A stretch of 64,000 nt of DNA from Lysobacterales bacterium (GCA_002722315.1 PBLG01000034.1:1-64000); one strand, 5' to 3'. Shown: positions 1-64,000, counted from the stretch's first letter. Translations and numbers: made by a program. The notes: a model not told the origin generated them from the letters alone.

Positions 1-61
1 GACTTCGTGTGCCCCGGGACCTGAGAATCCGTATTTATCGAAAGGTTGACAAAGGCTATGA

Positions 62-220
62 GAGCCCGGGTAAGCGAAGCGCACCCGGGGCAGGGCTATC
101 GAATGCCCCAGGGCACCGACCGCCGCCCGCATCCGCTACGGTTTCGATGCAATCATATCTATCGCGGACTCGATGGCCACTGGTTTTCCCGGGTGCGCGA
201 AAAGCGCTTACCCGGGCTAC
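62..220. repeat. Palindrome-bounded repeat (BIME-like), copy 1
   Basis: The element opens with GCCCGGGTAAGCGAAGCGCA and closes with the inverted counterpart ending CGCTTACCCGGGCTAC, around about 110 bases of spacer. A second copy with a related spacer lies at 2049-2204, so the whole unit and not just its ends is repeated. I see no convincing gene in bases 1-314; the first 25 bases could be the tail of an upstream gene but cannot be identified. Confidence 0.75.
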
Positions 221-314
221 AAGAGCGTCCCCCGCCGACACCAACGCCGCGATGGCACACCCGCCCCCTTTCCCGTAAACTGCCCCGTCCGGTTGGAGTG
301 AAAGAGGGTCCCGC

Positions 315-1955
315 GTGCTGGAAGTCAACAACATTGCCGAAGCCCTGCGTGCCCAGGCGGCCGAGCGGCCCGACGGTATTGCGCTGATCGTCCCGACGGA
401 GCGGGCCGCGGACGGGCGCTGGAAGGACCGGCGCTGGACGTATCGACAGCTCAACGACCTCAGCGACCGGCTGGCCGCCGGATTCCAGCGCCAGGGCATC
501 GCGCCGGGCACGCGGGTGGCGTTCATGGTGCCGCCCTCGCTCGAATTCTTCGCCCTGTTCTTCGCCCTGTTAAAGGCCGGCTGCGTGCCGGTGCTGATCG
601 ACCCGGGCATCGGACTCAAGCCGCTCAAATCCTGCCTCGGCGAGGCCAGGCCCGAGGTCTTCATCGGCGTCACCCGCGCCCAGCTGGCGCGCATGCTGTT
701 CGGCTGGGGCAGGGGGCACGTCAAGCGTTTCATCACGGTCGGGCCGCGGCCGTTCGCGCTGGGCATGCGATACCGCGACCTGCTGACCGAGAACGCGACG
801 GATTTCGAGCCCCCGGAGACCGATCCCGAATCCCCGGCCGCCATCCTGTTCACTTCCGGCTCCACCGGCATCCCCAAGGGCGTGGTCTATCGCCACCGCC
901 ACTTCGCCGCCCAGGTGCGCCTGGTCCGCGACACCTACGGCATCCGCGCCGGCGAGGTGGACCTGCCGACGTTCCCGCCGTTCGCGCTGTTCGACCCGGC
1001 GCTGGGCATGACCACGGTGATCCCGAAGATGGACTTCCCCCGCCCCGCCCGGGCCAACCCGGAAATGCTGGTGAGCCTGATCGAGCAGTACAAGGCGACC
1101 AACCTGTTCGGCTCGCCGGCCCTGATGAATACACTTTCGCGTCATTTGGAGGCGCATTCGGCGAAGTTGCCGACCGTTCGCCGCGCGTTATCGGCCGGCG
1201 CGCCGGTCTCGCCGGCGGTCGTCGAGCGCATGCACCTGGCGCTGGATTCCGCCGCCGACATCCATACACCCTACGGCGCCACCGAGTGCCTGCCGGTCGC
1301 CACAATCGCCGGGCGCGAGCTGGTCGGCACGCTGTCCGAGGGCAACCGCCACGGCAAGGGGATTTGCGTCGGTCGTCCGCTGGAGGCCAACCAGGTCCGC
1401 ATCATCCGCATCAACGACCAGTCGCTGGCGCGCATCACCGACGGCGTCGAGGTCAAGCCGGGCGAAATCGGCGAAATCTGCGTATCCGGACCGACGGCCA
1501 CCGACAAGTACTGGCAACGCGAGGCCCAGACCCGGCTGGCCAAGATGCAGGACGAGGAAGGCACCGTCTGGCACCGCATGGGCGACCTGGGCTGGATGGA
1601 CGAGGACGGTCGGCTCTGGTACTGCGGGCGCAAGAGCGAGCGCGTGGTCACGACCGAAGGCACGCTGTACACCGAGTGCGTCGAAGGCATCGTCAACGCC
1701 GTGCGCGGCGTCTATCGCTCGGCGCTGGTCGGCGTGGGCGAAGACGGCAGCAAGGCGCCGGTGGTCATCGTCGAGCCCGAGCCCGGCCAGCAGCGCGAAA
1801 CCCTGGTCCCGCGCATCGCCGAGCGGCTGGCCGAGCACGAAATCACCCGAACGATCAAGCGCATCGAACTGCGTAAGGCGCTGCCGGTCGACATCCGCCA
1901 CAACGCCAAGATCCGCCGCGGCGACCTCGCCGCCGAACTGGCGCGGAAGGGGTAG
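315..1955 (+). CDS. oleC: OleC-like olefin beta-lactone synthetase (AMP-binding enzyme)
   Basis: 546-residue ANL-superfamily enzyme. In the olefin pathway OleC adenylates the beta-hydroxy acid made by OleA and OleD and closes it to a beta-lactone, which OleB decarboxylates to a long-chain alkene. Visible motifs are the AMP-binding loop TSGSTGIPKGV (180-190), the YGATE motif near residue 320, a GDLGW segment and the C-terminal RHNAKI lysine region. The N-terminal IDPGIGLKPLKSCL and the VDLPTFPPFALFDPALG block are typical of OleC and not of ordinary acyl-CoA ligases. The GTG start at 315 follows an AGAGGG ribosome site. No oleA, oleB or oleD is in the window, so partners must lie upstream or elsewhere. 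A generic fatty acyl-AMP ligase is the main alternative. Confidence 0.82.
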   Translation: MLEVNNIAEALRAQAAERPDGIALIVPTERAADGRWKDRRWTYRQLNDLSDRLAAGFQRQGIAPGTRVAFMVPPSLEFFALFFALLKAGCVPVLIDPGIGLKPLKSCLGEARPEVFIGVTRAQLARMLFGWGRGHVKRFITVGPRPFALGMRYRDLLTENATDFEPPETDPESPAAILFTSGSTGIPKGVVYRHRHFAAQVRLVRDTYGIRAGEVDLPTFPPFALFDPALGMTTVIPKMDFPRPARANPEMLVSLIEQYKATNLFGSPALMNTLSRHLEAHSAKLPTVRRALSAGAPVSPAVVERMHLALDSAADIHTPYGATECLPVATIAGRELVGTLSEGNRHGKGICVGRPLEANQVRIIRINDQSLARITDGVEVKPGEIGEICVSGPTATDKYWQREAQTRLAKMQDEEGTVWHRMGDLGWMDEDGRLWYCGRKSERVVTTEGTLYTECVEGIVNAVRGVYRSALVGVGEDGSKAPVVIVEPEPGQQRETLVPRIAERLAEHEITRTIKRIELRKALPVDIRHNAKIRRGDLAAELARKG

Positions 1956-1990
1956 GGGCGGCACTCGCGACCGGTTCGCCGGGCCCGCCA

Positions 1991-2025
1991 TTCCCGGATG
2001 CGCGCTGCGCGCTTACCCGGGCTAC
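1991..2025. repeat. Half copy of the CCCGGG palindromic repeat
   Basis: A single arm of the repeat (TTCCCGGATGCGCGCTGCGC then GCTTACCCGGGCTAC) lies just after oleC and before full copy 2. The 340 bases between oleC and wecA hold this arm, copy 2 and one further palindrome at about 2219-2242 (a reverse copy of the GGCGCATCCTGCGCC family). No gene is seen there. Confidence 0.7.
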
Positions 2026-2048
2026 GAATCTGAACCCGATCCAAATTT

Positions 2049-2204
2049 GTAGCCCGGGTAAGCGAAGCGCACCCGGGGCAGGGTTATCGAATGCCCAAAC
2101 ACCGACGACCGCCGGGATCCGCCTCGTTTTCGATGCAGCGATGTCAATCGCGGGACGATGGCGATTGATTCCCCGGGTGCGCGAAAAACGCTTACCCGGG
2201 CTAC
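2049..2204. repeat. Palindrome-bounded repeat (BIME-like), copy 2
   Basis: Starts GTAGCCCGGGTAAGCGAAGC and ends CGCTTACCCGGGCTAC, with a spacer clearly related to that of the copy at 62-220 (shared ATCGAATGCCC, TTTCGATGCA and ATCGCGGACG-like blocks). The two copies bracket oleC in the same orientation. Confidence 0.75.
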
Positions 2205-2295
2205 GATTCTGAACCGCATCGGCGCAGGATGCGCCTCCTACAACAGAACCCGTAAACCGTAGAACCAACAACGCCCCTCGCCGCAAACCGCGGAA

Positions 2296-3384
2296 CTACC
2301 CCGCGATCCGGGCCTTCGCCCGCCGCCGGTGCCACCGCAGCACCCGGTGCGCATTGGCCAGGAACACCTGGTAGCCCAGCAGCACGCCGGCGGCGCCGGC
2401 GAACATGATCCACTCCGGCCAGCCATACTGCCAGGCCAGGATGCCGAACAGGCCGGTGGCCACGACCAGCAGGTGGATCAGGTGCACGGTGGTGACGACG
2501 CCGTAGCCGCAGCGCCGGAAGATGTGGTGCAGGTGGGTGCGGTCGGGTGCGAAGGGGCTCTTGCCCAGGTGTATGCGGCGGAAGAACAGCGCCAGCGTAT
2601 CCATGCCCGGCACGATCAGGATCCAGGCCATGGAGATCGCCTGGATCTCGCTGTCGGGGTCCTTGTAGATGGCCACCGCCAGCCAGGCGATCGCGAAGCC
2701 CATCATCATGCTGCCGGCATCGCCCAGGAACGCCCGGGCGCGCTCGCGGCCCGGCATCCTGAGGTTGTGCACCAGGAAGCCCAGCGTGGCCAGCGCCAGC
2801 ATCATCGGAATCACCACCAGGTCCATCGATGCGCCGCTCATCCATCCGGCCAGCGCCAGCAGCGCGAAGATGAACAGCCCGCTGCCGCCGGCCAGGCCGT
2901 CGAGCCCGTCGGACATGTTGATGGCATTGACCATGAACACCACGCAGGCCACCGTGAACGGGCCGGCGAAGAAACCCAGGCCGACCGGCCCGTAGGCCGG
3001 GCCGAACACCTCGCCCAGCATGTTCACGCTGAGTCCGCCGCCGTAGACCATCAGGCAGCCGACGCCGATCTGGATCAGCAGTCGCGCGCTCGCGGAGACT
3101 TCGATGAGGTCGTCGGCCAGGCCGGTCAGCAGCAGCACGATCATGCCGAGGATCAGCGACCAGTAAGGCGCCATCGGCAGGCCGAGTATCAGCAGCGCGA
3201 CGACGAAGCCGGCGAATATGCCCAGTCCGCCGGTCAGCGGCGTGGGGTTCGCGTGGCGCTTGCGGTGGTCCGGGTGGTCGATGAGACCGAACCGGTGCGC
3301 CGGCCCGTCAATGGCCGGAATCACTACGCCGGCGACGAAAAACGCCGCCAGCAGCGCGAGTCCGATATGCAGAATTGCGGTCAC
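2296..3384 (-). CDS. wecA: Undecaprenyl-phosphate N-acetylhexosamine-1-phosphate transferase (WecA/MraY family)
   Basis: 362-residue polytopic membrane protein of about 11 hydrophobic segments. It should transfer a HexNAc-1-phosphate (usually GlcNAc-1-P) from the UDP-sugar to undecaprenyl phosphate on the inner face of the inner membrane, starting repeat-unit synthesis. Family motifs are intact: LADDLIE with the catalytic Asp pair at 91-92, NMSDGLDG (156-163), FLGDAGS near 224 and the RTHLHH loop near 288. It is the last gene of the minus-strand assembly run, 67 bases after the O-antigen ligase gene. It is the only initiating transferase seen in the window, so it probably primes the glycan built by the plus-strand operons. 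Confidence 0.9.
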   Translation of the reverse strand: MTAILHIGLALLAAFFVAGVVIPAIDGPAHRFGLIDHPDHRKRHANPTPLTGGLGIFAGFVVALLILGLPMAPYWSLILGMIVLLLTGLADDLIEVSASARLLIQIGVGCLMVYGGGLSVNMLGEVFGPAYGPVGLGFFAGPFTVACVVFMVNAINMSDGLDGLAGGSGLFIFALLALAGWMSGASMDLVVIPMMLALATLGFLVHNLRMPGRERARAFLGDAGSMMMGFAIAWLAVAIYKDPDSEIQAISMAWILIVPGMDTLALFFRRIHLGKSPFAPDRTHLHHIFRRCGYGVVTTVHLIHLLVVATGLFGILAWQYGWPEWIMFAGAAGVLLGYQVFLANAHRVLRWHRRRAKARIAG

Positions 3385-3451
3385 GGAGTTCCCCCTCCCG
3401 GTTGTATCTTGCCGTACAACACCACTTCTGCTCCCTGAGACACAGTCTACA

Positions 3452-4822
3452 TTAGCTAAATGTCATTTGTACAACGTCGGCCGGGCGACGCACTTGTCGT
3501 TGCCCGGACACCCCTTTTGGCTCCCTGGCCCGCCTTTCCGGCGCGACCAGGACGCCAATATACATCGCCAGCACGACCTGCGTCGCCGGGATGTGCCAGC
3601 TGAAATCACCAAGCGCAACAAGCACTTGGGCGGCGAGTCCGGCATAAAGCGGAATGGTTTCGCGGTTCAGGCGGGCGTTTCTCCACAGCGCCACCGCCGC
3701 GGCCGCCAGCAGGCCGGCGCCGACCACGCCCATCTCGAGCAGCCACTGCAGCAGGTCGTTGTGGGCGTAGTCGTACCAGCCGGTCATGTCGCCGGGCTGG
3801 ACCTGCTTGAATACCGCTTCGAAGCCGCCCAGGCCCACGCCCCACAGCCACCACGCCGGGTTCAGTTCGCCGACCATCAGGCCGTAGACCTCGAACCGAC
3901 CCTCCTCGATGGAGGTCACCGCCAGCCGCTCGGCCAGCGGGGTCAGCCCGTACCAGGTGGCCGCGATCAGCGCGCCGAACGCGGTCAGGTACATCGGCCA
4001 GACCGCCACGCGGCTCAGGCGCGCCCGGTAGCGGGTCCACAGCACCAGGCCCACCAGCATGCCGGCCAGCCCGGCCGCGCTGCCGAGGCGCGAAGCCGAG
4101 CCCAGCAGGGCCGCGCCGATGATCGCGCCGGAGATCACGCTGCCGGCCACCCTCAGTTCGAACGGTAGCCGCTTGCGCCACCAGAGCGCGACGACAAGCG
4201 GCCAGGTCAGCGCCAGGTAGCCGGCGAACAGGTTGCGGTTGCTGAAGCTGCCGTGGACGAACTCGACGTTGTTGCGCGGCCAGATGCCGAAAATGGTTTC
4301 CGAGCCCGCCGCGTGGGAGGTCAGGCCGTACAGCGCCTGGAACAGGGCCGAAACCGCGACCACCAGCCACAGCAGGTCGCGATGCCGGCGTGAAAGCGCG
4401 CTGGTGATCCATGCCACCGTCATCAGGGCGATGAATACGGCCCAGCCGCGCAACGTCGCATTCGGATTCGGCGACCACTGCCCGGGCTCGGTCCCGCCCT
4501 GCCACAGGGCCTCGGGGTAGGGGCCAAGCGCGCGCGCCAGCGGGTCGAGCGGCAGCAGCTGCAGCAGCACCCAGGCGCTGAGCACGCCGGCGAAGATCCA
4601 CCAGCCGGTCGGCGGCGGCGCCAGCGTGCCGGCCGGGCCCCTGCCGGCGAAGGCCGCGATGGCCGCGACCAGCGCACCCAGCACCATCACCAGGCCGCTG
4701 CCGGTCAGCGTCAGCGGCGTGCGGTTGCCCATCATCAGCGGCAATGCCAGCACCAGCATCGCCAGCAGGGCGAACACCACCAGGCCGCGGACGGCGTTGT
4801 CGATTTCTGTCGATGCGGTCAT
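3452..4822 (-). CDS. O-antigen ligase / Wzy-type polymerase family membrane protein
   Basis: 456 residues with about 10-12 predicted membrane segments. The Wzy/WaaL signature is present: HGSFSNRNLFAGYL before a membrane helix, and a large periplasmic loop ending YAHNDLLQWLLEMG. Such proteins join undecaprenyl-linked glycan to an acceptor (lipid A core or protein) or polymerise repeat units, on the periplasmic side. The start codon overlaps the stop of the J-domain gene by 4 bases, implying translational coupling. The C-terminal 25 residues are polar and unlike the rest. A second, unrelated polymerase lies at 47.6 kb, so this one may be the ligase; sequence alone does not decide. Confidence 0.82.
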   Translation of the reverse strand: MTASTEIDNAVRGLVVFALLAMLVLALPLMMGNRTPLTLTGSGLVMVLGALVAAIAAFAGRGPAGTLAPPPTGWWIFAGVLSAWVLLQLLPLDPLARALGPYPEALWQGGTEPGQWSPNPNATLRGWAVFIALMTVAWITSALSRRHRDLLWLVVAVSALFQALYGLTSHAAGSETIFGIWPRNNVEFVHGSFSNRNLFAGYLALTWPLVVALWWRKRLPFELRVAGSVISGAIIGAALLGSASRLGSAAGLAGMLVGLVLWTRYRARLSRVAVWPMYLTAFGALIAATWYGLTPLAERLAVTSIEEGRFEVYGLMVGELNPAWWLWGVGLGGFEAVFKQVQPGDMTGWYDYAHNDLLQWLLEMGVVGAGLLAAAAVALWRNARLNRETIPLYAGLAAQVLVALGDFSWHIPATQVVLAMYIGVLVAPERRAREPKGVSGQRQVRRPADVVQMTFS

Positions 4823-6963
4823 TCGAGCTCCATCCGGTCGATCAGCATGCGGTCGCCGCGCTCGACCAGCAGAAAGCTGCTTCGGCCCGTGACCAGGGCG
4901 TGCGTCGACGCGTCCCGGCGCACCCGCACGTCGAGGTCGGCCTCCACCCGCCAGCCGTCGTCTTCACGGCCAAGGCGCAGTACTTTCAGATTGACCTGAC
5001 GGGAATCGGCCGAATCGAACCCGGCGCGGAAATGGTCGGCGATCGCGTCGCGTCCGCGCAGCGAGGCCATGCGCGCATCCGGCGCGAACGAACCGGCAAT
5101 GCCCGGAATGTTTCCGGCCACAAGGGCCGCATGCAGGCGTTTCAGCACCTCGCCGGCCGGGTGCGTCGCCAGCAGGCCCAGCGCCAGGTCGGATTGCGCC
5201 TGTGGCGCCGGTTCGCCGGTTGGCTGGTTGGCCGGTTGGCTGGTTTCCTTGTTGGCTGGTTGGCTTGCTGTGGGAGGCGCATCCTGCGCCGATGGCGCCG
5301 ACGGCGCCGGTTTCGGGTTTCCGGTTTCGGGTTTCCGGGCGGGCCGGTCGGTTTCCGCGGTTTCGGCGTGTGCCGAGACGATTCGGGATTCCGGGTTCCG
5401 ATCATCGCGGCTGGAAGCCGCTCCCACAGAATCTTTCCCGGCATCAGCGGGCACGTCATCGCCGGCGAGGCCGGCTCCTACACCTGTAGATGGATCCCGG
5501 CCGGTCTGCGGATGTTCACCCGCCCCCGAGCTCGCTACGGATGTAGGGGCTTGCTTTGCAAGCGATTGAGTCTCCGGTTCGCTTGTTGTGGGAGGCGCAT
5601 CCTGCGCCGATGAACCTCTCGTCGCAGCACGCGTCTCCGGCGCCGACCGGTCGCGGCCAGAGACCGCTCCTACGGATTCATCGCGGCTGGAAGCCGCTCC
5701 CACAGGACCGTCCTCTTCGCCGTGAATCCGCCGATACAACCGCTCGGTGTCGTTCTCCAGCCCCATCGCGGCCAGCTGCTCGTCGACGGTCTGCAGCGCG
5801 GCCGCGGTGGCGATTTCGCCGTTGGGGTTCATCGCCCGGCGCGCCGCGGCGAGCAGGGGGGTAATTTCGGGGTCGGTCGCCGTCGGTACGGGTTGAGGGT
5901 TTACGGTTGATGCTTTACGGGCGGTGTCTTTGGTATCGGTGGCCTCTCCCTGTGCGGCGGCGATTCGGGATTCCGGGTTCCGATCATCGCGGCTGGAAGC
6001 CGCTCCCACATAATCTTTCCCGGCATCAGCGGCCACGTCATCGCCGGCGAGGCCGGCTCCTACACTTGTAGATGGATCCCGGCCGGTCTGCGGATCTTCA
6101 CCCGCCCCCGAGCTCGCTACGGATGTAGGAGCTTGCTTTGCAAGCGATTGGCTGTCCAGCTCGCTTGTTGTGGGAGGTGCATCCTGCGCCGACCGGTCGC
6201 GGCCAGAGACCGCTCCTACGAAACCCGGCTCCGAACTCGCCGCGCCCCCGTCCTGATTTTCACCGGAACCCGGAACCCGGAAACCGGAACCCGTCTCTTC
6301 CTGTTCAACCGTCGACCGCAAACCGTCAACCGGATCCTTCGCCGGCACCAGCACCATGTTCAGCACCGGCAACAGCGCCAGCAGCGCCAGCCCGCCGATC
6401 AGCTTGTGGGCCAGGTAGCGGTCGTTGCCGAATCTCGCCCTGAGCCGATTGGCGAACGCACGGATGCGGTGCTTTCGTACTCTCGGCGCGGCCCGCCGCA
6501 TGTCCTGCCGCCGCGGCCCGGCGCCGTGGGGCGGCGGGTGCGGCCGGGCCGGGCTCGGCGCCGCAACAGGCGCATCGGGGTCCTGCTTGAAGCGCGCGTA
6601 GGCGCGGTGGACGGCCTGGGAACGCTGGGTCAACCAGTCGGCCAGGTCCGGAAAGCGGTCCGGGTGAAACGCGCTGGCCAGCCGGCGGAAGCGGATGCGC
6701 CTGCGTGTGGCCGGCTCCGATGCATCCAGCCCGGCCGCGGCCGGGCGCAGTTCGCCGCCGTCGAACAGCACGTCGTCGAGCCGATGCAGCACCATCTGAA
6801 GCAGCACCGGATCGTGGCCCGGGCTGGGCAGGTCGGCGCCTTCCGAGCCCTCGCGCGCCGCCGAACCGGTCAGCCAGCCAAGCAGCAGCTCGACATCGTC
6901 GACCGAAAGCGGCGGCCGCTCGCCCCGGCGGAGTTGCTCGAGCAGGTGGCGCAGGTCGGTCAT
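4819..6963 (-). CDS. Membrane protein with J-domain-like N-terminus, repeat-derived linker and NTF2-like C-terminus
   Basis: 714 residues. Residues about 85-127 resemble a J domain, with HPD at 100-102 followed by a helix ending AYARFKQ. A single membrane helix follows at about 188-207. Residues about 220-590 are low complexity. Most of this stretch is translated genomic palindromic repeat: recurring VGAASSRDD, VGAVSGRDRSA, SAQDAPPTTS, SLAKQAPTSV and VGAGLAGDDV, including a 77-residue block present twice. Residues about 590-714 resemble an NTF2/SnoaL-like fold. The domain order suggests a cytoplasmic J domain and a periplasmic NTF2-like domain on a flexible tether. It overlaps both neighbouring genes by 4 bases, so it belongs to the export operon. 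Its function is unknown; recruitment of a chaperone to the assembly complex is only a guess. Confidence 0.72.
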   Translation of the reverse strand: MTDLRHLLEQLRRGERPPLSVDDVELLLGWLTGSAAREGSEGADLPSPGHDPVLLQMVLHRLDDVLFDGGELRPAAAGLDASEPATRRRIRFRRLASAFHPDRFPDLADWLTQRSQAVHRAYARFKQDPDAPVAAPSPARPHPPPHGAGPRRQDMRRAAPRVRKHRIRAFANRLRARFGNDRYLAHKLIGGLALLALLPVLNMVLVPAKDPVDGLRSTVEQEETGSGFRVPGSGENQDGGAASSEPGFVGAVSGRDRSAQDAPPTTSELDSQSLAKQAPTSVASSGAGEDPQTGRDPSTSVGAGLAGDDVAADAGKDYVGAASSRDDRNPESRIAAAQGEATDTKDTARKASTVNPQPVPTATDPEITPLLAAARRAMNPNGEIATAAALQTVDEQLAAMGLENDTERLYRRIHGEEDGPVGAASSRDESVGAVSGRDRSAPETRAATRGSSAQDAPPTTSEPETQSLAKQAPTSVASSGAGEHPQTGRDPSTGVGAGLAGDDVPADAGKDSVGAASSRDDRNPESRIVSAHAETAETDRPARKPETGNPKPAPSAPSAQDAPPTASQPANKETSQPANQPTGEPAPQAQSDLALGLLATHPAGEVLKRLHAALVAGNIPGIAGSFAPDARMASLRGRDAIADHFRAGFDSADSRQVNLKVLRLGREDDGWRVEADLDVRVRRDASTHALVTGRSSFLLVERGDRMLIDRMELE
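5380..5610. repeat. 231-bp in-frame duplication, copy 1 (four palindrome families)
   Basis: Matches 5962-6192 at a constant offset of 582 bases with no indels and about 95% identity by eye. Each copy carries one palindrome of each of four families: GCGGCTGGAAGCCGC, GCCGGCGAGGCCGGC, GCTTGCTTTGCAAGC and GGCGCATCCTGCGCC. Both the unit length (77 codons) and the offset (194 codons) are multiples of three, so the reading frame of the J-domain gene is kept. Confidence 0.85.
5962..6192. repeat. 231-bp in-frame duplication, copy 2
   Basis: Second copy of the 5380-5610 unit in the same orientation. Differences are scattered single bases plus a diverged stretch near 6150-6160. Between the copies lie two more palindromes (5649-5703) and a short non-repetitive segment encoding TVDEQLAAMGLENDTERLYR, the only part of the linker that looks like ordinary protein. 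Confidence 0.85.
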
Positions 6964-8741
6964 CGGGCGCTCCGCGCCGTTTTCCGGTTTCCGGATTCGG
7001 GTTTCCGGGCGGGCCGGCCGGTTTCGGCGGCGTTGGTGGGTGCGGAGGCGATTCGGGGTTTGGGGCCTCGATCATCGCGGCCAGAGACCGCTCCTACGGA
7101 TTCTTCGCGGCTGGAAGCCGCTCCCACACCTGTAGTTGTTCTGCTGCTCAGCCGGTTGGCCGGTTGGGTTGCTGTGGGAGGCGCATCCTGCGCCGATGAA
7201 TCGCTCTTCGTAGGAGGCGTCTCCGGCGCCGACCGGTCGCGGCCGGAGACCGCTCCTACGGATTCACGGCGGCTGGAAGCGGCTCCTGTTGATTGATCGC
7301 GGCCGGAGACCGCTCCTACAAAACCCTGCTCCGAATCCGCCGCGCCCGCGCCCTGGTTTTCACCGTAAACCGTAAACCGTAAACCGTAAACCGTCTCTCC
7401 CTTTTCACCGGAAACCGCAAACCGGAAACCCGAAGCCGGCCTTTCATTCCTTGCCTGTCGCCCGAGCGCCTCGGAAGCCGCCGACTGCAGGGTTCGGGGC
7501 TCGGCGATCGGCTCGAGCCTGAAGTCGTCCAGCCACAGCGTGCCGTCGATGTTGCGGTCGAAGGCGTTGGTCCGGTCGCGCCGCAGCTGCAGGCGGACCA
7601 GCTGCGTGCCTTCCGGCGCCTGGAACTCGATCTGCCAGCGCTCCCAGCCGAACCGTGCCCCGGGCACCGCCTTGCGCTCGCGAAGCTCGCCCTGCTCGGC
7701 GGTCAGGTACCAGTAGGGCAGCGACCGGGTGGTCAGCGCCTCGCCGCGCCAGGCCCCCGAAATTCGATAGTGCTGTCCCGGTTCAACCGGAATACGGATC
7801 CACGGCTCGCCGAGATGCACGTTTTCCTTGCCGTTGAACGACACCCGAAGACTCGCCGGCTCGGCAAAGGCCTCGTCGACATCGCGTTCGGCCCGCACAC
7901 CGGGCGGCAGACGGTTGATCCGCCAGTTCAGCGCCAGCGGCGCGCCCAGCGGACGTGAGAAATCGCCGTTGACCAGCCGGCCGGGCCGGAAGTCTGGATC
8001 GCGTTCGGCCCAGAGCTCCATCGCGCGCGAGACCTCGCCGGTCTGCAGCAGCAGGTCGACGAAATTCAGGAACAGCGGGTCGTCCAGCCCGGGCTTCGGC
8101 GCCAGGCGTGCCCAGACCGCCTCGGCCAGCGGAATGTCGGCCTGGCGCCGCGCCACCTGCATCGCCTCGGCCAGGTATTCGCGGCCCTCGGGCAGCATCC
8201 GGTCGAGCAGGGTGCCGGGGTCGTCTATCCATCGCTGGCCGATGAACAGCGCCTGGCCGGTGTCGCGCGGGTACAGCCGCAGCCACTGGCGAAGCTGGCG
8301 CTCGGCAAGCGCGGCGTTGCCGGTCTGCAGCGCCACCTGGGCGGCGGCCCATAGCGAGCGGCGCTCGAAGGGCTGGACGGCGCCGGCCCGGGCCAGATAG
8401 GCGTCGACCGGTCCGGCCTCGTCGTCGCGCGCGTGGATTCGGGCCAGGTCCAGCCACTGCACCGCGTCCAGCGGATAGCGCCGGCCAGCCTCGGTCAATA
8501 CGTCCCGTGCGGTGGCCGGGTCGATGCGCGAGGCATCGCCGGCCAGGCGCGCCAGCGCCCGCCAGCCGTAGCCGCCCCAGGGCTGGGGCAGTACAAGTTC
8601 GGAAAGCGGGACGGGTGCCTCGGTCGAGGCCTGCTGGGCTTTTCTGAGGTTGAAGAAGTCGGCCAGCATCACGTAGGCGGCCAGCGCCAGCAGCCCGACG
8701 ACCGCGGCGCGCGCAAGCCGGTCGGGCAGGGTGGGGCGCAT
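6960..8741 (-). CDS. Membrane-anchored TPR-like protein with jelly-roll-like domain and repeat-derived tail
   Basis: 593 residues from the ATG at 8741 (a TTG at 8753 is possible). An N-terminal signal anchor (LARAAVVGLLALAAYVML) is followed by helical, TPR-like repeats over about residues 40-255. Then comes a beta-rich region of about 260-420 (LVNGDFSRPLGAPLALNWRI to GTLWLDDFRLEPI) that resembles carbohydrate-binding jelly rolls. The last 160 residues are low complexity and translate the same palindromes as the downstream gene, plus the ACGGTTTACGG tandem repeat (read as TVYGLRFTVYG). It lies 39 bases after wzc and overlaps the J-domain gene by 4 bases. A periplasmic scaffold or glycan-handling role is plausible but not shown. 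Confidence 0.7.
   Translation of the reverse strand: MRPTLPDRLARAAVVGLLALAAYVMLADFFNLRKAQQASTEAPVPLSELVLPQPWGGYGWRALARLAGDASRIDPATARDVLTEAGRRYPLDAVQWLDLARIHARDDEAGPVDAYLARAGAVQPFERRSLWAAAQVALQTGNAALAERQLRQWLRLYPRDTGQALFIGQRWIDDPGTLLDRMLPEGREYLAEAMQVARRQADIPLAEAVWARLAPKPGLDDPLFLNFVDLLLQTGEVSRAMELWAERDPDFRPGRLVNGDFSRPLGAPLALNWRINRLPPGVRAERDVDEAFAEPASLRVSFNGKENVHLGEPWIRIPVEPGQHYRISGAWRGEALTTRSLPYWYLTAEQGELRERKAVPGARFGWERWQIEFQAPEGTQLVRLQLRRDRTNAFDRNIDGTLWLDDFRLEPIAEPRTLQSAASEALGRQARNERPASGFRFAVSGEKGETVYGLRFTVYGENQGAGAADSEQGFVGAVSGRDQSTGAASSRRESVGAVSGRDRSAPETPPTKSDSSAQDAPPTATQPANRLSSRTTTGVGAASSREESVGAVSGRDDRGPKPRIASAPTNAAETGRPARKPESGNRKTARSAR
7074..7391. repeat. Cluster of palindromic repeats and ACGGTTTACGG tandem repeat inside a coding region
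   Basis: Palindromes at about 7074-7101, 7103-7127, 7174-7196, 7228-7263 and 7293-7320 belong to the families found in the neighbouring gene. They are followed at 7365-7391 by a perfect short tandem of CGTAAAC units. All lie in the 3-prime third of the TPR gene and are read through without a stop on the minus strand. Confidence 0.8.
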
Positions 8742-8780
8742 CGTTGTGCTCAAGGGCGAAGCCCGCCGCCGAAACCGGCG

Positions 8781-11150
8781 TCAGCGGGTCGCGCCCAGCG
8801 CCTTGCGTCCGCCGGCGGTTTCGCCTTCTTCCGGTTCGTCGTCGGATTCATAGTTGTAATAGTAGGACGAGTAGTAGGCGTAGTCGGGGCTGTCCAGGTC
8901 GACCGCATTCAGCACCACGCCCAGCACCGGCGCACGAACCTGCATCAGTCGCCGGATGCTCGCCTTGATGCTTTCCTTGGCCGTCTTGCCGGCCGAGGTC
9001 ACGACGATGACGCCGTCGACCAGCCGAGAGAGCACCATGGAATCGGCCAGGCCCAGGATGGGGGCGGTATCGATAATGACGTGATCGAACGCGCGCGCGT
9101 TCATCGCGATGATCTTGCTCATCCTCTCCGAGCTGAGAAGTTCGGCCGGGTTCGGCGCCTGGTTGCCGCTGGGCATCACGAACAGGCCCTCGACGTCGGT
9201 GGTCACGATCGATGCGGTTTCGTTGCCTTCGCTGTTGTTGCCGGCGATGCGGTTGGTCAGGCCCGGGCTCTGCGGCTTGCCGAAATCCCGGTGCAGTCTC
9301 GGTTTCCGAAGATCGGCGTCGATCAGCAGCACGCGCGAGCCGTTCTGCGCCATCACCGTGGCCAGGTTGATGGCCGTGGTGGTCTTGCCGTCGCCCGGCC
9401 CGGGGCTGGTGATGAGAATGGTCTTGGGCATGCCCTCGGGCGTGGAGAACATCAGGCTGGTGCGCAGCGACCTGAAGGCCTCTGATACCGACGACTTGGG
9501 ATGCTTGGCACTGTAGTGGCCCACCGCCCTGTCGGGCAGCGCTACGTTGGGATTGTCGACGCGCATCTGCTTCGCCTTGACCATCGGCACCAGGCCGAGC
9601 ACGGGCCGGCCGGTGAGCGCCTCGAGGTCCTCGGTGCGGTGTACGCTGGAATCGAAGAATTCCAGCACCAGCGCGAGGCCCACGCCGGCCATCAGCCCAA
9701 GCACGATGGCAAAGGTCAGATTGCGACTCAAATTGGGCTTGAAAGGCCCGCCCGGCGGCAGCGCCTCGTCGATGACGGCGATGTTGTTTTCCTGGACGCC
9801 GGCGGCAACACCAATCTCCTTCATGCGCTGCAGCAGGCCGTCGTAGAGCTCGCGGTTGGTCTCGAAATCGCGCTTGAGAATGTTGTACTGGACGCCCTGC
9901 TGGTTCAGCGCCAGGATGCTGGATTCGCGCGTCTCGATCGCCTCGCGCAACGACTCGGCCTCGGCGGTCAGGCTGTTGTAGCGGCTCAGGATGCCGCGGA
10001 TGGCCAGCGTGCGCTCCTCGGCAATCTGATCGGAGATGGTATCCATCTGGTTTCGCAGTTCCACCAGTGTCGGATAATCCTCCCTGAAGCGCTGCGAGAG
10101 GCTGGCGTACTCGGTGGCCATCTGGGCCCGCTGCTGGCGCAGTTGCCGAATTTCAGCGCTCTCATTGACCATGTTGATGTCGGCGGCCTGGCCGCGCTCG
10201 ATCATGGTCTTGTAGCTGCCCAGCGTCACCAGTTCGGTTTCGACGTCGCTGAGTCGCTGGTTCAGGTCGTTGAGCGTGCTGGTCGCCATCTCGATGCGTT
10301 GGTCGAGGTCGGCCACCTGGTTGCGCTGGGCGAAATCGAGCAGGGCCTGGTCGGCGCGCTCCAGTTGAATTCGCATATCCGCCAGTTCGTCCTCCAGAAA
10401 CTCGCGAGCCTGGTTGCCGGCCTGGAAACGCCGCTGCATGGTGGAGCGGGTGTACTCGGTTACGATTGCATTGGCCATGCGGGCCGCGAACTGCGGATCG
10501 AACGCGGACACACTGACACGGAAGAGATTTGAGTTCCGAACGGGTTCCACCGAAATGCGCCCCCGGAGAGTAGCGGCCGCGGAGCGAACTCGTCGTTCGC
10601 GCACCGCTTCGCTATCCGTCTGGCCGGAAATCTGCGCCGTGCGTGTTGGAGAAAGGGCTCGGCCGATCGCACGCGGAAGAGATTTCAACTCGCCAATGAG
10701 ACTTCGCTGCCTGATTTCGCCGGTCAACTCCGGGTGCTGTTCGACGCCTTCGGTACGAACCACCGCCTCGGCTATCTCTCTGGATTCCAGAATCTGATTC
10801 TGGGTGGTAAAAAATTGCTGCTGACCGTAATAACCCGTATTCTCGGAAGTGAAGTTGGCGTATTCAAGAATCTGACTGTTAGGAGGCGTGATCTGAATCG
10901 TTGCAGTCGCTCGGTATTCCGGGACCATCAAGATGGTTGACAGCATGCTGGCCACTACGATGATCGCAAGCACGCTTGCAATAGCCCACCGGCGCTTGAC
11001 GAGAACGCGCCAGTACTCGCGCAGGTCAATGGTGTCGTCGTCCTCGGGCTGAGCCTGGAACGGATCGTAGGGAACCATCTGGCCCTGAGGGTGCTGCCCG
11101 ACCGGTTTCAGGTGCCGTCCGGTCTGATCGTCGTATCTGCCGTCCGTCAT
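8781..11150 (-). CDS. wzc: Polysaccharide co-polymerase / tyrosine autokinase (Wzc-type)
   Basis: 789 residues. The N-terminal Wzz domain lies between two membrane helices (about 53-78 and about 465-485) with long periplasmic coiled-coil segments between them. The cytoplasmic BY-kinase has Walker A GPGDGKTTT (about 584-592), Walker A-prime LLIDADLRKPR (about 608) and Walker B VIIDTAP (about 691). A tyrosine cluster YAYYSSYYYNYE (757-768) near the C-terminus is the expected autophosphorylation site. Wzc proteins control chain length and gate export with Wza through cycles of phosphorylation; no Wzb-type phosphatase is in the window. It is the second gene after wza, separated by 305 bases that hold a large palindrome. 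Confidence 0.93.
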   Translation of the reverse strand: MTDGRYDDQTGRHLKPVGQHPQGQMVPYDPFQAQPEDDDTIDLREYWRVLVKRRWAIASVLAIIVVASMLSTILMVPEYRATATIQITPPNSQILEYANFTSENTGYYGQQQFFTTQNQILESREIAEAVVRTEGVEQHPELTGEIRQRSLIGELKSLPRAIGRALSPTRTAQISGQTDSEAVRERRVRSAAATLRGRISVEPVRNSNLFRVSVSAFDPQFAARMANAIVTEYTRSTMQRRFQAGNQAREFLEDELADMRIQLERADQALLDFAQRNQVADLDQRIEMATSTLNDLNQRLSDVETELVTLGSYKTMIERGQAADINMVNESAEIRQLRQQRAQMATEYASLSQRFREDYPTLVELRNQMDTISDQIAEERTLAIRGILSRYNSLTAEAESLREAIETRESSILALNQQGVQYNILKRDFETNRELYDGLLQRMKEIGVAAGVQENNIAVIDEALPPGGPFKPNLSRNLTFAIVLGLMAGVGLALVLEFFDSSVHRTEDLEALTGRPVLGLVPMVKAKQMRVDNPNVALPDRAVGHYSAKHPKSSVSEAFRSLRTSLMFSTPEGMPKTILITSPGPGDGKTTTAINLATVMAQNGSRVLLIDADLRKPRLHRDFGKPQSPGLTNRIAGNNSEGNETASIVTTDVEGLFVMPSGNQAPNPAELLSSERMSKIIAMNARAFDHVIIDTAPILGLADSMVLSRLVDGVIVVTSAGKTAKESIKASIRRLMQVRAPVLGVVLNAVDLDSPDYAYYSSYYYNYESDDEPEEGETAGGRKALGATR

Positions 11151-11230
11151 CTCGTATTCCCGCTCATCGTGGAGCGCTGTGATACCTGCATGCTAAAAAA
11201 TGTCCGCCTTTTGTGCCCCCGAAGGGCACC

Positions 11231-11305
11231 GTAGGGTGGATAAGCGCCAGCGCATCCACCTTTTCCGACTCGATCGGTGGATGCGCTGGCGCTTATCCAC
11301 CCTAC
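11231..11305. repeat. Perfect 30-bp inverted repeat in the wza-wzc gap
   Basis: Bases 11231-11260 (beginning GTAGGGTGGATAAGCGCCAG) are the exact reverse complement of 11276-11305, with a 15-base loop. The same gap (11151-11455) also holds tandem AACCTAAAAC and CGTAAACCGTCC motifs at 11356-11438. No gene is seen in it. The hairpin would lie in the wza-wzc transcript and could slow polymerase or stabilise the upstream mRNA. Confidence 0.85.
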
Positions 11306-11455
11306 AAAATCTCCCTCCCCTGACTGCGGGGGAGGGCTGGGGTGGGGGCAAGACCGCGTAAACCGTCCAACCGTAAAGCGTCTACCCCAAACCGCAACCC
11401 AACCTAAAACCTAAAACTTAACAACCTAAAATGTCGCCCGAAGGCGACCTGAAAT

Positions 11456-12535
11456 CTACGGCGTCAACGGCCTGAACCCGAGGAAAACAAGCCCGCTCAA
11501 TCCGCGCCAGAAACCAACCCAGGCAGTCTTGACTGCGCCGCGTTCAACCATGACGATATCACCATCGTTCAACTGAAGATCTTGCAAAGGCGATTCTCTT
11601 ATCTCGTCCATCTGCACGTATTGCTGCGCCCATTCGCCTGTTTCAGGCTCACGACGCAAAACGCGGAGCCCTGATTTGTCGGCTTCGAATTTCAGACCCC
11701 CCGCCATGGTGATGGCTTTCAGAACGGTGGTCTCGCCTCGCGCCTGGTAGACGCCTGGGCGTTGCACCGCGCCTTCCACGAAAATGGAGCCTGCCGGCGG
11801 CACGTTGATGACGGCGGAATCGCCCAGAATGACGTTGTACTCGAAGCCCTGCTTGGTGAGATCCTCGACCTCGATGATCAGGCTGCGTGTGCCCAGTTCG
11901 CCGGTCTCCGGGTCGCGCACCCGATCCGTAAGCTGAATCGTGTTTCCCGCGTTGGATGTCAGACCGCCTGCCATCGCAAGCGCTTCGACGAGCGTGATCT
12001 GGCGCTCCGTGTTGTAAACGCGTGGCTGTGAGACGGCGCCGACCGCAGTGAACTGCTGGCTGCGGAACTCCATCACCGAGACATTGATCTGCGGATTGCG
12101 AAGATATTCGGTCCCGAATCGCGTTTCGAGCACCTGTTCGGCCTCTGAAAGTGTATAGCCGGAAATTTCCACGCTGCCGATCAGCGGCAGGCTGACCCGG
12201 CCCATACCGTCGATGCGGTAATTGCCGGAGAGTTCTTCCACGCCGAACACGTTGACCGTGATTTCGTCGCCGGGGCCAAGGCGGTAAACCCCGTCCGGTG
12301 AATTGCTGTTGACGGCCATCGACAGAATCTGCTGATTTACGCTGTCCAGATCGGAGTCGTCCGAGTAGCGGTTCTGGAACTCGTCGAAGCTCATCTCAGC
12401 ATTGGAGCTCTGCTGCGGTCCGGAAGCGCAGCCGGAGAGCGTAACCACAAGCAGGGCGGCCAGAACAGCGACGAGCGCGGGCAGGACCGCCGGGGAAACC
12501 AGAAGACGCATTCTCAAAGCCAAGTTGAACCTCAT
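11456..12535 (-). CDS. wza: Wza-like outer-membrane polysaccharide export lipoprotein
   Basis: 359 residues from the ATG at 12535. An upstream in-frame ATG at 12580 is less likely because a good -10 box lies inside that extension; an ATG at 12511 is also possible. A signal peptide ends in the lipobox LSGC, so the mature protein is a lipoprotein. A Poly_export domain (YRLGPGDEITVNVFGVEEL, then LPLIGSVEISGYTLSEAE) is followed by SLBB-type segments (FTAVGAVSQPRVY and IFVEGAVQRPGVYQA). Wza-family octamers form the outer-membrane exit channel and dock on Wzc. It is the first gene of the export operon, read toward wzc. Confidence 0.88.
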   Translation of the reverse strand: MRFNLALRMRLLVSPAVLPALVAVLAALLVVTLSGCASGPQQSSNAEMSFDEFQNRYSDDSDLDSVNQQILSMAVNSNSPDGVYRLGPGDEITVNVFGVEELSGNYRIDGMGRVSLPLIGSVEISGYTLSEAEQVLETRFGTEYLRNPQINVSVMEFRSQQFTAVGAVSQPRVYNTERQITLVEALAMAGGLTSNAGNTIQLTDRVRDPETGELGTRSLIIEVEDLTKQGFEYNVILGDSAVINVPPAGSIFVEGAVQRPGVYQARGETTVLKAITMAGGLKFEADKSGLRVLRREPETGEWAQQYVQMDEIRESPLQDLQLNDGDIVMVERGAVKTAWVGFWRGLSGLVFLGFRPLTP

Positions 12536-12560
12536 GCTGGGGCTGTCGATCGATAATCGG

Positions 12561-12590
12561 AATCTAGCGCTATTGTCCATGCAAGATCAA
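12561..12590 (-). promoter_or_regulatory. Predicted sigma-70 promoter of wza
   Basis: On the minus strand, TTGATC (12590-12585) and TAGATT (12566-12561) are 18 bases apart. The predicted transcript start near 12554 favours translation from 12535 or 12511. The promoter sits just after the terminator that closes the FecR gene. Confidence 0.5.
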
Positions 12591-12602
12591 GACCATCCGC
12601 GC

Positions 12603-12645
12603 AAAAACAGCAGGCCCGGATTCCCGCACGCGGGTCCGGGCCTGC
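12603..12645 (-). terminator. Rho-independent terminator after the FecR-domain gene
   Basis: On the minus strand an 11-bp perfect stem (GCAGGCCCGGA / TCCGGGCCTGC) is followed directly by TGTTTTTG. It lies 27 bases past the stop codon of the FecR gene and separates it from the wza operon. Confidence 0.88.
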
Positions 12646-12672
12646 CGGTCAGGATGCTTTCGACCCGAAACG

Positions 12673-13677
12673 TTAAGGGGATACGGGCTCCGGATCGTCA
12701 TCGTCGAAAATCTTGCGTCCGATGTAGACGGCGGACGCACCGGCCGCCACAGTGATGGCGGCGCCGACGAATCGCTTGTCCCACCAGTAGGCGCCGACCA
12801 CGTCCTGCACCACGTCCAGGTAGACGAAGCGCTTGATCTCGCCGGTCTCGCCGTCGATGAAGCGGATCTCGTAGTCGCCCGGGTCGCCCGGGGCCTCGAA
12901 CGCGAGCTCGTTGCCTTCGTCGCTGTTGACCAGCGATTCAAACTCGTCGGGCTCGGCGCCCGACTCGGCGATGACGACATAGTCGCCGTCAACCGGCTCG
13001 GCCGCTTCCCAGCGGATCAGGAAATCTTCGTTGGTGCCCACGCGCTCGGGCGACTGGATGAGCACCAGCGGCTGGCGCGGGGTGGTGATCTCGGACTGGG
13101 TGCGAATGGTCCGGTTGGGCATGTCGAGCAGGCCCACGCTCTCGCCGGCCGAGACCTGGTAGCGCACCGAATCCCCGTTTCGGATGTGCAGCGCGCCTGA
13201 ACGCACGGTGGCCTTGATGTTGCCGTCGGAAAGACGTTCGATCGTCCCGACGCTCTCGCCCTGGCGGCCGACCTGCATCGAGCGCACTTCCGGCGCCTGG
13301 CCGTGAACGGTGAAGTTGCCGACGCGGAACACGAAGTTCTCGCGGCCTTCGGGAAATGCATACAGCAGCGCGCCTTCGACCACTTCGGTCTCGAAGCCGC
13401 CGTTGTCGGCCTGGATCACGGTCGCCCGGCTGCCCTTGGGAAAACCGAGCCCGCCGCCGCCGTTGAGGTTGAGCACCGCGTCGCCGCTGCTGGCGATGAC
13501 CGTATCCCCCGAAAAAAACGTGTATTCGGACTGGCTGATCGTCACCGCCTTGTCGCTGTCGGCGGCAACCACCTGGAACCGCCCCTCGGACTGCAGCGTG
13601 CCTATGGGCGAAGCAGCAAAGGCGGAACCGGCCGAAACGGCCAGGGCAAATGCGAATACGGTCCTCGTAAAGGTCAT
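12673..13677 (-). CDS. FecR-domain secreted/periplasmic protein with C-terminal membrane segment
   Basis: 334 residues from the ATG at 13677, chosen because a CAGGGG ribosome site lies about 9 bases upstream and the product starts with a clean signal peptide (MTFTRTVFAFALAVSAGSAFA). A FecR-like beta domain spans about residues 40-140 (SGDTVIASSGDAVLNLNGGG, then GSRATV). An Ig/FnIII-like region follows (about 190-290) and a membrane helix near the end (VGAAITVAAGASAVYIG) leaves a short acidic tail. Proteins of this type are often beside Wza/Wzc genes, but their role is not established here. It has its own promoter and terminator, so it is expressed separately from the export operon. Confidence 0.8.
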   Translation of the reverse strand: MTFTRTVFAFALAVSAGSAFAASPIGTLQSEGRFQVVAADSDKAVTISQSEYTFFSGDTVIASSGDAVLNLNGGGGLGFPKGSRATVIQADNGGFETEVVEGALLYAFPEGRENFVFRVGNFTVHGQAPEVRSMQVGRQGESVGTIERLSDGNIKATVRSGALHIRNGDSVRYQVSAGESVGLLDMPNRTIRTQSEITTPRQPLVLIQSPERVGTNEDFLIRWEAAEPVDGDYVVIAESGAEPDEFESLVNSDEGNELAFEAPGDPGDYEIRFIDGETGEIKRFVYLDVVQDVVGAYWWDKRFVGAAITVAAGASAVYIGRKIFDDDDPEPVSP

Positions 13678-13758
13678 GCAGAACATCCCCTGTCGTCGAA
13701 TCAACTGGCGAAAACTACTGAAATCGCCGCAAATTGTGCCACGCATCCCTGCGCAAGG

Positions 13759-13787
13759 AGTCTAACGCTCCGTATCGCAATAATCAA
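13759..13787 (-). promoter_or_regulatory. Predicted sigma-70 promoter of the FecR-domain gene
   Basis: On the minus strand, TTGATT (13787-13782) is 17 bases from TAGACT (13764-13759), predicting a transcript start near 13752 and a leader of about 75 bases. The TAGACT -10 box is the same as in the first glycan-operon promoter at 15478. A GTTCA-N5-TGAAC dyad lies about 75 bases upstream (13863-13877). Confidence 0.6.
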
Positions 13788-13913
13788 ATATGACAGGCGT
13801 GGACGGTGAGAAACGTATCACAAACAGCGCCAAAGTGAAACTAAAATTTTCCCAAGAATTCAGTTCACTGACTGAACATCCGCAAATCCACACCGCTCCC
13901 GTGCACCGAACCC

Positions 13914-14050
13914 GTAGGAGCGATCTCCAGGTCGCGACCCCCGCCAAATATCCCCCGGCCCCTCTTCGAATGTGGGAACTTGCCTCGCAAGCGATTCGAT
14001 ATCCAGGACAACCCCATCGCCGGCAAGGCCGGCTCCCACACCCGTAGACG
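13914..14050. repeat. Intergenic palindromic repeats of the families seen inside the EPS genes
   Basis: Three stem-loops follow one another: GGAGCGATCTCCAGGTCGCG (from 13917), GGGAACTTGCCTCGCAAGCG (about 13973) and CGCCGGCAAGGCCGGC (about 14029). These are members of three families found in frame at 5.4-7.3 kb. The gap 13678-14236 also holds the FecR promoter, a GTTCA-N5-TGAAC dyad at 13863-13877 and tandem AACCGTAAACC motifs (14131-14163). No gene is visible in it. Confidence 0.75.
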
Positions 14051-14169
14051 GCTCCGAGCCAGCCCATGGATAACCACCGCCCCAGGACGCGCCTCCCAGA
14101 CAACCAACGCTTTTCGCCTGTTTCCGCCTGCGTAAACCGTAAACCGTCCAACCGTAAACCGTCTCCCCC

Positions 14170-14228
14170 AACCAACAACCAACAACCAACAACGCCTTTC
14201 CTTAACACCTAAAACCTAAAACCGTAAA
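14170..14228. repeat. Direct repeat flanking the B2-like gene, left copy
   Basis: Tandem ACCAACAACCAACAACC, then CAACGCCTTT, then AACACCT and AAAACCTAAAACC. The same order of motifs recurs at 14687-14754 on the other side of the gene. Confidence 0.7.
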
Positions 14229-14236
14229 CTACCCCC

Positions 14237-14644
14237 ATGCCCCGCCTCGACCTCCCCCCCGCCGAATACGCCGCCTTACTCGCCGCCGCCCCCCGAATCA
14301 TAACCGTCTGGATGCTGCTCCCGGTCACCGGCATCGCCCGCATCCGCCGCTGGCTGGGCAAACCGCGACAGGGCAGGGCGCCCGAATACGACCCGGAACT
14401 CTGGCGCCGACGCGTCATCGCCATCCGCCGAATCGGCGCCCGACTCCCCGGCTGCCACTGCCTGGCCCGCTCCATCACCCTGTCGAACTGGCTCAACCGC
14501 GCCGGCCACCCCAACACCCTGAAAATCGGCATCACCGGCACCGCAGCCACCCTCAAATCCCACTCCTGGGTGGAAAAAGACAACGAAATCCTCGACGACA
14601 CCCCCGAAAACATCCAGAAATTCCACAAAATCACCGAAATCTGA
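14237..14644 (+). CDS. Lasso-peptide B2-like transglutaminase-fold protein (orphan)
   Basis: 135 residues. The C-terminal half matches the Transglut_core3 / lasso B2 pattern: Cys75 in CHCLARSITLSNWLNRAG, His109 in SHSWVE and Asp120 or Asp121 in EILDD form the expected Cys-His-Asp triad of a papain-like fold. Lasso B2 proteins cleave leader peptides together with a RiPP-recognition B1 protein. No precursor, B1, cyclase or transporter lies beside it, so a lasso function is not supported. B2-like proteins do occur alone near exopolysaccharide genes, with no role known to me. No clear ribosome site is seen. It is bracketed by about 60-bp direct repeats, which suggests the gene arrived as a unit. 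Confidence 0.72.
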   Translation: MPRLDLPPAEYAALLAAAPRIITVWMLLPVTGIARIRRWLGKPRQGRAPEYDPELWRRRVIAIRRIGARLPGCHCLARSITLSNWLNRAGHPNTLKIGITGTAATLKSHSWVEKDNEILDDTPENIQKFHKITEI

Positions 14645-14686
14645 CCAAACCCGCCTCATATCTTCTGTGGCAAGGCCTTCCCAGGT

Positions 14687-14754
14687 ACCAACAAACAACC
14701 AACAACCAACAACGCCTTTTTACCTAACACCTAATCACTTAAAACCTAAAACCC
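14687..14754. repeat. Direct repeat flanking the B2-like gene, right copy
   Basis: Repeats the ACCAACAACCAACAACG, CAACGCCTTT, CCTAACACCTAA and AAAACCTAAAAC order of 14170-14228, with a few added bases. It ends only two bases before the rfaH -35 box. Confidence 0.7.
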
Positions 14755-14756
14755 GG

Positions 14757-14785
14757 TTGCCGACCGGCAACCGTTCCGCTATCCT
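14757..14785 (+). promoter_or_regulatory. Predicted sigma-70 promoter of rfaH with overlapping dyad
   Basis: TTGCCG (14757-14762) and TATCCT (14780-14785) are 17 bases apart. The -35 box lies inside the inverted repeat GGTTGC-N6-GCAACC (14755-14772), which could be an operator. The predicted leader to the TTG start is about 80 bases. Confidence 0.6.
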
Positions 14786-14874
14786 TTGCCCCGGGAGCTG
14801 GCAAGAAGGCTCGTTCCGGAGAAAGCCCCGGAGCGTGGTTCGAAAAAGTCGAATCAATACAAGGGGTAACCGTC

Positions 14875-15381
14875 TTGACAGACCCGAAATGGCGCGCCGT
14901 GTACTGCAAGCCCAGGCAGGAATCCCGGGCCCACATGCACCTGCTCAACCAGGACTACCGCAGCTTCCTGCCCCTGGTACGGACCCGCCGCCGCGTGCGC
15001 GGGCGCGACCGCACCTGCATCGAGCCGATGTTTCCGCGCTACCTGTTCATCCAGCTGGCCGACTACCGTGAAGACTGGGGCCCCATCCGCTCCACCCGCG
15101 GCGTGGTCGGCCTGGTCCGCCTGGGCGACGAAGTCCCCATCGTCCCCGACGACCTGATCGACGAACTCTCCATCCGCCACGACGACGGCGGCGCCATCGA
15201 CCTGACCGCCTACCAGGCCCTCAAGCCCAACGACAAGGTAGAAATCACCGCCGGCCCCTTCGCCGGCTACCAGGGCCTCTACCACGCCAGGACCGGCGAA
15301 CAACGCGCAGTCATCCTGCTGGAAATCCTGAATCGCCAGCAAAAAATCCAAATTCCCACACAGGACATTAAAAGAGCCTGA
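14875..15381 (+). CDS. rfaH: RfaH, NusG-family operon-specific transcription antiterminator
   Basis: 168 residues from a TTG start, 8 bases after an AAGGGG ribosome site. RfaH binds the ops sequence in the exposed non-template strand of a paused elongation complex, then stays on RNA polymerase to suppress termination and couple translation in long surface-glycan operons. The N-terminal NGN domain keeps RfaH-type features (WRAVYCKPRQ, EPMFPRYLFIQL, STRGVVGLVRLG, IVPDDLIDELS). The C-terminal KOW region reads KVEITAGPFAGYQGLYHA. RfaH and not NusG is supported by length and by two exact ops elements, one 170 bases downstream and one at 40.28 kb. A terminator follows immediately, so it is probably a single-gene unit. 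Confidence 0.92.
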   Translation: MTDPKWRAVYCKPRQESRAHMHLLNQDYRSFLPLVRTRRRVRGRDRTCIEPMFPRYLFIQLADYREDWGPIRSTRGVVGLVRLGDEVPIVPDDLIDELSIRHDDGGAIDLTAYQALKPNDKVEITAGPFAGYQGLYHARTGEQRAVILLEILNRQQKIQIPTQDIKRA

Positions 15382-15409
15382 AAAAGAATAGCTTTCAGGG
15401 TTTGTTTTT
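15377..15409 (+). terminator. Rho-independent terminator of rfaH
   Basis: Stem CCTGAAA / TTTCAGG with a 9-base loop, followed by GTTTGTTTTT. The left arm overlaps the rfaH stop codon. Confidence 0.8.
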
Positions 15410-15454
15410 GACTGCGTAAAGCGTAAAGCGTCAAACCGTAAACCGCAAAAGCCC

Positions 15455-15483
15455 TTGCCCCAGCGCCGTCCATCTCGTAGACT
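15455..15483 (+). promoter_or_regulatory. Predicted promoter of glycan operon 1
   Basis: TTGCCC (15455-15460) and TAGACT (15478-15483) with a 17-base spacer. Eight bases after the -10 box begins the GTTCA-N5-TGAAC dyad. The same promoter-to-dyad distance is found upstream of operon 2. Confidence 0.65.
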
Positions 15484-15491
15484 AGCGCAGC

Positions 15492-15506
15492 GTTCAATTG
15501 TTGAAC
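15492..15506 (+). promoter_or_regulatory. GTTCA-N5-TGAAC dyad at the transcript start of operon 1
   Basis: Fifteen-base dyad, extended here to a 7-bp perfect arm (CGTTCAA TTG TTGAACG), followed by CAT as at 40228. It is placed at about +1 of the predicted transcript. It could be a repressor operator (fixed 5-base half-site spacing in three sites of this window) or a 5-prime RNA hairpin. Confidence 0.6.
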
Positions 15507-15551
15507 GCATAAAAAATTGAACAAAATCAAGCCTGTGGGAGCTCCCCCATT

Positions 15552-15563
15552 GGCGGTAGCGTG
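15552..15563 (+). promoter_or_regulatory. ops element (RfaH recruitment site) of operon 1
   Basis: GGCGGTAGCGTG, identical to the enterobacterial ops sequence, 60 bases into the predicted leader. It lies in a 21-base block (15546-15566) identical to 40274-40294 upstream of ugd. The first gene starts 48 bases downstream. Confidence 0.9.
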
Positions 15564-15610
15564 TCCGCCCCCCTCGCGCGACGCGCCATTTGAAGAACAA
15601 AAACAAAAAA

Positions 15611-15937
15611 ATGAACGACTCGACTCGTTACCAGATCCTCTCCCTGCTCGAAAAGGATCCGAAAATCTCCCAACGCCAAATGGCCAGGGAGTTGGGTCTG
15701 AGCCTGGGCAAGACTAACTACTGCCTCAAGGCGGTGGTCGGAAAGGGTTGGGTCAAAGTCCAAAACTTCCGCAACAGCGCAAACAAGGCCGCCTACATCT
15801 ACCAGCTGACGCCCAGAGGCATCTCGGCCAAAGCCCGCATCCCCCGCCGATTCCTCGATCGAAAGCTCGAAGAATACGAGCGCCTGCAGGAAGAAATTCA
15901 GCAACTTCGTGCCGAAGTCGACGGCCCGACAACATAA
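15611..15937 (+). CDS. EPS-associated MarR-family winged-helix regulator
   Basis: 108 residues from the ATG at 15611 (an in-frame TTG at 15590 would add a Lys/Asn-rich heptapeptide). The N-terminal winged helix (YQILSLLEKDPKISQRQMAR, then GLSLGKTNYCLKAVVGKGWV) is followed by a wing and a C-terminal coiled-coil helix (LEEYERLQEEIQQLRAEV). It fits the small MarR-like regulators found first in exopolysaccharide operons. It is the first gene behind the promoter, dyad and ops of operon 1. The GTTCA-N5-TGAAC dyads at 15492 and 40214 are natural candidates for its binding sites; this is inference. Confidence 0.85.
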   Translation: MNDSTRYQILSLLEKDPKISQRQMARELGLSLGKTNYCLKAVVGKGWVKVQNFRNSANKAAYIYQLTPRGISAKARIPRRFLDRKLEEYERLQEEIQQLRAEVDGPTT

Positions 15938-15945
15938 ACAACGAA

Positions 15946-15997
15946 GCCGAAGGCGAGGCCTTTGACGTTGCTTGCTGAAAACTTGAATCTGAAAACT
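15946..15997. repeat. Repeat bracketing the first TA block, left copy
   Basis: GCCGAAGGCGAGGCC followed by TTTGAC and then a 25-base block (15973-15997) that recurs exactly at 17724-17748. The GCCGAAGGCGAGGCC part also matches 40037-40051, the tail of the broken four-helix-bundle gene. Confidence 0.75.
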
Positions 15998-16022
15998 GAA
16001 AACTATCTTTTCGCCCAAGTGC

Positions 16023-16047
16023 TACAATCAGTACTAAATCCGGTACT
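16023..16047 (+). promoter_or_regulatory. -10 box and dyad upstream of the first antitoxin gene
   Basis: TACAAT at 16023-16028 is followed by the inverted repeat AGTAC-N8-GTACT (16030-16047), 10 bases before the ATG. Such a dyad at the transcript start is typical of antitoxin autorepression. No clear -35 box is seen. Confidence 0.45.
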
Positions 16048-16057
16048 TGAACGAGAC

Positions 16058-16336
16058 ATGAACAACACCATTACCGCCCAGGAAATCAAGCGACGCGGCA
16101 TCTCCGCCGTCGACGAGGCCCTGCGAAAAGGCCCAGTGCACGTAATCCAGCGCAACCATCCGCGTTACGTGATTCTTAGCGAAGAGGAGTACGCCCGCCT
16201 GGCAGATCAGCGCCAGGCGCGGGCAGAACTCTGGGACCAGCTGATGACCGGACCGGCTTCCGGCGCCCGGAGCAAGAGCGAAATAGACGCACAACTCGAT
16301 GAAGAACGAGCGAGCTGGGATCGCACGGCCGACTGA
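16058..16336 (+). CDS. Type II antitoxin, Phd/YefM-like
   Basis: 92 residues from the ATG at 16058. The N-terminal half (TAQEIKRRGISAVDEALRKG, then PVHVIQRNHPRYVILSEEEYARL) has the Phd/YefM-type beta-alpha-beta layout that binds operator DNA. The acidic, flexible C-terminus should wrap the toxin. It is 2 bases upstream of the PIN-domain gene. A dyad overlaps its predicted transcript start. It probably neutralises the adjacent VapC-like RNase. Confidence 0.8.
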   Translation: MNNTITAQEIKRRGISAVDEALRKGPVHVIQRNHPRYVILSEEEYARLADQRQARAELWDQLMTGPASGARSKSEIDAQLDEERASWDRTAD

Positions 16337-16338
16337 GC

Positions 16339-16752
16339 GTGGTCTTCCTCGACGCGAGTACCGTGATCTATCTGCTCGAGGGCGAAGATGCGCTGCAACG
16401 GTCGACCCGCAGCATCCTGGGAAGTCTACGGACCGAAGTTGGGGCGGGCCAGTTGGCAGTATCCGCACTCAGTCTTCTGGAATGCCGCGTACAGCCCGTT
16501 CGCCATTCCGATCAGGCACGAGTAAAACTCTTCGATCGCTTCTTCAGTCACCCCGGCCTTTCGATAATCGAAATCGATCGGAACGTGATTGAAATCGCAA
16601 CCGGCTTGCGTGCCGAGCTTCGTTTGCGCACACCCGACGCAATCCAGGCCGCCAGCGCGCTTCGGGCCGCCCCGGATGTCGAATTCGTGACCGGTGACAG
16701 TGATTTCCGGAAAGTCCCGAACCTGCGCGTCCACCTGGTTCAAAACTCGTAG
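16339..16752 (+). CDS. PIN-domain toxin (VapC-like ribonuclease)
   Basis: 137 residues from a GTG start. The acidic PIN residues are visible: Asp5 (FLDAST), Glu48 (LLECR), Asp100 (RTPDAIQ) and Asp120/Asp122 (VTGDSDF). VapC toxins cleave tRNA or rRNA using one or two metal ions held by these residues. The pair sits inside the first glycan operon, between the MarR gene and the PAPS synthase gene. Confidence 0.85.
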   Translation: MVFLDASTVIYLLEGEDALQRSTRSILGSLRTEVGAGQLAVSALSLLECRVQPVRHSDQARVKLFDRFFSHPGLSIIEIDRNVIEIATGLRAELRLRTPDAIQAASALRAAPDVEFVTGDSDFRKVPNLRVHLVQNS

Positions 16753-17051
16753 CGTTTCAGCTTTCGTTCTTCCCGAACCCACAAACCGGCACCCGCTACT
16801 GAAGTTCTTGACCAAACGACAACAGTGCCAATCGGAAAAAGTGCACAAGGCCGCGTGGCGCCGCGCCATAGCGCAGGGCGAAGCAGCTTCGGGCAGCGAT
16901 ATTCCGTATACACCGGACACCGCCCGCCAAATCGTCCAGGATGCCAAACAAGCCCAAACAAGCCCTGACAAGCTCCGATCCAATCGACCCCGACGTTTTG
17001 CCTGGGCGCGGAAAAAAAGAAGCCAGACGATCACCCTTAGGTGGCGGATAG
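16753..17051 (+). other. Gap with a possible antitoxin-gene relic
   Basis: There is no intact gene. One frame (about 16830-16955) reads KVHKAAWRRAIAQGEAA and later DIPYTPDTARQIVQDAKQ, which looks like a small antitoxin-type sequence, but it has no proper start and runs into unrelated residues. It may be the remains of another TA gene. Confidence 0.25.
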
Positions 17052-17080
17052 TTGACAAATATTGGCAAATTTTGTCAAAA
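17052..17080 (+). promoter_or_regulatory. Predicted parDE promoter/operator
   Basis: TTGACA (17052) with a 17-base spacer to TCAAAA (17075). The -35 and -10 regions are joined by the inverted repeat TTGACAAA (17052-17059) / TTTGTCAA (17071-17078), as expected for ParD autorepression. Confidence 0.6.
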
Positions 17081-17120
17081 TGAGTTTCCAATCCGTCCCA
17101 AGCAACCTGGAGGTCGCCCC

Positions 17121-17366
17121 ATGGCCACAATGAATGTCTCATTACCGGATGCAATGAAGAATTGGGTTGAAGAGCGATCGCGCTCTGGGCGGTACAGCAA
17201 CGCCAGTGACTACGTGCGTGATCTGATCCGCCGCGACCAGGATCGCACCGAAAAAGTTGCCAGAATGCAGTCGCTGGTCGACGAAGCCGCTGCAAGCGGT
17301 GACGGTCAGCGGTCCATGAATGAGATTGAGCGAGAGGCACGAGCGAGGCTTACCGCAAGCGAGTGA
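17121..17366 (+). CDS. parD: ParD-like antitoxin (ribbon-helix-helix)
   Basis: 81 residues. The ATG at 17121 follows a strong GGAGG at 17110. The N-terminal MATMNVSLPDAMKNWVEERS and the following SNASDYVRDLIRRD form the ribbon-helix-helix fold of ParD. The C-terminal tail (residues about 45-81) is acidic and should bind the toxin groove. The stop codon overlaps the toxin start by 4 bases (GTGA). It probably represses its own promoter through the TTGACAAA/TTTGTCAA dyad. Confidence 0.88.
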   Translation: MATMNVSLPDAMKNWVEERSRSGRYSNASDYVRDLIRRDQDRTEKVARMQSLVDEAAASGDGQRSMNEIEREARARLTASE

Positions 17367-17650
17367 GCAAACACACGCTCAGCGCCATTGCCGAAGAGGA
17401 TTTGATCCAGATCTATGTCGAAGGCGCGACATCCTTCGGGCTCGAGCAGGCGCGTCGCTATCACCAGAAACTATTTCAGGTATTTCAATTTCTCGCGGAA
17501 AACCCAAAGGCCGCTCCCATACGGCCTCAGTTGAAAACAGAAATTAGGGTTCACCCCGTAGAGTCGCACATCATTCTCTACAAAGTCCGGAAGCAAGACA
17601 TCCTGGTCCTGCGCATTCGCCACGCCCACGAGGATTGGCTAAACCACTGA
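17363..17650 (+). CDS. parE: ParE-like toxin (RelE/ParE superfamily)
   Basis: 95 residues from the GTG at 17363. The order of segments is that of ParE: AIAEEDLIQIYVEG, a helical region with FGLEQARRYHQKLFQVFQFL, NPKAAPIRPQLKTEIRVHPV and the terminal strand DILVLRIRHAHEDW. ParE toxins inhibit DNA gyrase. A RelE-like RNase activity is less likely given the ParD partner. Confidence 0.87.
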   Translation: MSKHTLSAIAEEDLIQIYVEGATSFGLEQARRYHQKLFQVFQFLAENPKAAPIRPQLKTEIRVHPVESHIILYKVRKQDILVLRIRHAHEDWLNH

Positions 17651-17683
17651 TCACCGGCCCCGAAATCGGAACTTGACTTCAAA

Positions 17684-17748
17684 GCCGAAGGCGAGACCCT
17701 TGATCTTGATTGCGGCCTTTGACTGCTGAAAACTTGAATCTGAAAACT
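17684..17748. repeat. Repeat bracketing the first TA block, right copy
   Basis: GCCGAAGGCGAGACC, then after 25 bases the 25-base block (17724-17748) identical to 15973-15997. Together with the left copy it brackets about 1.7 kb holding both TA pairs. Confidence 0.75.
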
Positions 17749-17757
17749 AAAAAAACC

Positions 17758-19389
17758 GTGCCCGAACTCAGCCTTACACCGAGACACCTCTGCGACCTGG
17801 AGCTAATAACGAACGGCGCCTTCGCGCCTTTGCCCGGCTTCCTGAACGAGCGCGACTACAACTCCGTAGTCAAAAACATGCGCCTGGCGTCCGGCGAGTT
17901 ATGGCCCATCCCCGTAACCCTGGACATCTCCCGAGCCCAGGCCGAGAACCTGACCCCCGGCCAAACCCTCGATCTCCGCGATCCGGAGGGGGTTTTATTA
18001 GCGACGATGTTCGTCGAAGACATCTACGAACCCGACCGCGAACTCGAAGCCGAGGCCGTGTTCGGCACGCTGGACCGCAACCACCCGGGCGTGGCGCACC
18101 TGCTGGAGCGCACGCAGCCGGTCTACGTCGGCGGCAGGGCCGAGCAGGTCGAAGCGCCGATCCACTACGACTTCCCGCACCTGCGCTACACCCCGGCGCA
18201 GCTGAAAGAACTGTTCGCCAAGCGCGGCTGGGAAAAGGTCGTCGCGTTCCAGACGCGCAACCCGATGCACCGGGTGCACCAGGAGCTGACCTTCCGCGCA
18301 GCCAGAGAGATCGAGGCCAACCTGCTGATCCATCCGGTGGTGGGCCTGACCCAGCCCAACGACGTCAACCATTACACGCGGGTGCGCTGCTACGAGCACA
18401 TCATCAAGCGCTACCCGGAGCAGACCACCGAACTGGCGCTGCTGAACCTGGCCATGCGCATGGCCGGCCCGCGCGAGGCGCTGTGGCATGCATTGATCAG
18501 AAAGAACCACGGCTGCACGCACATCATCATCGGCCGCGACCACGCAGGCCCCCGCAACCCCGCCACCGGCACGGGGTACTACGGCCCCTACGAGGCCCAG
18601 GAACTCATCAGCACCCACGCCGACGAAACCGGCATCCAGATGGTGCCGTTCCACGAGATGAAATACTCCGAGGGACGCGCCCAGTACGTCACGGTCGACG
18701 AGCTCAAGCCCGACGAACCGGTACGCGAAATTTCCGGCACCGAAGTCCGCCGCCGCCTGGCAGAAGGCCTGGAAATCCCGGACTGGTTTTCGTATCCCGA
18801 AGTCGTCGCCGAACTCAGAAAGACGCATCCGCCGCGAGCAAAGCAGGGCATCACCATCTTCTTCACCGGCCTGTCCGGCTCGGGCAAATCCACGCTGGCC
18901 AATGCCTTGCAGGTCAAGCTGATGGAACTCGGCGGCAGGCAGATCACGCTGCTCGATGGCGACATCGTCAGAAAGAACCTGTCCAGCGAACTCGGTTTCT
19001 CCAAGGAACACCGCAACCTGAATATTCTGCGCATCGGTTTTGTCGCTAGCGAAATTACAAAGAACGGCGGCATCGCCATCTGCGCCCCCATCGCGCCCTA
19101 CACCGCAACAAGACGTGAAGTGCGAGACCTGATCGAACCCCACGGCGGCTTCATCGAGATCTTCGTATCAACGCCGCTGGAGGTCTGCGAACAAAGAGAC
19201 CGAAAAGGCCTCTACAAAAAGGCCAGGGCAGGAGAGATAAAAGAATTCACCGGCATCTCCGACCCCTACGAAGAACCGGAGCACCCCGACCTGGTCCTCG
19301 ACACCAGCGAAATCCAGCCTGACAAGGCCGTCCAGCAGATTTTGCTCAAGCTCGAGAATCTGGGGTATTTGACAGGCGAGAGCGGCTGA
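17758..19389 (+). CDS. Bifunctional sulfate adenylyltransferase / adenylylsulfate kinase (PAPS synthase)
   Basis: 543 residues from the GTG at 17758; an upstream TTG (17710) would add residues encoded by the flanking repeat. The N-terminal ATP sulfurylase has QTRNPMHRVHQE (about 165-176) and GRDHAGPRNP. The C-terminal APS kinase has P-loop GLSGSGKST (371-379), the LLDGDIVRKNLS loop and a DPYEEPEHPDL tail. The two steps turn sulfate and ATP into PAPS, the donor for sulfotransferases. Its place in a glycan operon with a sulfotransferase at 34.7 kb suggests a dedicated PAPS supply and not sulfate assimilation. It lies directly behind the TA block. Confidence 0.92.
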   Translation: MPELSLTPRHLCDLELITNGAFAPLPGFLNERDYNSVVKNMRLASGELWPIPVTLDISRAQAENLTPGQTLDLRDPEGVLLATMFVEDIYEPDRELEAEAVFGTLDRNHPGVAHLLERTQPVYVGGRAEQVEAPIHYDFPHLRYTPAQLKELFAKRGWEKVVAFQTRNPMHRVHQELTFRAAREIEANLLIHPVVGLTQPNDVNHYTRVRCYEHIIKRYPEQTTELALLNLAMRMAGPREALWHALIRKNHGCTHIIIGRDHAGPRNPATGTGYYGPYEAQELISTHADETGIQMVPFHEMKYSEGRAQYVTVDELKPDEPVREISGTEVRRRLAEGLEIPDWFSYPEVVAELRKTHPPRAKQGITIFFTGLSGSGKSTLANALQVKLMELGGRQITLLDGDIVRKNLSSELGFSKEHRNLNILRIGFVASEITKNGGIAICAPIAPYTATRREVRDLIEPHGGFIEIFVSTPLEVCEQRDRKGLYKKARAGEIKEFTGISDPYEEPEHPDLVLDTSEIQPDKAVQQILLKLENLGYLTGESG

Positions 19390-19410
19390 GTCAGGCGATC
19401 GATTTGGGAA

Positions 19411-20760
19411 ATGAAAAACATGCTTGATGATTTGAAAAGCGATCTCGATTCGAAAGCCGCGTCCATAGCAATCATCGGTCTCGGATACGTCGGCCTTCCG
19501 CTGGCTGTCGAGTTCGCAAAAAAATACCGCGTCATCGGCTTCGATATCAGCGATAAGCGGGTCCGGCAGCTCCAGGCTGGTGCTGACAGCACCCGCGAAA
19601 TCAGCGCAGAAGAGTTGCAGGCTGCAAAGAACCTGACGCTGACCTCCGATCCCGAGGAAATTGCCGACGCCAACATCTATATCGTCACCGTCCCGACGCC
19701 CATAGACGAACACAAACGCCCGGATCTCAGGCCCTTGATATCGGCCAGCGAAACCGTAGGCAAGCTACTGAAGCGCGGCAACATCGTCATCTACGAAAGC
19801 ACCGTCTACCCCGGCTGCACCGAAGAAGACTGCGTCCCAATCCTGGAGGAAGAATCCGGATTGAAGTGTTCTTTTGATTATCCGGAAACCGCAAACCCGA
19901 AACCCGAAACCGCCGGCGAATTCGCCGTAGGCTATTCGCCGGAAAGAATAAACCCCGGCGACAAGGAACACCGTCTCCCAAGCATCAAGAAAGTCACCAG
20001 CGGCTCGACACCTGATGCCGCGGAGTTCATAGACGCCCTCTACCGGGGAATCATCACCGCCGGCACTCATAAGGCCCCAAGCATCAAGGTCGCCGAAGCG
20101 GCAAAAGTTATCGAAAACACCCAGCGCGACGTCAACATCGGCCTGATCAACGAACTGGCCATGCTGTTCGGCAGGCTGGGGCTGGACACCAGCGCGGTAC
20201 TCGAAGCCGCCGGTACGAAGTGGAACTTCCTGCCGTTCCGCCCCGGCCTGGTCGGCGGCCACTGCATCGGCGTGGACCCGTACTACCTTACACACAAGGC
20301 GCAGCACATCGGCTTCCACCCCCAGATGATCCTGGCCGGCCGGCGCACCAACGACGGCATGGGCGCCTACGTCGCCGGAGAACTGATCAGGCTGATGGCG
20401 AAAAAAGGCGTCTACCGCCCCGGCGCAAGAGTGCTGGTGCTTGGCCTGACCTTCAAGGAAAACTGTCCCGATCTCAGAAACACAAGAGTCGTAGACGTTA
20501 TCGCCGCCCTGAAGGACTACAACCTCCTAGTCGACGTCCACGACCCCTGGGCCGACGCCGACGAGGCAAAAGCCGAATACGGCCTGGAAATGACCGTCGA
20601 GCCCGAACACGCTTCTTACGACGCCGTAACCCTGGCTGTGGCCCACAACGAATTCCGAGACTTGGGAAACCCCGGAATCCGTCATTGGACCATCGAAAAC
20701 GGCGTCGTCTACGATCTGAAGCACATCCTCCCGGATTCGATCACCGACGGCCGGTTGTAG
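19411..20760 (+). CDS. tviB: TviB-like UDP-N-acetylhexosamine 6-dehydrogenase
   Basis: 449 residues of the UDP-glucose/GDP-mannose dehydrogenase family, TviB/WbpO branch. It should oxidise UDP-GlcNAc (or UDP-GalNAc) to the uronic acid using two NAD+. It has the Rossmann motif [10 protein letters not shown], catalytic Cys285 in [11 protein letters not shown] and the C-terminal [14 protein letters not shown]. An ATG at 19420 is an alternative start with better ribosome-site spacing. Residues about 156-170 ([14 protein letters not shown]) look like an insertion encoded by a tandem GAAACCCGAAACC-type repeat, just before the conserved [10 protein letters not shown]. The next gene is the TviC partner. 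Confidence 0.9.
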
Positions 20761-20789
20761 CCTTTTCCGATTACCGACCACCGACTAAC

Positions 20790-21848
20790 GTGACTTCCCA
20801 AGCCAGCCAACCAGCAATCTCTCAAAGATATGAAGAGGTGAAGGCCCAGCTACGCAGCGAGCCAAAGACGTGGCTAATCACCGGCTGCGCCGGCTTCATC
20901 GGGTCGAACCTGCTGGAAGCCCTGCTGAAGCTGGATCAAACGGTTGTAGGCCTGGATAATTTTTCCACCGGCTACCAACACAACCTGGACGAAGTAGCAG
21001 GGCTAGTCACGCCGGAGCAGTGGGCTCGATTCAATTTCATCGAGGGCGATATTCGCGATTTGGAAACATGCCAAAAGGCATGTGACGGCACCGATTATGT
21101 TCTCCACCAGGCGGCCCTCGGGTCGGTACCACGTTCGCTCGCAGACCCGATAGCTTCGAATCAGAGCAATATCGACGGATTCCTGAATATGCTGGTCGCG
21201 GCCCGCGATGCCAATGTGGCTAGCTTCACTTACGCGGCAAGCAGTTCCACTTACGGCGATCACCCGGCACTGCCAAAGGTCGAGGACCGAATCGGCATGC
21301 CTCTGAGCCCCTATGCAGTTACAAAGTACGTCAACGAACTTTACGCACACGTGTTCGCTCTGAACTATGGCTTTCGCGCGATCGGGCTGCGCTACTTTAA
21401 CTGCTTCGGCCCGCGCCAGAACCGCAACGGCCCGTACGCTGCTGTAATTCCCAACTGGATTGCAGCGATGATCCAGGACGAGCGGGTCTATATCAACGGT
21501 GACGGCGAGACGAGCCGTGACTTTACGTTTATCAAGAATGCAGTTCAGGGCAATCTGCTGGCCGCCACCGCTGATGATGCTGCCAAGGCTGACGTCTACA
21601 ACATGGCAGTCGGCGACCGCACGACTTTGAACGACCTGTTTGTCTGCATCCGTGACGCGTTGAGCGAATGCGGCACCACTTACGATTTCGAGCCGGTGCA
21701 TCGTGAATTTCGCACCGGCGACGTGCGCCACTCGCTGGCCAACGTCTCCAAAGCCGCCGGTGCCTTGGGGTATGAGCCCACACACACCCTGCGACAGGGG
21801 TTGAAGGAGGCTACGCCTTGGTTCGTGAACGCGCTGGGTGGGTCGTGA
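20790..21848 (+). CDS. tviC: TviC/WbpP-like UDP-N-acetylglucosamine(uronate) C4-epimerase
   Basis: 352 residues from the GTG at 20790; the frame stays open upstream but the family N-terminus (RYEEVKAQL, then [14 protein letters not shown]) fits this start. An extended SDR epimerase with TGCAGFIG, a serine-rich AASSSTYG strand and the YxxxK pair in [11 protein letters not shown]. With TviB it should interconvert GlcNAcA and GalNAcA (or the parent sugars) as UDP forms, as in Vi-antigen and B-band O-antigen synthesis. It is 29 bases downstream of tviB. Confidence 0.88.
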
Positions 21849-21860
21849 GGCGAGACTGAA

Positions 21861-23264
21861 ATGACCGAGACCTCGCCGCTGATTACGCTCTATGTGCCAT
21901 CGCGCGACTATGGCCGCTTTCTTGGCCAGTGCCTGCGCAGCATCGCAGCGCAGACTATGCAGGACTGGGAGCTGATTATCTTCGACGACGGCGCCGAAGA
22001 CGACACGCTGGAAGTGGCCTGCGACTTCCAGCGCGGACGCGAGGATCTCGTGCGCATCGTCGAGCACCGATCGGGGCAGGGACTGAGGGCTTGCGCGAAT
22101 AAGGCGCTGGAATTGGCACGCGGCACCTACATCATGCGCGTCGACGCCGACGATTACCTCGATGAGAACGCGTTGCTGGTCCTGTCCAGCTATCTCGAGG
22201 CGCATCCTGAGGTCGGCCTCGTCTATCCGAATTGGATCTATGTATCCGAGCGGGGCGACGTACTCGGGCTGGAGACGCGTAAGAAGGTCGCTACCGAGGC
22301 CAAGGTGCTGGATCTGCCCGCGCATGGCGCATGCACGATGATACGCAAGCGGGTGCTGAAGGCAATCGGCGGTTACGACACGCGCTTCGAGTCGCAGGAT
22401 GGCCACGAGCTGTGGATGAAGACGCTGCACCGCTTCGGCGTGGGCAACGTGCAGACGCCGCTGTTCTTCTACCGCAAGCACGACGCGTCGATGTCGTCCG
22501 ATGCCGACCGGATGTTGGCTGGTCGGCGCGAAATAAAGAGTCGTATCGCTGGGGGCATGACCGGCCCCGTGGCACCGCGCATAGCCGCGATCCTCCCCGT
22601 CAAGAACACCTATTCTCATCTGCCCAACATAGCGCTGGAGCCGCTGGCCGGCCGGCCATTGATCGATTACGCGTTGGAGACCATCCGTGCTCTTGATGCC
22701 TTTGACGTCTGTCTGGTTTCGGCTGACGATGACGCGGTCGTGGCGCACTGCGAGCGCGCCGGCGGTGTGCTCACTCACCTGCGCGACCGACACCTGTCCG
22801 ACCCCGACGTCCATCTGCCCGAGGTTATCGAGGAAGCTGTCGAGACACTGGAGCGACAGCACGATATTCATCCCGATATTGTCGTAATGCTCAACGTGCA
22901 CTGCCCGCTCACTCGGTCGGAGCATATCCGCGAGGCGCTGGACACACTGATGGTCTACAACGTTGACCAGGTGCTGAGCACCTACGAGGATGAGGAACTG
23001 CATTTCCGGCACGGCCGGTCCGGCCTCGAGGCGTTGAATATCGGTGCGTTGCGCGGCCTCCGACTGGAGCGGGAGGCGCTGTTCGCATGGAACGGCGCGG
23101 TGCAGGTCATGTGGCGCGACGTGCTGCGCAGCGAATCGCTGTTTGCCGGGCGCATCGGCCACATCGTGATGTCCCGCAGCGAAAGCGTGCAGGCCAAGCA
23201 TCCACCAGAACGGGAGCGGATCGCGCGACAGCTTGAACAGGCCCGAGGGAACACCGTCGAATGA
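21861..23264 (+). CDS. Fusion: GT2 glycosyltransferase + nucleotidyltransferase-like domain
   Basis: 467 residues. Residues 1 to about 225 are a GT-A family 2 domain (ITLYVPSRDYGRFL, LIIFDDGAED, the DxD-like RVDADDYLD near 93-101, and GGYDTRFESQDGHELWMK). Residues about 238-460 resemble acylneuraminate cytidylyltransferases (AAILPVKNTYSHLPNIALEP, LAGRPLIDYALETI, VVMLNVHCPLTRSEHI). The CMP-sialate synthetase signature PARGGSKGIPxKN is replaced by PVKNTYSHLPNIA, so catalysis is uncertain. It directly precedes the NeuB-like gene (4-base overlap). The fusion could join activation and transfer of one acidic sugar. The second half could instead be an inactive regulator of the separate cytidylyltransferase at 27.98 kb. 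Confidence 0.75.
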   Translation: MTETSPLITLYVPSRDYGRFLGQCLRSIAAQTMQDWELIIFDDGAEDDTLEVACDFQRGREDLVRIVEHRSGQGLRACANKALELARGTYIMRVDADDYLDENALLVLSSYLEAHPEVGLVYPNWIYVSERGDVLGLETRKKVATEAKVLDLPAHGACTMIRKRVLKAIGGYDTRFESQDGHELWMKTLHRFGVGNVQTPLFFYRKHDASMSSDADRMLAGRREIKSRIAGGMTGPVAPRIAAILPVKNTYSHLPNIALEPLAGRPLIDYALETIRALDAFDVCLVSADDDAVVAHCERAGGVLTHLRDRHLSDPDVHLPEVIEEAVETLERQHDIHPDIVVMLNVHCPLTRSEHIREALDTLMVYNVDQVLSTYEDEELHFRHGRSGLEALNIGALRGLRLEREALFAWNGAVQVMWRDVLRSESLFAGRIGHIVMSRSESVQAKHPPERERIARQLEQARGNTVE

Positions 23265-24328
23265 CCTTTGCGTCGAGCAGCACCGGTGATGACGCGCGCC
23301 AGCCGTGGCAGGGCCGTAACGGCCCCCTTATGATCGCCGAGATCGGCGGCAACCACGAAGGAGACTTCGATTATGCCCGCCGGCTCACCGACCTGGCCAT
23401 CGAATCCGGCGCCGACTGCATCAAGTTCCAGATCTATACGGGCGATACTCTCGTCAGCCCGGTCGAATCACCCGACAGGAACGCGCATTTCCGTCGCTTC
23501 GAGCTGTCGCCCGAACAGCACGTCGCACTGGCGCGGCAGTGCCGGGAGGCCGGCGTAGGTTATGCGGCATCGGTGTGGGATCTCTCGGCGCTGGACTGGA
23601 TCGATGAATACCTGGATTTCTACAAGATCGGATCCGGCGATCTAACGGCATATCCGGTGATCGCTGAGTTCGCGCGCCGCGGAAAGCCGATCGTGCTATC
23701 TACGGGTTTGTCGACGGCCGCCGAAGTCGTTGAAACCGTTGAATTCCTGCGCAAAGTCAACTCAGTCTACGCCGGTGATTCAAATCTCGCCGTACTGCAG
23801 TGCACGTCGATGTATCCGTGCGTGGAAGAAGATGTGCATCTTGCTGCTATGAATGAACTGGGCCGGCTGACCGGCGCTGCAATCGGCTATTCCGATCACA
23901 CCTGCGGTACGCTTGCCCTACTGGCAGCCGCCGCCCGCGGCGCGCAAGTGCTCGAGTTCCACTTCACGGACGGGCGGGAAGGGAAGACATTTAGAGACCA
24001 CAAAGTATCGCTGACGCGCGACGAGGTGCGCGAGTTTGCCTCCCGGGTGGCCAGAGTGCGGACGCTTCTTGGCAACGAGCACAAGGCACCGACGCGCTCC
24101 GAAGTCGAGAGTGGGCACGTCGAGAGTTTTCGCCGAGCGCTTTACTGCAATCGCGACCTCGCTGCGGGCGAACAGATCCGCGGTGAGGACTTGGTCGCGC
24201 TTAGGCCGAATCGAGGTGTGGATGCTCGCTCTCACGACGCGGTTGTTGGCCGCGTTGCCAAGTACGATACGGAAGCACTTTCAAGCCTCGCCCTCGATAA
24301 TTTCTTGATAGAGGACGATGAGCAATAG
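23261..24328 (+). CDS. NeuB-family nonulosonic acid synthase with SAF domain
   Basis: 355 residues. NeuB/PseI/LegI enzymes condense phosphoenolpyruvate with a hexosamine-derived six-carbon sugar to make a nine-carbon acidic sugar. Visible features are MIAEIGGNHEGDFDYARRL, CIKFQIY, YKIGSGDLTAYPVI, STGLSTAAEVVE, CTSMYP, GYSDHTCG and a C-terminal SAF (antifreeze-like) domain from about 285. The usual EKHFT motif reads EFHFTDGREG here, so the Lys is missing and an unusual substrate is possible. No NeuC, LegG or PseG-type precursor gene is next to it. It is coupled to the GT2 fusion upstream. Confidence 0.85.
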   Translation: MTFASSSTGDDARQPWQGRNGPLMIAEIGGNHEGDFDYARRLTDLAIESGADCIKFQIYTGDTLVSPVESPDRNAHFRRFELSPEQHVALARQCREAGVGYAASVWDLSALDWIDEYLDFYKIGSGDLTAYPVIAEFARRGKPIVLSTGLSTAAEVVETVEFLRKVNSVYAGDSNLAVLQCTSMYPCVEEDVHLAAMNELGRLTGAAIGYSDHTCGTLALLAAAARGAQVLEFHFTDGREGKTFRDHKVSLTRDEVREFASRVARVRTLLGNEHKAPTRSEVESGHVESFRRALYCNRDLAAGEQIRGEDLVALRPNRGVDARSHDAVVGRVAKYDTEALSSLALDNFLIEDDEQ

Positions 24329-24339
24329 GACTGACGTTG

Positions 24340-24891
24340 ATGTCGCCCCCCCGCGATAAGAGCGTCCACTGGCTGTGGGCTCCACACGAAAGACTACTTT
24401 CGTCCTGGGCCCCGTTCCAAAGTGTGAGCATTGCAGATAGCTTCCGATTGGCAACGGTTGAGCCCGCTCAAGTGAATGCCTTCATCGAATTCGAAAATAG
24501 CGTAAGGTCAAGACGCGTCGGCGCACCGCTAATAGAGCATCTTCAGTGTTTTGGCCGTCATTTAGCCTTCGTTTATCTTTCTGGCCAAAAGGTGGTTGGC
24601 ATTCAGCGTTTCCGCTTGTATCACGAATTCGATCCTGGCTATAGAACGCTGCTGAATGCCTATTTCCATATCGATCCGACATTCCAATCAAGGGGCCTGG
24701 GAGCTACCTTCCTGCGCGTGGCGACACGTTATTTCCAAGAGCAGGGCGGGGTCGATGCTGTAGCGTCGGAAGCATGGCCGGAGAATGAAGCTAGCGTACG
24801 TTCCACGCTCAATGCTGGATTTGAGCTTTCCCAACGCTTACCGAATGGCAAGAGCGTGTTCATGAAGCCGCTCGGCAAGGCCGGAACGTAG
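24340..24891 (+). CDS. GNAT-family N-acetyltransferase
   Basis: 183 residues from the ATG at 24340, 9 bases after AGGA. The GNAT core is visible in the second half: a strand (TLLNAYFHIDPTFQ), the acetyl-CoA loop QSRGLGATFLRVA and a following VDAVASEAWPENEASVRSTL, then GFE. It probably acylates an amino sugar intermediate of the NeuB pathway, as PseH and LegH do. The actual substrate cannot be read from the sequence. Confidence 0.75.
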   Translation: MSPPRDKSVHWLWAPHERLLSSWAPFQSVSIADSFRLATVEPAQVNAFIEFENSVRSRRVGAPLIEHLQCFGRHLAFVYLSGQKVVGIQRFRLYHEFDPGYRTLLNAYFHIDPTFQSRGLGATFLRVATRYFQEQGGVDAVASEAWPENEASVRSTLNAGFELSQRLPNGKSVFMKPLGKAGT

Positions 24892-24916
24892 CCATTAATT
24901 GCCACAGATAACGCAC

Positions 24917-25594
24917 ATGAATCTTGCCCAGACGAATCTCCAGCTATACCTGCAGATGGCCAAAGCAGGGTACCTCGACGATGATCTTGTCCGTGCCAAT
25001 GAAGCTTACTTCCTTGCGGCCGAATGCACGTCAAGGCTATTCCGTGGGTCGGGCAAGCCGTTCATCTCCCATCTCGTTGGTACTGCTAGTGCGCTGGTTT
25101 ACGAGCAGCGTTCGATAGATGTAATTACGGCTGCGCTCCTGCATGCCGTGTATCAAGATCGAGTGCCGTTTGCGGGGGGTGCATCGCTTGATGCCCGCCG
25201 TCGCGTGATCAGGGCGCGTTTTGGAGACGCCTGTGAGGAGTTGGTCGACGGTTACCACGAGTTCGAGTTTGAGCGGCTAGATCAGTACGGCGGCTTAGCC
25301 CTTCAAGAACGCTCCGAGGTGGTTTTCATTCGGCTTGCTGACGAACTGGAAGATCTATACGACTACGGTTTGCTGATGCACGGTAAGGACGGCGAAGATG
25401 CGTCGGTTCGAGGCACAGCAGACTGGCGTCTGATCCAGAAGGCGCGCATTCTGCCCGAATTGCTTCGCGCCGCCCATGCTGTCGGTGCGGACAGCCTGGC
25501 CAATGCCATTCATTACTGGGCGGAGCGCAGCCGCAGTGTTTGCTGGCCCGCCGGCTTGCGAAGCGAACGCTACACCAGCTACGAACTCGAATGA
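24917..25594 (+). CDS. HD-domain (RelA/SpoT hydrolase-like) protein with a missing metal ligand
   Basis: 225 residues from the ATG at 24917. The layout matches the RelA/SpoT HD hydrolase: His52 (FISHLVGTAS), a central LLHAVYQD at 74-81 and Asp142 (FIRLADELEDL). The central HD dyad reads His76-Ala77, so one of the four expected metal ligands is gone. No synthetase, TGS or ACT domain is present. It may be catalytically dead or may act on another phosphorylated compound. Its stop overlaps the next start by 4 bases, placing it firmly in the nonulosonate-like island. Confidence 0.65.
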   Translation: MNLAQTNLQLYLQMAKAGYLDDDLVRANEAYFLAAECTSRLFRGSGKPFISHLVGTASALVYEQRSIDVITAALLHAVYQDRVPFAGGASLDARRRVIRARFGDACEELVDGYHEFEFERLDQYGGLALQERSEVVFIRLADELEDLYDYGLLMHGKDGEDASVRGTADWRLIQKARILPELLRAAHAVGADSLANAIHYWAERSRSVCWPAGLRSERYTSYELE

Positions 25595-26655
25595 CTCACA
25601 TTGACCTGAGGTCGGTAAAAGCTTGCCCATTGTGCGGGAGCCCTGAGGCGAATGACTATCCGCCCGCGCCGAGCAACCTCTATTCCGAGAAGCTGGCGGG
25701 GTTGTTGGGCATCGCCGAATCACGTCTTCTTGATACTGTCAGCAACGTGCAGTGCCAATCGTGCGACCTGATCTACAAGCGGCAGTGGTTTCAGCCCGAG
25801 ACGCTGGGCGCGCTGTTCTCCGATTGCGTCCCCCTTCACCCCAAGGGCTGGGACGCTGTATCAGGGCGTTTTAGCGCTGACAACTTCCGACGCGAAGCTT
25901 TTCAATACAAAGAAGCACTCGACCAGCAAGACGAGGCCCTCATCGCGCGCTACCGCCGCGCATTGAGATCCATCATCGATTCTATGCGCGACCAGAGCGA
26001 ATCTGCCCGCCTGGACCGGTTGCGAAAAGCTGTCGAGGAGGGCGATGTCGACTCGCTGCTCGCACAGCATGAATGGCTCACCGAGCAGATGGACGAAGCG
26101 GCGCCCTATTCGCGCTTTGCCGGGTTCTCTTCGCCGGATCTTTGGCGATATATGGAAGAGAGAGCCGGTTCCATTCACTTGTACGGGGAAGCGGGCTGCC
26201 CGCTATGGGGACTGCTGCGGCATGCTGACGAAAAAGACGTTACAGCCATTTTCGTTCAGCGTGACGAGCCGAATTACTGGGGGACCGGCTGCCGCGTTGA
26301 TGGCCAAAGCTGCCGGAAGGCACTGCTGGGCCAAAGCGGAATCAGTGCCCGGCAATGGCACGACGCCTGGAACGCTCGTCTTGACGTATTCGGATTGTTC
26401 CAGTACCTCGATCACCTCGAGCAGCCGGATCAGTTCATTGCCGAGGCTGCTCAGCGGGCTCATGCATTGGCGATTATCCTTGACGATGTGAACGAGCCGC
26501 CGGCGGTCCAGCACTTTACCGGCTGGCCCGAAACCGCAATTGAAACGCTGGCGAAACGCCATGGCTTTCAAGTGCACTCGGATTTCGACGCCATACGCGC
26601 TTCCGGAAATCATCTCTATCTGCTTGTGCGCGACCAGAACACGAAGACGGCGTGA
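25591..26655 (+). CDS. Zinc-ribbon plus methyltransferase-fold-like protein
   Basis: 354 residues. The N-terminal CPLCGS and VQCQSCDLIYKRQWF form a four-cysteine zinc ribbon like that at the front of sugar C-methyltransferases. A helical insert (residues about 95-170) and a Rossmann-like second half follow. The SAM motif I position reads IHLYGEAGCPLWGLL, and the later LDVFGLFQYLDHLEQPDQFI resembles the motif after the SAM site. Motif I is degenerate, so methyl transfer is uncertain. It is translationally coupled on both sides. Confidence 0.6.
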   Translation: MTHIDLRSVKACPLCGSPEANDYPPAPSNLYSEKLAGLLGIAESRLLDTVSNVQCQSCDLIYKRQWFQPETLGALFSDCVPLHPKGWDAVSGRFSADNFRREAFQYKEALDQQDEALIARYRRALRSIIDSMRDQSESARLDRLRKAVEEGDVDSLLAQHEWLTEQMDEAAPYSRFAGFSSPDLWRYMEERAGSIHLYGEAGCPLWGLLRHADEKDVTAIFVQRDEPNYWGTGCRVDGQSCRKALLGQSGISARQWHDAWNARLDVFGLFQYLDHLEQPDQFIAEAAQRAHALAIILDDVNEPPAVQHFTGWPETAIETLAKRHGFQVHSDFDAIRASGNHLYLLVRDQNTKTA

Positions 26656-27986
26656 TGGGAGCCAAGACAATTGAAGGCCTAGAGCAGACCGAAGCCGTCG
26701 GCAGGCCGATTCATGACCTGGCGCGCCGCTTGTGGCCCATCAACCGCAGCATCTCTGGTCCCGGCCTGCGCGAAACCCTGAACATCCTCCGCGAGCTGCT
26801 CCCGGCGATGCGCCTGATTGAAGTGCCCTCCGGCAGTCAGGTACTTGATTGGATCGTGCCGGACGAGTGGGAAAACAGCGAAGGTTGGCTGGAAGGTCCG
26901 GATGGAAAACGAATCATCGACCTCGCCGACAATAACCTGCACGTAGTCGGCTACTCCGAGGCCGTCGATCGCACGATGAGCCTGGAGGAGCTGCAGCCCC
27001 ACCTGCACTCACTTCCCGACCAGCCGGACGCGATTCCCTACGTAACCTCGTACTACAACCGCACCTGGGGTTTCTGCTTGACCGAAAGCCAGCGGCGAGA
27101 GCTTCGGCCCGGCGAATATCATGCCCGCATCGAGGCACGTCATTTTGCGGGATCGATCACCGTGGGGGAGCTGATTATTTCTGGAGAAAGCGACCGCGAG
27201 GTGCTGCTATCGACCTACTGCTGCCACCCGTCGATGGCCAACAACGAGCTATCGGGGCCATGTTTGACCGCTTTCCTTGCGCAGTGGATTCAGGGGCTTG
27301 AAAACCGCCGTTACACATATCGAATTGTTTTTGTGCCCGAAATGATCGGTTCCATTGCCTATCTGCATCACAACATCGACGATATGAAAGCCAGGACGGT
27401 TGCCGGATTCAACATCACGTGCGTTGGCGACGAGCGCATCTGGTCCTATCTGCCGTCGCGTGCGGGGAACACATGGGCCGATCGTGTTGCCCGACACGTA
27501 CTGACGCACTCGACTGATGGTTTCACCGAATACACCTGGCTCGATCGCGCCAGCGATGAGAGCAACTACTGCGCGCCAGGAGTCGATCTGCCCGTGGCCA
27601 GCATCATGCGTTCGAAATATGGCACCTATCCCGAGTACCACACATCGAAGGATGATCTCGAGCGCGTAGTCTCACCCCGCGGGCTCGGGGAGAGCCTTCA
27701 ACTCTACCAAGGCGTGATCGAGGCCCTGGAGGCCGACTGCATCCCACGAACGAAAGTGCTGGGCGAACCTCAGCTCGCGCGGCGAGCGCTGTACCCCTCC
27801 ATCAGCAAGAAAGGCAGTACCGAAGGCGTGCGGACCATGCTCGATCTGCTGTCGCTGGCCGACGGCCAGAACTCGCTGTTGGCCATTGCAGATTGTTGCC
27901 GCGTGCCGATCGGACACTTGGTGCCGATCGTGGATCAATTGGTTGATGCGGATTTGCTTGACCGGTTTCCATTGGAGCATGGGTGA
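26655..27986 (+). CDS. DUF4910/DUF2172 metallopeptidase-like protein with winged-helix tail
   Basis: 443 residues. It starts at an ATG overlapping the previous TGA by one base. The N-terminal block (LWPINRSISGPGLRETLNIL, EVPSGSQVLDW, NNLHVVGYSEAV) and the M28-like peptidase fold (STYCCHPSMANNELSG, VPEMIGSIAYL, DRASDESNYCAPGVDLPV, YPEYHTSKDD) define the family. His, Asp and Glu residues at these places are the likely zinc ligands. The last 70 residues form a winged helix. The family recurs in glycan and natural-product clusters. Deacylation or peptide-bond hydrolysis on an amino-sugar intermediate is a reasonable guess, but its substrate is unknown to me. Confidence 0.75.
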   Translation: MGAKTIEGLEQTEAVGRPIHDLARRLWPINRSISGPGLRETLNILRELLPAMRLIEVPSGSQVLDWIVPDEWENSEGWLEGPDGKRIIDLADNNLHVVGYSEAVDRTMSLEELQPHLHSLPDQPDAIPYVTSYYNRTWGFCLTESQRRELRPGEYHARIEARHFAGSITVGELIISGESDREVLLSTYCCHPSMANNELSGPCLTAFLAQWIQGLENRRYTYRIVFVPEMIGSIAYLHHNIDDMKARTVAGFNITCVGDERIWSYLPSRAGNTWADRVARHVLTHSTDGFTEYTWLDRASDESNYCAPGVDLPVASIMRSKYGTYPEYHTSKDDLERVVSPRGLGESLQLYQGVIEALEADCIPRTKVLGEPQLARRALYPSISKKGSTEGVRTMLDLLSLADGQNSLLAIADCCRVPIGHLVPIVDQLVDADLLDRFPLEHG

Positions 27987-28714
27987 CCAGCGTGTGCTCA
28001 GAACGTTCCAGAGTCAAAAGCGTCGGAATCGTGATATTCGCGCGCATGAGTTCATCGAGGCTGCCAGGCAAGATGTTGATGCCTTTCGGCCAGGGATCGC
28101 TTCTGACCCGAGTCATTCGCCGCGCCACGACGCTTGAGGTGCCGGTCGTAGTCGCAACGTCCACATGCTGTGACGACGATCCGATCGTGCTTGAGGCCGA
28201 GTCGCGCGGCGTAGCCGTACATCGTGACGCGCTGAATGACGTGCTTGGCCGCGCGCGTTCCGCGGCCGAGGCTTTCGATTTCGATGCAATTGCTCGGTTG
28301 TGCGGTGACCGCCCGTTCTTCCCGCTTGACGACATGTCCCGAGCGCTGGATTGCGTTCGAAGAGCCGGCGGCCCCATACCGGATCTGGTGACCACGCATA
28401 GCCCTGTGCCGTGCCCGCCCGGCCTTACCACAGAAATTGTTTCGACTGCAGCACTAGCTCGTTCGAGTCGATTGGCTACTCGGACCGACCAGCGTGAGCA
28501 CATGACGCGGTTCCTGTACGAAAACATGGAAGATTTTGAGTGCGTCGAACTTCCCACAAAAATGCACATTCTTTCTGACCAGCGTTTTGCAGTAGACACA
28601 GAGGCCGATTATCGCCGCCTGAGCAGCGTAGCTGCTAAAAAGCCTGACATTGCGCTTCCACCGCAAGCTGCCGCGGAGCTTCTACGGAAAATGAAACTCG
28701 GTTTTTCTGGATGA
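27983..28714 (+). CDS. SpsF/NeuA-like cytidylyltransferase
   Basis: 243 residues from the GTG at 27983 (4-base overlap). A nucleotidyltransferase fold with VGIVIFARMSSSRLPGKMLM at the N-terminus (R-x-S-S-x-R-L-P-x-K, the nucleotide loop), then ATSTCCDDD and CGDRPFF, which supplies the catalytic Asp. SpsF-type enzymes activate acidic or unusual sugars with CTP. It is probably the real CMP-sugar synthetase of the island, because the domain fused to the GT2 upstream lacks this loop. Confidence 0.78.
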   Translation: MTSVCSERSRVKSVGIVIFARMSSSRLPGKMLMPFGQGSLLTRVIRRATTLEVPVVVATSTCCDDDPIVLEAESRGVAVHRDALNDVLGRARSAAEAFDFDAIARLCGDRPFFPLDDMSRALDCVRRAGGPIPDLVTTHSPVPCPPGLTTEIVSTAALARSSRLATRTDQREHMTRFLYENMEDFECVELPTKMHILSDQRFAVDTEADYRRLSSVAAKKPDIALPPQAAAELLRKMKLGFSG

Positions 28715-29682
28715 GTCGCCGCGTTGTCGTCGACCGCATGGACATCGTTGAGGCCGATCAGTTATGGGCCAATTCGCCCCATGCCACGGGATTTACTCGT
28801 CCAGCTTTACTCGCCCGGCTCTCGGATCGCGTCGAGTGGTGGGGTGCATGGCGGTCGCAGGATCTGGTCGCAGCATGGCCGGTCTGCTTCCCGTACGGTG
28901 ACAACGCAGGGCGCCCGATTTTCGCCTATTACGTCGGACCGATGCTCGGAGGCGAAGCTTTTGGATTCAAATATCATCGATACTGGGCGATCCAGCAGCA
29001 AGCGTTGAAAGCGATGATTTCAACGTTTGTCCGGGAGTATCGTGATGTGGTGTTCTCCTTGCCTCCCGGATTTACGGATCTACGAGCCTTTCAGTGGAGC
29101 GAAGCCGGCGGCGAGAGTTTGTTCGAATACAAACTTCGCCATACTGCTCAGATCGACGCCTTGGACCGAAGCGATGAAGAACTGTTCCAGCAGATGGCAC
29201 GCAATCGCAAGAGGGATATCGTCGCAATCGAGTCGAAACCGCCTACGCGGACTGACGACTGGTCCCTGGATGAGTTGCATGTACTGCACTATGAACCGAT
29301 GCTTCGCCAAGGTGTGCCCTTCTCGCCTAATCGAGCTGAGGCGTTTACCCGGATTGTTTGTGCGGCGCGAGACGATTTCGGCCGGGTGCTTGCGTTTCGC
29401 GATCCGGAGAACGGCCGGCTGGCATCCGTAATCGTGATGATCTACGGTCGCGACGACGCCAACAACGTGCTTTGTGTGTCCGATGAGGCCTGGAGGTCGC
29501 TAGGGCTTACGGCATGGACAACTTACCAGGGCATTCAGGCAGCCCGCGCTGACGGACTGAGATTGTTCGATTTCAACGGCGCCAATAGTCCGAAGCGCGC
29601 CGCGGACAAGCACGCATATGGCGCCGAAACGACCGTTTATTTCAATTGCTCGTTGGGAAGCGCGATGGATGAAAAAGGGTAA
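28711..29682 (+). CDS. GNAT/FemAB-like acyl- or aminoacyl-transferase
   Basis: 323 residues, coupled to the previous gene by a 4-base overlap. The layout is a double GNAT fold of the FemAB/BioF2-like type: an N-terminal module ending in AYYVGPMLGG, then ELFQQMARNRKRDIVAIESK (typical of the FemAB core), and a C-terminal LASVIVMIYGRDDANNVL, then ARADGLRLFDFNGANSPKR. Such proteins add acyl or aminoacyl groups to amino sugars. It is probably the last enzyme of the nonulosonate-like island. Confidence 0.7.
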   Translation: MSRRVVVDRMDIVEADQLWANSPHATGFTRPALLARLSDRVEWWGAWRSQDLVAAWPVCFPYGDNAGRPIFAYYVGPMLGGEAFGFKYHRYWAIQQQALKAMISTFVREYRDVVFSLPPGFTDLRAFQWSEAGGESLFEYKLRHTAQIDALDRSDEELFQQMARNRKRDIVAIESKPPTRTDDWSLDELHVLHYEPMLRQGVPFSPNRAEAFTRIVCAARDDFGRVLAFRDPENGRLASVIVMIYGRDDANNVLCVSDEAWRSLGLTAWTTYQGIQAARADGLRLFDFNGANSPKRAADKHAYGAETTVYFNCSLGSAMDEKG

Positions 29683-30796
29683 TTTGAAGCTCACGGCCGC
29701 ATCGGCTGTAGTCCCAGTGGTAATCGTGTCCTTTCCGAAAGGGCTTGGTGGACCGCAGAAATGGCTTGAGGAAATATTGCCCGAGTTAATGCGGCGACCA
29801 GGTCTTTCGGTGGAGACTTGGTACCCTCGTGGGCCGTTTACGGGCCTCAGCGGCAAGGTCCGGCTGTACAGGCTAGTCAAGCGCCGGCTGGAGGGGCAAG
29901 CTCAAAAGGTTGTCTATTTATCACTGGATCTTGACTTTGCCGCGCAACTTTTGTTTTGCTTAAGGTTGATCGGCTTCAAACGAATCATTATCCATGCCCA
30001 TGCAGGCCGGTTTACAGCCCGTTATAGGTTCCTCCTATGTCTGTATCGGTTCCTGGCTCGCCGTGCCGCGGCCTGGATAGCGGTTTCCGAGCAAGCCGGC
30101 GAGGCAATGTTTGGCAGGAGTTTTCGCTCGCGCGGCAAGATCATTCCCGCGAGTATTGATTTTGTGAGGTTGCTCGGATGCAGCAACACCGCTGACAGTG
30201 AAGAACGTGTTGTCATGCCCCGTCCCGAGCATGGACGACTCTTTGCATTCATCGGTCGGCTTTCGTTAGAGAAATGCGCTCACACAGCAATCGAAAGATT
30301 TGCGCGGCATTGCGATGACTTTTCAGATGATCGGCTAATCATCGTCGGCGATGGCCCGGAACGGGCGCGACTCGAACAGTTGGCAACGTGTCTGCTTCCC
30401 GCCGGCGCGTTTCGCTTCACCGGTGCAATCGAAAATATCGGCTGGCTGATGAGAAATGAAGTCGATTGCGTGTTGGTTCCCTCATTGTTCGAAGGGCAGT
30501 GCAGAGTGGTTGCGGAGGCGCAGTTTTTCGGCGCAACAGTGATTGCCAGCGATTCGGTGCCAGATATCGCTTTCCTTGACCCGACAACTGCCATTCGTAT
30601 TCCTGTCTCCGAGCCAGAGCGCTGGCGTCAGGCCATGGCGGGTGTGCAGGTCAATTCATTCAACGCAGACATGTCCCGCGCGCGCCAGATGGAAAACAAC
30701 GCGCCGATTGGGATGAGCCGGGTCATCGAGCGGTTCGAGTGCGTTGTTCGCCGGGTGGGTGGCCCGGCAGTCGCCCAGACCAGCGCGAGACACTAA
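29669..30796 (+). CDS. Glycosyltransferase family 4
   Basis: 375 residues from the ATG at 29669, which overlaps the previous gene by 14 bases. A GT-B fold with N-terminal VIVSFPKGLGGPQKWLEEIL and C-terminal donor-site strand GRLFAFIGRLSLEKCAHTAI, IIVGDGPERARLEQL and the E-x7-E region FEGQCRVVAEAQFFGATVIA. It should add one sugar of the repeat unit at the cytoplasmic face. It ends tail to tail with the reverse-strand pyruvyltransferase gene (4-base overlap of the two ends). Confidence 0.83.
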   Translation: MKKGNLKLTAASAVVPVVIVSFPKGLGGPQKWLEEILPELMRRPGLSVETWYPRGPFTGLSGKVRLYRLVKRRLEGQAQKVVYLSLDLDFAAQLLFCLRLIGFKRIIIHAHAGRFTARYRFLLCLYRFLARRAAAWIAVSEQAGEAMFGRSFRSRGKIIPASIDFVRLLGCSNTADSEERVVMPRPEHGRLFAFIGRLSLEKCAHTAIERFARHCDDFSDDRLIIVGDGPERARLEQLATCLLPAGAFRFTGAIENIGWLMRNEVDCVLVPSLFEGQCRVVAEAQFFGATVIASDSVPDIAFLDPTTAIRIPVSEPERWRQAMAGVQVNSFNADMSRARQMENNAPIGMSRVIERFECVVRRVGGPAVAQTSARH

Positions 30797-31779
30797 CCGG
30801 GGTTGCCGTCGGTGATGAATCTCTCGCACCGTTCGATCAGCGGTGGAACAAGTCGCTTGTACGTATCCGGATTTCGGGGCGAAAGGTAGGGCGTAATTTT
30901 CTTGTTCATTTCGAAATTGGCGCTGAAGCGGCCTGTCTTACTATCGAAACGCACCACGTTGAACAGCTCCAGCATACCGCCAAAGCGGCAGTTCGAGACC
31001 GGATCGCCCGCGAACGTGTCGACAAAAATAACAGGCGTTCCGAGCGCAAGGCATGGAAGCGCACAGTGGATGCGAGAGGTCACGACGAGTTCGGCAGTTG
31101 CATACTCTTTTAGAAGACGTCGCGCTTTGAGCATCTTTGACGGATTGTCAAGACCGTCGTTCCAGGGCTCTTGCGTGCGTTGGCGAGAACATCTCCGAAA
31201 TATGTGGCTGAGCAACCGCGAGCGATGCCACTGGCGTTTTCCGGTTTTGAAGAGCCAGCCGTGCTGAATGGAACGGAGAAACAGGCGCCAGTCGCGCAGA
31301 TAGGTCGGCAGGTGCGGATAGCGATAAAACAAGTCAACCTCATAGACTCCGTCACGCTCTACAGACTCTGGTTCACGCAACCAGTCAAGCGTCAAGGTCA
31401 GACAGCCAGAGAAATATGCATCCACACCATGCGAGCGAAGAAAATTTACAGTTCCAAGATCCCTGCAACCGATAGGCTCATGCCTCTTGAGATATGCGAT
31501 GCTTTGAGGCGAGGAAAAGTCCTTTTTGGCAAGCTCGTTAATGTGAAAAGAAACAAACAACGGCGTGATTGCCGGGGCGGGGACCCAGTCAGCGCTGTTG
31601 TGAACGAACCATCCGTTCATGATGAGCTTGACGGGGGGGCCGTCGTAGTATGCGAGCTCCTCGCGATTCAGGTGAAAGTCCACACGCGGAAGAAATCGCG
31701 ATGCAGCGATGCTCTGTACATGGTCGCCGAGGTTGTAGGTGTTTCGCCCTTCGATGTAAGAAAGAACTGCGTATTTCAT
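30793..31779 (-). CDS. Polysaccharide pyruvyltransferase family protein (reverse strand)
   Basis: 328 residues from the ATG at 31779, chosen because the family N-terminus is MKYAVLSYIEGRNTYNLGDH; the frame is open further upstream without family similarity. Other hallmarks are FLRSHGVDAYFSGCLTLTLD, ELVVTSRIHCALPCLALGTP and VIFVDTF. Members transfer pyruvate from PEP to make acidic ketals on sugars. It is the only gene on the minus strand between 14 and 64 kb. The 105-base gap to the divergent gene at 31885 must hold its promoter, but I do not see a consensus one. Confidence 0.82.
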   Translation of the reverse strand: MKYAVLSYIEGRNTYNLGDHVQSIAASRFLPRVDFHLNREELAYYDGPPVKLIMNGWFVHNSADWVPAPAITPLFVSFHINELAKKDFSSPQSIAYLKRHEPIGCRDLGTVNFLRSHGVDAYFSGCLTLTLDWLREPESVERDGVYEVDLFYRYPHLPTYLRDWRLFLRSIQHGWLFKTGKRQWHRSRLLSHIFRRCSRQRTQEPWNDGLDNPSKMLKARRLLKEYATAELVVTSRIHCALPCLALGTPVIFVDTFAGDPVSNCRFGGMLELFNVVRFDSKTGRFSANFEMNKKITPYLSPRNPDTYKRLVPPLIERCERFITDGNPG

Positions 31780-31884
31780 GAGTGGTCGTCTTTTGATATC
31801 AGGGGGTATCTGCTTGCGGCCCATGGCAATGCTTAAACGCTTGGTTCCGGGTGACTGCGCACTTTTTGCAGTGCGGGTTCTGAA

Positions 31885-33360
31885 ATGAATCATAGAAGCA
31901 ATGAGGCAATCTTTCAACCTGCTGAGAGGCGTTTCTCGCGCAAACGCAGGATTCTTCTTTGGGCGGCAGGTGTGGCACCCGGGTTCGAAGATGAACTCGA
32001 GCGGCATGACTACGAAATCGGACTCCAGATCACCTATGATGAGAACGTCAAAGGCGCCGTTTCACACTGGCAGTTTCACACCGGAAATGTCCAAGGCGCT
32101 GGATCCGCTCCCAAGCAAAAGCCTGTCGCACTCTCGCGGTCATTCTTTGAAACTTATCATCGATGTATTTCTCGGCTGCAGTTTTCTCCCATGCTGCATA
32201 CGCCGATCTGCCAGGCGCCCGGCGCGATTCGTGCCGACAATGTCGATGATTGGATGCAACTCCACGTGTCGACTGCCAATGCAGTTCTGGATAATGCGAA
32301 TCCGGATGAAATCTGGTTCCATACACCACCACATGTCGGTATCGACAATGTGCTGGCCGAAGTCGCGCGGGGTCGGGATATTCCAGTAATCATATGCACG
32401 AGTCTGCCAGTATTTGGTAAGTTCGATTATCACTTCCAAGGGGAGATCCAGATTCCTCGGCTTGCCGATGGCTGGGCGAAGACCGAGTTCGATGATTTTT
32501 CCCCGGATCTTTTCTATATGGCAAACGTTATCAGTGGCCAGCTTCGTGAGCCGGCGCCTTCGTGGTTATCCTTGGTCCGGAGTCGGTCGCTGGCGCATTT
32601 GGTAGACGCTGTCTATCGAGGCGCGTTGAAGCGGGACTGGGCGCTACCAATGGCGGTAATGGACGCCATTTTTGAGCGGGATCGTTCGCTGGCCTTATGG
32701 CGTTATTCGCGGCGTCGCCGACTGCGAAAGAACCGGAGACGACTCAAGACGGCCCGGATCGATGAGCTCAGGGCGCCGTTTGTCTATTTTTCCTTGCACT
32801 ACGAACCGGAAGCAATCGTCTCCTCGGTTCCGTATCCTTTTTGCAACCAGGTCAACGCGATGGAGGCGTTGCTGGCCATCGCGCCATCGGATTGGATTGT
32901 CGCAGTAAAGGAAAACCCCAAGCAACGCTTGATGTTTCGCGACGATGCATTCTTTGAGCGAATCAAGGCCAATCCGCGACTCGTGTGGCTTAGCCCTGAA
33001 ACAGAAAGCAGCGAAGCGGTTCGAAACGCACGTGCCACCGCCAGTCTCGCTGGGACGGCCGGATACGAGTCCTTGCTGGCCGGCAGGCCGTGCATCTATT
33101 TCGGAAATGCATGGTACCGGCACCTGCCCGGCGCCTTTGCATACGATCCGGGCCTCGATCTGCAGGCCATCTGTCAGCAGCGTATCGACAAGCAGGCAGT
33201 CTCGGAGTGCGTCAATCAATTTTTTTCGACGAGACCGGATGGAATGATGCACCCGCGGAATCGGAATCTCGCACCAGCCGATGTCGATCTCAACGAGGTG
33301 GCACGGCAGACCGCGCGATCAATGACTCGGATCAGTAGGCATGGCATTGAACACCGTTAG
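31885..33360 (+). CDS. Capsule-synthesis-like protein (KpsC/KpsS-type C-terminal domain)
   Basis: 491 residues, no signal peptide or membrane helix. The N-terminal part is not recognised. The C-terminal region (about 290-440) has the pattern of Capsule_synth proteins: FVYFSLHYEPEAIVSSVPYP, DWIVAVKENPKQ, ARATASLAGTAGYESLLAGR and PCIYFGNAWYR. KpsC/KpsS proteins are Kdo transferases; here a transferase of another acidic sugar is equally possible. It overlaps the next gene by 20 bases. Confidence 0.7.
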   Translation: MNHRSNEAIFQPAERRFSRKRRILLWAAGVAPGFEDELERHDYEIGLQITYDENVKGAVSHWQFHTGNVQGAGSAPKQKPVALSRSFFETYHRCISRLQFSPMLHTPICQAPGAIRADNVDDWMQLHVSTANAVLDNANPDEIWFHTPPHVGIDNVLAEVARGRDIPVIICTSLPVFGKFDYHFQGEIQIPRLADGWAKTEFDDFSPDLFYMANVISGQLREPAPSWLSLVRSRSLAHLVDAVYRGALKRDWALPMAVMDAIFERDRSLALWRYSRRRRLRKNRRRLKTARIDELRAPFVYFSLHYEPEAIVSSVPYPFCNQVNAMEALLAIAPSDWIVAVKENPKQRLMFRDDAFFERIKANPRLVWLSPETESSEAVRNARATASLAGTAGYESLLAGRPCIYFGNAWYRHLPGAFAYDPGLDLQAICQQRIDKQAVSECVNQFFSTRPDGMMHPRNRNLAPADVDLNEVARQTARSMTRISRHGIEHR

Positions 33361-34660
33361 AAATGCCAACCAAAATGATTATGGAGACCGACACGACTGG
33401 TCGCCGGCAGTCTTGATAGTATTGAATCATAGCCTGGATCGAATACCGACATTCATCGCCGAGAGCTTGCTTGCGGTCCGTGGACAGGGTGTCCGGATCA
33501 TCATTCCCATGGACTGGCGTTATTTGCGGTCGGAGACCGCTGAAATCCGTCGTCTCGCTGATGCAGGCGCAGTTTTCCTGCCGGTGGATTTTGGCAGCGA
33601 TCTCGCCGCACTCGTTCGCGGCATGAAAAGACTGATCGGCGCTGGCTTTCGTCAACCTTTCCGTGTCGCGCGAAGTCTGGTGCGCGCACGACGTGTGCTT
33701 GCCGGCACGCGCAAGGGACTGTTCAAGCATCTCCCACTAATTACACTTCTCCGATATAGCGCACTTTGGCCAGTCCACATAGATATGGTCCACTACCAGT
33801 GGATTGAACGAGCGGAAAGTCACTTATGGCTTAAGCCCGTGTTTGGGTGTCCTGCTGTAGCCAGTCTGCGTGGGGCGGATGTGGCCATGAAGCCGCGGCA
33901 GGAATCGACTGGTTCCAGTAGGCGTGAGGCGCTGCAAAGAACCATGGAAAAAATCGAGGGTATACATGCGGTCACCGTCCACATACTGAACGCCTTCACG
34001 GCATTGGGTCTCGGTGCTCCAGTTCAGCGGGTCATTCGAACTACCGTGCCTGATAAAGCTCGAGAAATCGGTGTTGAATCAAGTGGGCGGCGGCGATTTC
34101 GCGTGCTCCTTGTCGCTTCGCTTACCTGGTATAAGGGCCATGTTGACGCTCTCCAGGCGGTTCACATTCTCATGGAGCAGCAGCGAGATCTTGAATTGAT
34201 GCTTGTCGGCGCCGGGCCGGAACACAATGCGTTAACATGGCGCGCCCATTGCCTTGGGCTTTCGGGGCGGGTGATGTTCGTCGGACACGCTGCTTCTGAA
34301 GATGTATATCGCTATATGAAGGAATCTGACGTCTTACTGCATCCGGCCCTGGTCGAAGGCTTTCCGAATTCGGTCGCCGAGGCAATGCGGTGGGGGCTGC
34401 CGGTCGTCTGCGCGGAGTCCGGCGGAATTGCTGAAGTCATGGAAGACCACGTCCATGGATTGGTCGTCCCTGTGTGCAATCCGTATGCCCTGGCCGGGGC
34501 CATTGCCGAGTTGATGGATGACCGATCGATGCGAGTGCGATTGTCAGGCAATGCACGAAAGCGCGCCGCAGACGTTTTTGGGGCAGAATTACACGGTAAT
34601 AGCTTCAGCGACTTGTATCGTAGTGTCTATCGACTGGGACAAAGGCGGGCGACCGGCTAA
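33341..34660 (+). CDS. Glycosyltransferase family 4
   Basis: 439 residues. A GT-B enzyme with VLIVLNHSLDRIPTFIAESL at the N-terminus, the donor-domain strand VLLVASLTWYKGHVDALQA, LMLVGAGPEHNALTW and E-x7-E in EGFPNSVAEAMRWGLPVVCA. The start lies 20 bases inside the preceding gene, so the two are likely coupled. The donor and acceptor sugars cannot be told. Confidence 0.87.
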   Translation: MALNTVRNANQNDYGDRHDWSPAVLIVLNHSLDRIPTFIAESLLAVRGQGVRIIIPMDWRYLRSETAEIRRLADAGAVFLPVDFGSDLAALVRGMKRLIGAGFRQPFRVARSLVRARRVLAGTRKGLFKHLPLITLLRYSALWPVHIDMVHYQWIERAESHLWLKPVFGCPAVASLRGADVAMKPRQESTGSSRREALQRTMEKIEGIHAVTVHILNAFTALGLGAPVQRVIRTTVPDKAREIGVESSGRRRFRVLLVASLTWYKGHVDALQAVHILMEQQRDLELMLVGAGPEHNALTWRAHCLGLSGRVMFVGHAASEDVYRYMKESDVLLHPALVEGFPNSVAEAMRWGLPVVCAESGGIAEVMEDHVHGLVVPVCNPYALAGAIAELMDDRSMRVRLSGNARKRAADVFGAELHGNSFSDLYRSVYRLGQRRATG

Positions 34661-34668
34661 CTTTTCAA

Positions 34669-35730
34669 ATGAACTCGTGGGATACCCAGGCTTCTTGTGA
34701 TTTGCGGTCGACTGTTTATGAAGAACCACCGCAGCTTGTATTCCTGACCTACATCGCTCGGTCGGGATCCACATTTCTTGCCCACCAACTCGATAGTCTG
34801 CGCGATGTCAACGTGTCGCTCGAAGCAGCCTTGCCAGACGGTTTTGTGCGGCCGGAATTCGAGATCTCAAATGTGTCGGCACTGGATGGGTTGATCGACG
34901 CCCTCTACGGTCGCCGGGGCCTCTTCAGCGACTCTGTCGATGCCCAAATGGCAAAGTTCCGTTATTGGGGAATTGACGAGAACGTATTGCGATCACGGCT
35001 TATGGCTGAGGAATGGCCGGTATCGTTTCCGAGATTACTCCGAGTTGCTCTCGATCTGCATTTTGTGGGCCGTCCCGCCCCAATGTCAGTCTACAAAATG
35101 GGGAGCTGTCTGGGGAAATGGGACACCTTGCACGCATTGTTCCCGGAAGCAAAAGTTTTATTTATAAAGCGTGACCCAAGAGCCATCTATGCCTCGCAGA
35201 AGCGTGCCAAAGCAAGTACGACGGGAAAGTCGATGGCTGGCTGCGTAGAGAACTTTAGCCAGGGATACCGGCAGATAATGAATGCTGAACGGCGTGTGGC
35301 TGGCGAGGAATGGTTCCATCACTTGCGGTACGAAGATCTCGTGAACGATACACACGGGGAGTTGGCCCGGATTGCGAAGTTCCTTGGTATATCGCTGGAA
35401 AGACACGATAGTGTAACGGACTATTTCAGCCGCATTCCTCAATCTCAAAGACACCTGCATCCACTCGTCGCGAGAGCGCCTGTTCACCAGAGAGTGACTC
35501 GATGGAGGGGAGAGCTTCCCATGCGAGAGGTAAAGCGAATAGAGATTGTTGCGTATGACTCGATGCGAGAAGACGGCTACAGATTCCAATACCCTGTTTA
35601 CACAGTTATTTACACTATCGCGCGTCCCGTCGGGCGTGCGTTTCGACTGGGTTCAAGACGGATGCGACGATTGTGCCTGCTAGCTGGAACGTGGCTAATA
35701 GCTTGGTCGCGCCGTATCTTTACACGGTGA
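34669..35730 (+). CDS. PAPS-dependent sulfotransferase
   Basis: 353 residues. The 5-prime phosphosulfate loop is ARSGSTFLAHQL (30-41) and the 3-prime phosphate motif is VLFIKRDPRAIYASQK (about 162-177). LRYEDLVNDTHGELARIAKF is the usual third block. The enzyme should move sulfate from PAPS to a sugar hydroxyl; the PAPS synthase 15 kb upstream in the same operon supplies the donor. The C-terminus is basic and hydrophobic. The gene is visibly more A+T-rich than its neighbours, suggesting separate acquisition. The following 198 bases hold nothing I can identify. Confidence 0.85.
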   Translation: MNSWDTQASCDLRSTVYEEPPQLVFLTYIARSGSTFLAHQLDSLRDVNVSLEAALPDGFVRPEFEISNVSALDGLIDALYGRRGLFSDSVDAQMAKFRYWGIDENVLRSRLMAEEWPVSFPRLLRVALDLHFVGRPAPMSVYKMGSCLGKWDTLHALFPEAKVLFIKRDPRAIYASQKRAKASTTGKSMAGCVENFSQGYRQIMNAERRVAGEEWFHHLRYEDLVNDTHGELARIAKFLGISLERHDSVTDYFSRIPQSQRHLHPLVARAPVHQRVTRWRGELPMREVKRIEIVAYDSMREDGYRFQYPVYTVIYTIARPVGRAFRLGSRRMRRLCLLAGTWLIAWSRRIFTR

Positions 35731-35928
35731 CTTTCACTAGAGGGGTCCGGCATAGGTGTTTTGGATTTGTCACAAATCAGTCGAATTCCTCGCGATTCGT
35801 GCCCGATCCGGCGACGGTAATGGATTCGCTGCCAGAGGAGCGCTGTTACGAGTGGCAGGGGAATTTGCTGATAATGTGGCACCAAAGTTGGCTGTGGACG
35901 TCCAGGCTTTGATTGAAAATGGGTTTGA

Positions 35929-37149
35929 ATGCATCTGTTGATCACCGAGCCCGCGCCCGGCGGGCACCACTTGAGCGCCTATTCGCGTTACCTGATCAGG
36001 GAAGCGTGTCGACGAGGGTGGTTACCGGTCCTGGTGACCTCCCCGCAGGCGCAGGGGCATCGCGCGCTCGAGATGCTTGTGGATGAATTCGGTGACCGGC
36101 TGGGCGTGTTGGAGGGTCCGCCGGTTTCCCTTGAACAGGTCGAAGGCGTTTGGGGCCTGGTCGCAAGACAGTTGAGATTCTTCGGCTGGCATAAAAAGGC
36201 CGTTGCTCAGGCCCGAAAGTTCACCGCCCTCGATGTGGTCATGGTCATGTCTTTCGACTCGATTGATCGTGTAGCGGCTCTTGTCGGCCCTCCGACCGGC
36301 AGCCTTCCTGCCGCGTGTCTGTCGGTAGGGGTTCGCTATCACTGGCCTGGATTCGGACTGGCCGCGAAGAGAAGACGCGACTTTGTCGACCGCAAGCTCT
36401 TCGAGCGAGCAATCTCGGCTACCCAACTGAAGGCTTTGTTCGTGATCGATGAGCTTTACGCAGAATATGCTTCCCGCGCTGGGGGAGACCTTGCCGCGAA
36501 AGTGGCCCTGGTGCCCGACCCCGGCGAGGTGACAAATTTGACTAACAAGGCGGCGAGCAGGGAATCACTGGGTATCGCGCAGGATGCGCTGGTTATCCTC
36601 GTCTACGGGGGGATTAGCGAACGCAAGGGAATCGAATTGCTGATCCAGGCGGTGGCTGACATCGATGTATCCAGGAAGATCGTGATCCTGCTCGCCGGTG
36701 AATGCGGCGAAGATGCGCACGGGATTCTGGGGCGCGAGAGTTCTCGCGCACTTGTCGCACGGGGCGGCTTGCGAGTGCGGGACTTCTTTCACGATCGCCA
36801 GCAGGAAGGCGAGGTATTCAGCGCAGCTGATTTTGTCTGGGTAGCGTATTCTCCTCGGTTTTTGAAGCGTAGCGCAGTGATGTCCCAAGCAGCGCAAGCC
36901 GGTCTTCCATGCATCGCGACGGCAGGGGGCCTGATCGCCCGCATCGTGACCGCGCACGGGCTCGGGCCGGTTCTTTCCGGCCACGACAAACAGGAATTGA
37001 TCGAACTGCTTTACAAACTTGCCTCGGATGCTGAATTGCTCGGTTATTGGTCGGAAAATGCCCGCGCCTACGGCCAGGCGTGTAGCGGAGAGGTCTTTGG
37101 CGCAGCTGTCTGCGATCGCTTGGCGTTGATTCACTCCCACGCGTCATGA
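35929..37149 (+). CDS. Glycosyltransferase, GT-B fold (GT4-like)
   Basis: 406 residues. The N-terminal LLITEPAPGGHHLSAYSRYL and the central LVILVYGGISERKGIELLIQ, then VILLAGECGED, show a GT4-type GT-B fold. The C-terminal region (VFSAADFVWVAYSPRF, then QAAQAGLPCIATAGG) keeps the position but not the usual E-x7-E pair, so the donor phosphate contact may differ. It lies between the sulfotransferase and the ABC exporter. Confidence 0.78.
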   Translation: MHLLITEPAPGGHHLSAYSRYLIREACRRGWLPVLVTSPQAQGHRALEMLVDEFGDRLGVLEGPPVSLEQVEGVWGLVARQLRFFGWHKKAVAQARKFTALDVVMVMSFDSIDRVAALVGPPTGSLPAACLSVGVRYHWPGFGLAAKRRRDFVDRKLFERAISATQLKALFVIDELYAEYASRAGGDLAAKVALVPDPGEVTNLTNKAASRESLGIAQDALVILVYGGISERKGIELLIQAVADIDVSRKIVILLAGECGEDAHGILGRESSRALVARGGLRVRDFFHDRQQEGEVFSAADFVWVAYSPRFLKRSAVMSQAAQAGLPCIATAGGLIARIVTAHGLGPVLSGHDKQELIELLYKLASDAELLGYWSENARAYGQACSGEVFGAAVCDRLALIHSHAS

Positions 37150-37192
37150 TTCTCGGGGTGTTTCTTACCAATCATGTCCCGCGGTGGGTAGC

Positions 37193-38968
37193 ATGACTGG
37201 TGTCGATCGTACCCCCGACAACCCGGCCATGGACGAGTCCATGTTCTCGGCGTTGCAGAGAATTCTTGGCCACATCTCGTCGAAGCGTCGCCGCCAGTTC
37301 TGGTTCATTGCGCTCTTGATGCTTGCAGGTGCGGTCGCGGAGCTGGTAACCATCAGTGCGATCGTGCCATTTCTGGCGCTTATCAGTGCCCCGGAGCGAG
37401 CGTCGGACTATCCCTGGCTGGGAGAGCTAGCCGAAAACACGAGTCTTGCGGGCGGCGGCGACACGACTCTTTTGGCAACGATCGCATTCATGCTGCTGGT
37501 CATTATTGCAGCCACGATTCGCCTGGTGCTTGCACGGGCAAACCTGCGATTTTCTTTTGCGATCGGCCGGGACCTGGGGCGTGAGGTCTACCGGCGGATT
37601 CTGTATCAGCCGTTTCGATATCACACCCGTCGAAATTCGAGTGATGTGCTGGCGGCGGTCAACAAGGCACAGGCGGTTGCCAACGGCGCGGTGATGCCCG
37701 TCATTCAGGGCTTTTCCGCATTCCTCATCGGGATCGGGATTCTGGCCGCACTGCTGGTGATCAACGCCACTATCGCGCTCTCGGTGGGCGTATTCCTGGT
37801 TGGCGTATATCTACTTGCCAACAGGGCCGTCCAGGTTCGTCTGGTTCGTAACGGGCGGATAATTGCGAAGGCCCATGCCCAGCGCGTCAAGGCTATCCAG
37901 GAAGGCACAGGCGGGATTCGCGACGTGATTCTGGAAGGGGCGCAGGCTGAATTTCTGGAACATTTCAGTGAGGTGGAAATGCATTTCCGGAATGCGCAGG
38001 CGAGTAATGGCTTCATGAGTCAGTCGCCCCGGTTCGTGATTGAGGCAGTCGGCATACTGGTCATTGCGGGGCTCGCCTTCGGCCTGGCCCGAGGCGGGGG
38101 TGGGCTTGCGGAGTCGATTCCTCTCCTCGGCGCGCTCGCACTGGGGGCACAACGCCTGCTTCCTCAAGGTCAGCAGATCTACGGCGCCTTCAGCAGCATA
38201 CACGGCTCGCGGAAGATGCTTGCCGACCTGCTGGAATTCCTGGAACTGCCTGAAGCGCCGTCGCTCGAGCCCGCCACGGCCGCGCTGAGCTTCGACAGCC
38301 GGATCGAAATGCGGGGGGTCTGCTATCGGCACAGCGATACGGGGCCCTGGAACCTGGATTCGGTGAATCTTTCGATCGAAAAGGGCGAAAAAGTGGTCGT
38401 TCTTGGCGAAACCGGCGCCGGAAAGAGCACGCTTGCAGACCTGCTGATGGGGCTTCTCGAACCGTGCGAGGGCGAGATACTTGTCGACGGCTTGCCGCTG
38501 GGACCGACAAGAACAAGGGCCTGGCAGAAGAACATTTCCCATGTCCCCCAGCACGTGTTTCTTCTCGATGCATCGATCGAGCGCAATATCAGTTTCGGCG
38601 CAGGCACAGTGGACACGAATCGCCTGCGGCGTGCTGCCAGGCAGGCGGAAATTGCGGACATGATCGAATCGCTGCCGGAAGGCTACGACTCCCGCGTCGG
38701 CGAGCGGGGCGCAATGCTGTCGGGTGGTGAAAGACAGCGCCTGGGCATTGCGCGAGCGCTGTACAAGAAGGCGCAAGTATTGGTCCTGGATGAGCCCACA
38801 AGCGCAATCGACAATGAAACGGCGCAGCGCATTCTCTCGAATGTCGAACGCGACGAGCCTGAACTGACGATTTTCATGATCACACACAATCCCGACGCCG
38901 CCGCGTCGTTCTCTCGCCGGCTCGAGGTCCGGGACGGCAGGGTGTTCGAGCTCGGGAGGAGCGGGTAG
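37193..38968 (+). CDS. ABC transporter, fused permease and ATPase (PglK/MsbA-type flippase)
   Basis: 591 residues from the ATG at 37193 with GGTGG 5 bases upstream. Six membrane helices lie in residues about 30-330. The ATPase has Walker A GETGAGKST (405-413), signature LSGGERQ (509-515), Walker B LVLDEP (530-535) and the H-loop His near 565. PglK-type proteins flip lipid-linked oligosaccharides. In this operon it is the likely carrier of the finished unit, and an alternative to the Wzx protein at 49.8 kb. It is the last biosynthetic gene before the third TA module. Confidence 0.88.
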   Translation: MTGVDRTPDNPAMDESMFSALQRILGHISSKRRRQFWFIALLMLAGAVAELVTISAIVPFLALISAPERASDYPWLGELAENTSLAGGGDTTLLATIAFMLLVIIAATIRLVLARANLRFSFAIGRDLGREVYRRILYQPFRYHTRRNSSDVLAAVNKAQAVANGAVMPVIQGFSAFLIGIGILAALLVINATIALSVGVFLVGVYLLANRAVQVRLVRNGRIIAKAHAQRVKAIQEGTGGIRDVILEGAQAEFLEHFSEVEMHFRNAQASNGFMSQSPRFVIEAVGILVIAGLAFGLARGGGGLAESIPLLGALALGAQRLLPQGQQIYGAFSSIHGSRKMLADLLEFLELPEAPSLEPATAALSFDSRIEMRGVCYRHSDTGPWNLDSVNLSIEKGEKVVVLGETGAGKSTLADLLMGLLEPCEGEILVDGLPLGPTRTRAWQKNISHVPQHVFLLDASIERNISFGAGTVDTNRLRRAARQAEIADMIESLPEGYDSRVGERGAMLSGGERQRLGIARALYKKAQVLVLDEPTSAIDNETAQRILSNVERDEPELTIFMITHNPDAAASFSRRLEVRDGRVFELGRSG

Positions 38969-38975
38969 GGGCAGG

Positions 38976-39052
38976 ATGGTCGTTTCGTCGTTTTGTCGCT
39001 TCGTCGCTTCGTCGCTTCGAAACGACCAAACGACCAAACGACCAAACGACCA
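38976..39052. repeat. GTCGTTTCGTCGC / AAACGACC tandem inverted repeat, left of the third TA pair
   Basis: Tandem GTCGCTTCGTCGCTTC on the left runs directly into tandem AAACGACCAAACGACC on the right, giving a long imperfect hairpin. Related motifs recur at 39074-39085, 39803-39869 and about 40325-40378. Confidence 0.8.
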
Positions 39053-39092
39053 ACCGGCAGCCTTTAAGAAACGACCAAACGACACTGCTTCG

Positions 39093-39112
39093 TGTACACT
39101 AATAAGTGCACA
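39093..39112 (+). promoter_or_regulatory. Dyad upstream of the Phd-like antitoxin gene
   Basis: TGTACACT (39093-39100) and AGTGCACA (39105-39112) form an inverted repeat with one mismatch and a 4-base spacer, 15 bases before the ATG. It is a likely autorepression site. Confidence 0.5.
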
Positions 39113-39127
39113 CATTTGGAAATAGTC

Positions 39128-39370
39128 ATGCAATTCAGCATCCGCGAAGCCAGGCAAAAGCTCAGCCATCTACTCAAGGCCGTCGAACAGGGCGAAGAGG
39201 TTGAAATCACACGGCGCGGCCGCGTAGTGGCTCGGCTCACGCGCCCGGAGTCGCCAGAGAAGGAGCAAACAGCGCGCGCAGCCGAGCGCCGGGCGCTCCG
39301 CGCCCAGCTCCCGGCGGCCAGAACCAGTTCGGTAGATCTGATTCGCGAACAGCGCGACGAGCGTGGCTGA
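39128..39370 (+). CDS. Type II antitoxin, Phd/YefM family
   Basis: 80 residues from the ATG at 39128. MQFSIREARQKLSHLLKAVE and the following GEEVEITRRGRVVARLTRP are the standard Phd/VapB-type DNA-binding half. The rest is a charged toxin-binding tail. The toxin start lies 8 bases inside this gene. Confidence 0.9.
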   Translation: MQFSIREARQKLSHLLKAVEQGEEVEITRRGRVVARLTRPESPEKEQTARAAERRALRAQLPAARTSSVDLIREQRDERG

Positions 39371-39800
39371 TCAATTTGCCTATTTCGACACCAGCGTGAT
39401 TGCGCCGCTCTATCGGCCCGAAGCCTTGACGGAGGCGGCCGAAGCGCTCCAGCAGCAATATCGGCCTGTGATCAGTTTGCTGACCGAGGTCGAATTGGCA
39501 TCTACCATCGCGCGGTGGGTGCGCATGCAGGAGCTGATCGATGAACATGCGTCGCTTGCCGGAAGAACATTTGCAGACGATCTCCGGCTGAATGTATTCG
39601 AGCGTGCCGACCTCGAAGACCGCCACTACTGGCAAGCGCGAACATGGTTGCAGAAAAGAACCACCAACCTGCGAACGCTCGACGCGCTCCATCTGGCCAT
39701 TGCAGCTGAAAACGACTGGCCCATCATTACCGCGGACAAGCGGCTCCATCAAGCCGCGGAGAGCCTCGGTTGTGCGTCGCAGTTGGTCGACGGGGGGTGA
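39363..39800 (+). CDS. PIN-domain toxin (VapC-like)
   Basis: 145 residues from a GTG start. PIN residues are Asp9 (AYFDTSV), Glu42/Glu44 (LLTEVELAS), Asp107 (RTLDALHLA) and Asp125 (ITADKRLHQAA). It is a predicted metal-dependent RNase held by the Phd-like antitoxin. The pair sits exactly between the two glycan operons, flanked by GTCGTTT-type repeats on both sides. Confidence 0.9.
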   Translation: MADQFAYFDTSVIAPLYRPEALTEAAEALQQQYRPVISLLTEVELASTIARWVRMQELIDEHASLAGRTFADDLRLNVFERADLEDRHYWQARTWLQKRTTNLRTLDALHLAIAAENDWPIITADKRLHQAAESLGCASQLVDGG

Positions 39801-39802
39801 TG

Positions 39803-39869
39803 GTCGGTTTGTCGTTTGGTCGTTTGGTCGTTTTGTCGCTTCGTCGTTTTGTCTTTTTGTCGCTTGGTG
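39803..39869. repeat. GTCGTTTGGTCGTTTGG tandem repeat, right of the third TA pair
   Basis: Tandem GTCGTTTGGTCGTTTGGTCG then GTCGCTTCGTCG, the reverse complement of the AAACGACC half of the left repeat. It starts 3 bases after the VapC stop and ends just before the four-helix-bundle pseudogene. Confidence 0.8.
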
Positions 39870-39876
39870 AAGGGGC

Positions 39877-40084
39877 ATGACGTCGATTCGCAAGTTTGAA
39901 GATTTGCAGGCCTGGCAGAGAGCTCAGGAGTTGGTGAAGGCCGTCTATGGGCTCTGTACCGAGACGGCGCTGGGGCGGGGTTTCGGGGCTGTGCGACCAA
40001 ATTCAGCGCTCGACAGTGTCGGTCATGGCCAACATCGCCGAAGGCGAGGCCCTTGACCTGGCTTCTGACGCGCCAGAAACCTAA
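39877..40084 (+). pseudogene. Frameshifted, truncated four-helix-bundle protein gene (S23/Avd-like family)
   Basis: The ATG at 39877 follows GAAGGGG. It reads MTSIRKFEDLQAWQRAQELV and continues to GRGFG, the N-terminus of the S23 intervening-sequence (four-helix-bundle) family. One extra G in the run near 39978-39982 shifts the frame. In the restored frame the sequence continues CDQIQRSTVSVMANIAEGEA, exactly as the family does, then diverges after AEG and stops at 40084. The gene is therefore broken twice, by the frameshift and by loss of the C-terminal helices. The piece GCCGAAGGCGAGGCC at its end recurs near both edges of the first TA block. Confidence 0.8.
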
Positions 40085-40176
40085 CCCGGAGCCCGGAGCC
40101 CGGAAATCGTCGATTCCAACCAGCCAAAAAGCAAACCAGTGGACGAGTCAAAAGGGGTCTTTGACCCATTCAGCCG

Positions 40177-40205
40177 TTGACCATTTTTCTTTATCCCGTT
40201 ACACT
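40177..40205 (+). promoter_or_regulatory. Predicted promoter of glycan operon 2
   Basis: TTGACC (40177-40182) and TACACT (40200-40205) with a 17-base spacer, followed after 8 bases by the GTTCA-N5-TGAAC dyad. The arrangement repeats that at 15455-15506. Bases 40085-40411 hold only this leader, a GGAGCCCGGAGCCC tandem and a degenerate GTCGTTTC-type repeat, with no gene. Confidence 0.7.
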
Positions 40206-40213
40206 CCGCGCCC

Positions 40214-40228
40214 GTTCAGCCAATGAAC
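40214..40228 (+). promoter_or_regulatory. GTTCA-N5-TGAAC dyad at the transcript start of operon 2
   Basis: CGTTCA GCCAA TGAACG, with the same 5-base half-site spacing and the same following CAT as the dyad at 15492. It is placed at about +1 of the predicted transcript. Confidence 0.6.
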
Positions 40229-40279
40229 GCATGCCAGACAATACTCAATAAAAACAGGTATATGGGGCCGACACCCATT

Positions 40280-40291
40280 GGCGGTAGCGTG
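40280..40291 (+). promoter_or_regulatory. ops element (RfaH recruitment site) of operon 2
   Basis: GGCGGTAGCGTG, the second exact ops copy, 66 bases after the dyad start and 121 bases before the ugd ATG. The surrounding 21 bases (40274-40294) are identical to 15546-15566. Confidence 0.9.
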
Positions 40292-40411
40292 TCCAAAGCC
40301 CAGGCAGCGCCCCAAGGCTAATCGCTTTGTCTCTTCGTCGCCTGTTCATTTCGAAACGACAAAAAGACCCAACGAAGGCCCACGGGCCCGACCCTCTAGG
40401 CTGAGAAGTTT

Positions 40412-41737
40412 ATGAACCTAACAATAATCGGCACCGGCTACGTTGGCCTGGTCACCGGCACATGCTTTGCTCAGATGGGCAATAACGTCTTGTGTCTGGA
40501 TATCGACGAAGAGAAAGTCGCAATGCTCAACCCCGGCGGCATTCCCATTCACGAACCGGGGCTCGAGCCTTTGGTCAAGGAGAATCGAGCCGCCGGGCGA
40601 CTGGTCTTTACTACTGACGTCGAGGAATCTGTGCACCACGGCGAGGTGCAGTTCATCGCCGTTGGCACGCCGCCAAACGGTGACGGGTCGGCTGATCTTG
40701 AAAATGCCATCGTCGCGGCCCGCAATATCGCTCGGTACATGCGCGAGCCAAAGATCGTCGTCAACAAGTCCACCGTGCCCGTGGGTACCGCCAATCGCGT
40801 CCACCGAACTATCGCCCGCGAACTTGAGCAACGCGGTGAGTCAATCCACTTCGCTGTTGTCTCCAATCCCGAATTCCTCAAAGAAGGTGCTGCCGTAGCT
40901 GACTTCATGCGTCCCGATCGCGTAATCATCGGCGCAGAAGATTCGGATGCCATCAAGAAGATGCGCATGCTCTACGAACCATTGAACCGCAACCATGAAA
41001 AACTCATGGTCATGGATACTCGTTCGGCTGAATTTACCAAGTATGCCGCAAACGCCATGCTTGCGACTCGTATCAGCTTCATGAATGAGTTGGCAAGCCT
41101 CAGCGATGAACTGGAAGTGGATATAGAAAACGTGCGTCGCGGGATCGGCTCCGATCCACGCATTGGGTACGACTTTCTTTATCCCGGCGCCGGGTACGGT
41201 GGCTCCTGTTTTCCGAAGGACGTGAAGGCGCTCATCCATACCGCACGAAACACGCGCAAAGGGGGGCTGCGCATTCTTGAGGCGGTCGAAGCGGTCAACG
41301 CCCAGCAAAAACAGGTACTGTTCGGCAAGATCGCCATGCGATTCGGTGATGATCTGTCTGGTCGTCACTTCGCCGTCTGGGGTCTGGCATTCAAGCCAAA
41401 CACGGATGACATGCGCGAAGCCGCCAGCATCCCGCTCGTCAACAGCCTGCTCGACGCCGGCGCCACCGTCACAGTCTACGACCCAGTGGCCATGGAAGAG
41501 GCCCGCAAGGAATTCGGTGAACGGGATGGACTGACCTATGCCGAAAGCGTCATGGGCGCGCTGACCAAAGCTGACGCCCTGATCGTAGTGACCGAATGGA
41601 GCCAGTTTAAGTCGCCCGACTTCGAGAAAATTAAGGCGAGTCTTACGCAACCGGTTATTTTCGATGGACGAAATCTGTACAGCCCGGCGCAGATGGCCGA
41701 CTTGGGTATAGAGCATCTTGCGATCGGACGAAGGTAG
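40412..41737 (+). CDS. ugd: UDP-glucose 6-dehydrogenase
   Basis: 441 residues. Oxidises UDP-glucose to UDP-glucuronate with two NAD+. It has N-terminal [30 protein letters not shown], the [11 protein letters not shown] block, catalytic Cys266 in YGGSCFPKD and the C-terminal [15 protein letters not shown]. It is the first gene of operon 2 and is followed by galU, so the pair forms a UDP-GlcA supply module. Confidence 0.95.
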
Positions 41738-41803
41738 ATAAGCTTCCGGAACCCGGAACTAGGTATTTTCTAGTCCCAAAAGATTTTTTTAGGGGGGTAT
41801 AGC

Positions 41804-42676
41804 ATGACAACTGTTCGAAAAGCCGTTTTTCCCGTAGCGGGTCTCGGGACGCGATTCCTTCCGGCCACCAAGGCCATGCCGAAGGAGCTTCTTCCCATCA
41901 TCGACAAGCCGATCATCCAGTATGCGGTCGACGAGGCCATCGCTGCCGGCATCACAGATCTTATTTTTGTGACGGGACGCACGAAGCGGGCTATCGAGGA
42001 TCACTTCGATGGCAATCCCGAACTCGAGCGGGAATTGCGCGAGAAGGGAAAGGATGACCTCGCAGCGACCATCCGCGGGATCGTGCCGGATCACGTAAAT
42101 TGCATCTTCATCCGCCAGCCAGCGGCCCTGGGCCTCGGACACGCTGTTCTCTGCGCCGCCCCCGTGATCGGTCGCGAGCCCTTCGCGGTTCTGCTGGCAG
42201 ATGATGTCGTCAAAGGGAGCACATCCCCCACAGAGGAACTCGTAGCCGGTTTCGAGCGGACGGGTTGCACCCAGCTTTCCGTGATGGAGGTCGAGGGAAC
42301 CGAGGTGTCGAAATACGGCATCGTCGTACCCGGCGAGGGGTTTCATGCTGTGGCGGGGCTCGTCGAGAAACCGAAGCTGGAAGATGCTCCCTCGCGGCTC
42401 GCCTCGATTGGTCGCTATGTTCTAGAGCCGGAGATCCTGGATATCTTGACCGAAACGCCGCCCGGTGCAGGCGGCGAGATCCAGTTGGCAGACGCCGTCA
42501 ACCGGCGGGCGTTAGAAGGTCGCGTGGCCGCCGTCCCGCTCTCCGGTACGCGCTACGACTGCGGCTCGAAGTTTGGCTATCTCGAGGCCATCGTCGATTT
42601 CGCCCTCGACCACGAAGAGTATGGGACAGCGTTCGGGGACCTGATCCGGGTGCGAGCGCGACGCAATGCAGCGTGA
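41804..42676 (+). CDS. galU: UTP-glucose-1-phosphate uridylyltransferase
   Basis: 290 residues with an AGGGGGG ribosome site 6 bases before the ATG. The nucleotide loop is VAGLGTRFLPATKAMPKELL. The substrate region FGDGE-type motif is replaced by VLLADDVVKG, which is normal for GalU, and GLVEKPKLEDAPS and TRYDCGSKFGYL are intact. It makes UDP-glucose for Ugd and for glucosyl transfer. The 66-base gap from ugd contains a small hairpin (about 41755-41777) followed at some distance by seven T residues, a possible weak attenuator. Confidence 0.95.
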   Translation: MTTVRKAVFPVAGLGTRFLPATKAMPKELLPIIDKPIIQYAVDEAIAAGITDLIFVTGRTKRAIEDHFDGNPELERELREKGKDDLAATIRGIVPDHVNCIFIRQPAALGLGHAVLCAAPVIGREPFAVLLADDVVKGSTSPTEELVAGFERTGCTQLSVMEVEGTEVSKYGIVVPGEGFHAVAGLVEKPKLEDAPSRLASIGRYVLEPEILDILTETPPGAGGEIQLADAVNRRALEGRVAAVPLSGTRYDCGSKFGYLEAIVDFALDHEEYGTAFGDLIRVRARRNAA

Positions 42677-42745
42677 AAGGGGCGCGCCGGGTCGGCTAAC
42701 CGGGAAAGCGACGATCCTAACCAACCAGCGAACTACTCAATATAC

Positions 42746-44560
42746 ATGTGCGGCCTGAACCTCATCTACGCCTACCACGCCGTCGCGCCCGCGCCATCCG
42801 AGCGCGAGCTGCTGACGACGCGTGACCACATGCGCGCGCGTGGACCCGACGATGAAGGCGCCTGGTTCAGCGCCGACGGCCACTGCGCGCTTGCCCATCG
42901 CCGCCTGGCGATCATCGATCTGGACCACCGCGCCGCCCAGCCCATGAAGAGTCGCTGCGGACGATTCGTGATCGTCTTCAACGGCGAAATCTACAATTAC
43001 CGCCAGCTTCGCCAGGAACTGCTCCAGGCCGGTGTCAATCTGCGTACCGAGTCCGATACCGAGGTTCTGCTCGAACTGTTCGCGCGTGACGGCGAGGCGG
43101 CCTTGTCCAGGCTGGTCGGCATGTTCGCATTCGCCATTCGCGACGAGCGCGAGAAGACCGTCTGGCTGGCGCGCGATAGCTATGGCATCAAGCCGCTGTA
43201 CTATGCCGACGACGGCTGGACGGTGCGGGCCGCCAGCCAGGTCAAGGCGCTGGTTGCCGGCGGTGCGATCAGCGCCGATCCGGAGCCGGCCGGACTGGTC
43301 GGCTTCTATCTCTGGGGCAGCGTGCCGGAGCCGTTCACGCTGTACCAGGAGATCCGTGCCGTTCCGCCCGGTCATGTCGTGCGCGTCGGAGAGCTCGGCG
43401 CCGAGCAGCCACGCCCGTTTCTGGATCTGCCGTCACTGTATCGCACCGATGCGTCAAGACAGCCTGATGTTGAAGCAGTACGCGGCGCGGTGCTCGAGTC
43501 GGTACGTAGGCACCTGGTCGCGGACGTGCCCGTGGGGCTTTTCCTGTCGGCCGGCATCGACTCGTCGGCGTTGCTGGCTGCAATGCATGCCATCGATCCG
43601 GAACGCGTCACCACGGCCGTGACGCTGGGGTTCTCGGAATACGAAGGCACCGCCGGCGACGAAGTGCCGCTGGCGCGTGGAATCGCCGCCCGCTACGGCA
43701 CCGATCATCGGGTAAGAACGGTCCATGCCGAGGAGTTTCACCAGGACCTGCCCCGCATCCTGGAAGCCATGGACCAGCCGTCGATCGACGGCATCAATAC
43801 CTGGTTCGTGTCCAAGGCCGCGCACGAAGCCGGGCTGAAGGTGGTGTTATCCGGTGTCGGCGGCGACGAGCTTTTCGCCGGCTATCCATCGTTCCGCGAC
43901 GTGCCCAGCTGGCGCGCCCGACTGATGGTGCCTGCCCGCATTCCCGGGGCAGGGCGTGCCTGGCAGGCCGTTATGACCACGCTAGGGCCAAAACTCCGCG
44001 CCAATCCTAAGCTGGCGGGCTTGTTGCGCCATGGCGGCACCTGGGCCGGCGCGTACATGCTGCGTCGCGGCCTGTTCCTGCCGCACGAGCTGAAAGCGCT
44101 GCTCGACCCGCAGCTGCTGGAGCGCGGCCTGGAACGCCTGAACGCACAGGGCGCCATGCGCTCGCTGACCCGGAGCGCGCCCAAAAATCCGGTCGCGCGC
44201 GTCTCGCTGCTCGAAAGCGCACTGTATATGCGTAATCAGCTGCTGCGCGACGCCGACTGGGCCTCGATGGCGCACTCGCTGGAATTGCGAACGCCGCTGG
44301 TGGACGTCGAACTGCTGCGCGCCGTCGCGCCGATGCAGCACGCGCTCACCGGAAAGGACATTCTCGCCGATGCCATGGACCTGGAACCCCAAGTTCGAAA
44401 TCGCCCAAAGACCGGATTCACAACCCCGGTCGGGCGCTGGATTGAAGCGGAAGAGTCACGAGGGCATGCCGGAGAACCATGGGCGCGGGGCTGGGCCAGG
44501 TGGGTATTGCCACCGGGTGGGAATTCGCAGGTATCCTGCGGACCGGCATCTCAGCCTTAA
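42746..44560 (+). CDS. asnB: Asparagine synthetase B-like, glutamine-hydrolysing amidotransferase
   Basis: 604 residues. Cys2 is the glutaminase nucleophile, with ARGPDDEG and VFNGEIYNY in the N-terminal Ntn domain. The synthetase domain has the pyrophosphate loop LSAGIDSSAL and VLSGVGGDELFAGY. It is probably not housekeeping: such enzymes are common in exopolysaccharide clusters, where they may amidate a uronic acid carboxylate. That role is inference. The C-terminal 25 residues are unlike the family and Gly/Pro-rich. Confidence 0.85.
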   Translation: MCGLNLIYAYHAVAPAPSERELLTTRDHMRARGPDDEGAWFSADGHCALAHRRLAIIDLDHRAAQPMKSRCGRFVIVFNGEIYNYRQLRQELLQAGVNLRTESDTEVLLELFARDGEAALSRLVGMFAFAIRDEREKTVWLARDSYGIKPLYYADDGWTVRAASQVKALVAGGAISADPEPAGLVGFYLWGSVPEPFTLYQEIRAVPPGHVVRVGELGAEQPRPFLDLPSLYRTDASRQPDVEAVRGAVLESVRRHLVADVPVGLFLSAGIDSSALLAAMHAIDPERVTTAVTLGFSEYEGTAGDEVPLARGIAARYGTDHRVRTVHAEEFHQDLPRILEAMDQPSIDGINTWFVSKAAHEAGLKVVLSGVGGDELFAGYPSFRDVPSWRARLMVPARIPGAGRAWQAVMTTLGPKLRANPKLAGLLRHGGTWAGAYMLRRGLFLPHELKALLDPQLLERGLERLNAQGAMRSLTRSAPKNPVARVSLLESALYMRNQLLRDADWASMAHSLELRTPLVDVELLRAVAPMQHALTGKDILADAMDLEPQVRNRPKTGFTTPVGRWIEAEESRGHAGEPWARGWARWVLPPGGNSQVSCGPASQP

Positions 44561-44576
44561 AGATGGAAAAGTAACA

Positions 44577-45359
44577 GTGAGAAAACTCCTGGCGCGATCT
44601 TACCTGCTGTCGACCGTGGCCGCATCCTTACGGCGGGTGAATGCGCGCCGAAGTCTTCACAAGCTGATAAAGGCCAATAAACTGGAGTTTTACGGAGGTG
44701 GCGATGCGACGATCCAGGAGATTCGAGCTCGCCATCTGTTTGAAATTGCAGCGAGATCCACCGGGTGGTGCCCGTCCTCGATCTACCCGATAGGAGGTGC
44801 TTCTGGAGCCTTGCTTTCCTACATTCTGCTCCGAGTCCTAGAGGAGTTCCCATTCACGAACGCACTTGAGCTCGGAGCCGGTCATTCGACAAGAATGCTT
44901 GATGCATGGTCGAAGGAAAAAGGTACATTCGCATGTACGTTGGAGCATGACGAAGCTTGGGCGTCGAGAATGTCGAGTCTTTGCGTCTCGGAAAACAGCA
45001 GGATTCTATACAGGCCGTTAGAAGATGTGCATCTGGAGGGTCGTCATTGTCGGTGGTACTCCAAGGCGAAAGCCGAACTGGACGGGAAAAAGCATGATCT
45101 CTTAATCGTTGATGGGCCCGTAGGTACAAAACGATTCTCCCGGATTGGGGTATCGAGCATAATTCCAGAAGTTCTTTCTACCGACTGGCTGATCATATGG
45201 GACGATATCGATCGCCCGGGCGATCTGGAGTCCTTCGCGCTTGTAATCAGGCTATTGAGAGAGCGCGGGATCGAGCACAACAACCTCATTCTTGAAGGTG
45301 ATGGAAGAGTAGGATTGATTTTTACCGATAAATTTTCAGGGGTCCGGCACCTTTGGTAG
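44577..45359 (+). CDS. Class I SAM-methyltransferase-fold protein
   Basis: 260 residues from the GTG at 44577, 16 bases after asnB (the frame is open upstream but overlaps asnB). The SAM motif is NALELGAGHSTRMLDAW, followed by the acidic CTLEHDEAWASRM and DLLIVDGPVG. The layout resembles small-molecule or sugar O-methyltransferases. The region is more A+T-rich than asnB, suggesting a separate origin. The substrate is unknown. Confidence 0.75.
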   Translation: MRKLLARSYLLSTVAASLRRVNARRSLHKLIKANKLEFYGGGDATIQEIRARHLFEIAARSTGWCPSSIYPIGGASGALLSYILLRVLEEFPFTNALELGAGHSTRMLDAWSKEKGTFACTLEHDEAWASRMSSLCVSENSRILYRPLEDVHLEGRHCRWYSKAKAELDGKKHDLLIVDGPVGTKRFSRIGVSSIIPEVLSTDWLIIWDDIDRPGDLESFALVIRLLRERGIEHNNLILEGDGRVGLIFTDKFSGVRHLW

Positions 45360-45376
45360 CCGCAGATCGTCTCCAG

Positions 45377-46453
45377 ATGAAAATTCTCGCCCTCGTCACA
45401 GACGCGTTCGGAGGCCCGGGCGGCATCGCCGCCTACAACAGGCATTTCCTGACCGCGTTGGCCGAGCAGGGGCATGAAGTGCTCGTCTTGCCCCGATATG
45501 GCGAGGCAGCAGCACTCCCGGCGGGCCTGACCCAGGCCCAGGCCCGAAATGGCCGCCTGTTCTATGTTTATTCGCTTTTGCGCCAGCTTTTGCGCGACCG
45601 AAGCTTCGACCTCGTCTGGTGCGGACACATCGGCATGGCGGCGCTTGCCGCCAGGGTTGCTGCTGTGGTCGGTTGCCCCTGGTGGCTCCAGATTCACGGC
45701 ATCGATGCCTGGACGCCGTGTGACCGCACAAGACAGAGCGCGATCCGATCGGCGTCTTTGGTGACCGCGGTAAGCCGGTATACCCGCAGGCGGTTTCTCG
45801 CCTGGGCGCCGGTGCCACCGGACCGGGTCAAGGTATTGCCCAATGTTGTGGAGCCATGCTACACGCCGGGCACGAAGTCGCAGAAATTGTTGCAGCGATA
45901 CGCCGCCCGGGACTGCAAGATCCTGCTGACCGTCGGGCGAATAGCAAAGGCCGAAGCATACAAGGGCCATGATCGGATCATCAGGCTGATGCCCAGGCTG
46001 CTGGAGCGCCATACGAATCTTGTTTACCTGATTGCCGGCGACGGCGACGGGCGTCCGGAGCTGGAAAGACTTGCTGCCGAAACCGGCGTCGAGGAACAGG
46101 TCCGCTTCGCTGGCAACGTGGCGGCGGACGAACTCGTAGATCATTACCGGATCGCCGATGTGTTCGTCATGCCTTCGACCGGCGAAGGGTTCGGAATCGT
46201 CTATCTCGAGGCCATGGCCTGCGGAATTCCGGCAATCGGACTGGACACCGACGGCAGCATCGATCCACTCGGCGCCCTGTCGAACGGTCGCGCAGTGCCA
46301 GAGCATCTGCTTTTCGAAACGATCTGCGAATCGCTCGATGGGGCCGGATCACGCGCCAGCGGCGCGGTTTCGGGTTTTCAGCCTACTGATTTGTCGACAG
46401 ACGTGAGACGCCTGCTGCGAAATGCCGCCTTTAGCTGCGCTTCGAAGCCATGA
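45377..46453 (+). CDS. Glycosyltransferase family 4
   Basis: 358 residues from the ATG at 45377. N-terminal LALVTDAFGGPGGIAAYNRH, central ILLTVGRIAKAEAYKGHDRI, LIAGDGDGRPELERL and E-x7-E in GEGFGIVYLEAMACGIPAIG are all canonical. The normal C-terminal DG.AGRVVPEH pattern is present as NGRAVPEHLL, but the last 25 residues are atypical. The stop overlaps the next ATG by 4 bases. Confidence 0.9.
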   Translation: MKILALVTDAFGGPGGIAAYNRHFLTALAEQGHEVLVLPRYGEAAALPAGLTQAQARNGRLFYVYSLLRQLLRDRSFDLVWCGHIGMAALAARVAAVVGCPWWLQIHGIDAWTPCDRTRQSAIRSASLVTAVSRYTRRRFLAWAPVPPDRVKVLPNVVEPCYTPGTKSQKLLQRYAARDCKILLTVGRIAKAEAYKGHDRIIRLMPRLLERHTNLVYLIAGDGDGRPELERLAAETGVEEQVRFAGNVAADELVDHYRIADVFVMPSTGEGFGIVYLEAMACGIPAIGLDTDGSIDPLGALSNGRAVPEHLLFETICESLDGAGSRASGAVSGFQPTDLSTDVRRLLRNAAFSCASKP

Positions 46454-47652
46454 AGGAGCGATTTGACGATCAGACTCAGGCCGATTCACGACTGGCAGGC
46501 GTTCGCGTGCTGGGCGCGATCAATGGAATCGAGCTGTTCGGGCATGAACGCAGCAATATCGAAGTATTCAGGACATTGCGTGCTCTTGGTGCGCAGGTCC
46601 GCGTCGGCGTGCACCCGATCGAGGACAATCACGTCCGCGACGAGCTGGAGCGGTCGGGAATTGAAACATTCTCGATCCCGTTCGGACCGCAGTGGTCGAT
46701 TCAATGGGTCAAGCGGCACCCGTCGTTGATTTTCACGAACTTCTGGAAGGTCTGGACATCCAGCCGGGCCTTTTCGAAGCAGGTTCGAAACTTCGATCCC
46801 ACCCATTTTCATATCGGCTCGCCGCTTGTCTATTCCTATCTGTCGTTGGCTCTGAAGCGACATTCCCGGCCCCTGGTCTATCGCATGGGCGATTGCCCAC
46901 CTGTCGATTCACGTTTTAATCTGCGCATCTGGAAAATGGCGGTCAGGAGAGCCGATCACCTCGTTTCCATTTCTGAATTCGTGCGACAAGAGGCGAAAGT
47001 AGCCGGCGGGAAAGACTCGACAGTGATCTACAACCTCGCACCAACATTTGTAGCCAGTGACCCCGATCGCGTCCCGGAGCGGACTGATTTTCCGGGCCCT
47101 CGCCTCTTGTACGTTGGAGCTGTCTCTGAGTATAAGGGTGTTGGCGTGCTGATCCAGGCCCTTGGACCGCTTAAAACCCGATATCCTGATTTATGCTTGG
47201 ATATAATTGGGGGGTCGAGATACGATGCCGTCGATAGATCGAAATTAGTCCAGGTAGCCAAAGATCTCGGCGTCGCCGAATCGGTTCATTTTCATGGGCA
47301 CGTCAGCAATCCAGTCGAGTATTACAAGAGTGCGAGTTTGCATGTACACCCTGCGCTCTGGCCCGAGCCGCTTGGAAATGTCGTAATGGAAGCCAAGCGC
47401 GAAGGAACGCCATCGGTCGTTTTCAGGTCGGGAGGGTTGCCGGAAATGATCCGACACAAGATCGATGGCTACGTCTGCGCCGAACATACGCCAAACGCAC
47501 TCGTCGACGCAATCGATTGGAGTGTTGCTGAACCGGCCAGGCTGAATTCCCTTGGGCGCAACGCCAGAGCAAGCTACGACGCCCGGTTCGGTACAGATCG
47601 TTTTAATCGTCAGTGGTCAGAAATCTATTTGAGGATGGGATCTGGCAGGTGA
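46450..47652 (+). CDS. Glycosyltransferase family 4
   Basis: 400 residues, coupled to the GT4 upstream. It has VLGAINGIELFGHERSNIEV at the N-terminus, RLLYVGAVSEYKGVGVLIQA, a short donor helix and E-x7-E in PEPLGNVVMEAKREGTPSVV. It should add a sugar to the lipid-linked repeat unit. The 3-prime end overlaps the Wzy start by 4 bases. Confidence 0.88.
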   Translation: MKERFDDQTQADSRLAGVRVLGAINGIELFGHERSNIEVFRTLRALGAQVRVGVHPIEDNHVRDELERSGIETFSIPFGPQWSIQWVKRHPSLIFTNFWKVWTSSRAFSKQVRNFDPTHFHIGSPLVYSYLSLALKRHSRPLVYRMGDCPPVDSRFNLRIWKMAVRRADHLVSISEFVRQEAKVAGGKDSTVIYNLAPTFVASDPDRVPERTDFPGPRLLYVGAVSEYKGVGVLIQALGPLKTRYPDLCLDIIGGSRYDAVDRSKLVQVAKDLGVAESVHFHGHVSNPVEYYKSASLHVHPALWPEPLGNVVMEAKREGTPSVVFRSGGLPEMIRHKIDGYVCAEHTPNALVDAIDWSVAEPARLNSLGRNARASYDARFGTDRFNRQWSEIYLRMGSGR

Positions 47653-49127
47653 ACAAAGCTTTCCACGGCATTAAGGGTTCACGGCATGCGATAAAGATAA
47701 GGCTTCCCCGCGAATTGCTTTTTTTCACGGTTGTCGCCGGATTGATATCCTTCATTACCGTCAATCCCGTGCAGACACTGGGCGCTGTTCTGCTGGTCCC
47801 TATTCTTTTCATGCTGCTTTGGCGCCCTGGAGAAATGCCCGTTCTGTTGTTCGCGTGCGGGTATCAATGGCTGCAGGTCGCCATGCCGATCGTCAGCGCC
47901 GACGTTTCCGGCGTCCGCCTGGCCGATCATCCGTTGATCCCCAATCTCGACACAGCTAGCCTACTGGGTCTGTTGACGGTGCTCTCGCTGGCGTTAGGCA
48001 TGCGAATCGGACGTGGCCCGCCGGCAACCGCACGAGTGAAACAGGCCGGGTTGGAAATTCGGTCGATCAGCAACGTCCGTCTCTTGATTGCGTACGCACT
48101 CTCGCACGCGGTCACGGAATTCACGATCGAATTGGGCAGCGCCGTTCCCGGACTTCGTCAACCAACGATTGCGCTGCTATCGGTGCGATGGGTGATGGTG
48201 TTTCTAATCCTCTGGAAAGGGATTGTCGACCCCAGGTTTCGCTGGATTGCCGCCGGTGTCGCGGGGCTTGAGATCTTCATCGGACTACTCGGATTCTTTT
48301 CAGGATGGAAGCAGGTTCTTTTCCTGGGCATCGTGGTAGCCGTTGGTGCATCCGACACGCCGCGCAGGCTGCTGCGCCCTTCGGTCGCGATTATTGTCGT
48401 GATGATACTGGGGCTGGCCCTATTCTGGCAGTCCATAAAAATGGACTATCGAGACTTTATGAACCAGGGGACGATGAGCCAGGACGTAGTGGTCTCGGTC
48501 CCTGAACAAATCGGATTTCTTTCCGAAAAGCTGTTCAATCTTACCGGGGATGACATAGGGCAGGGGTTCGAGTCAGGCGTGGACCGAGTGGGCTACCTGG
48601 AATACTTCGGTAGATCAATTACGATGGTTCCTTCAGCCATCCCTCATCAGGATGGTCGTCTATGGATCGAAGCCGTCCGCCATCCCGTTACACCGCGCCT
48701 GCTGTTTCCGAATAAACCTACGATAAATGACTCGGATCGTGTCAATGAATTCTCAGGGATTCGTGTAGCCGATGCCGAGCAGGGGACGTCGATCAGCCTC
48801 GGTTATGCCGCCGAAAGCTACATCGACTTCGGTCCCTACCTGATGTTTCTGCCGATTGTTCTTCTAGGCGTTTTTCTGGGGATGTGTTACCGCGTGCTTA
48901 CGACTGCAAGTCGATCCGCAATTCTATCGCTCGGTTTCGCTACGACCCTCCTTCTGTCGACGGGGATTTACTACGAGATATCCAATATCAAGATTTTCGG
49001 CGGTACACTTTCGGCATTTATTGGCAGCTTTCTGATACTGAAATTCGGCGGTCATATCATCTGGCGCCTTTTGAAGATTCCGAGCCGTGCCTTCATTGAC
49101 TACCCAGTAGATTTGCGCAGGAACTGA
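47649..49127 (+). CDS. Wzy-like oligosaccharide repeat-unit polymerase
   Basis: 492 residues from the GTG at 47649, which lies inside the preceding stop and follows GGATGGG. About 11-12 membrane helices are visible, with a large polar periplasmic loop (about residues 265-380) between late helices. The loop and the following LGYAAESYIDFGPYLMFLPI fit polymerases of the Wzy/EpsG type. It should join lipid-linked repeats in the periplasm under Wzc control. It shares no obvious similarity with the ligase-type protein at 3.5 kb. Confidence 0.8.
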   Translation: MNKAFHGIKGSRHAIKIRLPRELLFFTVVAGLISFITVNPVQTLGAVLLVPILFMLLWRPGEMPVLLFACGYQWLQVAMPIVSADVSGVRLADHPLIPNLDTASLLGLLTVLSLALGMRIGRGPPATARVKQAGLEIRSISNVRLLIAYALSHAVTEFTIELGSAVPGLRQPTIALLSVRWVMVFLILWKGIVDPRFRWIAAGVAGLEIFIGLLGFFSGWKQVLFLGIVVAVGASDTPRRLLRPSVAIIVVMILGLALFWQSIKMDYRDFMNQGTMSQDVVVSVPEQIGFLSEKLFNLTGDDIGQGFESGVDRVGYLEYFGRSITMVPSAIPHQDGRLWIEAVRHPVTPRLLFPNKPTINDSDRVNEFSGIRVADAEQGTSISLGYAAESYIDFGPYLMFLPIVLLGVFLGMCYRVLTTASRSAILSLGFATTLLLSTGIYYEISNIKIFGGTLSAFIGSFLILKFGGHIIWRLLKIPSRAFIDYPVDLRRN

Positions 49128-49807
49128 AGGCGCACGATACACTCAAACAAACATGTATAAAGATGGGTGCGCATTTCTGCACTACATCAAGGTGGCTTTG
49201 GGCGTCAACAAACCGCAGACCCGAACAATGGAGATCGAATACAGTTCCCTCGCGCTGGGCGGCTGAAACATAGCTGATTGGGGGCGGCGTATTCTAGCGA
49301 TTTGCGAAATGATTTATGTTAGAATTCATCACTCTTGGCTCGCGAATATATGGCGACGATCCGCTCTTTGCCGTACGGTTGCAACTATGCTGGGGACGAG
49401 CTAATTCTCCGGTACGTTCTGCGGCAAAATCTTCGTTATAGGCGTGTATAGCGGTTGAAGATGAAAAGCGTTGGAGTTCCCAACGAAATTAATGGTTGGA
49501 TCGACTTTTCATTTCATGACGCAGACTGTTCCTGGCAATGCAGCCCAACCGATTGCGGCAAGCGCGCTGAATCGCTCCGCGGCGCCGGCGTGAATGCGCC
49601 TCATGCTGCCGTCTTCGATGACGATCAAGTTAGCGTTGGGCGCTTCGCTTACATGAATTCGTCCATTGCTTCGTAAGGAGGGCTTCACGTTTCGAACTGG
49701 TCGAGGCCGCAGGTTCGCTTGCACCTCTGTGGATACTGACTTTATGATAGTCGGTTGATAATTGGTGCGCCCTCAGTGCCAGGTCTAAATTCAGCGGGGC
49801 AAAGTCG
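49128..49807. other. Gene-free stretch between wzy and wzx
   Basis: 680 bases without a convincing gene. Short open frames (for example 49152-49265 and 49455-49676 plus, 49509-49724 minus) have no family features, no good ribosome site and match no neighbour. The base composition is more A+T-rich than average. It may be the scar of a lost gene. Confidence 0.5.
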
Positions 49808-51283
49808 ATGTTGATGGGATCCGCGCGCCGGGCGTTGCTGTGGGCCGGTGGTGCAACCATTTTGAGCGACATTGCCCAGTTCGCGGCGATGCTGGTCATG
49901 GTGCGGCTGGTTTCGCCCGCAGAATATGGGCAGGCTGCATTGGCTCTGGGTTTATATGGTCTTATCGCTGTTTTTTCGTTCGCGACTTTCGTTCAGCACG
50001 TTCTACAGTTCCGCGATCCGGAGCGCGTGGACTGGAGTGTGCAGCTGTCGGGGGCGCTCATCATCAACGTGTTGCTGTTCGTGCTCAGCTGCGGAGTCGC
50101 TTGGGTTCTCTATTCGACCGAGAAGTTCGCGGCTGCCGCAGTTCCGTTACTTTTGCTCAGTACGACGTTCATTCTTGAGATTCCGGGAACGCTGCATCTC
50201 AAATACCTCCAGGCTCACCACGAGTGGGGACGATTCAGGTCCTTGCACCTTGGTGGAACATTCCTCGGCCTGGAGGTCGGCGTGGTTGTTGCGGCTTTTG
50301 GTGGCGGCGTCTGGGCAGTCATTATTAGCACGCCGTTGCTGATCGTTCCCGCGTCGGTGGATTATTTGATCCACCGTCGGCACGGGCTGACGTCGATCCG
50401 CGAATGGCGGCGCTACCGCGAAACATTCCGGTTCGGCATGAACCGGCTTGGTGCGGCGCTGATGCTGCGCGGTCGTGTCGCGTTCGAGCGCGGTGCTGTC
50501 TCCAGCCTGTACAATTTTGACGCCCTCGGTGTCTTCAATCGATCGAATGGTCTCGCGAACCTTATTGCAGGCCGTTTCGGGCAACTCGCGATGCAGGCCA
50601 TGTATCCCATAGTGACCCGCGCGGAAGTCGGGTCGTCGCGATTCAGACGCGCGGCCGATCTGGTCTTTCGAGGCGCCTGCTGGATTACGATACCGGCGGG
50701 TGTCTTTCTCGCATTGGCTGCCGATCCCGTCGTGCGGGTCATTTACGGCCAGGGCTGGCTTTTGGTGGTGGAAATTTTGCCCGCCGCCGCAGCGGTTGCG
50801 GTGGCTACATCGATTTCGCAAGTCCTTGCGCTGCTGCTGCTGGCAAACAACAATACCCGACTCAGCCTGCTGGTCGATGTGGTCCACGGCGCAACTGCAA
50901 TTGCCCTGATTGTTCTGGTTCTTCCGAATGGAATCGTCCCGTTCCTTTGGGGCCTTGCCGCAACCGGAGCTGCGGCAAGTGCGGTATCGTACGGCCTTTT
51001 GTGGTGGCGGAGCGGCATTCAGGCGAGATCTATCATGGTTTCGGTTCCTCCGCCGCTCGTTTCGGCAATGGTCGCCGGCTGGGCCGCACACTGGATGTTG
51101 CTGTTTATGGACATGACGAACTCCAGCGCCATAGCGAAAATGACGCTTTTCGCTTTATGTTTTGCCCTGGTCGTGCCTGCGATGCACCGTATCCTGTTTC
51201 CCAACGCGCTCAGTGACTTGCTGGAGGTCATGCCGGCCGCGCAGCAACTCCGTCGGATCCTTCTGTACAGGACCGATGCGTGA
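49808..51283 (+). CDS. Wzx-like polysaccharide flippase (MOP/PST family)
   Basis: 491 residues with about 14 predicted membrane helices. The N-terminal ATILSDIAQFAAMLVMVRLV, then SPAEYGQAALALGLY, is the classic Wzx/PST start. It should move undecaprenyl-linked repeat units across the inner membrane for Wzy. Two start codons (49808, 49814) are equally possible. With the ABC flippase at 37.2 kb there are two transport routes in the locus. Confidence 0.88.
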   Translation: MLMGSARRALLWAGGATILSDIAQFAAMLVMVRLVSPAEYGQAALALGLYGLIAVFSFATFVQHVLQFRDPERVDWSVQLSGALIINVLLFVLSCGVAWVLYSTEKFAAAAVPLLLLSTTFILEIPGTLHLKYLQAHHEWGRFRSLHLGGTFLGLEVGVVVAAFGGGVWAVIISTPLLIVPASVDYLIHRRHGLTSIREWRRYRETFRFGMNRLGAALMLRGRVAFERGAVSSLYNFDALGVFNRSNGLANLIAGRFGQLAMQAMYPIVTRAEVGSSRFRRAADLVFRGACWITIPAGVFLALAADPVVRVIYGQGWLLVVEILPAAAAVAVATSISQVLALLLLANNNTRLSLLVDVVHGATAIALIVLVLPNGIVPFLWGLAATGAAASAVSYGLLWWRSGIQARSIMVSVPPPLVSAMVAGWAAHWMLLFMDMTNSSAIAKMTLFALCFALVVPAMHRILFPNALSDLLEVMPAAQQLRRILLYRTDA

Positions 51284-51334
51284 TGTCAAGTAGTGCTGTC
51301 GGCGATCATACAAAAACCTATTGGAACGAACAAT

Positions 51335-52195
51335 ATGTTGCAACAACTAAAAGACGCTACCAACCGGATTCTGCGGCCATTGAACATGCAGGTCCAGACG
51401 CTGACTGCGGAGCGTCGGGACGATTCACGGCTAAGAGAGCTCGAGCAGCGGGGGCATTTCGAGAAACCGATTTTTCCGCTGCTCCGAGGAATGAGCGATG
51501 GCTCTCTCAAGTGGGTGGCTGATGCAGCGCGGGCCCATGCGGAGGATCTTCACGGACTGATGTCGGGAAGTGCTGTGCCTGGGAAATTCTGTCCGAAGAA
51601 TGATTATCTGCGTGGATCCGATGCTGAAATGCTCTATTTGTTTGTCCGTACCCGGCGCCCGCGGCGGATAGTGGAGATTGGCGTGGGCAACAGTACGCGC
51701 GTGATTCGTCAGGCGATCGCGGATGGAAATCTGAAAGTCAAGCATATTGCGATCGATCCCGAGCCAAGAATCGATATCGACGATGCCAGCGATCAGTTGG
51801 TCCGAAAGCGCCTGGAGGACTTGGCGCCGGAAGATCAGAGCCGGGTTTTTTCATCGCTTGAGTCGGGCGACATCCTGTTTTTGGACTCCAGTCATGAAGT
51901 ACGACTGGGCAATGACGTCGTCCACCTATTCTGCAATATTCTTCCGACGCTGAAGCCGGGCGTCTGCATTCACGTCCACGATATTTTTCTTCCGTATGAA
52001 TATCCGTGGGAATTTGCCTGGAACTACAGAAGCTGGAACGAACAGTACCTTCTCCAGGTTTTCCTGGCTGCTAGCGGCAGGGAAGTGCTGTGGCCCGGGT
52101 TCTATCTCCGGCAATGTCGCGAGCAGGACTTCCGGAGCATCCCATTTGCCAGCGGGCACGAGATCCGGCCACAGAGCCTGTGGTTCCGCTCGTGA
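51335..52195 (+). CDS. Class I SAM-dependent methyltransferase
   Basis: 286 residues from the ATG at 51335. SAM motif I is RRIVEIGVGNSTRVIRQAI, followed by HIAIDPEPRIDID and GDILFLDSSHEVRLG, typical of the Methyltransf_24 group. VCIHVHDIFLPYEYPWEF follows. It probably methylates a sugar hydroxyl of the glycan. The 184 bases after it hold nothing recognisable. Confidence 0.82.
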   Translation: MLQQLKDATNRILRPLNMQVQTLTAERRDDSRLRELEQRGHFEKPIFPLLRGMSDGSLKWVADAARAHAEDLHGLMSGSAVPGKFCPKNDYLRGSDAEMLYLFVRTRRPRRIVEIGVGNSTRVIRQAIADGNLKVKHIAIDPEPRIDIDDASDQLVRKRLEDLAPEDQSRVFSSLESGDILFLDSSHEVRLGNDVVHLFCNILPTLKPGVCIHVHDIFLPYEYPWEFAWNYRSWNEQYLLQVFLAASGREVLWPGFYLRQCREQDFRSIPFASGHEIRPQSLWFRS

Positions 52196-52379
52196 AACGG
52201 GTTGGAGCCGGTTCGGGAGCCATGTTGGGGCGCGGGCTTCTCTGGATGCTGCTCAAGGTCCCGTCCTTTCAAGGCCCGGACCGCTTCAGTCCCGCTCTCT
52301 TAGCCTGCAACCGGATGCGGCTAGTACGGATGCTGGACGATCTAATTCTGTACAAACCGATATTCATGGAGTCGAATAA

Positions 52380-53045
52380 ATGGATTTCAGCTCAACCCGG
52401 ATAAGTCTCTCACGCCCAGTAACGTCTTATTCAAGAGTCCGTAGACTGATTTCTTTTGCATTGCGAAAATGGCCACGTAAAAGGCCCTATCCGCATGAGA
52501 GCTTTTATCTAGACTTGGGACCAGGCCCAAATCCAAGTGCTGACTTCTTCAGTATCGATTATAACTGGGTTCCCGGTATACAAATCGTCTGCGATCTAAC
52601 AAAGAAGTTTGACCCTCCTAACGAAAGGGTGTTGGGCTGCTATACAGAGCATTTTCTGGAGCATATTCCTTTTGAAGACGCGATTTTGATCTTGAAGAAG
52701 GTCCATGCATGCCTCGTTCCGGGAGGTGTCCTCCGGGTTATCGTTCCTGACTTGCAGATATATTGTGCTGCGGTGGTAGATGAGAATTCTTTAGGCTCTC
52801 GCATGGCGCTACCTAATCAGCGTGAAATCTGTGGAGTTCGGACAGCTGCGACATCGCTGAACGATGCCGTAAGGTTGCACGGTCACTTGTTTCTTTGGGA
52901 CTATAGTACGCTTGAGATTGTGCTTCGGAAAGCTGGATTTGATCAGATATGCCGACAAGAATTCGGGCGAGGAAGGGATCCGAAATTGCTGAAAGACAGT
53001 AGCAGCCGAGCGTATGAATCCCTATATGTGGAGGCTGTGAAGTGA
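52380..53045 (+). CDS. Small SAM-dependent methyltransferase
   Basis: 221 residues. YLDLGPGPNPSADFFSIDYN is SAM motif I, then DLTKKFDPPNERV and HFLEHIPFEDAILILKKVHA, typical of Methyltransf_11-like enzymes. The gene is clearly more A+T-rich and uses different codons from the GT genes around it, which points to recent transfer. The target is unknown; a terminal sugar O-methylation is likely. Confidence 0.8.
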   Translation: MDFSSTRISLSRPVTSYSRVRRLISFALRKWPRKRPYPHESFYLDLGPGPNPSADFFSIDYNWVPGIQIVCDLTKKFDPPNERVLGCYTEHFLEHIPFEDAILILKKVHACLVPGGVLRVIVPDLQIYCAAVVDENSLGSRMALPNQREICGVRTAATSLNDAVRLHGHLFLWDYSTLEIVLRKAGFDQICRQEFGRGRDPKLLKDSSSRAYESLYVEAVK

Positions 53046-53389
53046 CCTTGGTATTGCGCAGAGAGCGAATTCCTCCAGAGAAGTGTGGTCACGATGGAGC
53101 GTTCTGCTCAAGATTGACGCACAGAAAACTGTGAAACTCGATCGCATCCGCAGCCTGGACGCTCGGCTGGCCAGCTGCGCAAACACTATCCTGAACAGGC
53201 TTCCCAATATGAATGCCGTACAGAACCAAGAATCGGCGCGCCAGTTGGTCGTGGCGACATCCGGCCTTTGTAGTATCACCGACTGGCTCTGCCACGAAGG
53301 CGTGCCCCCGGTCGAGGACGGCCGTTGGGCACCGCATCGAGGATGTTCGACGGCCCAAAAAGCCAGCTCTAGCGTTGGCCCCTGACCGC
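53046..53389. other. Gene-free stretch upstream of a GT4 gene
   Basis: 344 bases with no convincing gene. The frame of the following GT4 is open back to 53213 but has no family similarity before the ATG at 53390. A plus frame at 53083-53385 is open by chance. Confidence 0.5.
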
Positions 53390-54427
53390 ATGCGAATTCT
53401 CTTGACCGCCGATCCCGAGCTGCCTGTTCCGCCCCGCCTGTACGGCGGGATCGAACGGATCATCGATATGCTGGCGCGTGGGTTGAGCGCACGTGGCCAT
53501 GAAGTTACGCTGCTTGCACACCCCGATTCGGCAACGGATGCGGAATTGATGCCCTGGCCCGGGCGCGTGTTGGGCGGGCGACTGCGTGACCTGCGCAATG
53601 CGCGGCACCTCGCTTCAGCCGTGAGGCGGGGGCGTTTCGATCTCGTCCATTCGTTTTCGCGACTCGCTTATCTGGCGGCGATCCTGCCGCGCCGGATTCC
53701 GAAGGTCATGACCTATCAGCGGGCAATCACCCCAAGGACCGTTCGGCTGGCCGGCCTGATGGCAGGTGAAACAATCACGTTCACTGGCATTTCGGATTGG
53801 ATGATCGAGCATGTTTGCTCTTTCGGCCGCTGGCGGGTTGTACCTAACGGCGTTCGCCTGTCGACGTATCGATTCAATTCCGATCCCGGCCCAGACGCAC
53901 CGTTGGTCTTCCTGGGTCGGGTCGAAGAGATCAAGGGCCCGCACCTCGCGATCGAAATGGCGCATCGGACGGGACGTCGACTTGTGATCGCCGGGAACAT
54001 TCCGAATGAGCACCGCGTGTGGGTCGAGGCGCATGTGATGCCGCATGTCGACGGTGCCCGGGTCGAGTTCATCGGACCTGTGGATGATCGCCGGAAGAGC
54101 AAACTGCTCGGTTCGGCCGCGGCCTTCCTGATGCCGATTCTCTGGGAGGAGCCTTTCGGCATTGTCATGGCGGAGGCGATGGCCTGCGGAACACCGGTGC
54201 TCGGTCTACGCCGGGGCGCGGTGCCGGAGGTGGTCGACGACGGCGTCACGGGTTTCGTTCGCGATGACCTGGACGCGCTGGTCGGATGCGTCGAGCAGCT
54301 CGGCTCGATCCGGAGGCAGGATTGCCGCGACCGCGTCGAAAGGCTCTACAGCGAGGACGCGGTCGTGTCGGGTTATCTCGACATCTATCGCGAAATTTTG
54401 GATTTGTCGAACCGACGGTTGAAATGA
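53390..54427 (+). CDS. Glycosyltransferase family 4
   Basis: 345 residues from the ATG at 53390. MRILLTADPELPVPPRLYGG (then IERII) is the GT4 start. APLVFLGRVEEIKGPHLAIE, LVIAGNI and E-x7-E in EEPFGIVMAEAMACGTPVLG mark the donor domain. It is followed 13 bases later by another GT4 gene. Confidence 0.9.
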   Translation: MRILLTADPELPVPPRLYGGIERIIDMLARGLSARGHEVTLLAHPDSATDAELMPWPGRVLGGRLRDLRNARHLASAVRRGRFDLVHSFSRLAYLAAILPRRIPKVMTYQRAITPRTVRLAGLMAGETITFTGISDWMIEHVCSFGRWRVVPNGVRLSTYRFNSDPGPDAPLVFLGRVEEIKGPHLAIEMAHRTGRRLVIAGNIPNEHRVWVEAHVMPHVDGARVEFIGPVDDRRKSKLLGSAAAFLMPILWEEPFGIVMAEAMACGTPVLGLRRGAVPEVVDDGVTGFVRDDLDALVGCVEQLGSIRRQDCRDRVERLYSEDAVVSGYLDIYREILDLSNRRLK

Positions 54428-54440
54428 TGGACGTATTTCG

Positions 54441-55700
54441 ATGAAGGTCCTGTTCTCCTATCCTGGAAATGCAGATTTCGCCCAGCACGCGGCCCTGGCG
54501 CTGCTGGAAAAGGAGCGACTGGTGTGCTTCCACACTTCGTTCCGCTATCTGCCGGATGGCGTGCTGGGTCGGCTGTTCGAGAGCTCCGGATCGAAGAGCC
54601 TCCATCGCGTTCACCGTGCAATGCGGCGCCGGCAACTCGGGATCGTTCCGGAACGGATGACGCACACGCGCCCCCTCCTCGAGATTCTTCGTTCCGCGGC
54701 GCTGGTCGCGCGTATGGATGCCCGCATCGTGGACGCGTGCTGGGACTGGATGTCCCGGGATTTTACCCGGGCATCGGCGCGTTTGCTTGCGCGGCACGGT
54801 GCGGATGCCGTCTACGCCTACGAATACACGGCGCTGGAGAGCTTCAGCCGGGCCGGGGAGCTCGGTGCGAAACGGATTCTTGATCTGCCGTCGCTCAGCA
54901 GTCGGGAAACGGAGGCGCTTCTCGCCGAGGAAGCGCGCCGGTTCCCGTGGACCGCGTCGCCGGAGGCCTCGTATTTCGAGAAGCGGCGCCTGCCTAGGCA
55001 GGCGCGTCGCGACCGCGAGATCGCGATGGCCGATTTGATCGTATGCAACTCGACGGTCACCCGGGCTTCCCACGTCGCCGATGGGGCGGATCCGGCGCGG
55101 ACCATCGTCGTTCCCTACGGCGCACCGCCGTGTGCCGTGGAGGTGGGCGAGCGTGACTCGCGCGGGCCGCTGCGGCTGCTGTGGGCCGGCAGCTTTTCGG
55201 CACGGAAGGGTGCGCACTACCTGGTCGAGGCATGGCGCCGGCTCCCGGCGTCGGTCCGGTCTCATTGTGTCATAGACGTTTTCGGGGCCATGTCGCTGCC
55301 GACGGGGGGGTTGCCGGCTCTCGGTGACGGTTTCCGGTTCCACGGTTCGATTCCACGCGATCGCCTTTTTGGTGAAATGGCGCGATCCGATATGCTGATG
55401 TTTCCGACGTTATCCGACGGCTTCGGTATGGTGGTTACCGAAGCCTTCGCGCGCGGGCTGCCGGTACTGACGACGACTCGGGCCGGTGCGGCGGATCTCG
55501 TTTCAGATCGGCAGAATGGCCTCCTTGTGCCGGCCGGCGACGCGGGTGCGCTGGTGGATGCAATCGGGTGGTGCCTGGATAATCGCGAGGCGCTTAAGCT
55601 GATGCGGTACGAGGCATTGGCAACGGCCGCCGGCCGGCAGTGGAGCGACTACCGCGCCGAATTGGCCGACAAGTTGCTCGCGGCCCTGGAAACGGCCTGA
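54441..55700 (+). CDS. Glycosyltransferase family 4
   Basis: 419 residues. MKVLFSYPGNADFAQHAALA opens the acceptor domain. The donor domain has RLLWAGSFSARKGAHYLVEA and E-x7-E in DGFGMVVTEAFARGLPVLTT, then NGLLVPAGD. The G+C content is high, like the three GT genes around it. Confidence 0.88.
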   Translation: MKVLFSYPGNADFAQHAALALLEKERLVCFHTSFRYLPDGVLGRLFESSGSKSLHRVHRAMRRRQLGIVPERMTHTRPLLEILRSAALVARMDARIVDACWDWMSRDFTRASARLLARHGADAVYAYEYTALESFSRAGELGAKRILDLPSLSSRETEALLAEEARRFPWTASPEASYFEKRRLPRQARRDREIAMADLIVCNSTVTRASHVADGADPARTIVVPYGAPPCAVEVGERDSRGPLRLLWAGSFSARKGAHYLVEAWRRLPASVRSHCVIDVFGAMSLPTGGLPALGDGFRFHGSIPRDRLFGEMARSDMLMFPTLSDGFGMVVTEAFARGLPVLTTTRAGAADLVSDRQNGLLVPAGDAGALVDAIGWCLDNREALKLMRYEALATAAGRQWSDYRAELADKLLAALETA

Positions 55701-55708
55701 ACCATCAA

Positions 55709-56977
55709 GTGGTCGCAAAGACCTTGACGAGACGAGTTTGCATCGTAACGCCGGGTGCCCTGGGATCGAATCCCCGGACAGTCAAGGAAGCGGAAGCGCT
55801 GAGCGGTGCCGGCTTCAAAGTGACTGTGATCTCGACCCGGCATCGGCCCGAAGTCGATCCATTGGACGATTCGATTCTCGACACGGCGGACTGGAATTCC
55901 ATTCGCCTCGACCTGAGAACGAGGCTGCGGCGTTTGCCGGGTAAGCTGACTCATACGGCCGCACGCTTCGCCGCGGAACGTTGGGATCGTGCATTTCTGA
56001 TTGACCGAGCATTCAATGCAGCCACTTCGAAATTGATCCGGGTTGCGCGGTCCGTGCCGGCGGACCTGTACATCGCACACTATCCGGCAGCGCTGCCGGC
56101 GGCGGCGAGCGCCGCCGCCCGGCACGGCGCTCGCTACGCATTCGACGCAGAGGACTTCCATCCTGGCGATTGGCCCGACGACCCTGTATACGAGCCGTTG
56201 CAGCGAGCGCTGAATCGAATCGAGCGACGGTATCTGCCGGGTGCAGCGTACATCACGGCTGCCGCACCGTTGATCGCCAGCGCCTATTCGAAGCGGTATC
56301 CGGTTGCTTTGCCGGCGGTCATTCTCAACACGTTCCCTAAGGATCAGGCGCCGGTAGCACCGACCCCATGTGGTTCGGGAGCGCCGGGCCCGAGCCTTTA
56401 CTGGTTCTCGCAGACGATCGGGCCTGATCGCGGACTGGAAACGGCGGTAAAGGCGATCGGTATTGCCGAGAGCAGGCCGTACCTGTATCTTCGTGGCCTG
56501 CCACAGCCAGGGTATCTGGACGACCTGATGGCGCTGGCCGATGGGCACGGGGTGCGCGACCGGCTTCGGATCCTAGATATCGATCGGCCGTCCAGAATGG
56601 TCCCGTTGGCGGCGGAATTCGATATCGGGCTCGGCATCGAAGCTGGTCAGACCGCGAATCGACGGATCGCGCTGACCAACAAGATGTTCACCTATCTGCT
56701 GGCGGGGGTTCCCGCATTGCTGACCGATATTCCCGCGCACCGGGACCTGCAGCAGACGCTGGGATTCGCCGCGAAGCTGTTTCCGGTCGGCGATGCACGG
56801 GCGATGGCTGCGAGGATCGACGAATGGCTGCGGAATGCCGAGGCTCTGCAAGCTGCCAGACAGGAAGCCTGGCGGCTCGGGCAAGAGCGCTATAACTGGG
56901 ATTACGAAGCCGTACGGCTGAGGGATTGTGTCGTGACCGCACTCGATCCTGATGGCATCCGATCACCGACCTCATGA
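55709..56977 (+). CDS. Glycosyltransferase, GT-B fold
   Basis: 422 residues from the GTG at 55709 (TTG at 55724 is the alternative). The N-terminal RRVCIVTPGALGSNPRTVKE and the central SLYWFSQTIGPDRGLETAVK, then KMFTYLLAGVPALLTDIPAH, indicate a GT-B enzyme. The E-x7-E motif is replaced by a TANRRIALTNKMF helix, as in some GT1/GT4 relatives that move amino or deoxy sugars. Confidence 0.78.
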   Translation: MVAKTLTRRVCIVTPGALGSNPRTVKEAEALSGAGFKVTVISTRHRPEVDPLDDSILDTADWNSIRLDLRTRLRRLPGKLTHTAARFAAERWDRAFLIDRAFNAATSKLIRVARSVPADLYIAHYPAALPAAASAAARHGARYAFDAEDFHPGDWPDDPVYEPLQRALNRIERRYLPGAAYITAAAPLIASAYSKRYPVALPAVILNTFPKDQAPVAPTPCGSGAPGPSLYWFSQTIGPDRGLETAVKAIGIAESRPYLYLRGLPQPGYLDDLMALADGHGVRDRLRILDIDRPSRMVPLAAEFDIGLGIEAGQTANRRIALTNKMFTYLLAGVPALLTDIPAHRDLQQTLGFAAKLFPVGDARAMAARIDEWLRNAEALQAARQEAWRLGQERYNWDYEAVRLRDCVVTALDPDGIRSPTS

Positions 56978-57027
56978 ACGCGACGCGCCGGATCCGTGAC
57001 GCGAATTAACGAACGAGCCAACGCTTT

Positions 57028-57735
57028 ATGAATCTGAAATCACTTCTGCCGTATTGGCTTCGACAAACCATCAAGCGACGGGTATTCGCATTCCAGGACA
57101 TGCACGCCCGACTGGCGAATCTTCGGCGGGCGGGATTTCATCCCGTCGGTGCGGTCGACGGCGGTGCGTTCGATGGCGACTGGGCCCAGGAATTCTGGCG
57201 TACATGGCCGAGCTGCCCCGTGATGATGGTCGAACCCCAGGCTGAGTGCCGGGAGCGGCTCATGGAACATGCGGGAAAAGCGCCTGGTTCCATCGTCTGC
57301 ACCTGCGCGATCTCCGACCGATCGGGGCGCGCTGCATTTCGGTATCAGGAGACCAACTCCGCCATCGTGGACGCAGCGGATGCAGCCGACGATGACGGCG
57401 TCGAAGTCCGGACGCTCGCCGAGCTGTTGAGTGGGCACGACGGGTTCGACGCGAACCTTCTCAAACTCGATCTGCAAGGCCACGAACTCAAGGCGCTGGC
57501 CGGCGCCGGGCGCTCCCTGCCGGGATTCGAGGTCATCATCCTGGAGATGTCGCTGATCGGGATTGACGGGATGCCGGAATTCCACGAGGTACATAGCTGG
57601 CTCGATGCCAACGGCTATCGCCTGTACGACGTGCTGCCTATGTATTACCGGCCCCGGGACGGTGCGCTGTGGCAGATGGATGCGTTCTACGTTCGAAAGG
57701 ACTCCGCGCTGTGCCAATCGAAACAGTGGAACTGA
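57028..57735 (+). CDS. FkbM-family methyltransferase
   Basis: 235 residues. FkbM-type layout: HPVGAVDGGAFDGDWAQEFW (motif I), VMMVEPQAECRERL, ISDRSGRAAFRY, then LLKLDLQGHELKALAGAGRS. FkbM enzymes O-methylate sugars or polyketides; here a glycan hydroxyl is the likely target. A second FkbM protein is encoded at 62.0 kb. Confidence 0.85.
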   Translation: MNLKSLLPYWLRQTIKRRVFAFQDMHARLANLRRAGFHPVGAVDGGAFDGDWAQEFWRTWPSCPVMMVEPQAECRERLMEHAGKAPGSIVCTCAISDRSGRAAFRYQETNSAIVDAADAADDDGVEVRTLAELLSGHDGFDANLLKLDLQGHELKALAGAGRSLPGFEVIILEMSLIGIDGMPEFHEVHSWLDANGYRLYDVLPMYYRPRDGALWQMDAFYVRKDSALCQSKQWN

Positions 57736-57748
57736 GGCACCCGACTCG

Positions 57749-59044
57749 ATGAGACAGCGCAAGTGCATTGTCGTCGCGCCGTACTTCCCGCCCAGTTCGC
57801 TTGCGGGCGTCCACCGGCCGCGTCACCTGGCAAAGCACCTGCCCGAATACGGTTGGATTCCAACGATCCTCGCCGTGGATCCGGCCCACTACATCGAGTC
57901 CAATGACGATGCGCTCGCCGCGATGGTGCCGTCCTCGGTAGATGTCCGGCGGGTCGGCGCGCTGCCGGCGTCGCTGACCGGGCTGGCAGGGACTCGTGAA
58001 ATCAGCCTGCGGAGCTGGCTCGGGCTCCGCCGCGCGCTGGACGAACTGCTGGGAACCGGAGACTACGCGGCTGTGCTGATCACAGGGTCGCCGTATTTCC
58101 CGATGCTGTTCTCGAAACGGATCGAGCGCCGGTACGGCGTGCCCGTGGTGCTGGATTTCCAAGACCCCTGGGTCTCGGACTGGGGCGCCAAACAACCGCT
58201 GGTCAGCAAGGCCGGCGTCTCGCACTGGCTGGCCGAGCGGCTTGAGCCGAGAGCAGCGCGGCACTGTTCCTGGGTCACGTCGGTCTCGGAGGTTCAGAAC
58301 CGGCAGATGGCCGAGCGCCATCCCTGGTTCGACGCCAGCCGAATGTCGGCGATACCCATCGGTTGCGACCCGGCCGACTTCGAGTATCTGCGGGATGCCG
58401 ACGGCAGCCGGGCGGGACAATGGCTGGATTCCGATCGGATGAATCTCTCCTACGTCGGCACTTTCCTGCCCGAGGCGGCGCCCCTGGTACGGACGCTGTT
58501 CGTGGCGCTTGCCGGTCTGCGCGCCGAGGCGCCGGCGCTGGTCGATCGGCTCCGGCTGAACTTCATCGGCACGAGCAATCAGCCCGGGATCACCGATCGG
58601 TACGGCATCGCGCCGCTGGCGCGGGAGGCTGGTGTCGCTGACCTCGTCGCTGAGACGCCGGAGCGGATCCCGTACCTCGATGCGCTGGGCGTGCTCGCCA
58701 ACTCGGACGGCATCCTGATGGTCGGCTCCACCGAGCCGCACTACACGGCCTCGAAAATCTACCCGGGCCTGATGTCGGGCAGGCCGTTCCTGTCGCTATT
58801 CCATGAATCCAGCAGTGCGCACGCGATCTTGTCTGCAGCCGGTGGCGGTGTTTCATTATCGTTCCAGAACGAGAATGAGCTACATGGGTTGGAATCCGCA
58901 ATTTCCGAATCGCTGGCGATTCTTTTTCGGCAGCCGCAGGGCTTGGGCAGGGCGGATCCGGCCATCTATGCACCGTATACGGCGTCTGCAGTTGCCGGTG
59001 AGTTCGCCGCGATATTTGACAGGTTGGTCGAGGACTCGCATTGA
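57749..59044 (+). CDS. Glycosyltransferase, GT-B fold (GT4-like)
   Basis: 431 residues from the ATG at 57749. IVVAPYFPPSSLAGVHRPRH is the usual start of this GT4-like group. VVLDFQDPWVSDWGA and MNLSYVGTFLPEAAPLVRTL follow, and the C-terminal STEPHYTASKIYPGLMSGRP lies where E-x7-E normally is. The start of the next gene (TTG) overlaps its stop by 4 bases. Confidence 0.8.
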   Translation: MRQRKCIVVAPYFPPSSLAGVHRPRHLAKHLPEYGWIPTILAVDPAHYIESNDDALAAMVPSSVDVRRVGALPASLTGLAGTREISLRSWLGLRRALDELLGTGDYAAVLITGSPYFPMLFSKRIERRYGVPVVLDFQDPWVSDWGAKQPLVSKAGVSHWLAERLEPRAARHCSWVTSVSEVQNRQMAERHPWFDASRMSAIPIGCDPADFEYLRDADGSRAGQWLDSDRMNLSYVGTFLPEAAPLVRTLFVALAGLRAEAPALVDRLRLNFIGTSNQPGITDRYGIAPLAREAGVADLVAETPERIPYLDALGVLANSDGILMVGSTEPHYTASKIYPGLMSGRPFLSLFHESSSAHAILSAAGGGVSLSFQNENELHGLESAISESLAILFRQPQGLGRADPAIYAPYTASAVAGEFAAIFDRLVEDSH

Positions 59045-60219
59045 CCGCTGGACACAGACCACGCAGGCTGGCGATTTGCGCCTCGCATCCGATTCAATAC
59101 TATTCGCCGCTTTTTCGCGAGCTGGCGCGGCGGGTTGAGCTTCGCGTGTTTTATGCGCATTGTCCGAGCGCGAAGGATCAGTCGGCAGTTGGCTTCGGCG
59201 TGGAATTCCAGTGGGATGTTGACCTGATGTCGGGATATCAAAGCGAGTTCCTGGAAAATGTGGCCAGGGATGTCAGTCTCGAGAAATTCAGCGGACTGAA
59301 CACCCCCAGCGTGCACGATAGTCTCAAGCGCTTGAACCCGGATGCAGTCATGTTGCTCGGTTGGCATTTCAGAAGCTATATACAGGCGATCACCGCGGCC
59401 AGGCGGCTCCGAATTCCGCTTCTCGTGCGTGGCGACAGCCAGCTTGAAACGCCACGTTCATGGGTAAGGCGTGCGTTCAAAGCGCTTGCTTATCCTTTGG
59501 CGCTTCGGATATTCGATGCTGCGCTATACGTGGGTGAGAGGTCAAAGAGGTACTGGGAGCATTACCACTATCCTTTGTCGCGCCTGTTCTTTTCTCCGCA
59601 TTGCATAGATAACGCCTGGTTTCGTCAGCGGGGTACTTCGGAGGCTGCTGCACGCTTTCGTGAAGCACAGGCTCTGCGCGAGACGGAGAAGATTATCTTG
59701 TTCGTTGGCAAGCTAACAGACAAGAAGCGCCCCCTGGATCTTGTCGAGGCTGTTGCGGTTGCTCGGGACAGACATCCTTCGCTTGTCGTCTGCTTCGCCG
59801 GGGCCGGCCCCTTGTCCGATGTTGTCGAGGGGCGAGCGGGGGAACTCGGCGTCCCGATTCGCATGTGTGGATTTTGCAACCAGACCGAGCTACCTGCAAT
59901 CTATGCGGCGAGCACGATGTTGGTATTGCCGTCCGATGGAGGAGAAACGTGGGGGCTGGTGGCAAACGAAGCGCTGGCGTGCGGGATTCCAGTCGTGCTT
60001 TCGAACGCGTGCGGCAGCGCGCCTGATCTGGTTGCAGATGGAAAGGCCGGGCACCAATTTCCCGTGGGCGACGTGGCTGCGCTGGGCGATCGAATAGAGC
60101 ATGTGCTGGCGAGCAGGCCGAGCGCCGAAGCTATTCGACGCCGATCGGACTCGTACAGTATTTCGGCAGCGGCTGATGGAATTATGCAGGCCGTAGACGC
60201 TGTAGTGGATCGAGCGTAG
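59041..60219 (+). CDS. Glycosyltransferase family 4
   Basis: 392 residues from a TTG start. RLAICASHPIQYYSPLFREL opens the protein. IILFVGKLTDKKRPLDLVEA, VCFAGAGPLSDVVEG and E-x7-E in GGETWGLVANEALACGIPVV are canonical. It abuts the next gene directly (TAG then ATG), so the two are translated as a pair. Confidence 0.9.
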   Translation: MTAGHRPRRLAICASHPIQYYSPLFRELARRVELRVFYAHCPSAKDQSAVGFGVEFQWDVDLMSGYQSEFLENVARDVSLEKFSGLNTPSVHDSLKRLNPDAVMLLGWHFRSYIQAITAARRLRIPLLVRGDSQLETPRSWVRRAFKALAYPLALRIFDAALYVGERSKRYWEHYHYPLSRLFFSPHCIDNAWFRQRGTSEAAARFREAQALRETEKIILFVGKLTDKKRPLDLVEAVAVARDRHPSLVVCFAGAGPLSDVVEGRAGELGVPIRMCGFCNQTELPAIYAASTMLVLPSDGGETWGLVANEALACGIPVVLSNACGSAPDLVADGKAGHQFPVGDVAALGDRIEHVLASRPSAEAIRRRSDSYSISAAADGIMQAVDAVVDRA

Positions 60220-61407
60220 ATGAAGGGGGCCAGGCTTCGGGTATTGCACGTGGTCGCTGGACTGCACCCGGACCACGGTGGGCCGTCTCGAACCGTTGTT
60301 TCCCTGGCGGATTCGATCGCAGCGGATCCGGATTGGGATGTGCGCCTGCTGACTCAGGCGCGTCGCGGCAGTCCGGTGGTGGAGCAGCGCTCGGTGGCGG
60401 TTCGCAGGACGGTTGCGGTTTCGCCCTCGCCGTTGCTTTGTTCGCTGGGGGTACCGGCGCTTCGGCAGTTGGAGCGGGACTTTTCCAGTGATGCCCCAGT
60501 GCAACTGCTACATATTCATGGCGTCTGGGCCCCGGCAGTCCATTGGGCCTGCAGGGCCGCGAGAGCGAGACAGATTCCTTATCTGCTGCAGCCTCGCGGC
60601 ATGCTGGAACCGTGGGCGCTGAATTATCGGGCCTGGAAGAAGCTTGCAGCGATGCGTCTTTACCAATGGCGCGACCTTGCGTCGGCTGCCGTTCTGGTCG
60701 CCACCGCAAGCGAAGAGGCCGAGAATCTGCGTAAACTAGGTCTGGTGCAACCTATCGCAGTCATCCCGAATGGTGTGGACTTCTCTGATGACGCCGGGGA
60801 TGCGGGCCAGGATCGCGCCTCCGGGGCTTCGCAGTCGTGCCGAATTGCGTTATTTCTGAGTCGCATCCATCCAAAGAAGAATCTAAAAACCCTGATTGAG
60901 GCGTGGGCAGCACTGGCTCCCGCCGGATGGGAACTGCACATTGCCGGGCCGGATGAGGGTGGGCATCGCCGCGAAATTGAGAATCTGGTACGGAAACTAA
61001 GTCTCGAGGATCAGGTCACATTCCTCGGCTCGTTGGATGACGTAGAGAGGTCCCGCGCGTACGCACAAGCCGACCTTTTTATACTCCCCAGCTTCAGTGA
61101 AAATTTTGGCGTGGTGGTGGCTGAGGCGATGAGCCACGGGCTGCCCGTGATTGCGACACATGGCACGCCCTGGTCGGCGGTTGAAGATCGCGGTTGCGGC
61201 TGGTGGGTTGCGCCCGATCTCGAGGGGTTGACGGGTGCGCTCGCCCACGCGTTTGGTCTGGATCAGGCTTCCCTATGCCGAATGGGTGCGCGCGCCCGCG
61301 AGTACGCGAAAGAATTTGCCTGGGAGAAGATCGGCCGGCAGACTGTGGCCGTGTATCGATGGGTTCTCGGCTCGGCCCAGCGCCCGGGGTGTGTGGTGCT
61401 GGAATGA
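60220..61407 (+). CDS. Glycosyltransferase family 4
   Basis: 395 residues. VLHVVAGLHPDHGGPSRTVV, then LHIHGVWAPAVHWACRAARA and LLQPRGMLEPWALNYRAWKK, place it in the GT4 group common in colanic-acid-like clusters. IALFLSRIHPKKNLKTLIEA and SENFGVVVAEAMSHGLPVIA form the donor site. It lies just before the WcaF-like acetyltransferase. Confidence 0.9.
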   Translation: MKGARLRVLHVVAGLHPDHGGPSRTVVSLADSIAADPDWDVRLLTQARRGSPVVEQRSVAVRRTVAVSPSPLLCSLGVPALRQLERDFSSDAPVQLLHIHGVWAPAVHWACRAARARQIPYLLQPRGMLEPWALNYRAWKKLAAMRLYQWRDLASAAVLVATASEEAENLRKLGLVQPIAVIPNGVDFSDDAGDAGQDRASGASQSCRIALFLSRIHPKKNLKTLIEAWAALAPAGWELHIAGPDEGGHRREIENLVRKLSLEDQVTFLGSLDDVERSRAYAQADLFILPSFSENFGVVVAEAMSHGLPVIATHGTPWSAVEDRGCGWWVAPDLEGLTGALAHAFGLDQASLCRMGARAREYAKEFAWEKIGRQTVAVYRWVLGSAQRPGCVVLE

Positions 61408-61489
61408 CCAGTAAGGCGGTGAAGTTCAAGATTGAACAGGACCCGCATGGTCGGGAACATTGTGGTCGCGCATTTGCTAGGGGTGGGGA

Positions 61490-62047
61490 TTGAGCCGTCT
61501 TCCGAATTTGCCAATAATCACGAACCGAGACCGGTTGCGACGTCTGGTTTGGAAGGTCGCACGTTTCATGCTATACCGACCGACGCCGATTGCCTTTCAT
61601 CGTTGGCGCGCCGCAGTCCTTCGTGCTTTTGGTGCGCGGATCGAAGGCCGGGTTTATCCCTACCCTGATGCTGATATATGGGCGCCCTGGAATCTGGAAA
61701 TGGCGCCGGGGAGCTGCCTTGGGTCGGGTGTGATCTGCTATAACGTCGCCGCGGTTCGTCTGGGGCACGGTGTGACTGTCAGCCAGCGCAGCCATTTGTG
61801 CACGGCAACTCATGACTTCGACGATCCAGAGTTTCCGCTTGCCGGTGCATCAATCTGCATAAAGGATGGCGCCTGGATCGCGGCTGAAGCCTTCGTGGGG
61901 CCCGGTGTTACTGTAGGCGCCCAGGCTGTCGTAGTTGCTCGCGCGGTTGTGGTGCGGGACGTGCCCCCCGGAGCCGTCGTGGGAGGAAATCCAGCGCGGC
62001 ATCTGCGCGATCGTTCACCTCTTAACGCTAGGAGCAATCACTCATGA
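61490..62047 (+). CDS. WcaF-like sugar O-acetyltransferase (left-handed beta helix)
   Basis: 185 residues from a TTG at 61490 preceded by GGGGTGGGGA. Hexapeptide repeats run from about residue 60 (IWAPWNLEMAPGSCLGSGVI) to the end, with HDFDDPEFPLAGASICIKDG and a final GAVVGGNPARHL. WcaF-type enzymes transfer acetyl from acetyl-CoA to a sugar of the repeat unit. The stop overlaps the next ATG by 4 bases. Confidence 0.87.
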   Translation: MSRLPNLPIITNRDRLRRLVWKVARFMLYRPTPIAFHRWRAAVLRAFGARIEGRVYPYPDADIWAPWNLEMAPGSCLGSGVICYNVAAVRLGHGVTVSQRSHLCTATHDFDDPEFPLAGASICIKDGAWIAAEAFVGPGVTVGAQAVVVARAVVVRDVPPGAVVGGNPARHLRDRSPLNARSNHS

Positions 62048-62739
62048 GCTGGCACACGAATCCAGTCATTATCGGCTTGCGCAAGGTGGCCCGTCAGCTT
62101 GGCTTGGCCCCTATTCTGGCGCGGCTGCGTAGAACTGGTGCGGATTATGAGCACGCTTTTGACGAAGCGATGTTTTCTGCGCTACGCACCGGTGATACCG
62201 TCTGGGATGTTGGGGCCAACGTTGGGTACTACACTAAGCGCTTCGCGGAGGCGGTCGGGTCTGGCGGTCACGTGGTGGCCTTCGAACCATTTCCGGCCAC
62301 AGCCGAACGTTTACGCAAGAACATGCTTGGGCTACCAAACTATACCTTGCGGACATTGGCACTGGGCGCCCAGGCTGGCGAGGTCGTGATGCAGGAAGGC
62401 AGCGACGCGCTGGGCGCCACCAGCCGAATCGTCGGCGAAGCCAGCGACGGAATTACGGTTGAGATTGCAGCGGGTGATACCCTTGTTGAAGAGGGAGTAA
62501 TTCCAATGCCGACAGTCCTGAAGGTTGACACCGAAGGATTCGAGCTCGAAGTTCTACGCGGAATGACGAGCCTGCTGCGGTCGCCAGAGACGCGGGCAGT
62601 TTTCGTGGAAGTTCATTTCGGGCTGCTTGCAGAACGCGGGCAGCCACACGCACCGGCCGAGATCGAGCGCTTGTTGAAGGAAAAAGGTTTCGCTACGCGC
62701 TGGGTCGATCCTTCCCATATCGTCGCCCAGCGAGATTGA
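62044..62739 (+). CDS. FkbM-family methyltransferase
   Basis: 231 residues. TVWDVGANVGYYTKRFAEAV is SAM motif I, then VVAFEPFPATAERLRKNM and PTVLKVDTEGFELEVLRGMT, all typical of FkbM. It is coupled to the WcaF-like gene, so acetyl and methyl decoration may act on the same residue. Confidence 0.87.
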   Translation: MSWHTNPVIIGLRKVARQLGLAPILARLRRTGADYEHAFDEAMFSALRTGDTVWDVGANVGYYTKRFAEAVGSGGHVVAFEPFPATAERLRKNMLGLPNYTLRTLALGAQAGEVVMQEGSDALGATSRIVGEASDGITVEIAAGDTLVEEGVIPMPTVLKVDTEGFELEVLRGMTSLLRSPETRAVFVEVHFGLLAERGQPHAPAEIERLLKEKGFATRWVDPSHIVAQRD

Positions 62740-62742
62740 AGC

Positions 62743-63543
62743 GTGCGCCAGATCATCCTTCCCGCCACTGATCTGAAAGTCAGTCGCTTCGTATTCGGCA
62801 CGGCAAGTCTGCATCATCTTGGTAATGCCTCGGCGCAAGCTGCGCACCTGGAGCTCGCTGCAGGTGCTGGCTTTACGCATTTCGACACGGCACCGCTTTA
62901 TGGATTCGGGGGCGCTGAGAGCATGCTGGGCGCGGTGTTCGGTCAAGACCAGGGAATCACGATTACCACAAAAGTCGGGCTTTATCCTCCCGGCGGTGCA
63001 AACCAGGGTCGTCTCACGATGCTTGCGCGCAAAGCTGGAGGCAAACTCTGGCCGACGTTGTCGCGTGCGGTAGTAGATCTGAGCGTGGCGCGAGCGCGTC
63101 TTAGTCTCGAGCAGAGCCTGCGCCGGCTGCGTCGTTGTGATGTGGACCTTCTTATGCTGCACGACCCTGCACCCGATCTGCTGCAAACGGACGAGTGGCA
63201 GCGCTGGAGCGAAGATGAGAAGGACCGCGTCCGGTATTTCGGGGTCGCCGGCCCGGCGGCACGACTGCAGCCGATCTTGGAGTCCGAAGGTCCGTTTGCG
63301 CAGGTGACCCAGGTGCGCGACGGGCTTGGAACGCGTGAGGCCGACGTCATTACGAGTTTGGGTCGGCCATTGCAGCTGACCTACGGCTATTTTTCAACCG
63401 ACGTTGGCGAACTCAGCGGGGCCGAGATTGTGGCCGGCGCTTTGGAGCGAAACCGCACAGGTGCGATTCTCGTCTACACAAGCTTAAGCTCACGTGTGAC
63501 TGCATTTTCCGACGCAGCCGAGCGCGAGAGGCGCAGTGCTTAG
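62743..63543 (+). CDS. Aldo/keto reductase family protein
   Basis: 266 residues from a GTG start. The catalytic pattern is FVFGTASLHHLGN, HFDTAPLYGFGGAESMLGAV (Asp and Tyr of the tetrad), TTKVGL (Lys) and LLMLHDPAP (His). It should reduce a keto sugar or aldehyde with NADPH. It overlaps the following oxidoreductase by 8 bases, so the two may act in sequence on one substrate. Confidence 0.85.
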   Translation: MRQIILPATDLKVSRFVFGTASLHHLGNASAQAAHLELAAGAGFTHFDTAPLYGFGGAESMLGAVFGQDQGITITTKVGLYPPGGANQGRLTMLARKAGGKLWPTLSRAVVDLSVARARLSLEQSLRRLRRCDVDLLMLHDPAPDLLQTDEWQRWSEDEKDRVRYFGVAGPAARLQPILESEGPFAQVTQVRDGLGTREADVITSLGRPLQLTYGYFSTDVGELSGAEIVAGALERNRTGAILVYTSLSSRVTAFSDAAERERRSA

Positions 63544-64000
63544 ATCGTTAGGGGAGATTGCTCCGGAGGCGCCCCTGCAGGCCGACATTATCGTGGTTGG
63601 TGCCGGATTGGCAGGACTGTCCCTGGCAGATTCGCTTGCGAGCCGCGGTCTTCAAGTTCTGGTGCTGGAGAGCGGCGCCGAGACTCAAGACGCTGAAACT
63701 CACCCCCTGAACACGGTGGAGTTGCGCGGAGCCCGATACATGGGGGCCGAGCATGGCCGGTTTCGCTGCCTCGGAGGAACTTCGACGCGATGGGGCGGCG
63801 CGCTGCTGCCTTACCTTGCCGACGACTTAGGAAAGCATCCCTGTGGCTGGCACGAGGGGTGGGGTATTACGCCAGACGTGTTAGAGGGCCTTCTGCCGAT
63901 GGCCGAGGCGATCTTCGGCGTGGCCCCGGGAACTTATGAAGGCGCGCCGGACGACGGCGGAGACGATTTGTTACCGGGCTTTCTGCCGCGCCAGCCTAAA
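63536..64000 (+). CDS. FAD-dependent GMC-like oxidoreductase (partial, runs off the window)
   Basis: 155 residues are visible from the GTG at 63536. The FAD-binding dinucleotide motif is IIVVGAGLAGLSLADSLASR, followed by VLVLESGAE and RCLGGTSTRWGGALLP, the second flavin contact of GMC oxidoreductases and their relatives. The remainder lies past base 64000. It probably oxidises a sugar alcohol; pairing with the upstream reductase suggests a redox-based epimerisation, which is inference. Confidence 0.82.
   Translation, partial: MLRSLGEIAPEAPLQADIIVVGAGLAGLSLADSLASRGLQVLVLESGAETQDAETHPLNTVELRGARYMGAEHGRFRCLGGTSTRWGGALLPYLADDLGKHPCGWHEGWGITPDVLEGLLPMAEAIFGVAPGTYEGAPDDGGDDLLPGFLPRQPK

Follow-up and report, generated by a model that had tools for sequence, protein, structure and literature searches.

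A run of eight genes in the 64,000-nucleotide stretch of Lysobacterales DNA analysed here (the window) encodes, on balance probably, a module for the synthesis of a CMP-ulosonic acid, its transfer and its decoration, in the service of a surface polysaccharide. The best reading of the aldose source is a non-canonical one, Kdn-like or other, the sugar itself being unproven. The general kind of the module is already known from carbohydrate neighbourhoods with DUF4910, SpsE and SpsF, published in 2014. New here are the signature of the synthase clade, the SpsF-NeuB fusions, the fusion of a GT2 glycosyltransferase with a pseudo-NeuA domain, and the missing precursor route. A literature search, which was not exhaustive, found no description of this gene combination.

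Organization of the island

The presence and order of eight open reading frames on the + strand, from 21861 to 29682, were confirmed by reading of the frames. By Pfam and NCBIfam matches the first four encode GT2 with CTP_transf_3 (GT2-CT), NeuB with SAF, GNAT, and HD_4/DUF6817; a zinc-ribbon protein follows, and then DUF4910 with DUF2172 and HTH_47, CTP_transf_3 (SpsF), and Acetyltransf_6 (FemAB-like). At five of the seven junctions the sequence reads as a 4-base overlap, which is ATGA for GT2-CT/NeuB, HD/zinc-ribbon (taking the ATG at 25591 as the start) and SpsF/FemAB, and GTGA for zinc-ribbon/DUF4910 and DUF4910/SpsF. Short gaps of about 8 bases (NeuB/GNAT) and about 7 bases (GNAT/HD) occupy the remaining two. 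The coupled eight-gene anatomy described in the first-pass annotation is thus borne out.

The close-packed run continues upstream (17710-21848) with Sat/CysC (ATP-sulfurylase/APS kinase) and, on the same strand, with two genes that we read as a TviB/WbpO-like UDP-hexose dehydrogenase (19411..20760) and a TviC/WbpP-like NAD-dependent sugar epimerase (20757..21848). The dehydrogenase family also adjoins the clade synthase in loci L005 and L009. Downstream, the run leads into a large polysaccharide locus, where many glycosyltransferases are encoded together with a sulfotransferase, an ABC transporter and a flippase-like protein. A Capsule_synth/KpsC-like gene on the + strand (31885..33360), recognised by a weak family match, is a candidate acidic-sugar transferase and is kept in G436, a genome of the same order. 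The G+C content is about 0.66-0.69 before 9 kb of the window and mostly 0.53-0.65 beyond. Large antisense reading frames (e.g. 21003-23201) overlap well-supported genes and were taken as GC-driven shadows.

A distinct clade of NeuB-like synthases

A scan of genome contigs with the NeuB protein yielded 24 loci, to which two genomes of the same order were added; the outgroup of the alignment includes a single characterised NeuB, a point against the reading. In the resulting tree, 22 sequences, including the window synthase (23261..24328, + strand; 355 aa, with a C-terminal SAF domain), form one monophyletic branch (support 100/97). The clade members are 48-64% identical to the window protein, against at most 39% for every other row of the alignment, and they belong to at least five phyla: Pseudomonadota, Bacteroidota, Verrucomicrobiota, Bdellovibrionota and Fidelibacterota (Marinimicrobia). 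On the plasmids searched, there was no NeuB match above about 37% identity and no homologue of the zinc-ribbon protein. The clade synthase is the sole NeuB found in G000, G436, G450, G688, G690 and G691, and several of the searched genomes have it as their sole NeuB homologue, e.g. Blastochloris, Thiocapsa and Catalimonadaceae.

In N. meningitidis NeuB (NmNeuB) numbering, the complete clade sequences keep E25, K53, Q55, K129, S132 and Y186, together with S213, H215, E234, H236 and R314. S110, W112, D134, R246 and H248 are present in 22 of 22 members, and position 235, which is R or K in all 27 other NeuB rows, is F, V or Y in the clade. The active-site contacts of NmNeuB include T110, F112, N184, F288 and R314, of which Arg314 positions the N-acetyl group (PMC6795526). 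Taken together, the residues suggest that the clade retains the PEP/metal chemistry and has an altered aldose pocket. The window synthase scores 252.1 bits with the NeuB equivalog model TIGR03569 (cut-off 399.65) and 191.7 bits with the PseI synthase model (cut-off 340.25), below the cut-off in both cases. To our knowledge, neither substrate nor product is known for any member of the clade, which counts against the proposed module.

Cytidylyltransferase and glycosyltransferase fusion

The gene for the SpsF-type cytidylyltransferase (27983..28714, + strand) lies near the synthase gene in all clade loci with a long enough flank, except L014. In four loci (L005, L008, L009 and L016) SpsF and NeuB are fused in one reading frame. 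An alignment of 17 sequences has the N-terminal SxRLPGK and the C-terminal acidic motif intact, and the window protein carries SxRLPGK, GD and DTxxD. The best NCBIfam models for SpsF are of KdsB type, yet the match is weak (47 bits, far below cut-off).

The full-length GT2-CT fusion (21861..23264, + strand) occurs in 20 of the 22 clade loci, the copy in L006 being broken or truncated. As a small control, the three long-flanked loci outside the clade (L023, L024 and L026) have no such fusion. An AlphaFold model built from 15 sequences (pLDDT 84.9) was submitted to a fold search, in which the GT-A half matches 6p61, a Leptospira glycosyltransferase (Z 26.6), and residues 236-464 match the synthetases of CMP-NeuAc, CMP-Pse and CMP-Kdn (Z 24-26). 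The conserved columns are mainly in the GT-A half (DDG, DADD, QDGxELW). In the C-terminal half of the window protein and its relatives, the NeuA motifs (RxxSK / RxGSK..KN, QPTSP, DxD) are replaced. The GT2/nucleotidyltransferase fusion first described stands as to its anatomy, with the correction that its nucleotidyltransferase half has lost the CMP-synthetase motifs. This NeuA-like half is a likely binding domain. We know of no GT2 enzymes that use CMP-sugars, a point that weighs against the module. Two loci depart from the common arrangement in ways that also count against it: L014 has no adjacent SpsF gene, and the GT2 protein of L021 has no CT part.

Because the NeuA-like half lacks the catalytic motifs and those of SpsF are intact, SpsF is predicted to be the likely CMP-ulosonate synthetase. 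B. subtilis needs SpsF downstream of the synthesis of Leg (PMC7439481). A gene matching Alpha-2,8-polysialyltransferase lies directly downstream in L009, with a blast relative in L007, and the L009 gene is consistent with a CMP-ulosonate donor. Many clade loci also hold a hexapeptide acyltransferase and a zinc-ribbon SAM methyltransferase.

Putative decoration and accessory proteins

Family matches assign the third gene (24337..24891, + strand, TTG start) to the GNAT acyltransferases and the last (28711..29682, + strand) to the FemAB-like/Acetyltransf_6 acyl- or aminoacyl-transferases. The metallopeptidase-like DUF4910/DUF2172/HTH_47 protein (26652..27986, + strand) is a homologue of CA_C2195 (3k9t), which it matches at 304 bits. 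Acyl or aminoacyl decoration by the GNAT, Acetyltransf_6 and DUF4910 proteins is plausible. According to Das et al. (2014, PMC4000134), the CA_C2195 family is without the usual peptidase active site, adjoins spsE and spsF, and is proposed to transacylate or deacylate an amino sugar; genes for DUF4910 beside SpsE, SpsF, acyltransferases and methylases are described there as a modified-carbohydrate neighbourhood. In the island the DUF4910 gene is likewise linked to SpsE-, SpsF-, GT- and acyltransferase genes. The enzymes, which had been called unfamiliar, are not wholly so, as that 2014 paper already sets out the DUF4910/SpsE/SpsF setting (PMC4000134).

The HD_4/SpoT-like protein (24899..25594, + strand) had been called degenerate, and indeed the aspartate of the HD motif is lost in all three homologues, which have HA in place of the metal-binding HD pair and keep LAD. 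The zinc-ribbon protein (CPLCG...CQSC; 25591..26655, + strand), which may have a degenerate methyltransferase-like C-terminal part, matches no Pfam or NCBIfam family. A homologue shares its CxxC...CxxC, and the AlphaFold model from two sequences has a pLDDT of 47.5. Profile comparison with other zinc-ribbon methyltransferases, from the clade loci, aligned either the ribbon alone at 10% probability or a C-terminal stretch at 1%.

Co-conservation and distribution

Co-occurrence was assessed across the order, in 299 genomes. G436, from another family of the order, has GT2-CT, NeuB, HD, zinc-ribbon, DUF4910 and SpsF genes in collinear arrangement (41-65% identity), followed further along by FemAB-like (31%), GT4 and Capsule_synth genes; GNAT alone is missing from the otherwise collinear locus. 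In G450, a congener of G436, these genes are, as far as seen, divided between two contigs. Of the 299 genomes, three have the zinc-ribbon protein, and they are exactly the holders of the synthase (the window's own genome, G436 and G450). The specific HD protein reaches 398 bits or more in those three and in no others, the next-best match (59.6 bits) lying in longer frames that resemble ordinary SpoT/RelA. Strong DUF4910 matches occur in these three genomes and in two others. The chance of identical three-genome sets among 299 is about 2 × 10-7 per gene if the genomes are independent, and about 3 × 10-4 per gene by genera, two of the three genomes sharing a genus. Co-conservation, whose lack had been named in advance as grounds for rejecting the proposal, is found, with the gene order kept in another family of the order.

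Within the window's genus, five further genomes have no synthase, DUF4910 or zinc-ribbon protein. Therefore, the island varies within the genus, and it was probably transferred. A first phylum-wide search with the zinc-ribbon protein returned the window only.

Precursor genes

No NeuC-, PseB-, PseC- or PseG-like gene is present within the island. The NeuC, PseG, PseC and PseB models also give no match above the curated cut-off in the window's own genome, or in G436, G450, G687, G688, G690 and G691. The best NeuC score in the own genome is 98.5 bits (cut-off 235.9), and no NeuC match exceeds the cut-off in eight genomes. The absence of these genes, first noted for the island, thus holds genome-wide at the curated cut-offs and is repeated in other carriers of the clade; the search of the own genome (85% complete) for a known NulO precursor pathway elsewhere, one part of what could have overturned the proposal, returned nothing above cut-off. 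A GlcNAc 2-epimerase as source of ManNAc is likewise absent from this 85% complete assembly, and for a legionaminic route the PseC-, PseG- and NeuC-type models give no match over the cut-off. The own genome is fragmented, and a precursor gene could be missing from it, though the same absence recurs in the other carriers.

Two observations bear on individual carriers. In G689 (Thalassotalea), a second NeuB on contig C1 has, within 9 kb of it, PseB and PseC genes that pass the cut-off and a PseG-like gene that does not, and the clade NeuB is on contig C7, apart from this Pse cluster. In several Bacteroidota loci a PseB/CapD-like dehydratase lies downstream (best PseB score 345.8, below cut-off), so that a modified UDP-sugar precursor is possible in these loci. 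Overall, the gene content supports a precursor route that would be non-canonical.

Proposed pathway and alternatives

From the retained PEP/metal residues, the NeuB-like enzyme would form a 3-deoxy-2-ulosonic acid by condensation of PEP with an aldose. Because NeuC- and Pse-type enzymes were not found at curated cut-offs, the aldose is probably a sugar of central metabolism or one with light modification, the simplest case being mannose, which would give Kdn. SpsF, with its intact motifs and its fusions to NeuB, would use CTP to activate the product; the GT2/pseudo-NeuA protein, judging from its fold and constant linkage, would hold or channel the CMP-sugar and transfer a sugar. Among the weakest steps of the scheme, GNAT, the FemAB-like protein and DUF4910 may add or trim acyl or aminoacyl groups, and the zinc-ribbon and HD-like proteins may be accessory. 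The product would enter the polysaccharide that the neighbouring glycosyltransferase, sulfotransferase and export genes build.

An ordinary Kdn pathway, in which the synthase would act on mannose or mannose-6-phosphate and SpsF would form CMP-Kdn, with only the enzyme branch being new, is a substantial possibility, if short of an even one. In S. marcescens KL1/KL2, Kdn is made from a capsule locus that has neuA and neuB and lacks the canonical precursor genes (PMC9000132), a precedent with which the clade agrees in that its genomes have no precursor hydrolase above cut-off and its loci conserve no hexosamine-specific precursor gene. However, the extra isomerase domain of the S. marcescens NeuB is missing from the 355-aa window protein. 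The residue that places the N-acetyl group in NmNeuB, Arg314 (PMC6795526), is retained, and the clade pocket is unlike that of NmNeuB and the other NeuB rows. Tentatively, the clade may instead be an ulosonate synthase of new specificity, making an acidic skeleton other than those of Neu, Kdn, Pse and Leg, which SpsF activates and a glycosyltransferase with a dead CMP-synthetase as donor-binding domain hands over to its polymer; a new acidic sugar, as first proposed, is possible.

It is unlikely that the product is a standard NulO (Neu, Leg or Pse) and that the assembly lacks its precursor enzymes, or has them in forms so divergent that the models miss them. The 85% completeness of the own genome, the NeuC-family match at 98.5 bits and the PseB/CapD-like genes near some Bacteroidota members would allow it, but seven clade-bearing genomes have no precursor match at cut-off, the synthase is far under the NeuB and PseI equivalog cut-offs, and the separation of the Thalassotalea Pse cluster from the clade locus argues against redundancy. 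Less likely still is an acid of other chain length (Kdo-like or a heptulosonate) serving as linker or cap rather than as a nine-carbon sugar of the repeating unit. The changes in the synthase pocket, the conserved KpsC-like protein nearby and the better fit of SpsF to KdsB-type than to other NCBIfam models point toward such an acid; against this, the KdsB matches of SpsF are weak, falling far short of the cut-off at 47 bits, no observation points to chain length, and the fused domain is similar to NulO synthetases.

Predictions of NulO type commonly rest on the phylogeny of NeuB together with the precursor genes, and the clade, spread across at least five phyla, falls outside them. Knowledge of its substrate would show which is at work, a minimal Kdn pathway or a new acidic sugar; the fusion of GT2 with pseudo-NeuA points to CMP-sugars being handled in an unfamiliar way. 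Cultured carriers exist (e.g. Thiocapsa imhoffii, Thalassotalea loyana and Blastochloris sulfoviridis), so the clade is directly testable.

Comparison with known systems

The island resembles the neighbourhood of Das et al., for which a modified surface sugar, possibly subject to transacylation, was proposed, in joining DUF4910 with spsE, spsF, glycosyltransferases, an N-acetyltransferase and a methylase; the published C. acetobutylicum example differs in having epimerase, ATP-grasp and ACP genes, and the text consulted does not mention HD-like, zinc-ribbon or FemAB-like proteins, the GT2/NeuA fusion or the synthase clade (PMC4000134). The legionaminic sps pathway of B. subtilis likewise combines a NeuB-type SpsE with an SpsF cytidylyltransferase and a GT-A glycosyltransferase, but its precursor is made by SpsM, SpsC, SpsD and SpsG, and the island genome has no PseG- or PseC-type match above cut-off (PMC7439481). 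S. marcescens KL1/KL2 shares the pairing of synthase and cytidylyltransferase in a locus from which the canonical precursor pathway is absent; its NeuB carries an extra COG1082 domain and its locus has NeuA, whereas the island has SpsF, GT2-CT and decoration genes (PMC9000132). With N. meningitidis NeuB (1xuu/2wqp) the window synthase shares the NeuB barrel, the SAF/antifreeze-like domain and the catalytic set from E25 to R314, but it is 30% identical, and T110S, P111V, F112W, E134D, R235F, P246R and F288S distinguish it, along with most or all of the clade, from that enzyme.

Base composition and gene content of the polysaccharide region

Across the polysaccharide region (window 9000-64000), G+C drops from about 0.68 to mostly 0.53-0.65, and the marker genes of the eight-gene island are absent from five genomes of the same genus. 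The drop and the missing genes together suggest that the region or island was acquired by transfer.

A bifunctional ATP sulfurylase/APS kinase (17710-19389) and a sulfotransferase (34669-35730) share this one locus, which suggests that its polysaccharide is sulfated. The Capsule_synth/KpsC-like protein (31885-33360, + strand; weak match), kept in G436, whose locus is collinear, is a candidate acidic-sugar transferase. The start of its gene is overlapped by a polysaccharide pyruvyl transferase gene on the opposite strand (30793-32007, -).

Neighbours and relatives of the NeuB-like clade

The cytidylyltransferase SpsF and the clade NeuB form a natural fusion in purple bacteria and Thalassotalea, where a single reading frame covers both the NeuB match and the stretch before it (loci L005, L008, L009, and L016). 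In L009 (Thalassotalea loyana), an Alpha-2,8-polysialyltransferase-like gene (14199-15137) lies a few genes downstream of its clade NeuB, and a BLAST relative is similarly placed in L007. In Bacteroidota, small MptE-like/DUF115-type proteins with a GNGPSL motif, possibly transferases, recur close to the clade NeuB (L012, 7839-8750; L006, 5645-6529; L014, 13128-13994).

The sister to the clade is a planctomycete NeuB (L022, 1255-2280; 39% identity), which has SIWD and FRDH in common with it but departs from it at other signature sites. Many genomes of the window's family encode a different, long NeuB-like protein (L037, L038, and L040-L049), with frames of about 500 aa and 24-28% identity, from which the pocket residue R314, kept in the clade, is missing.
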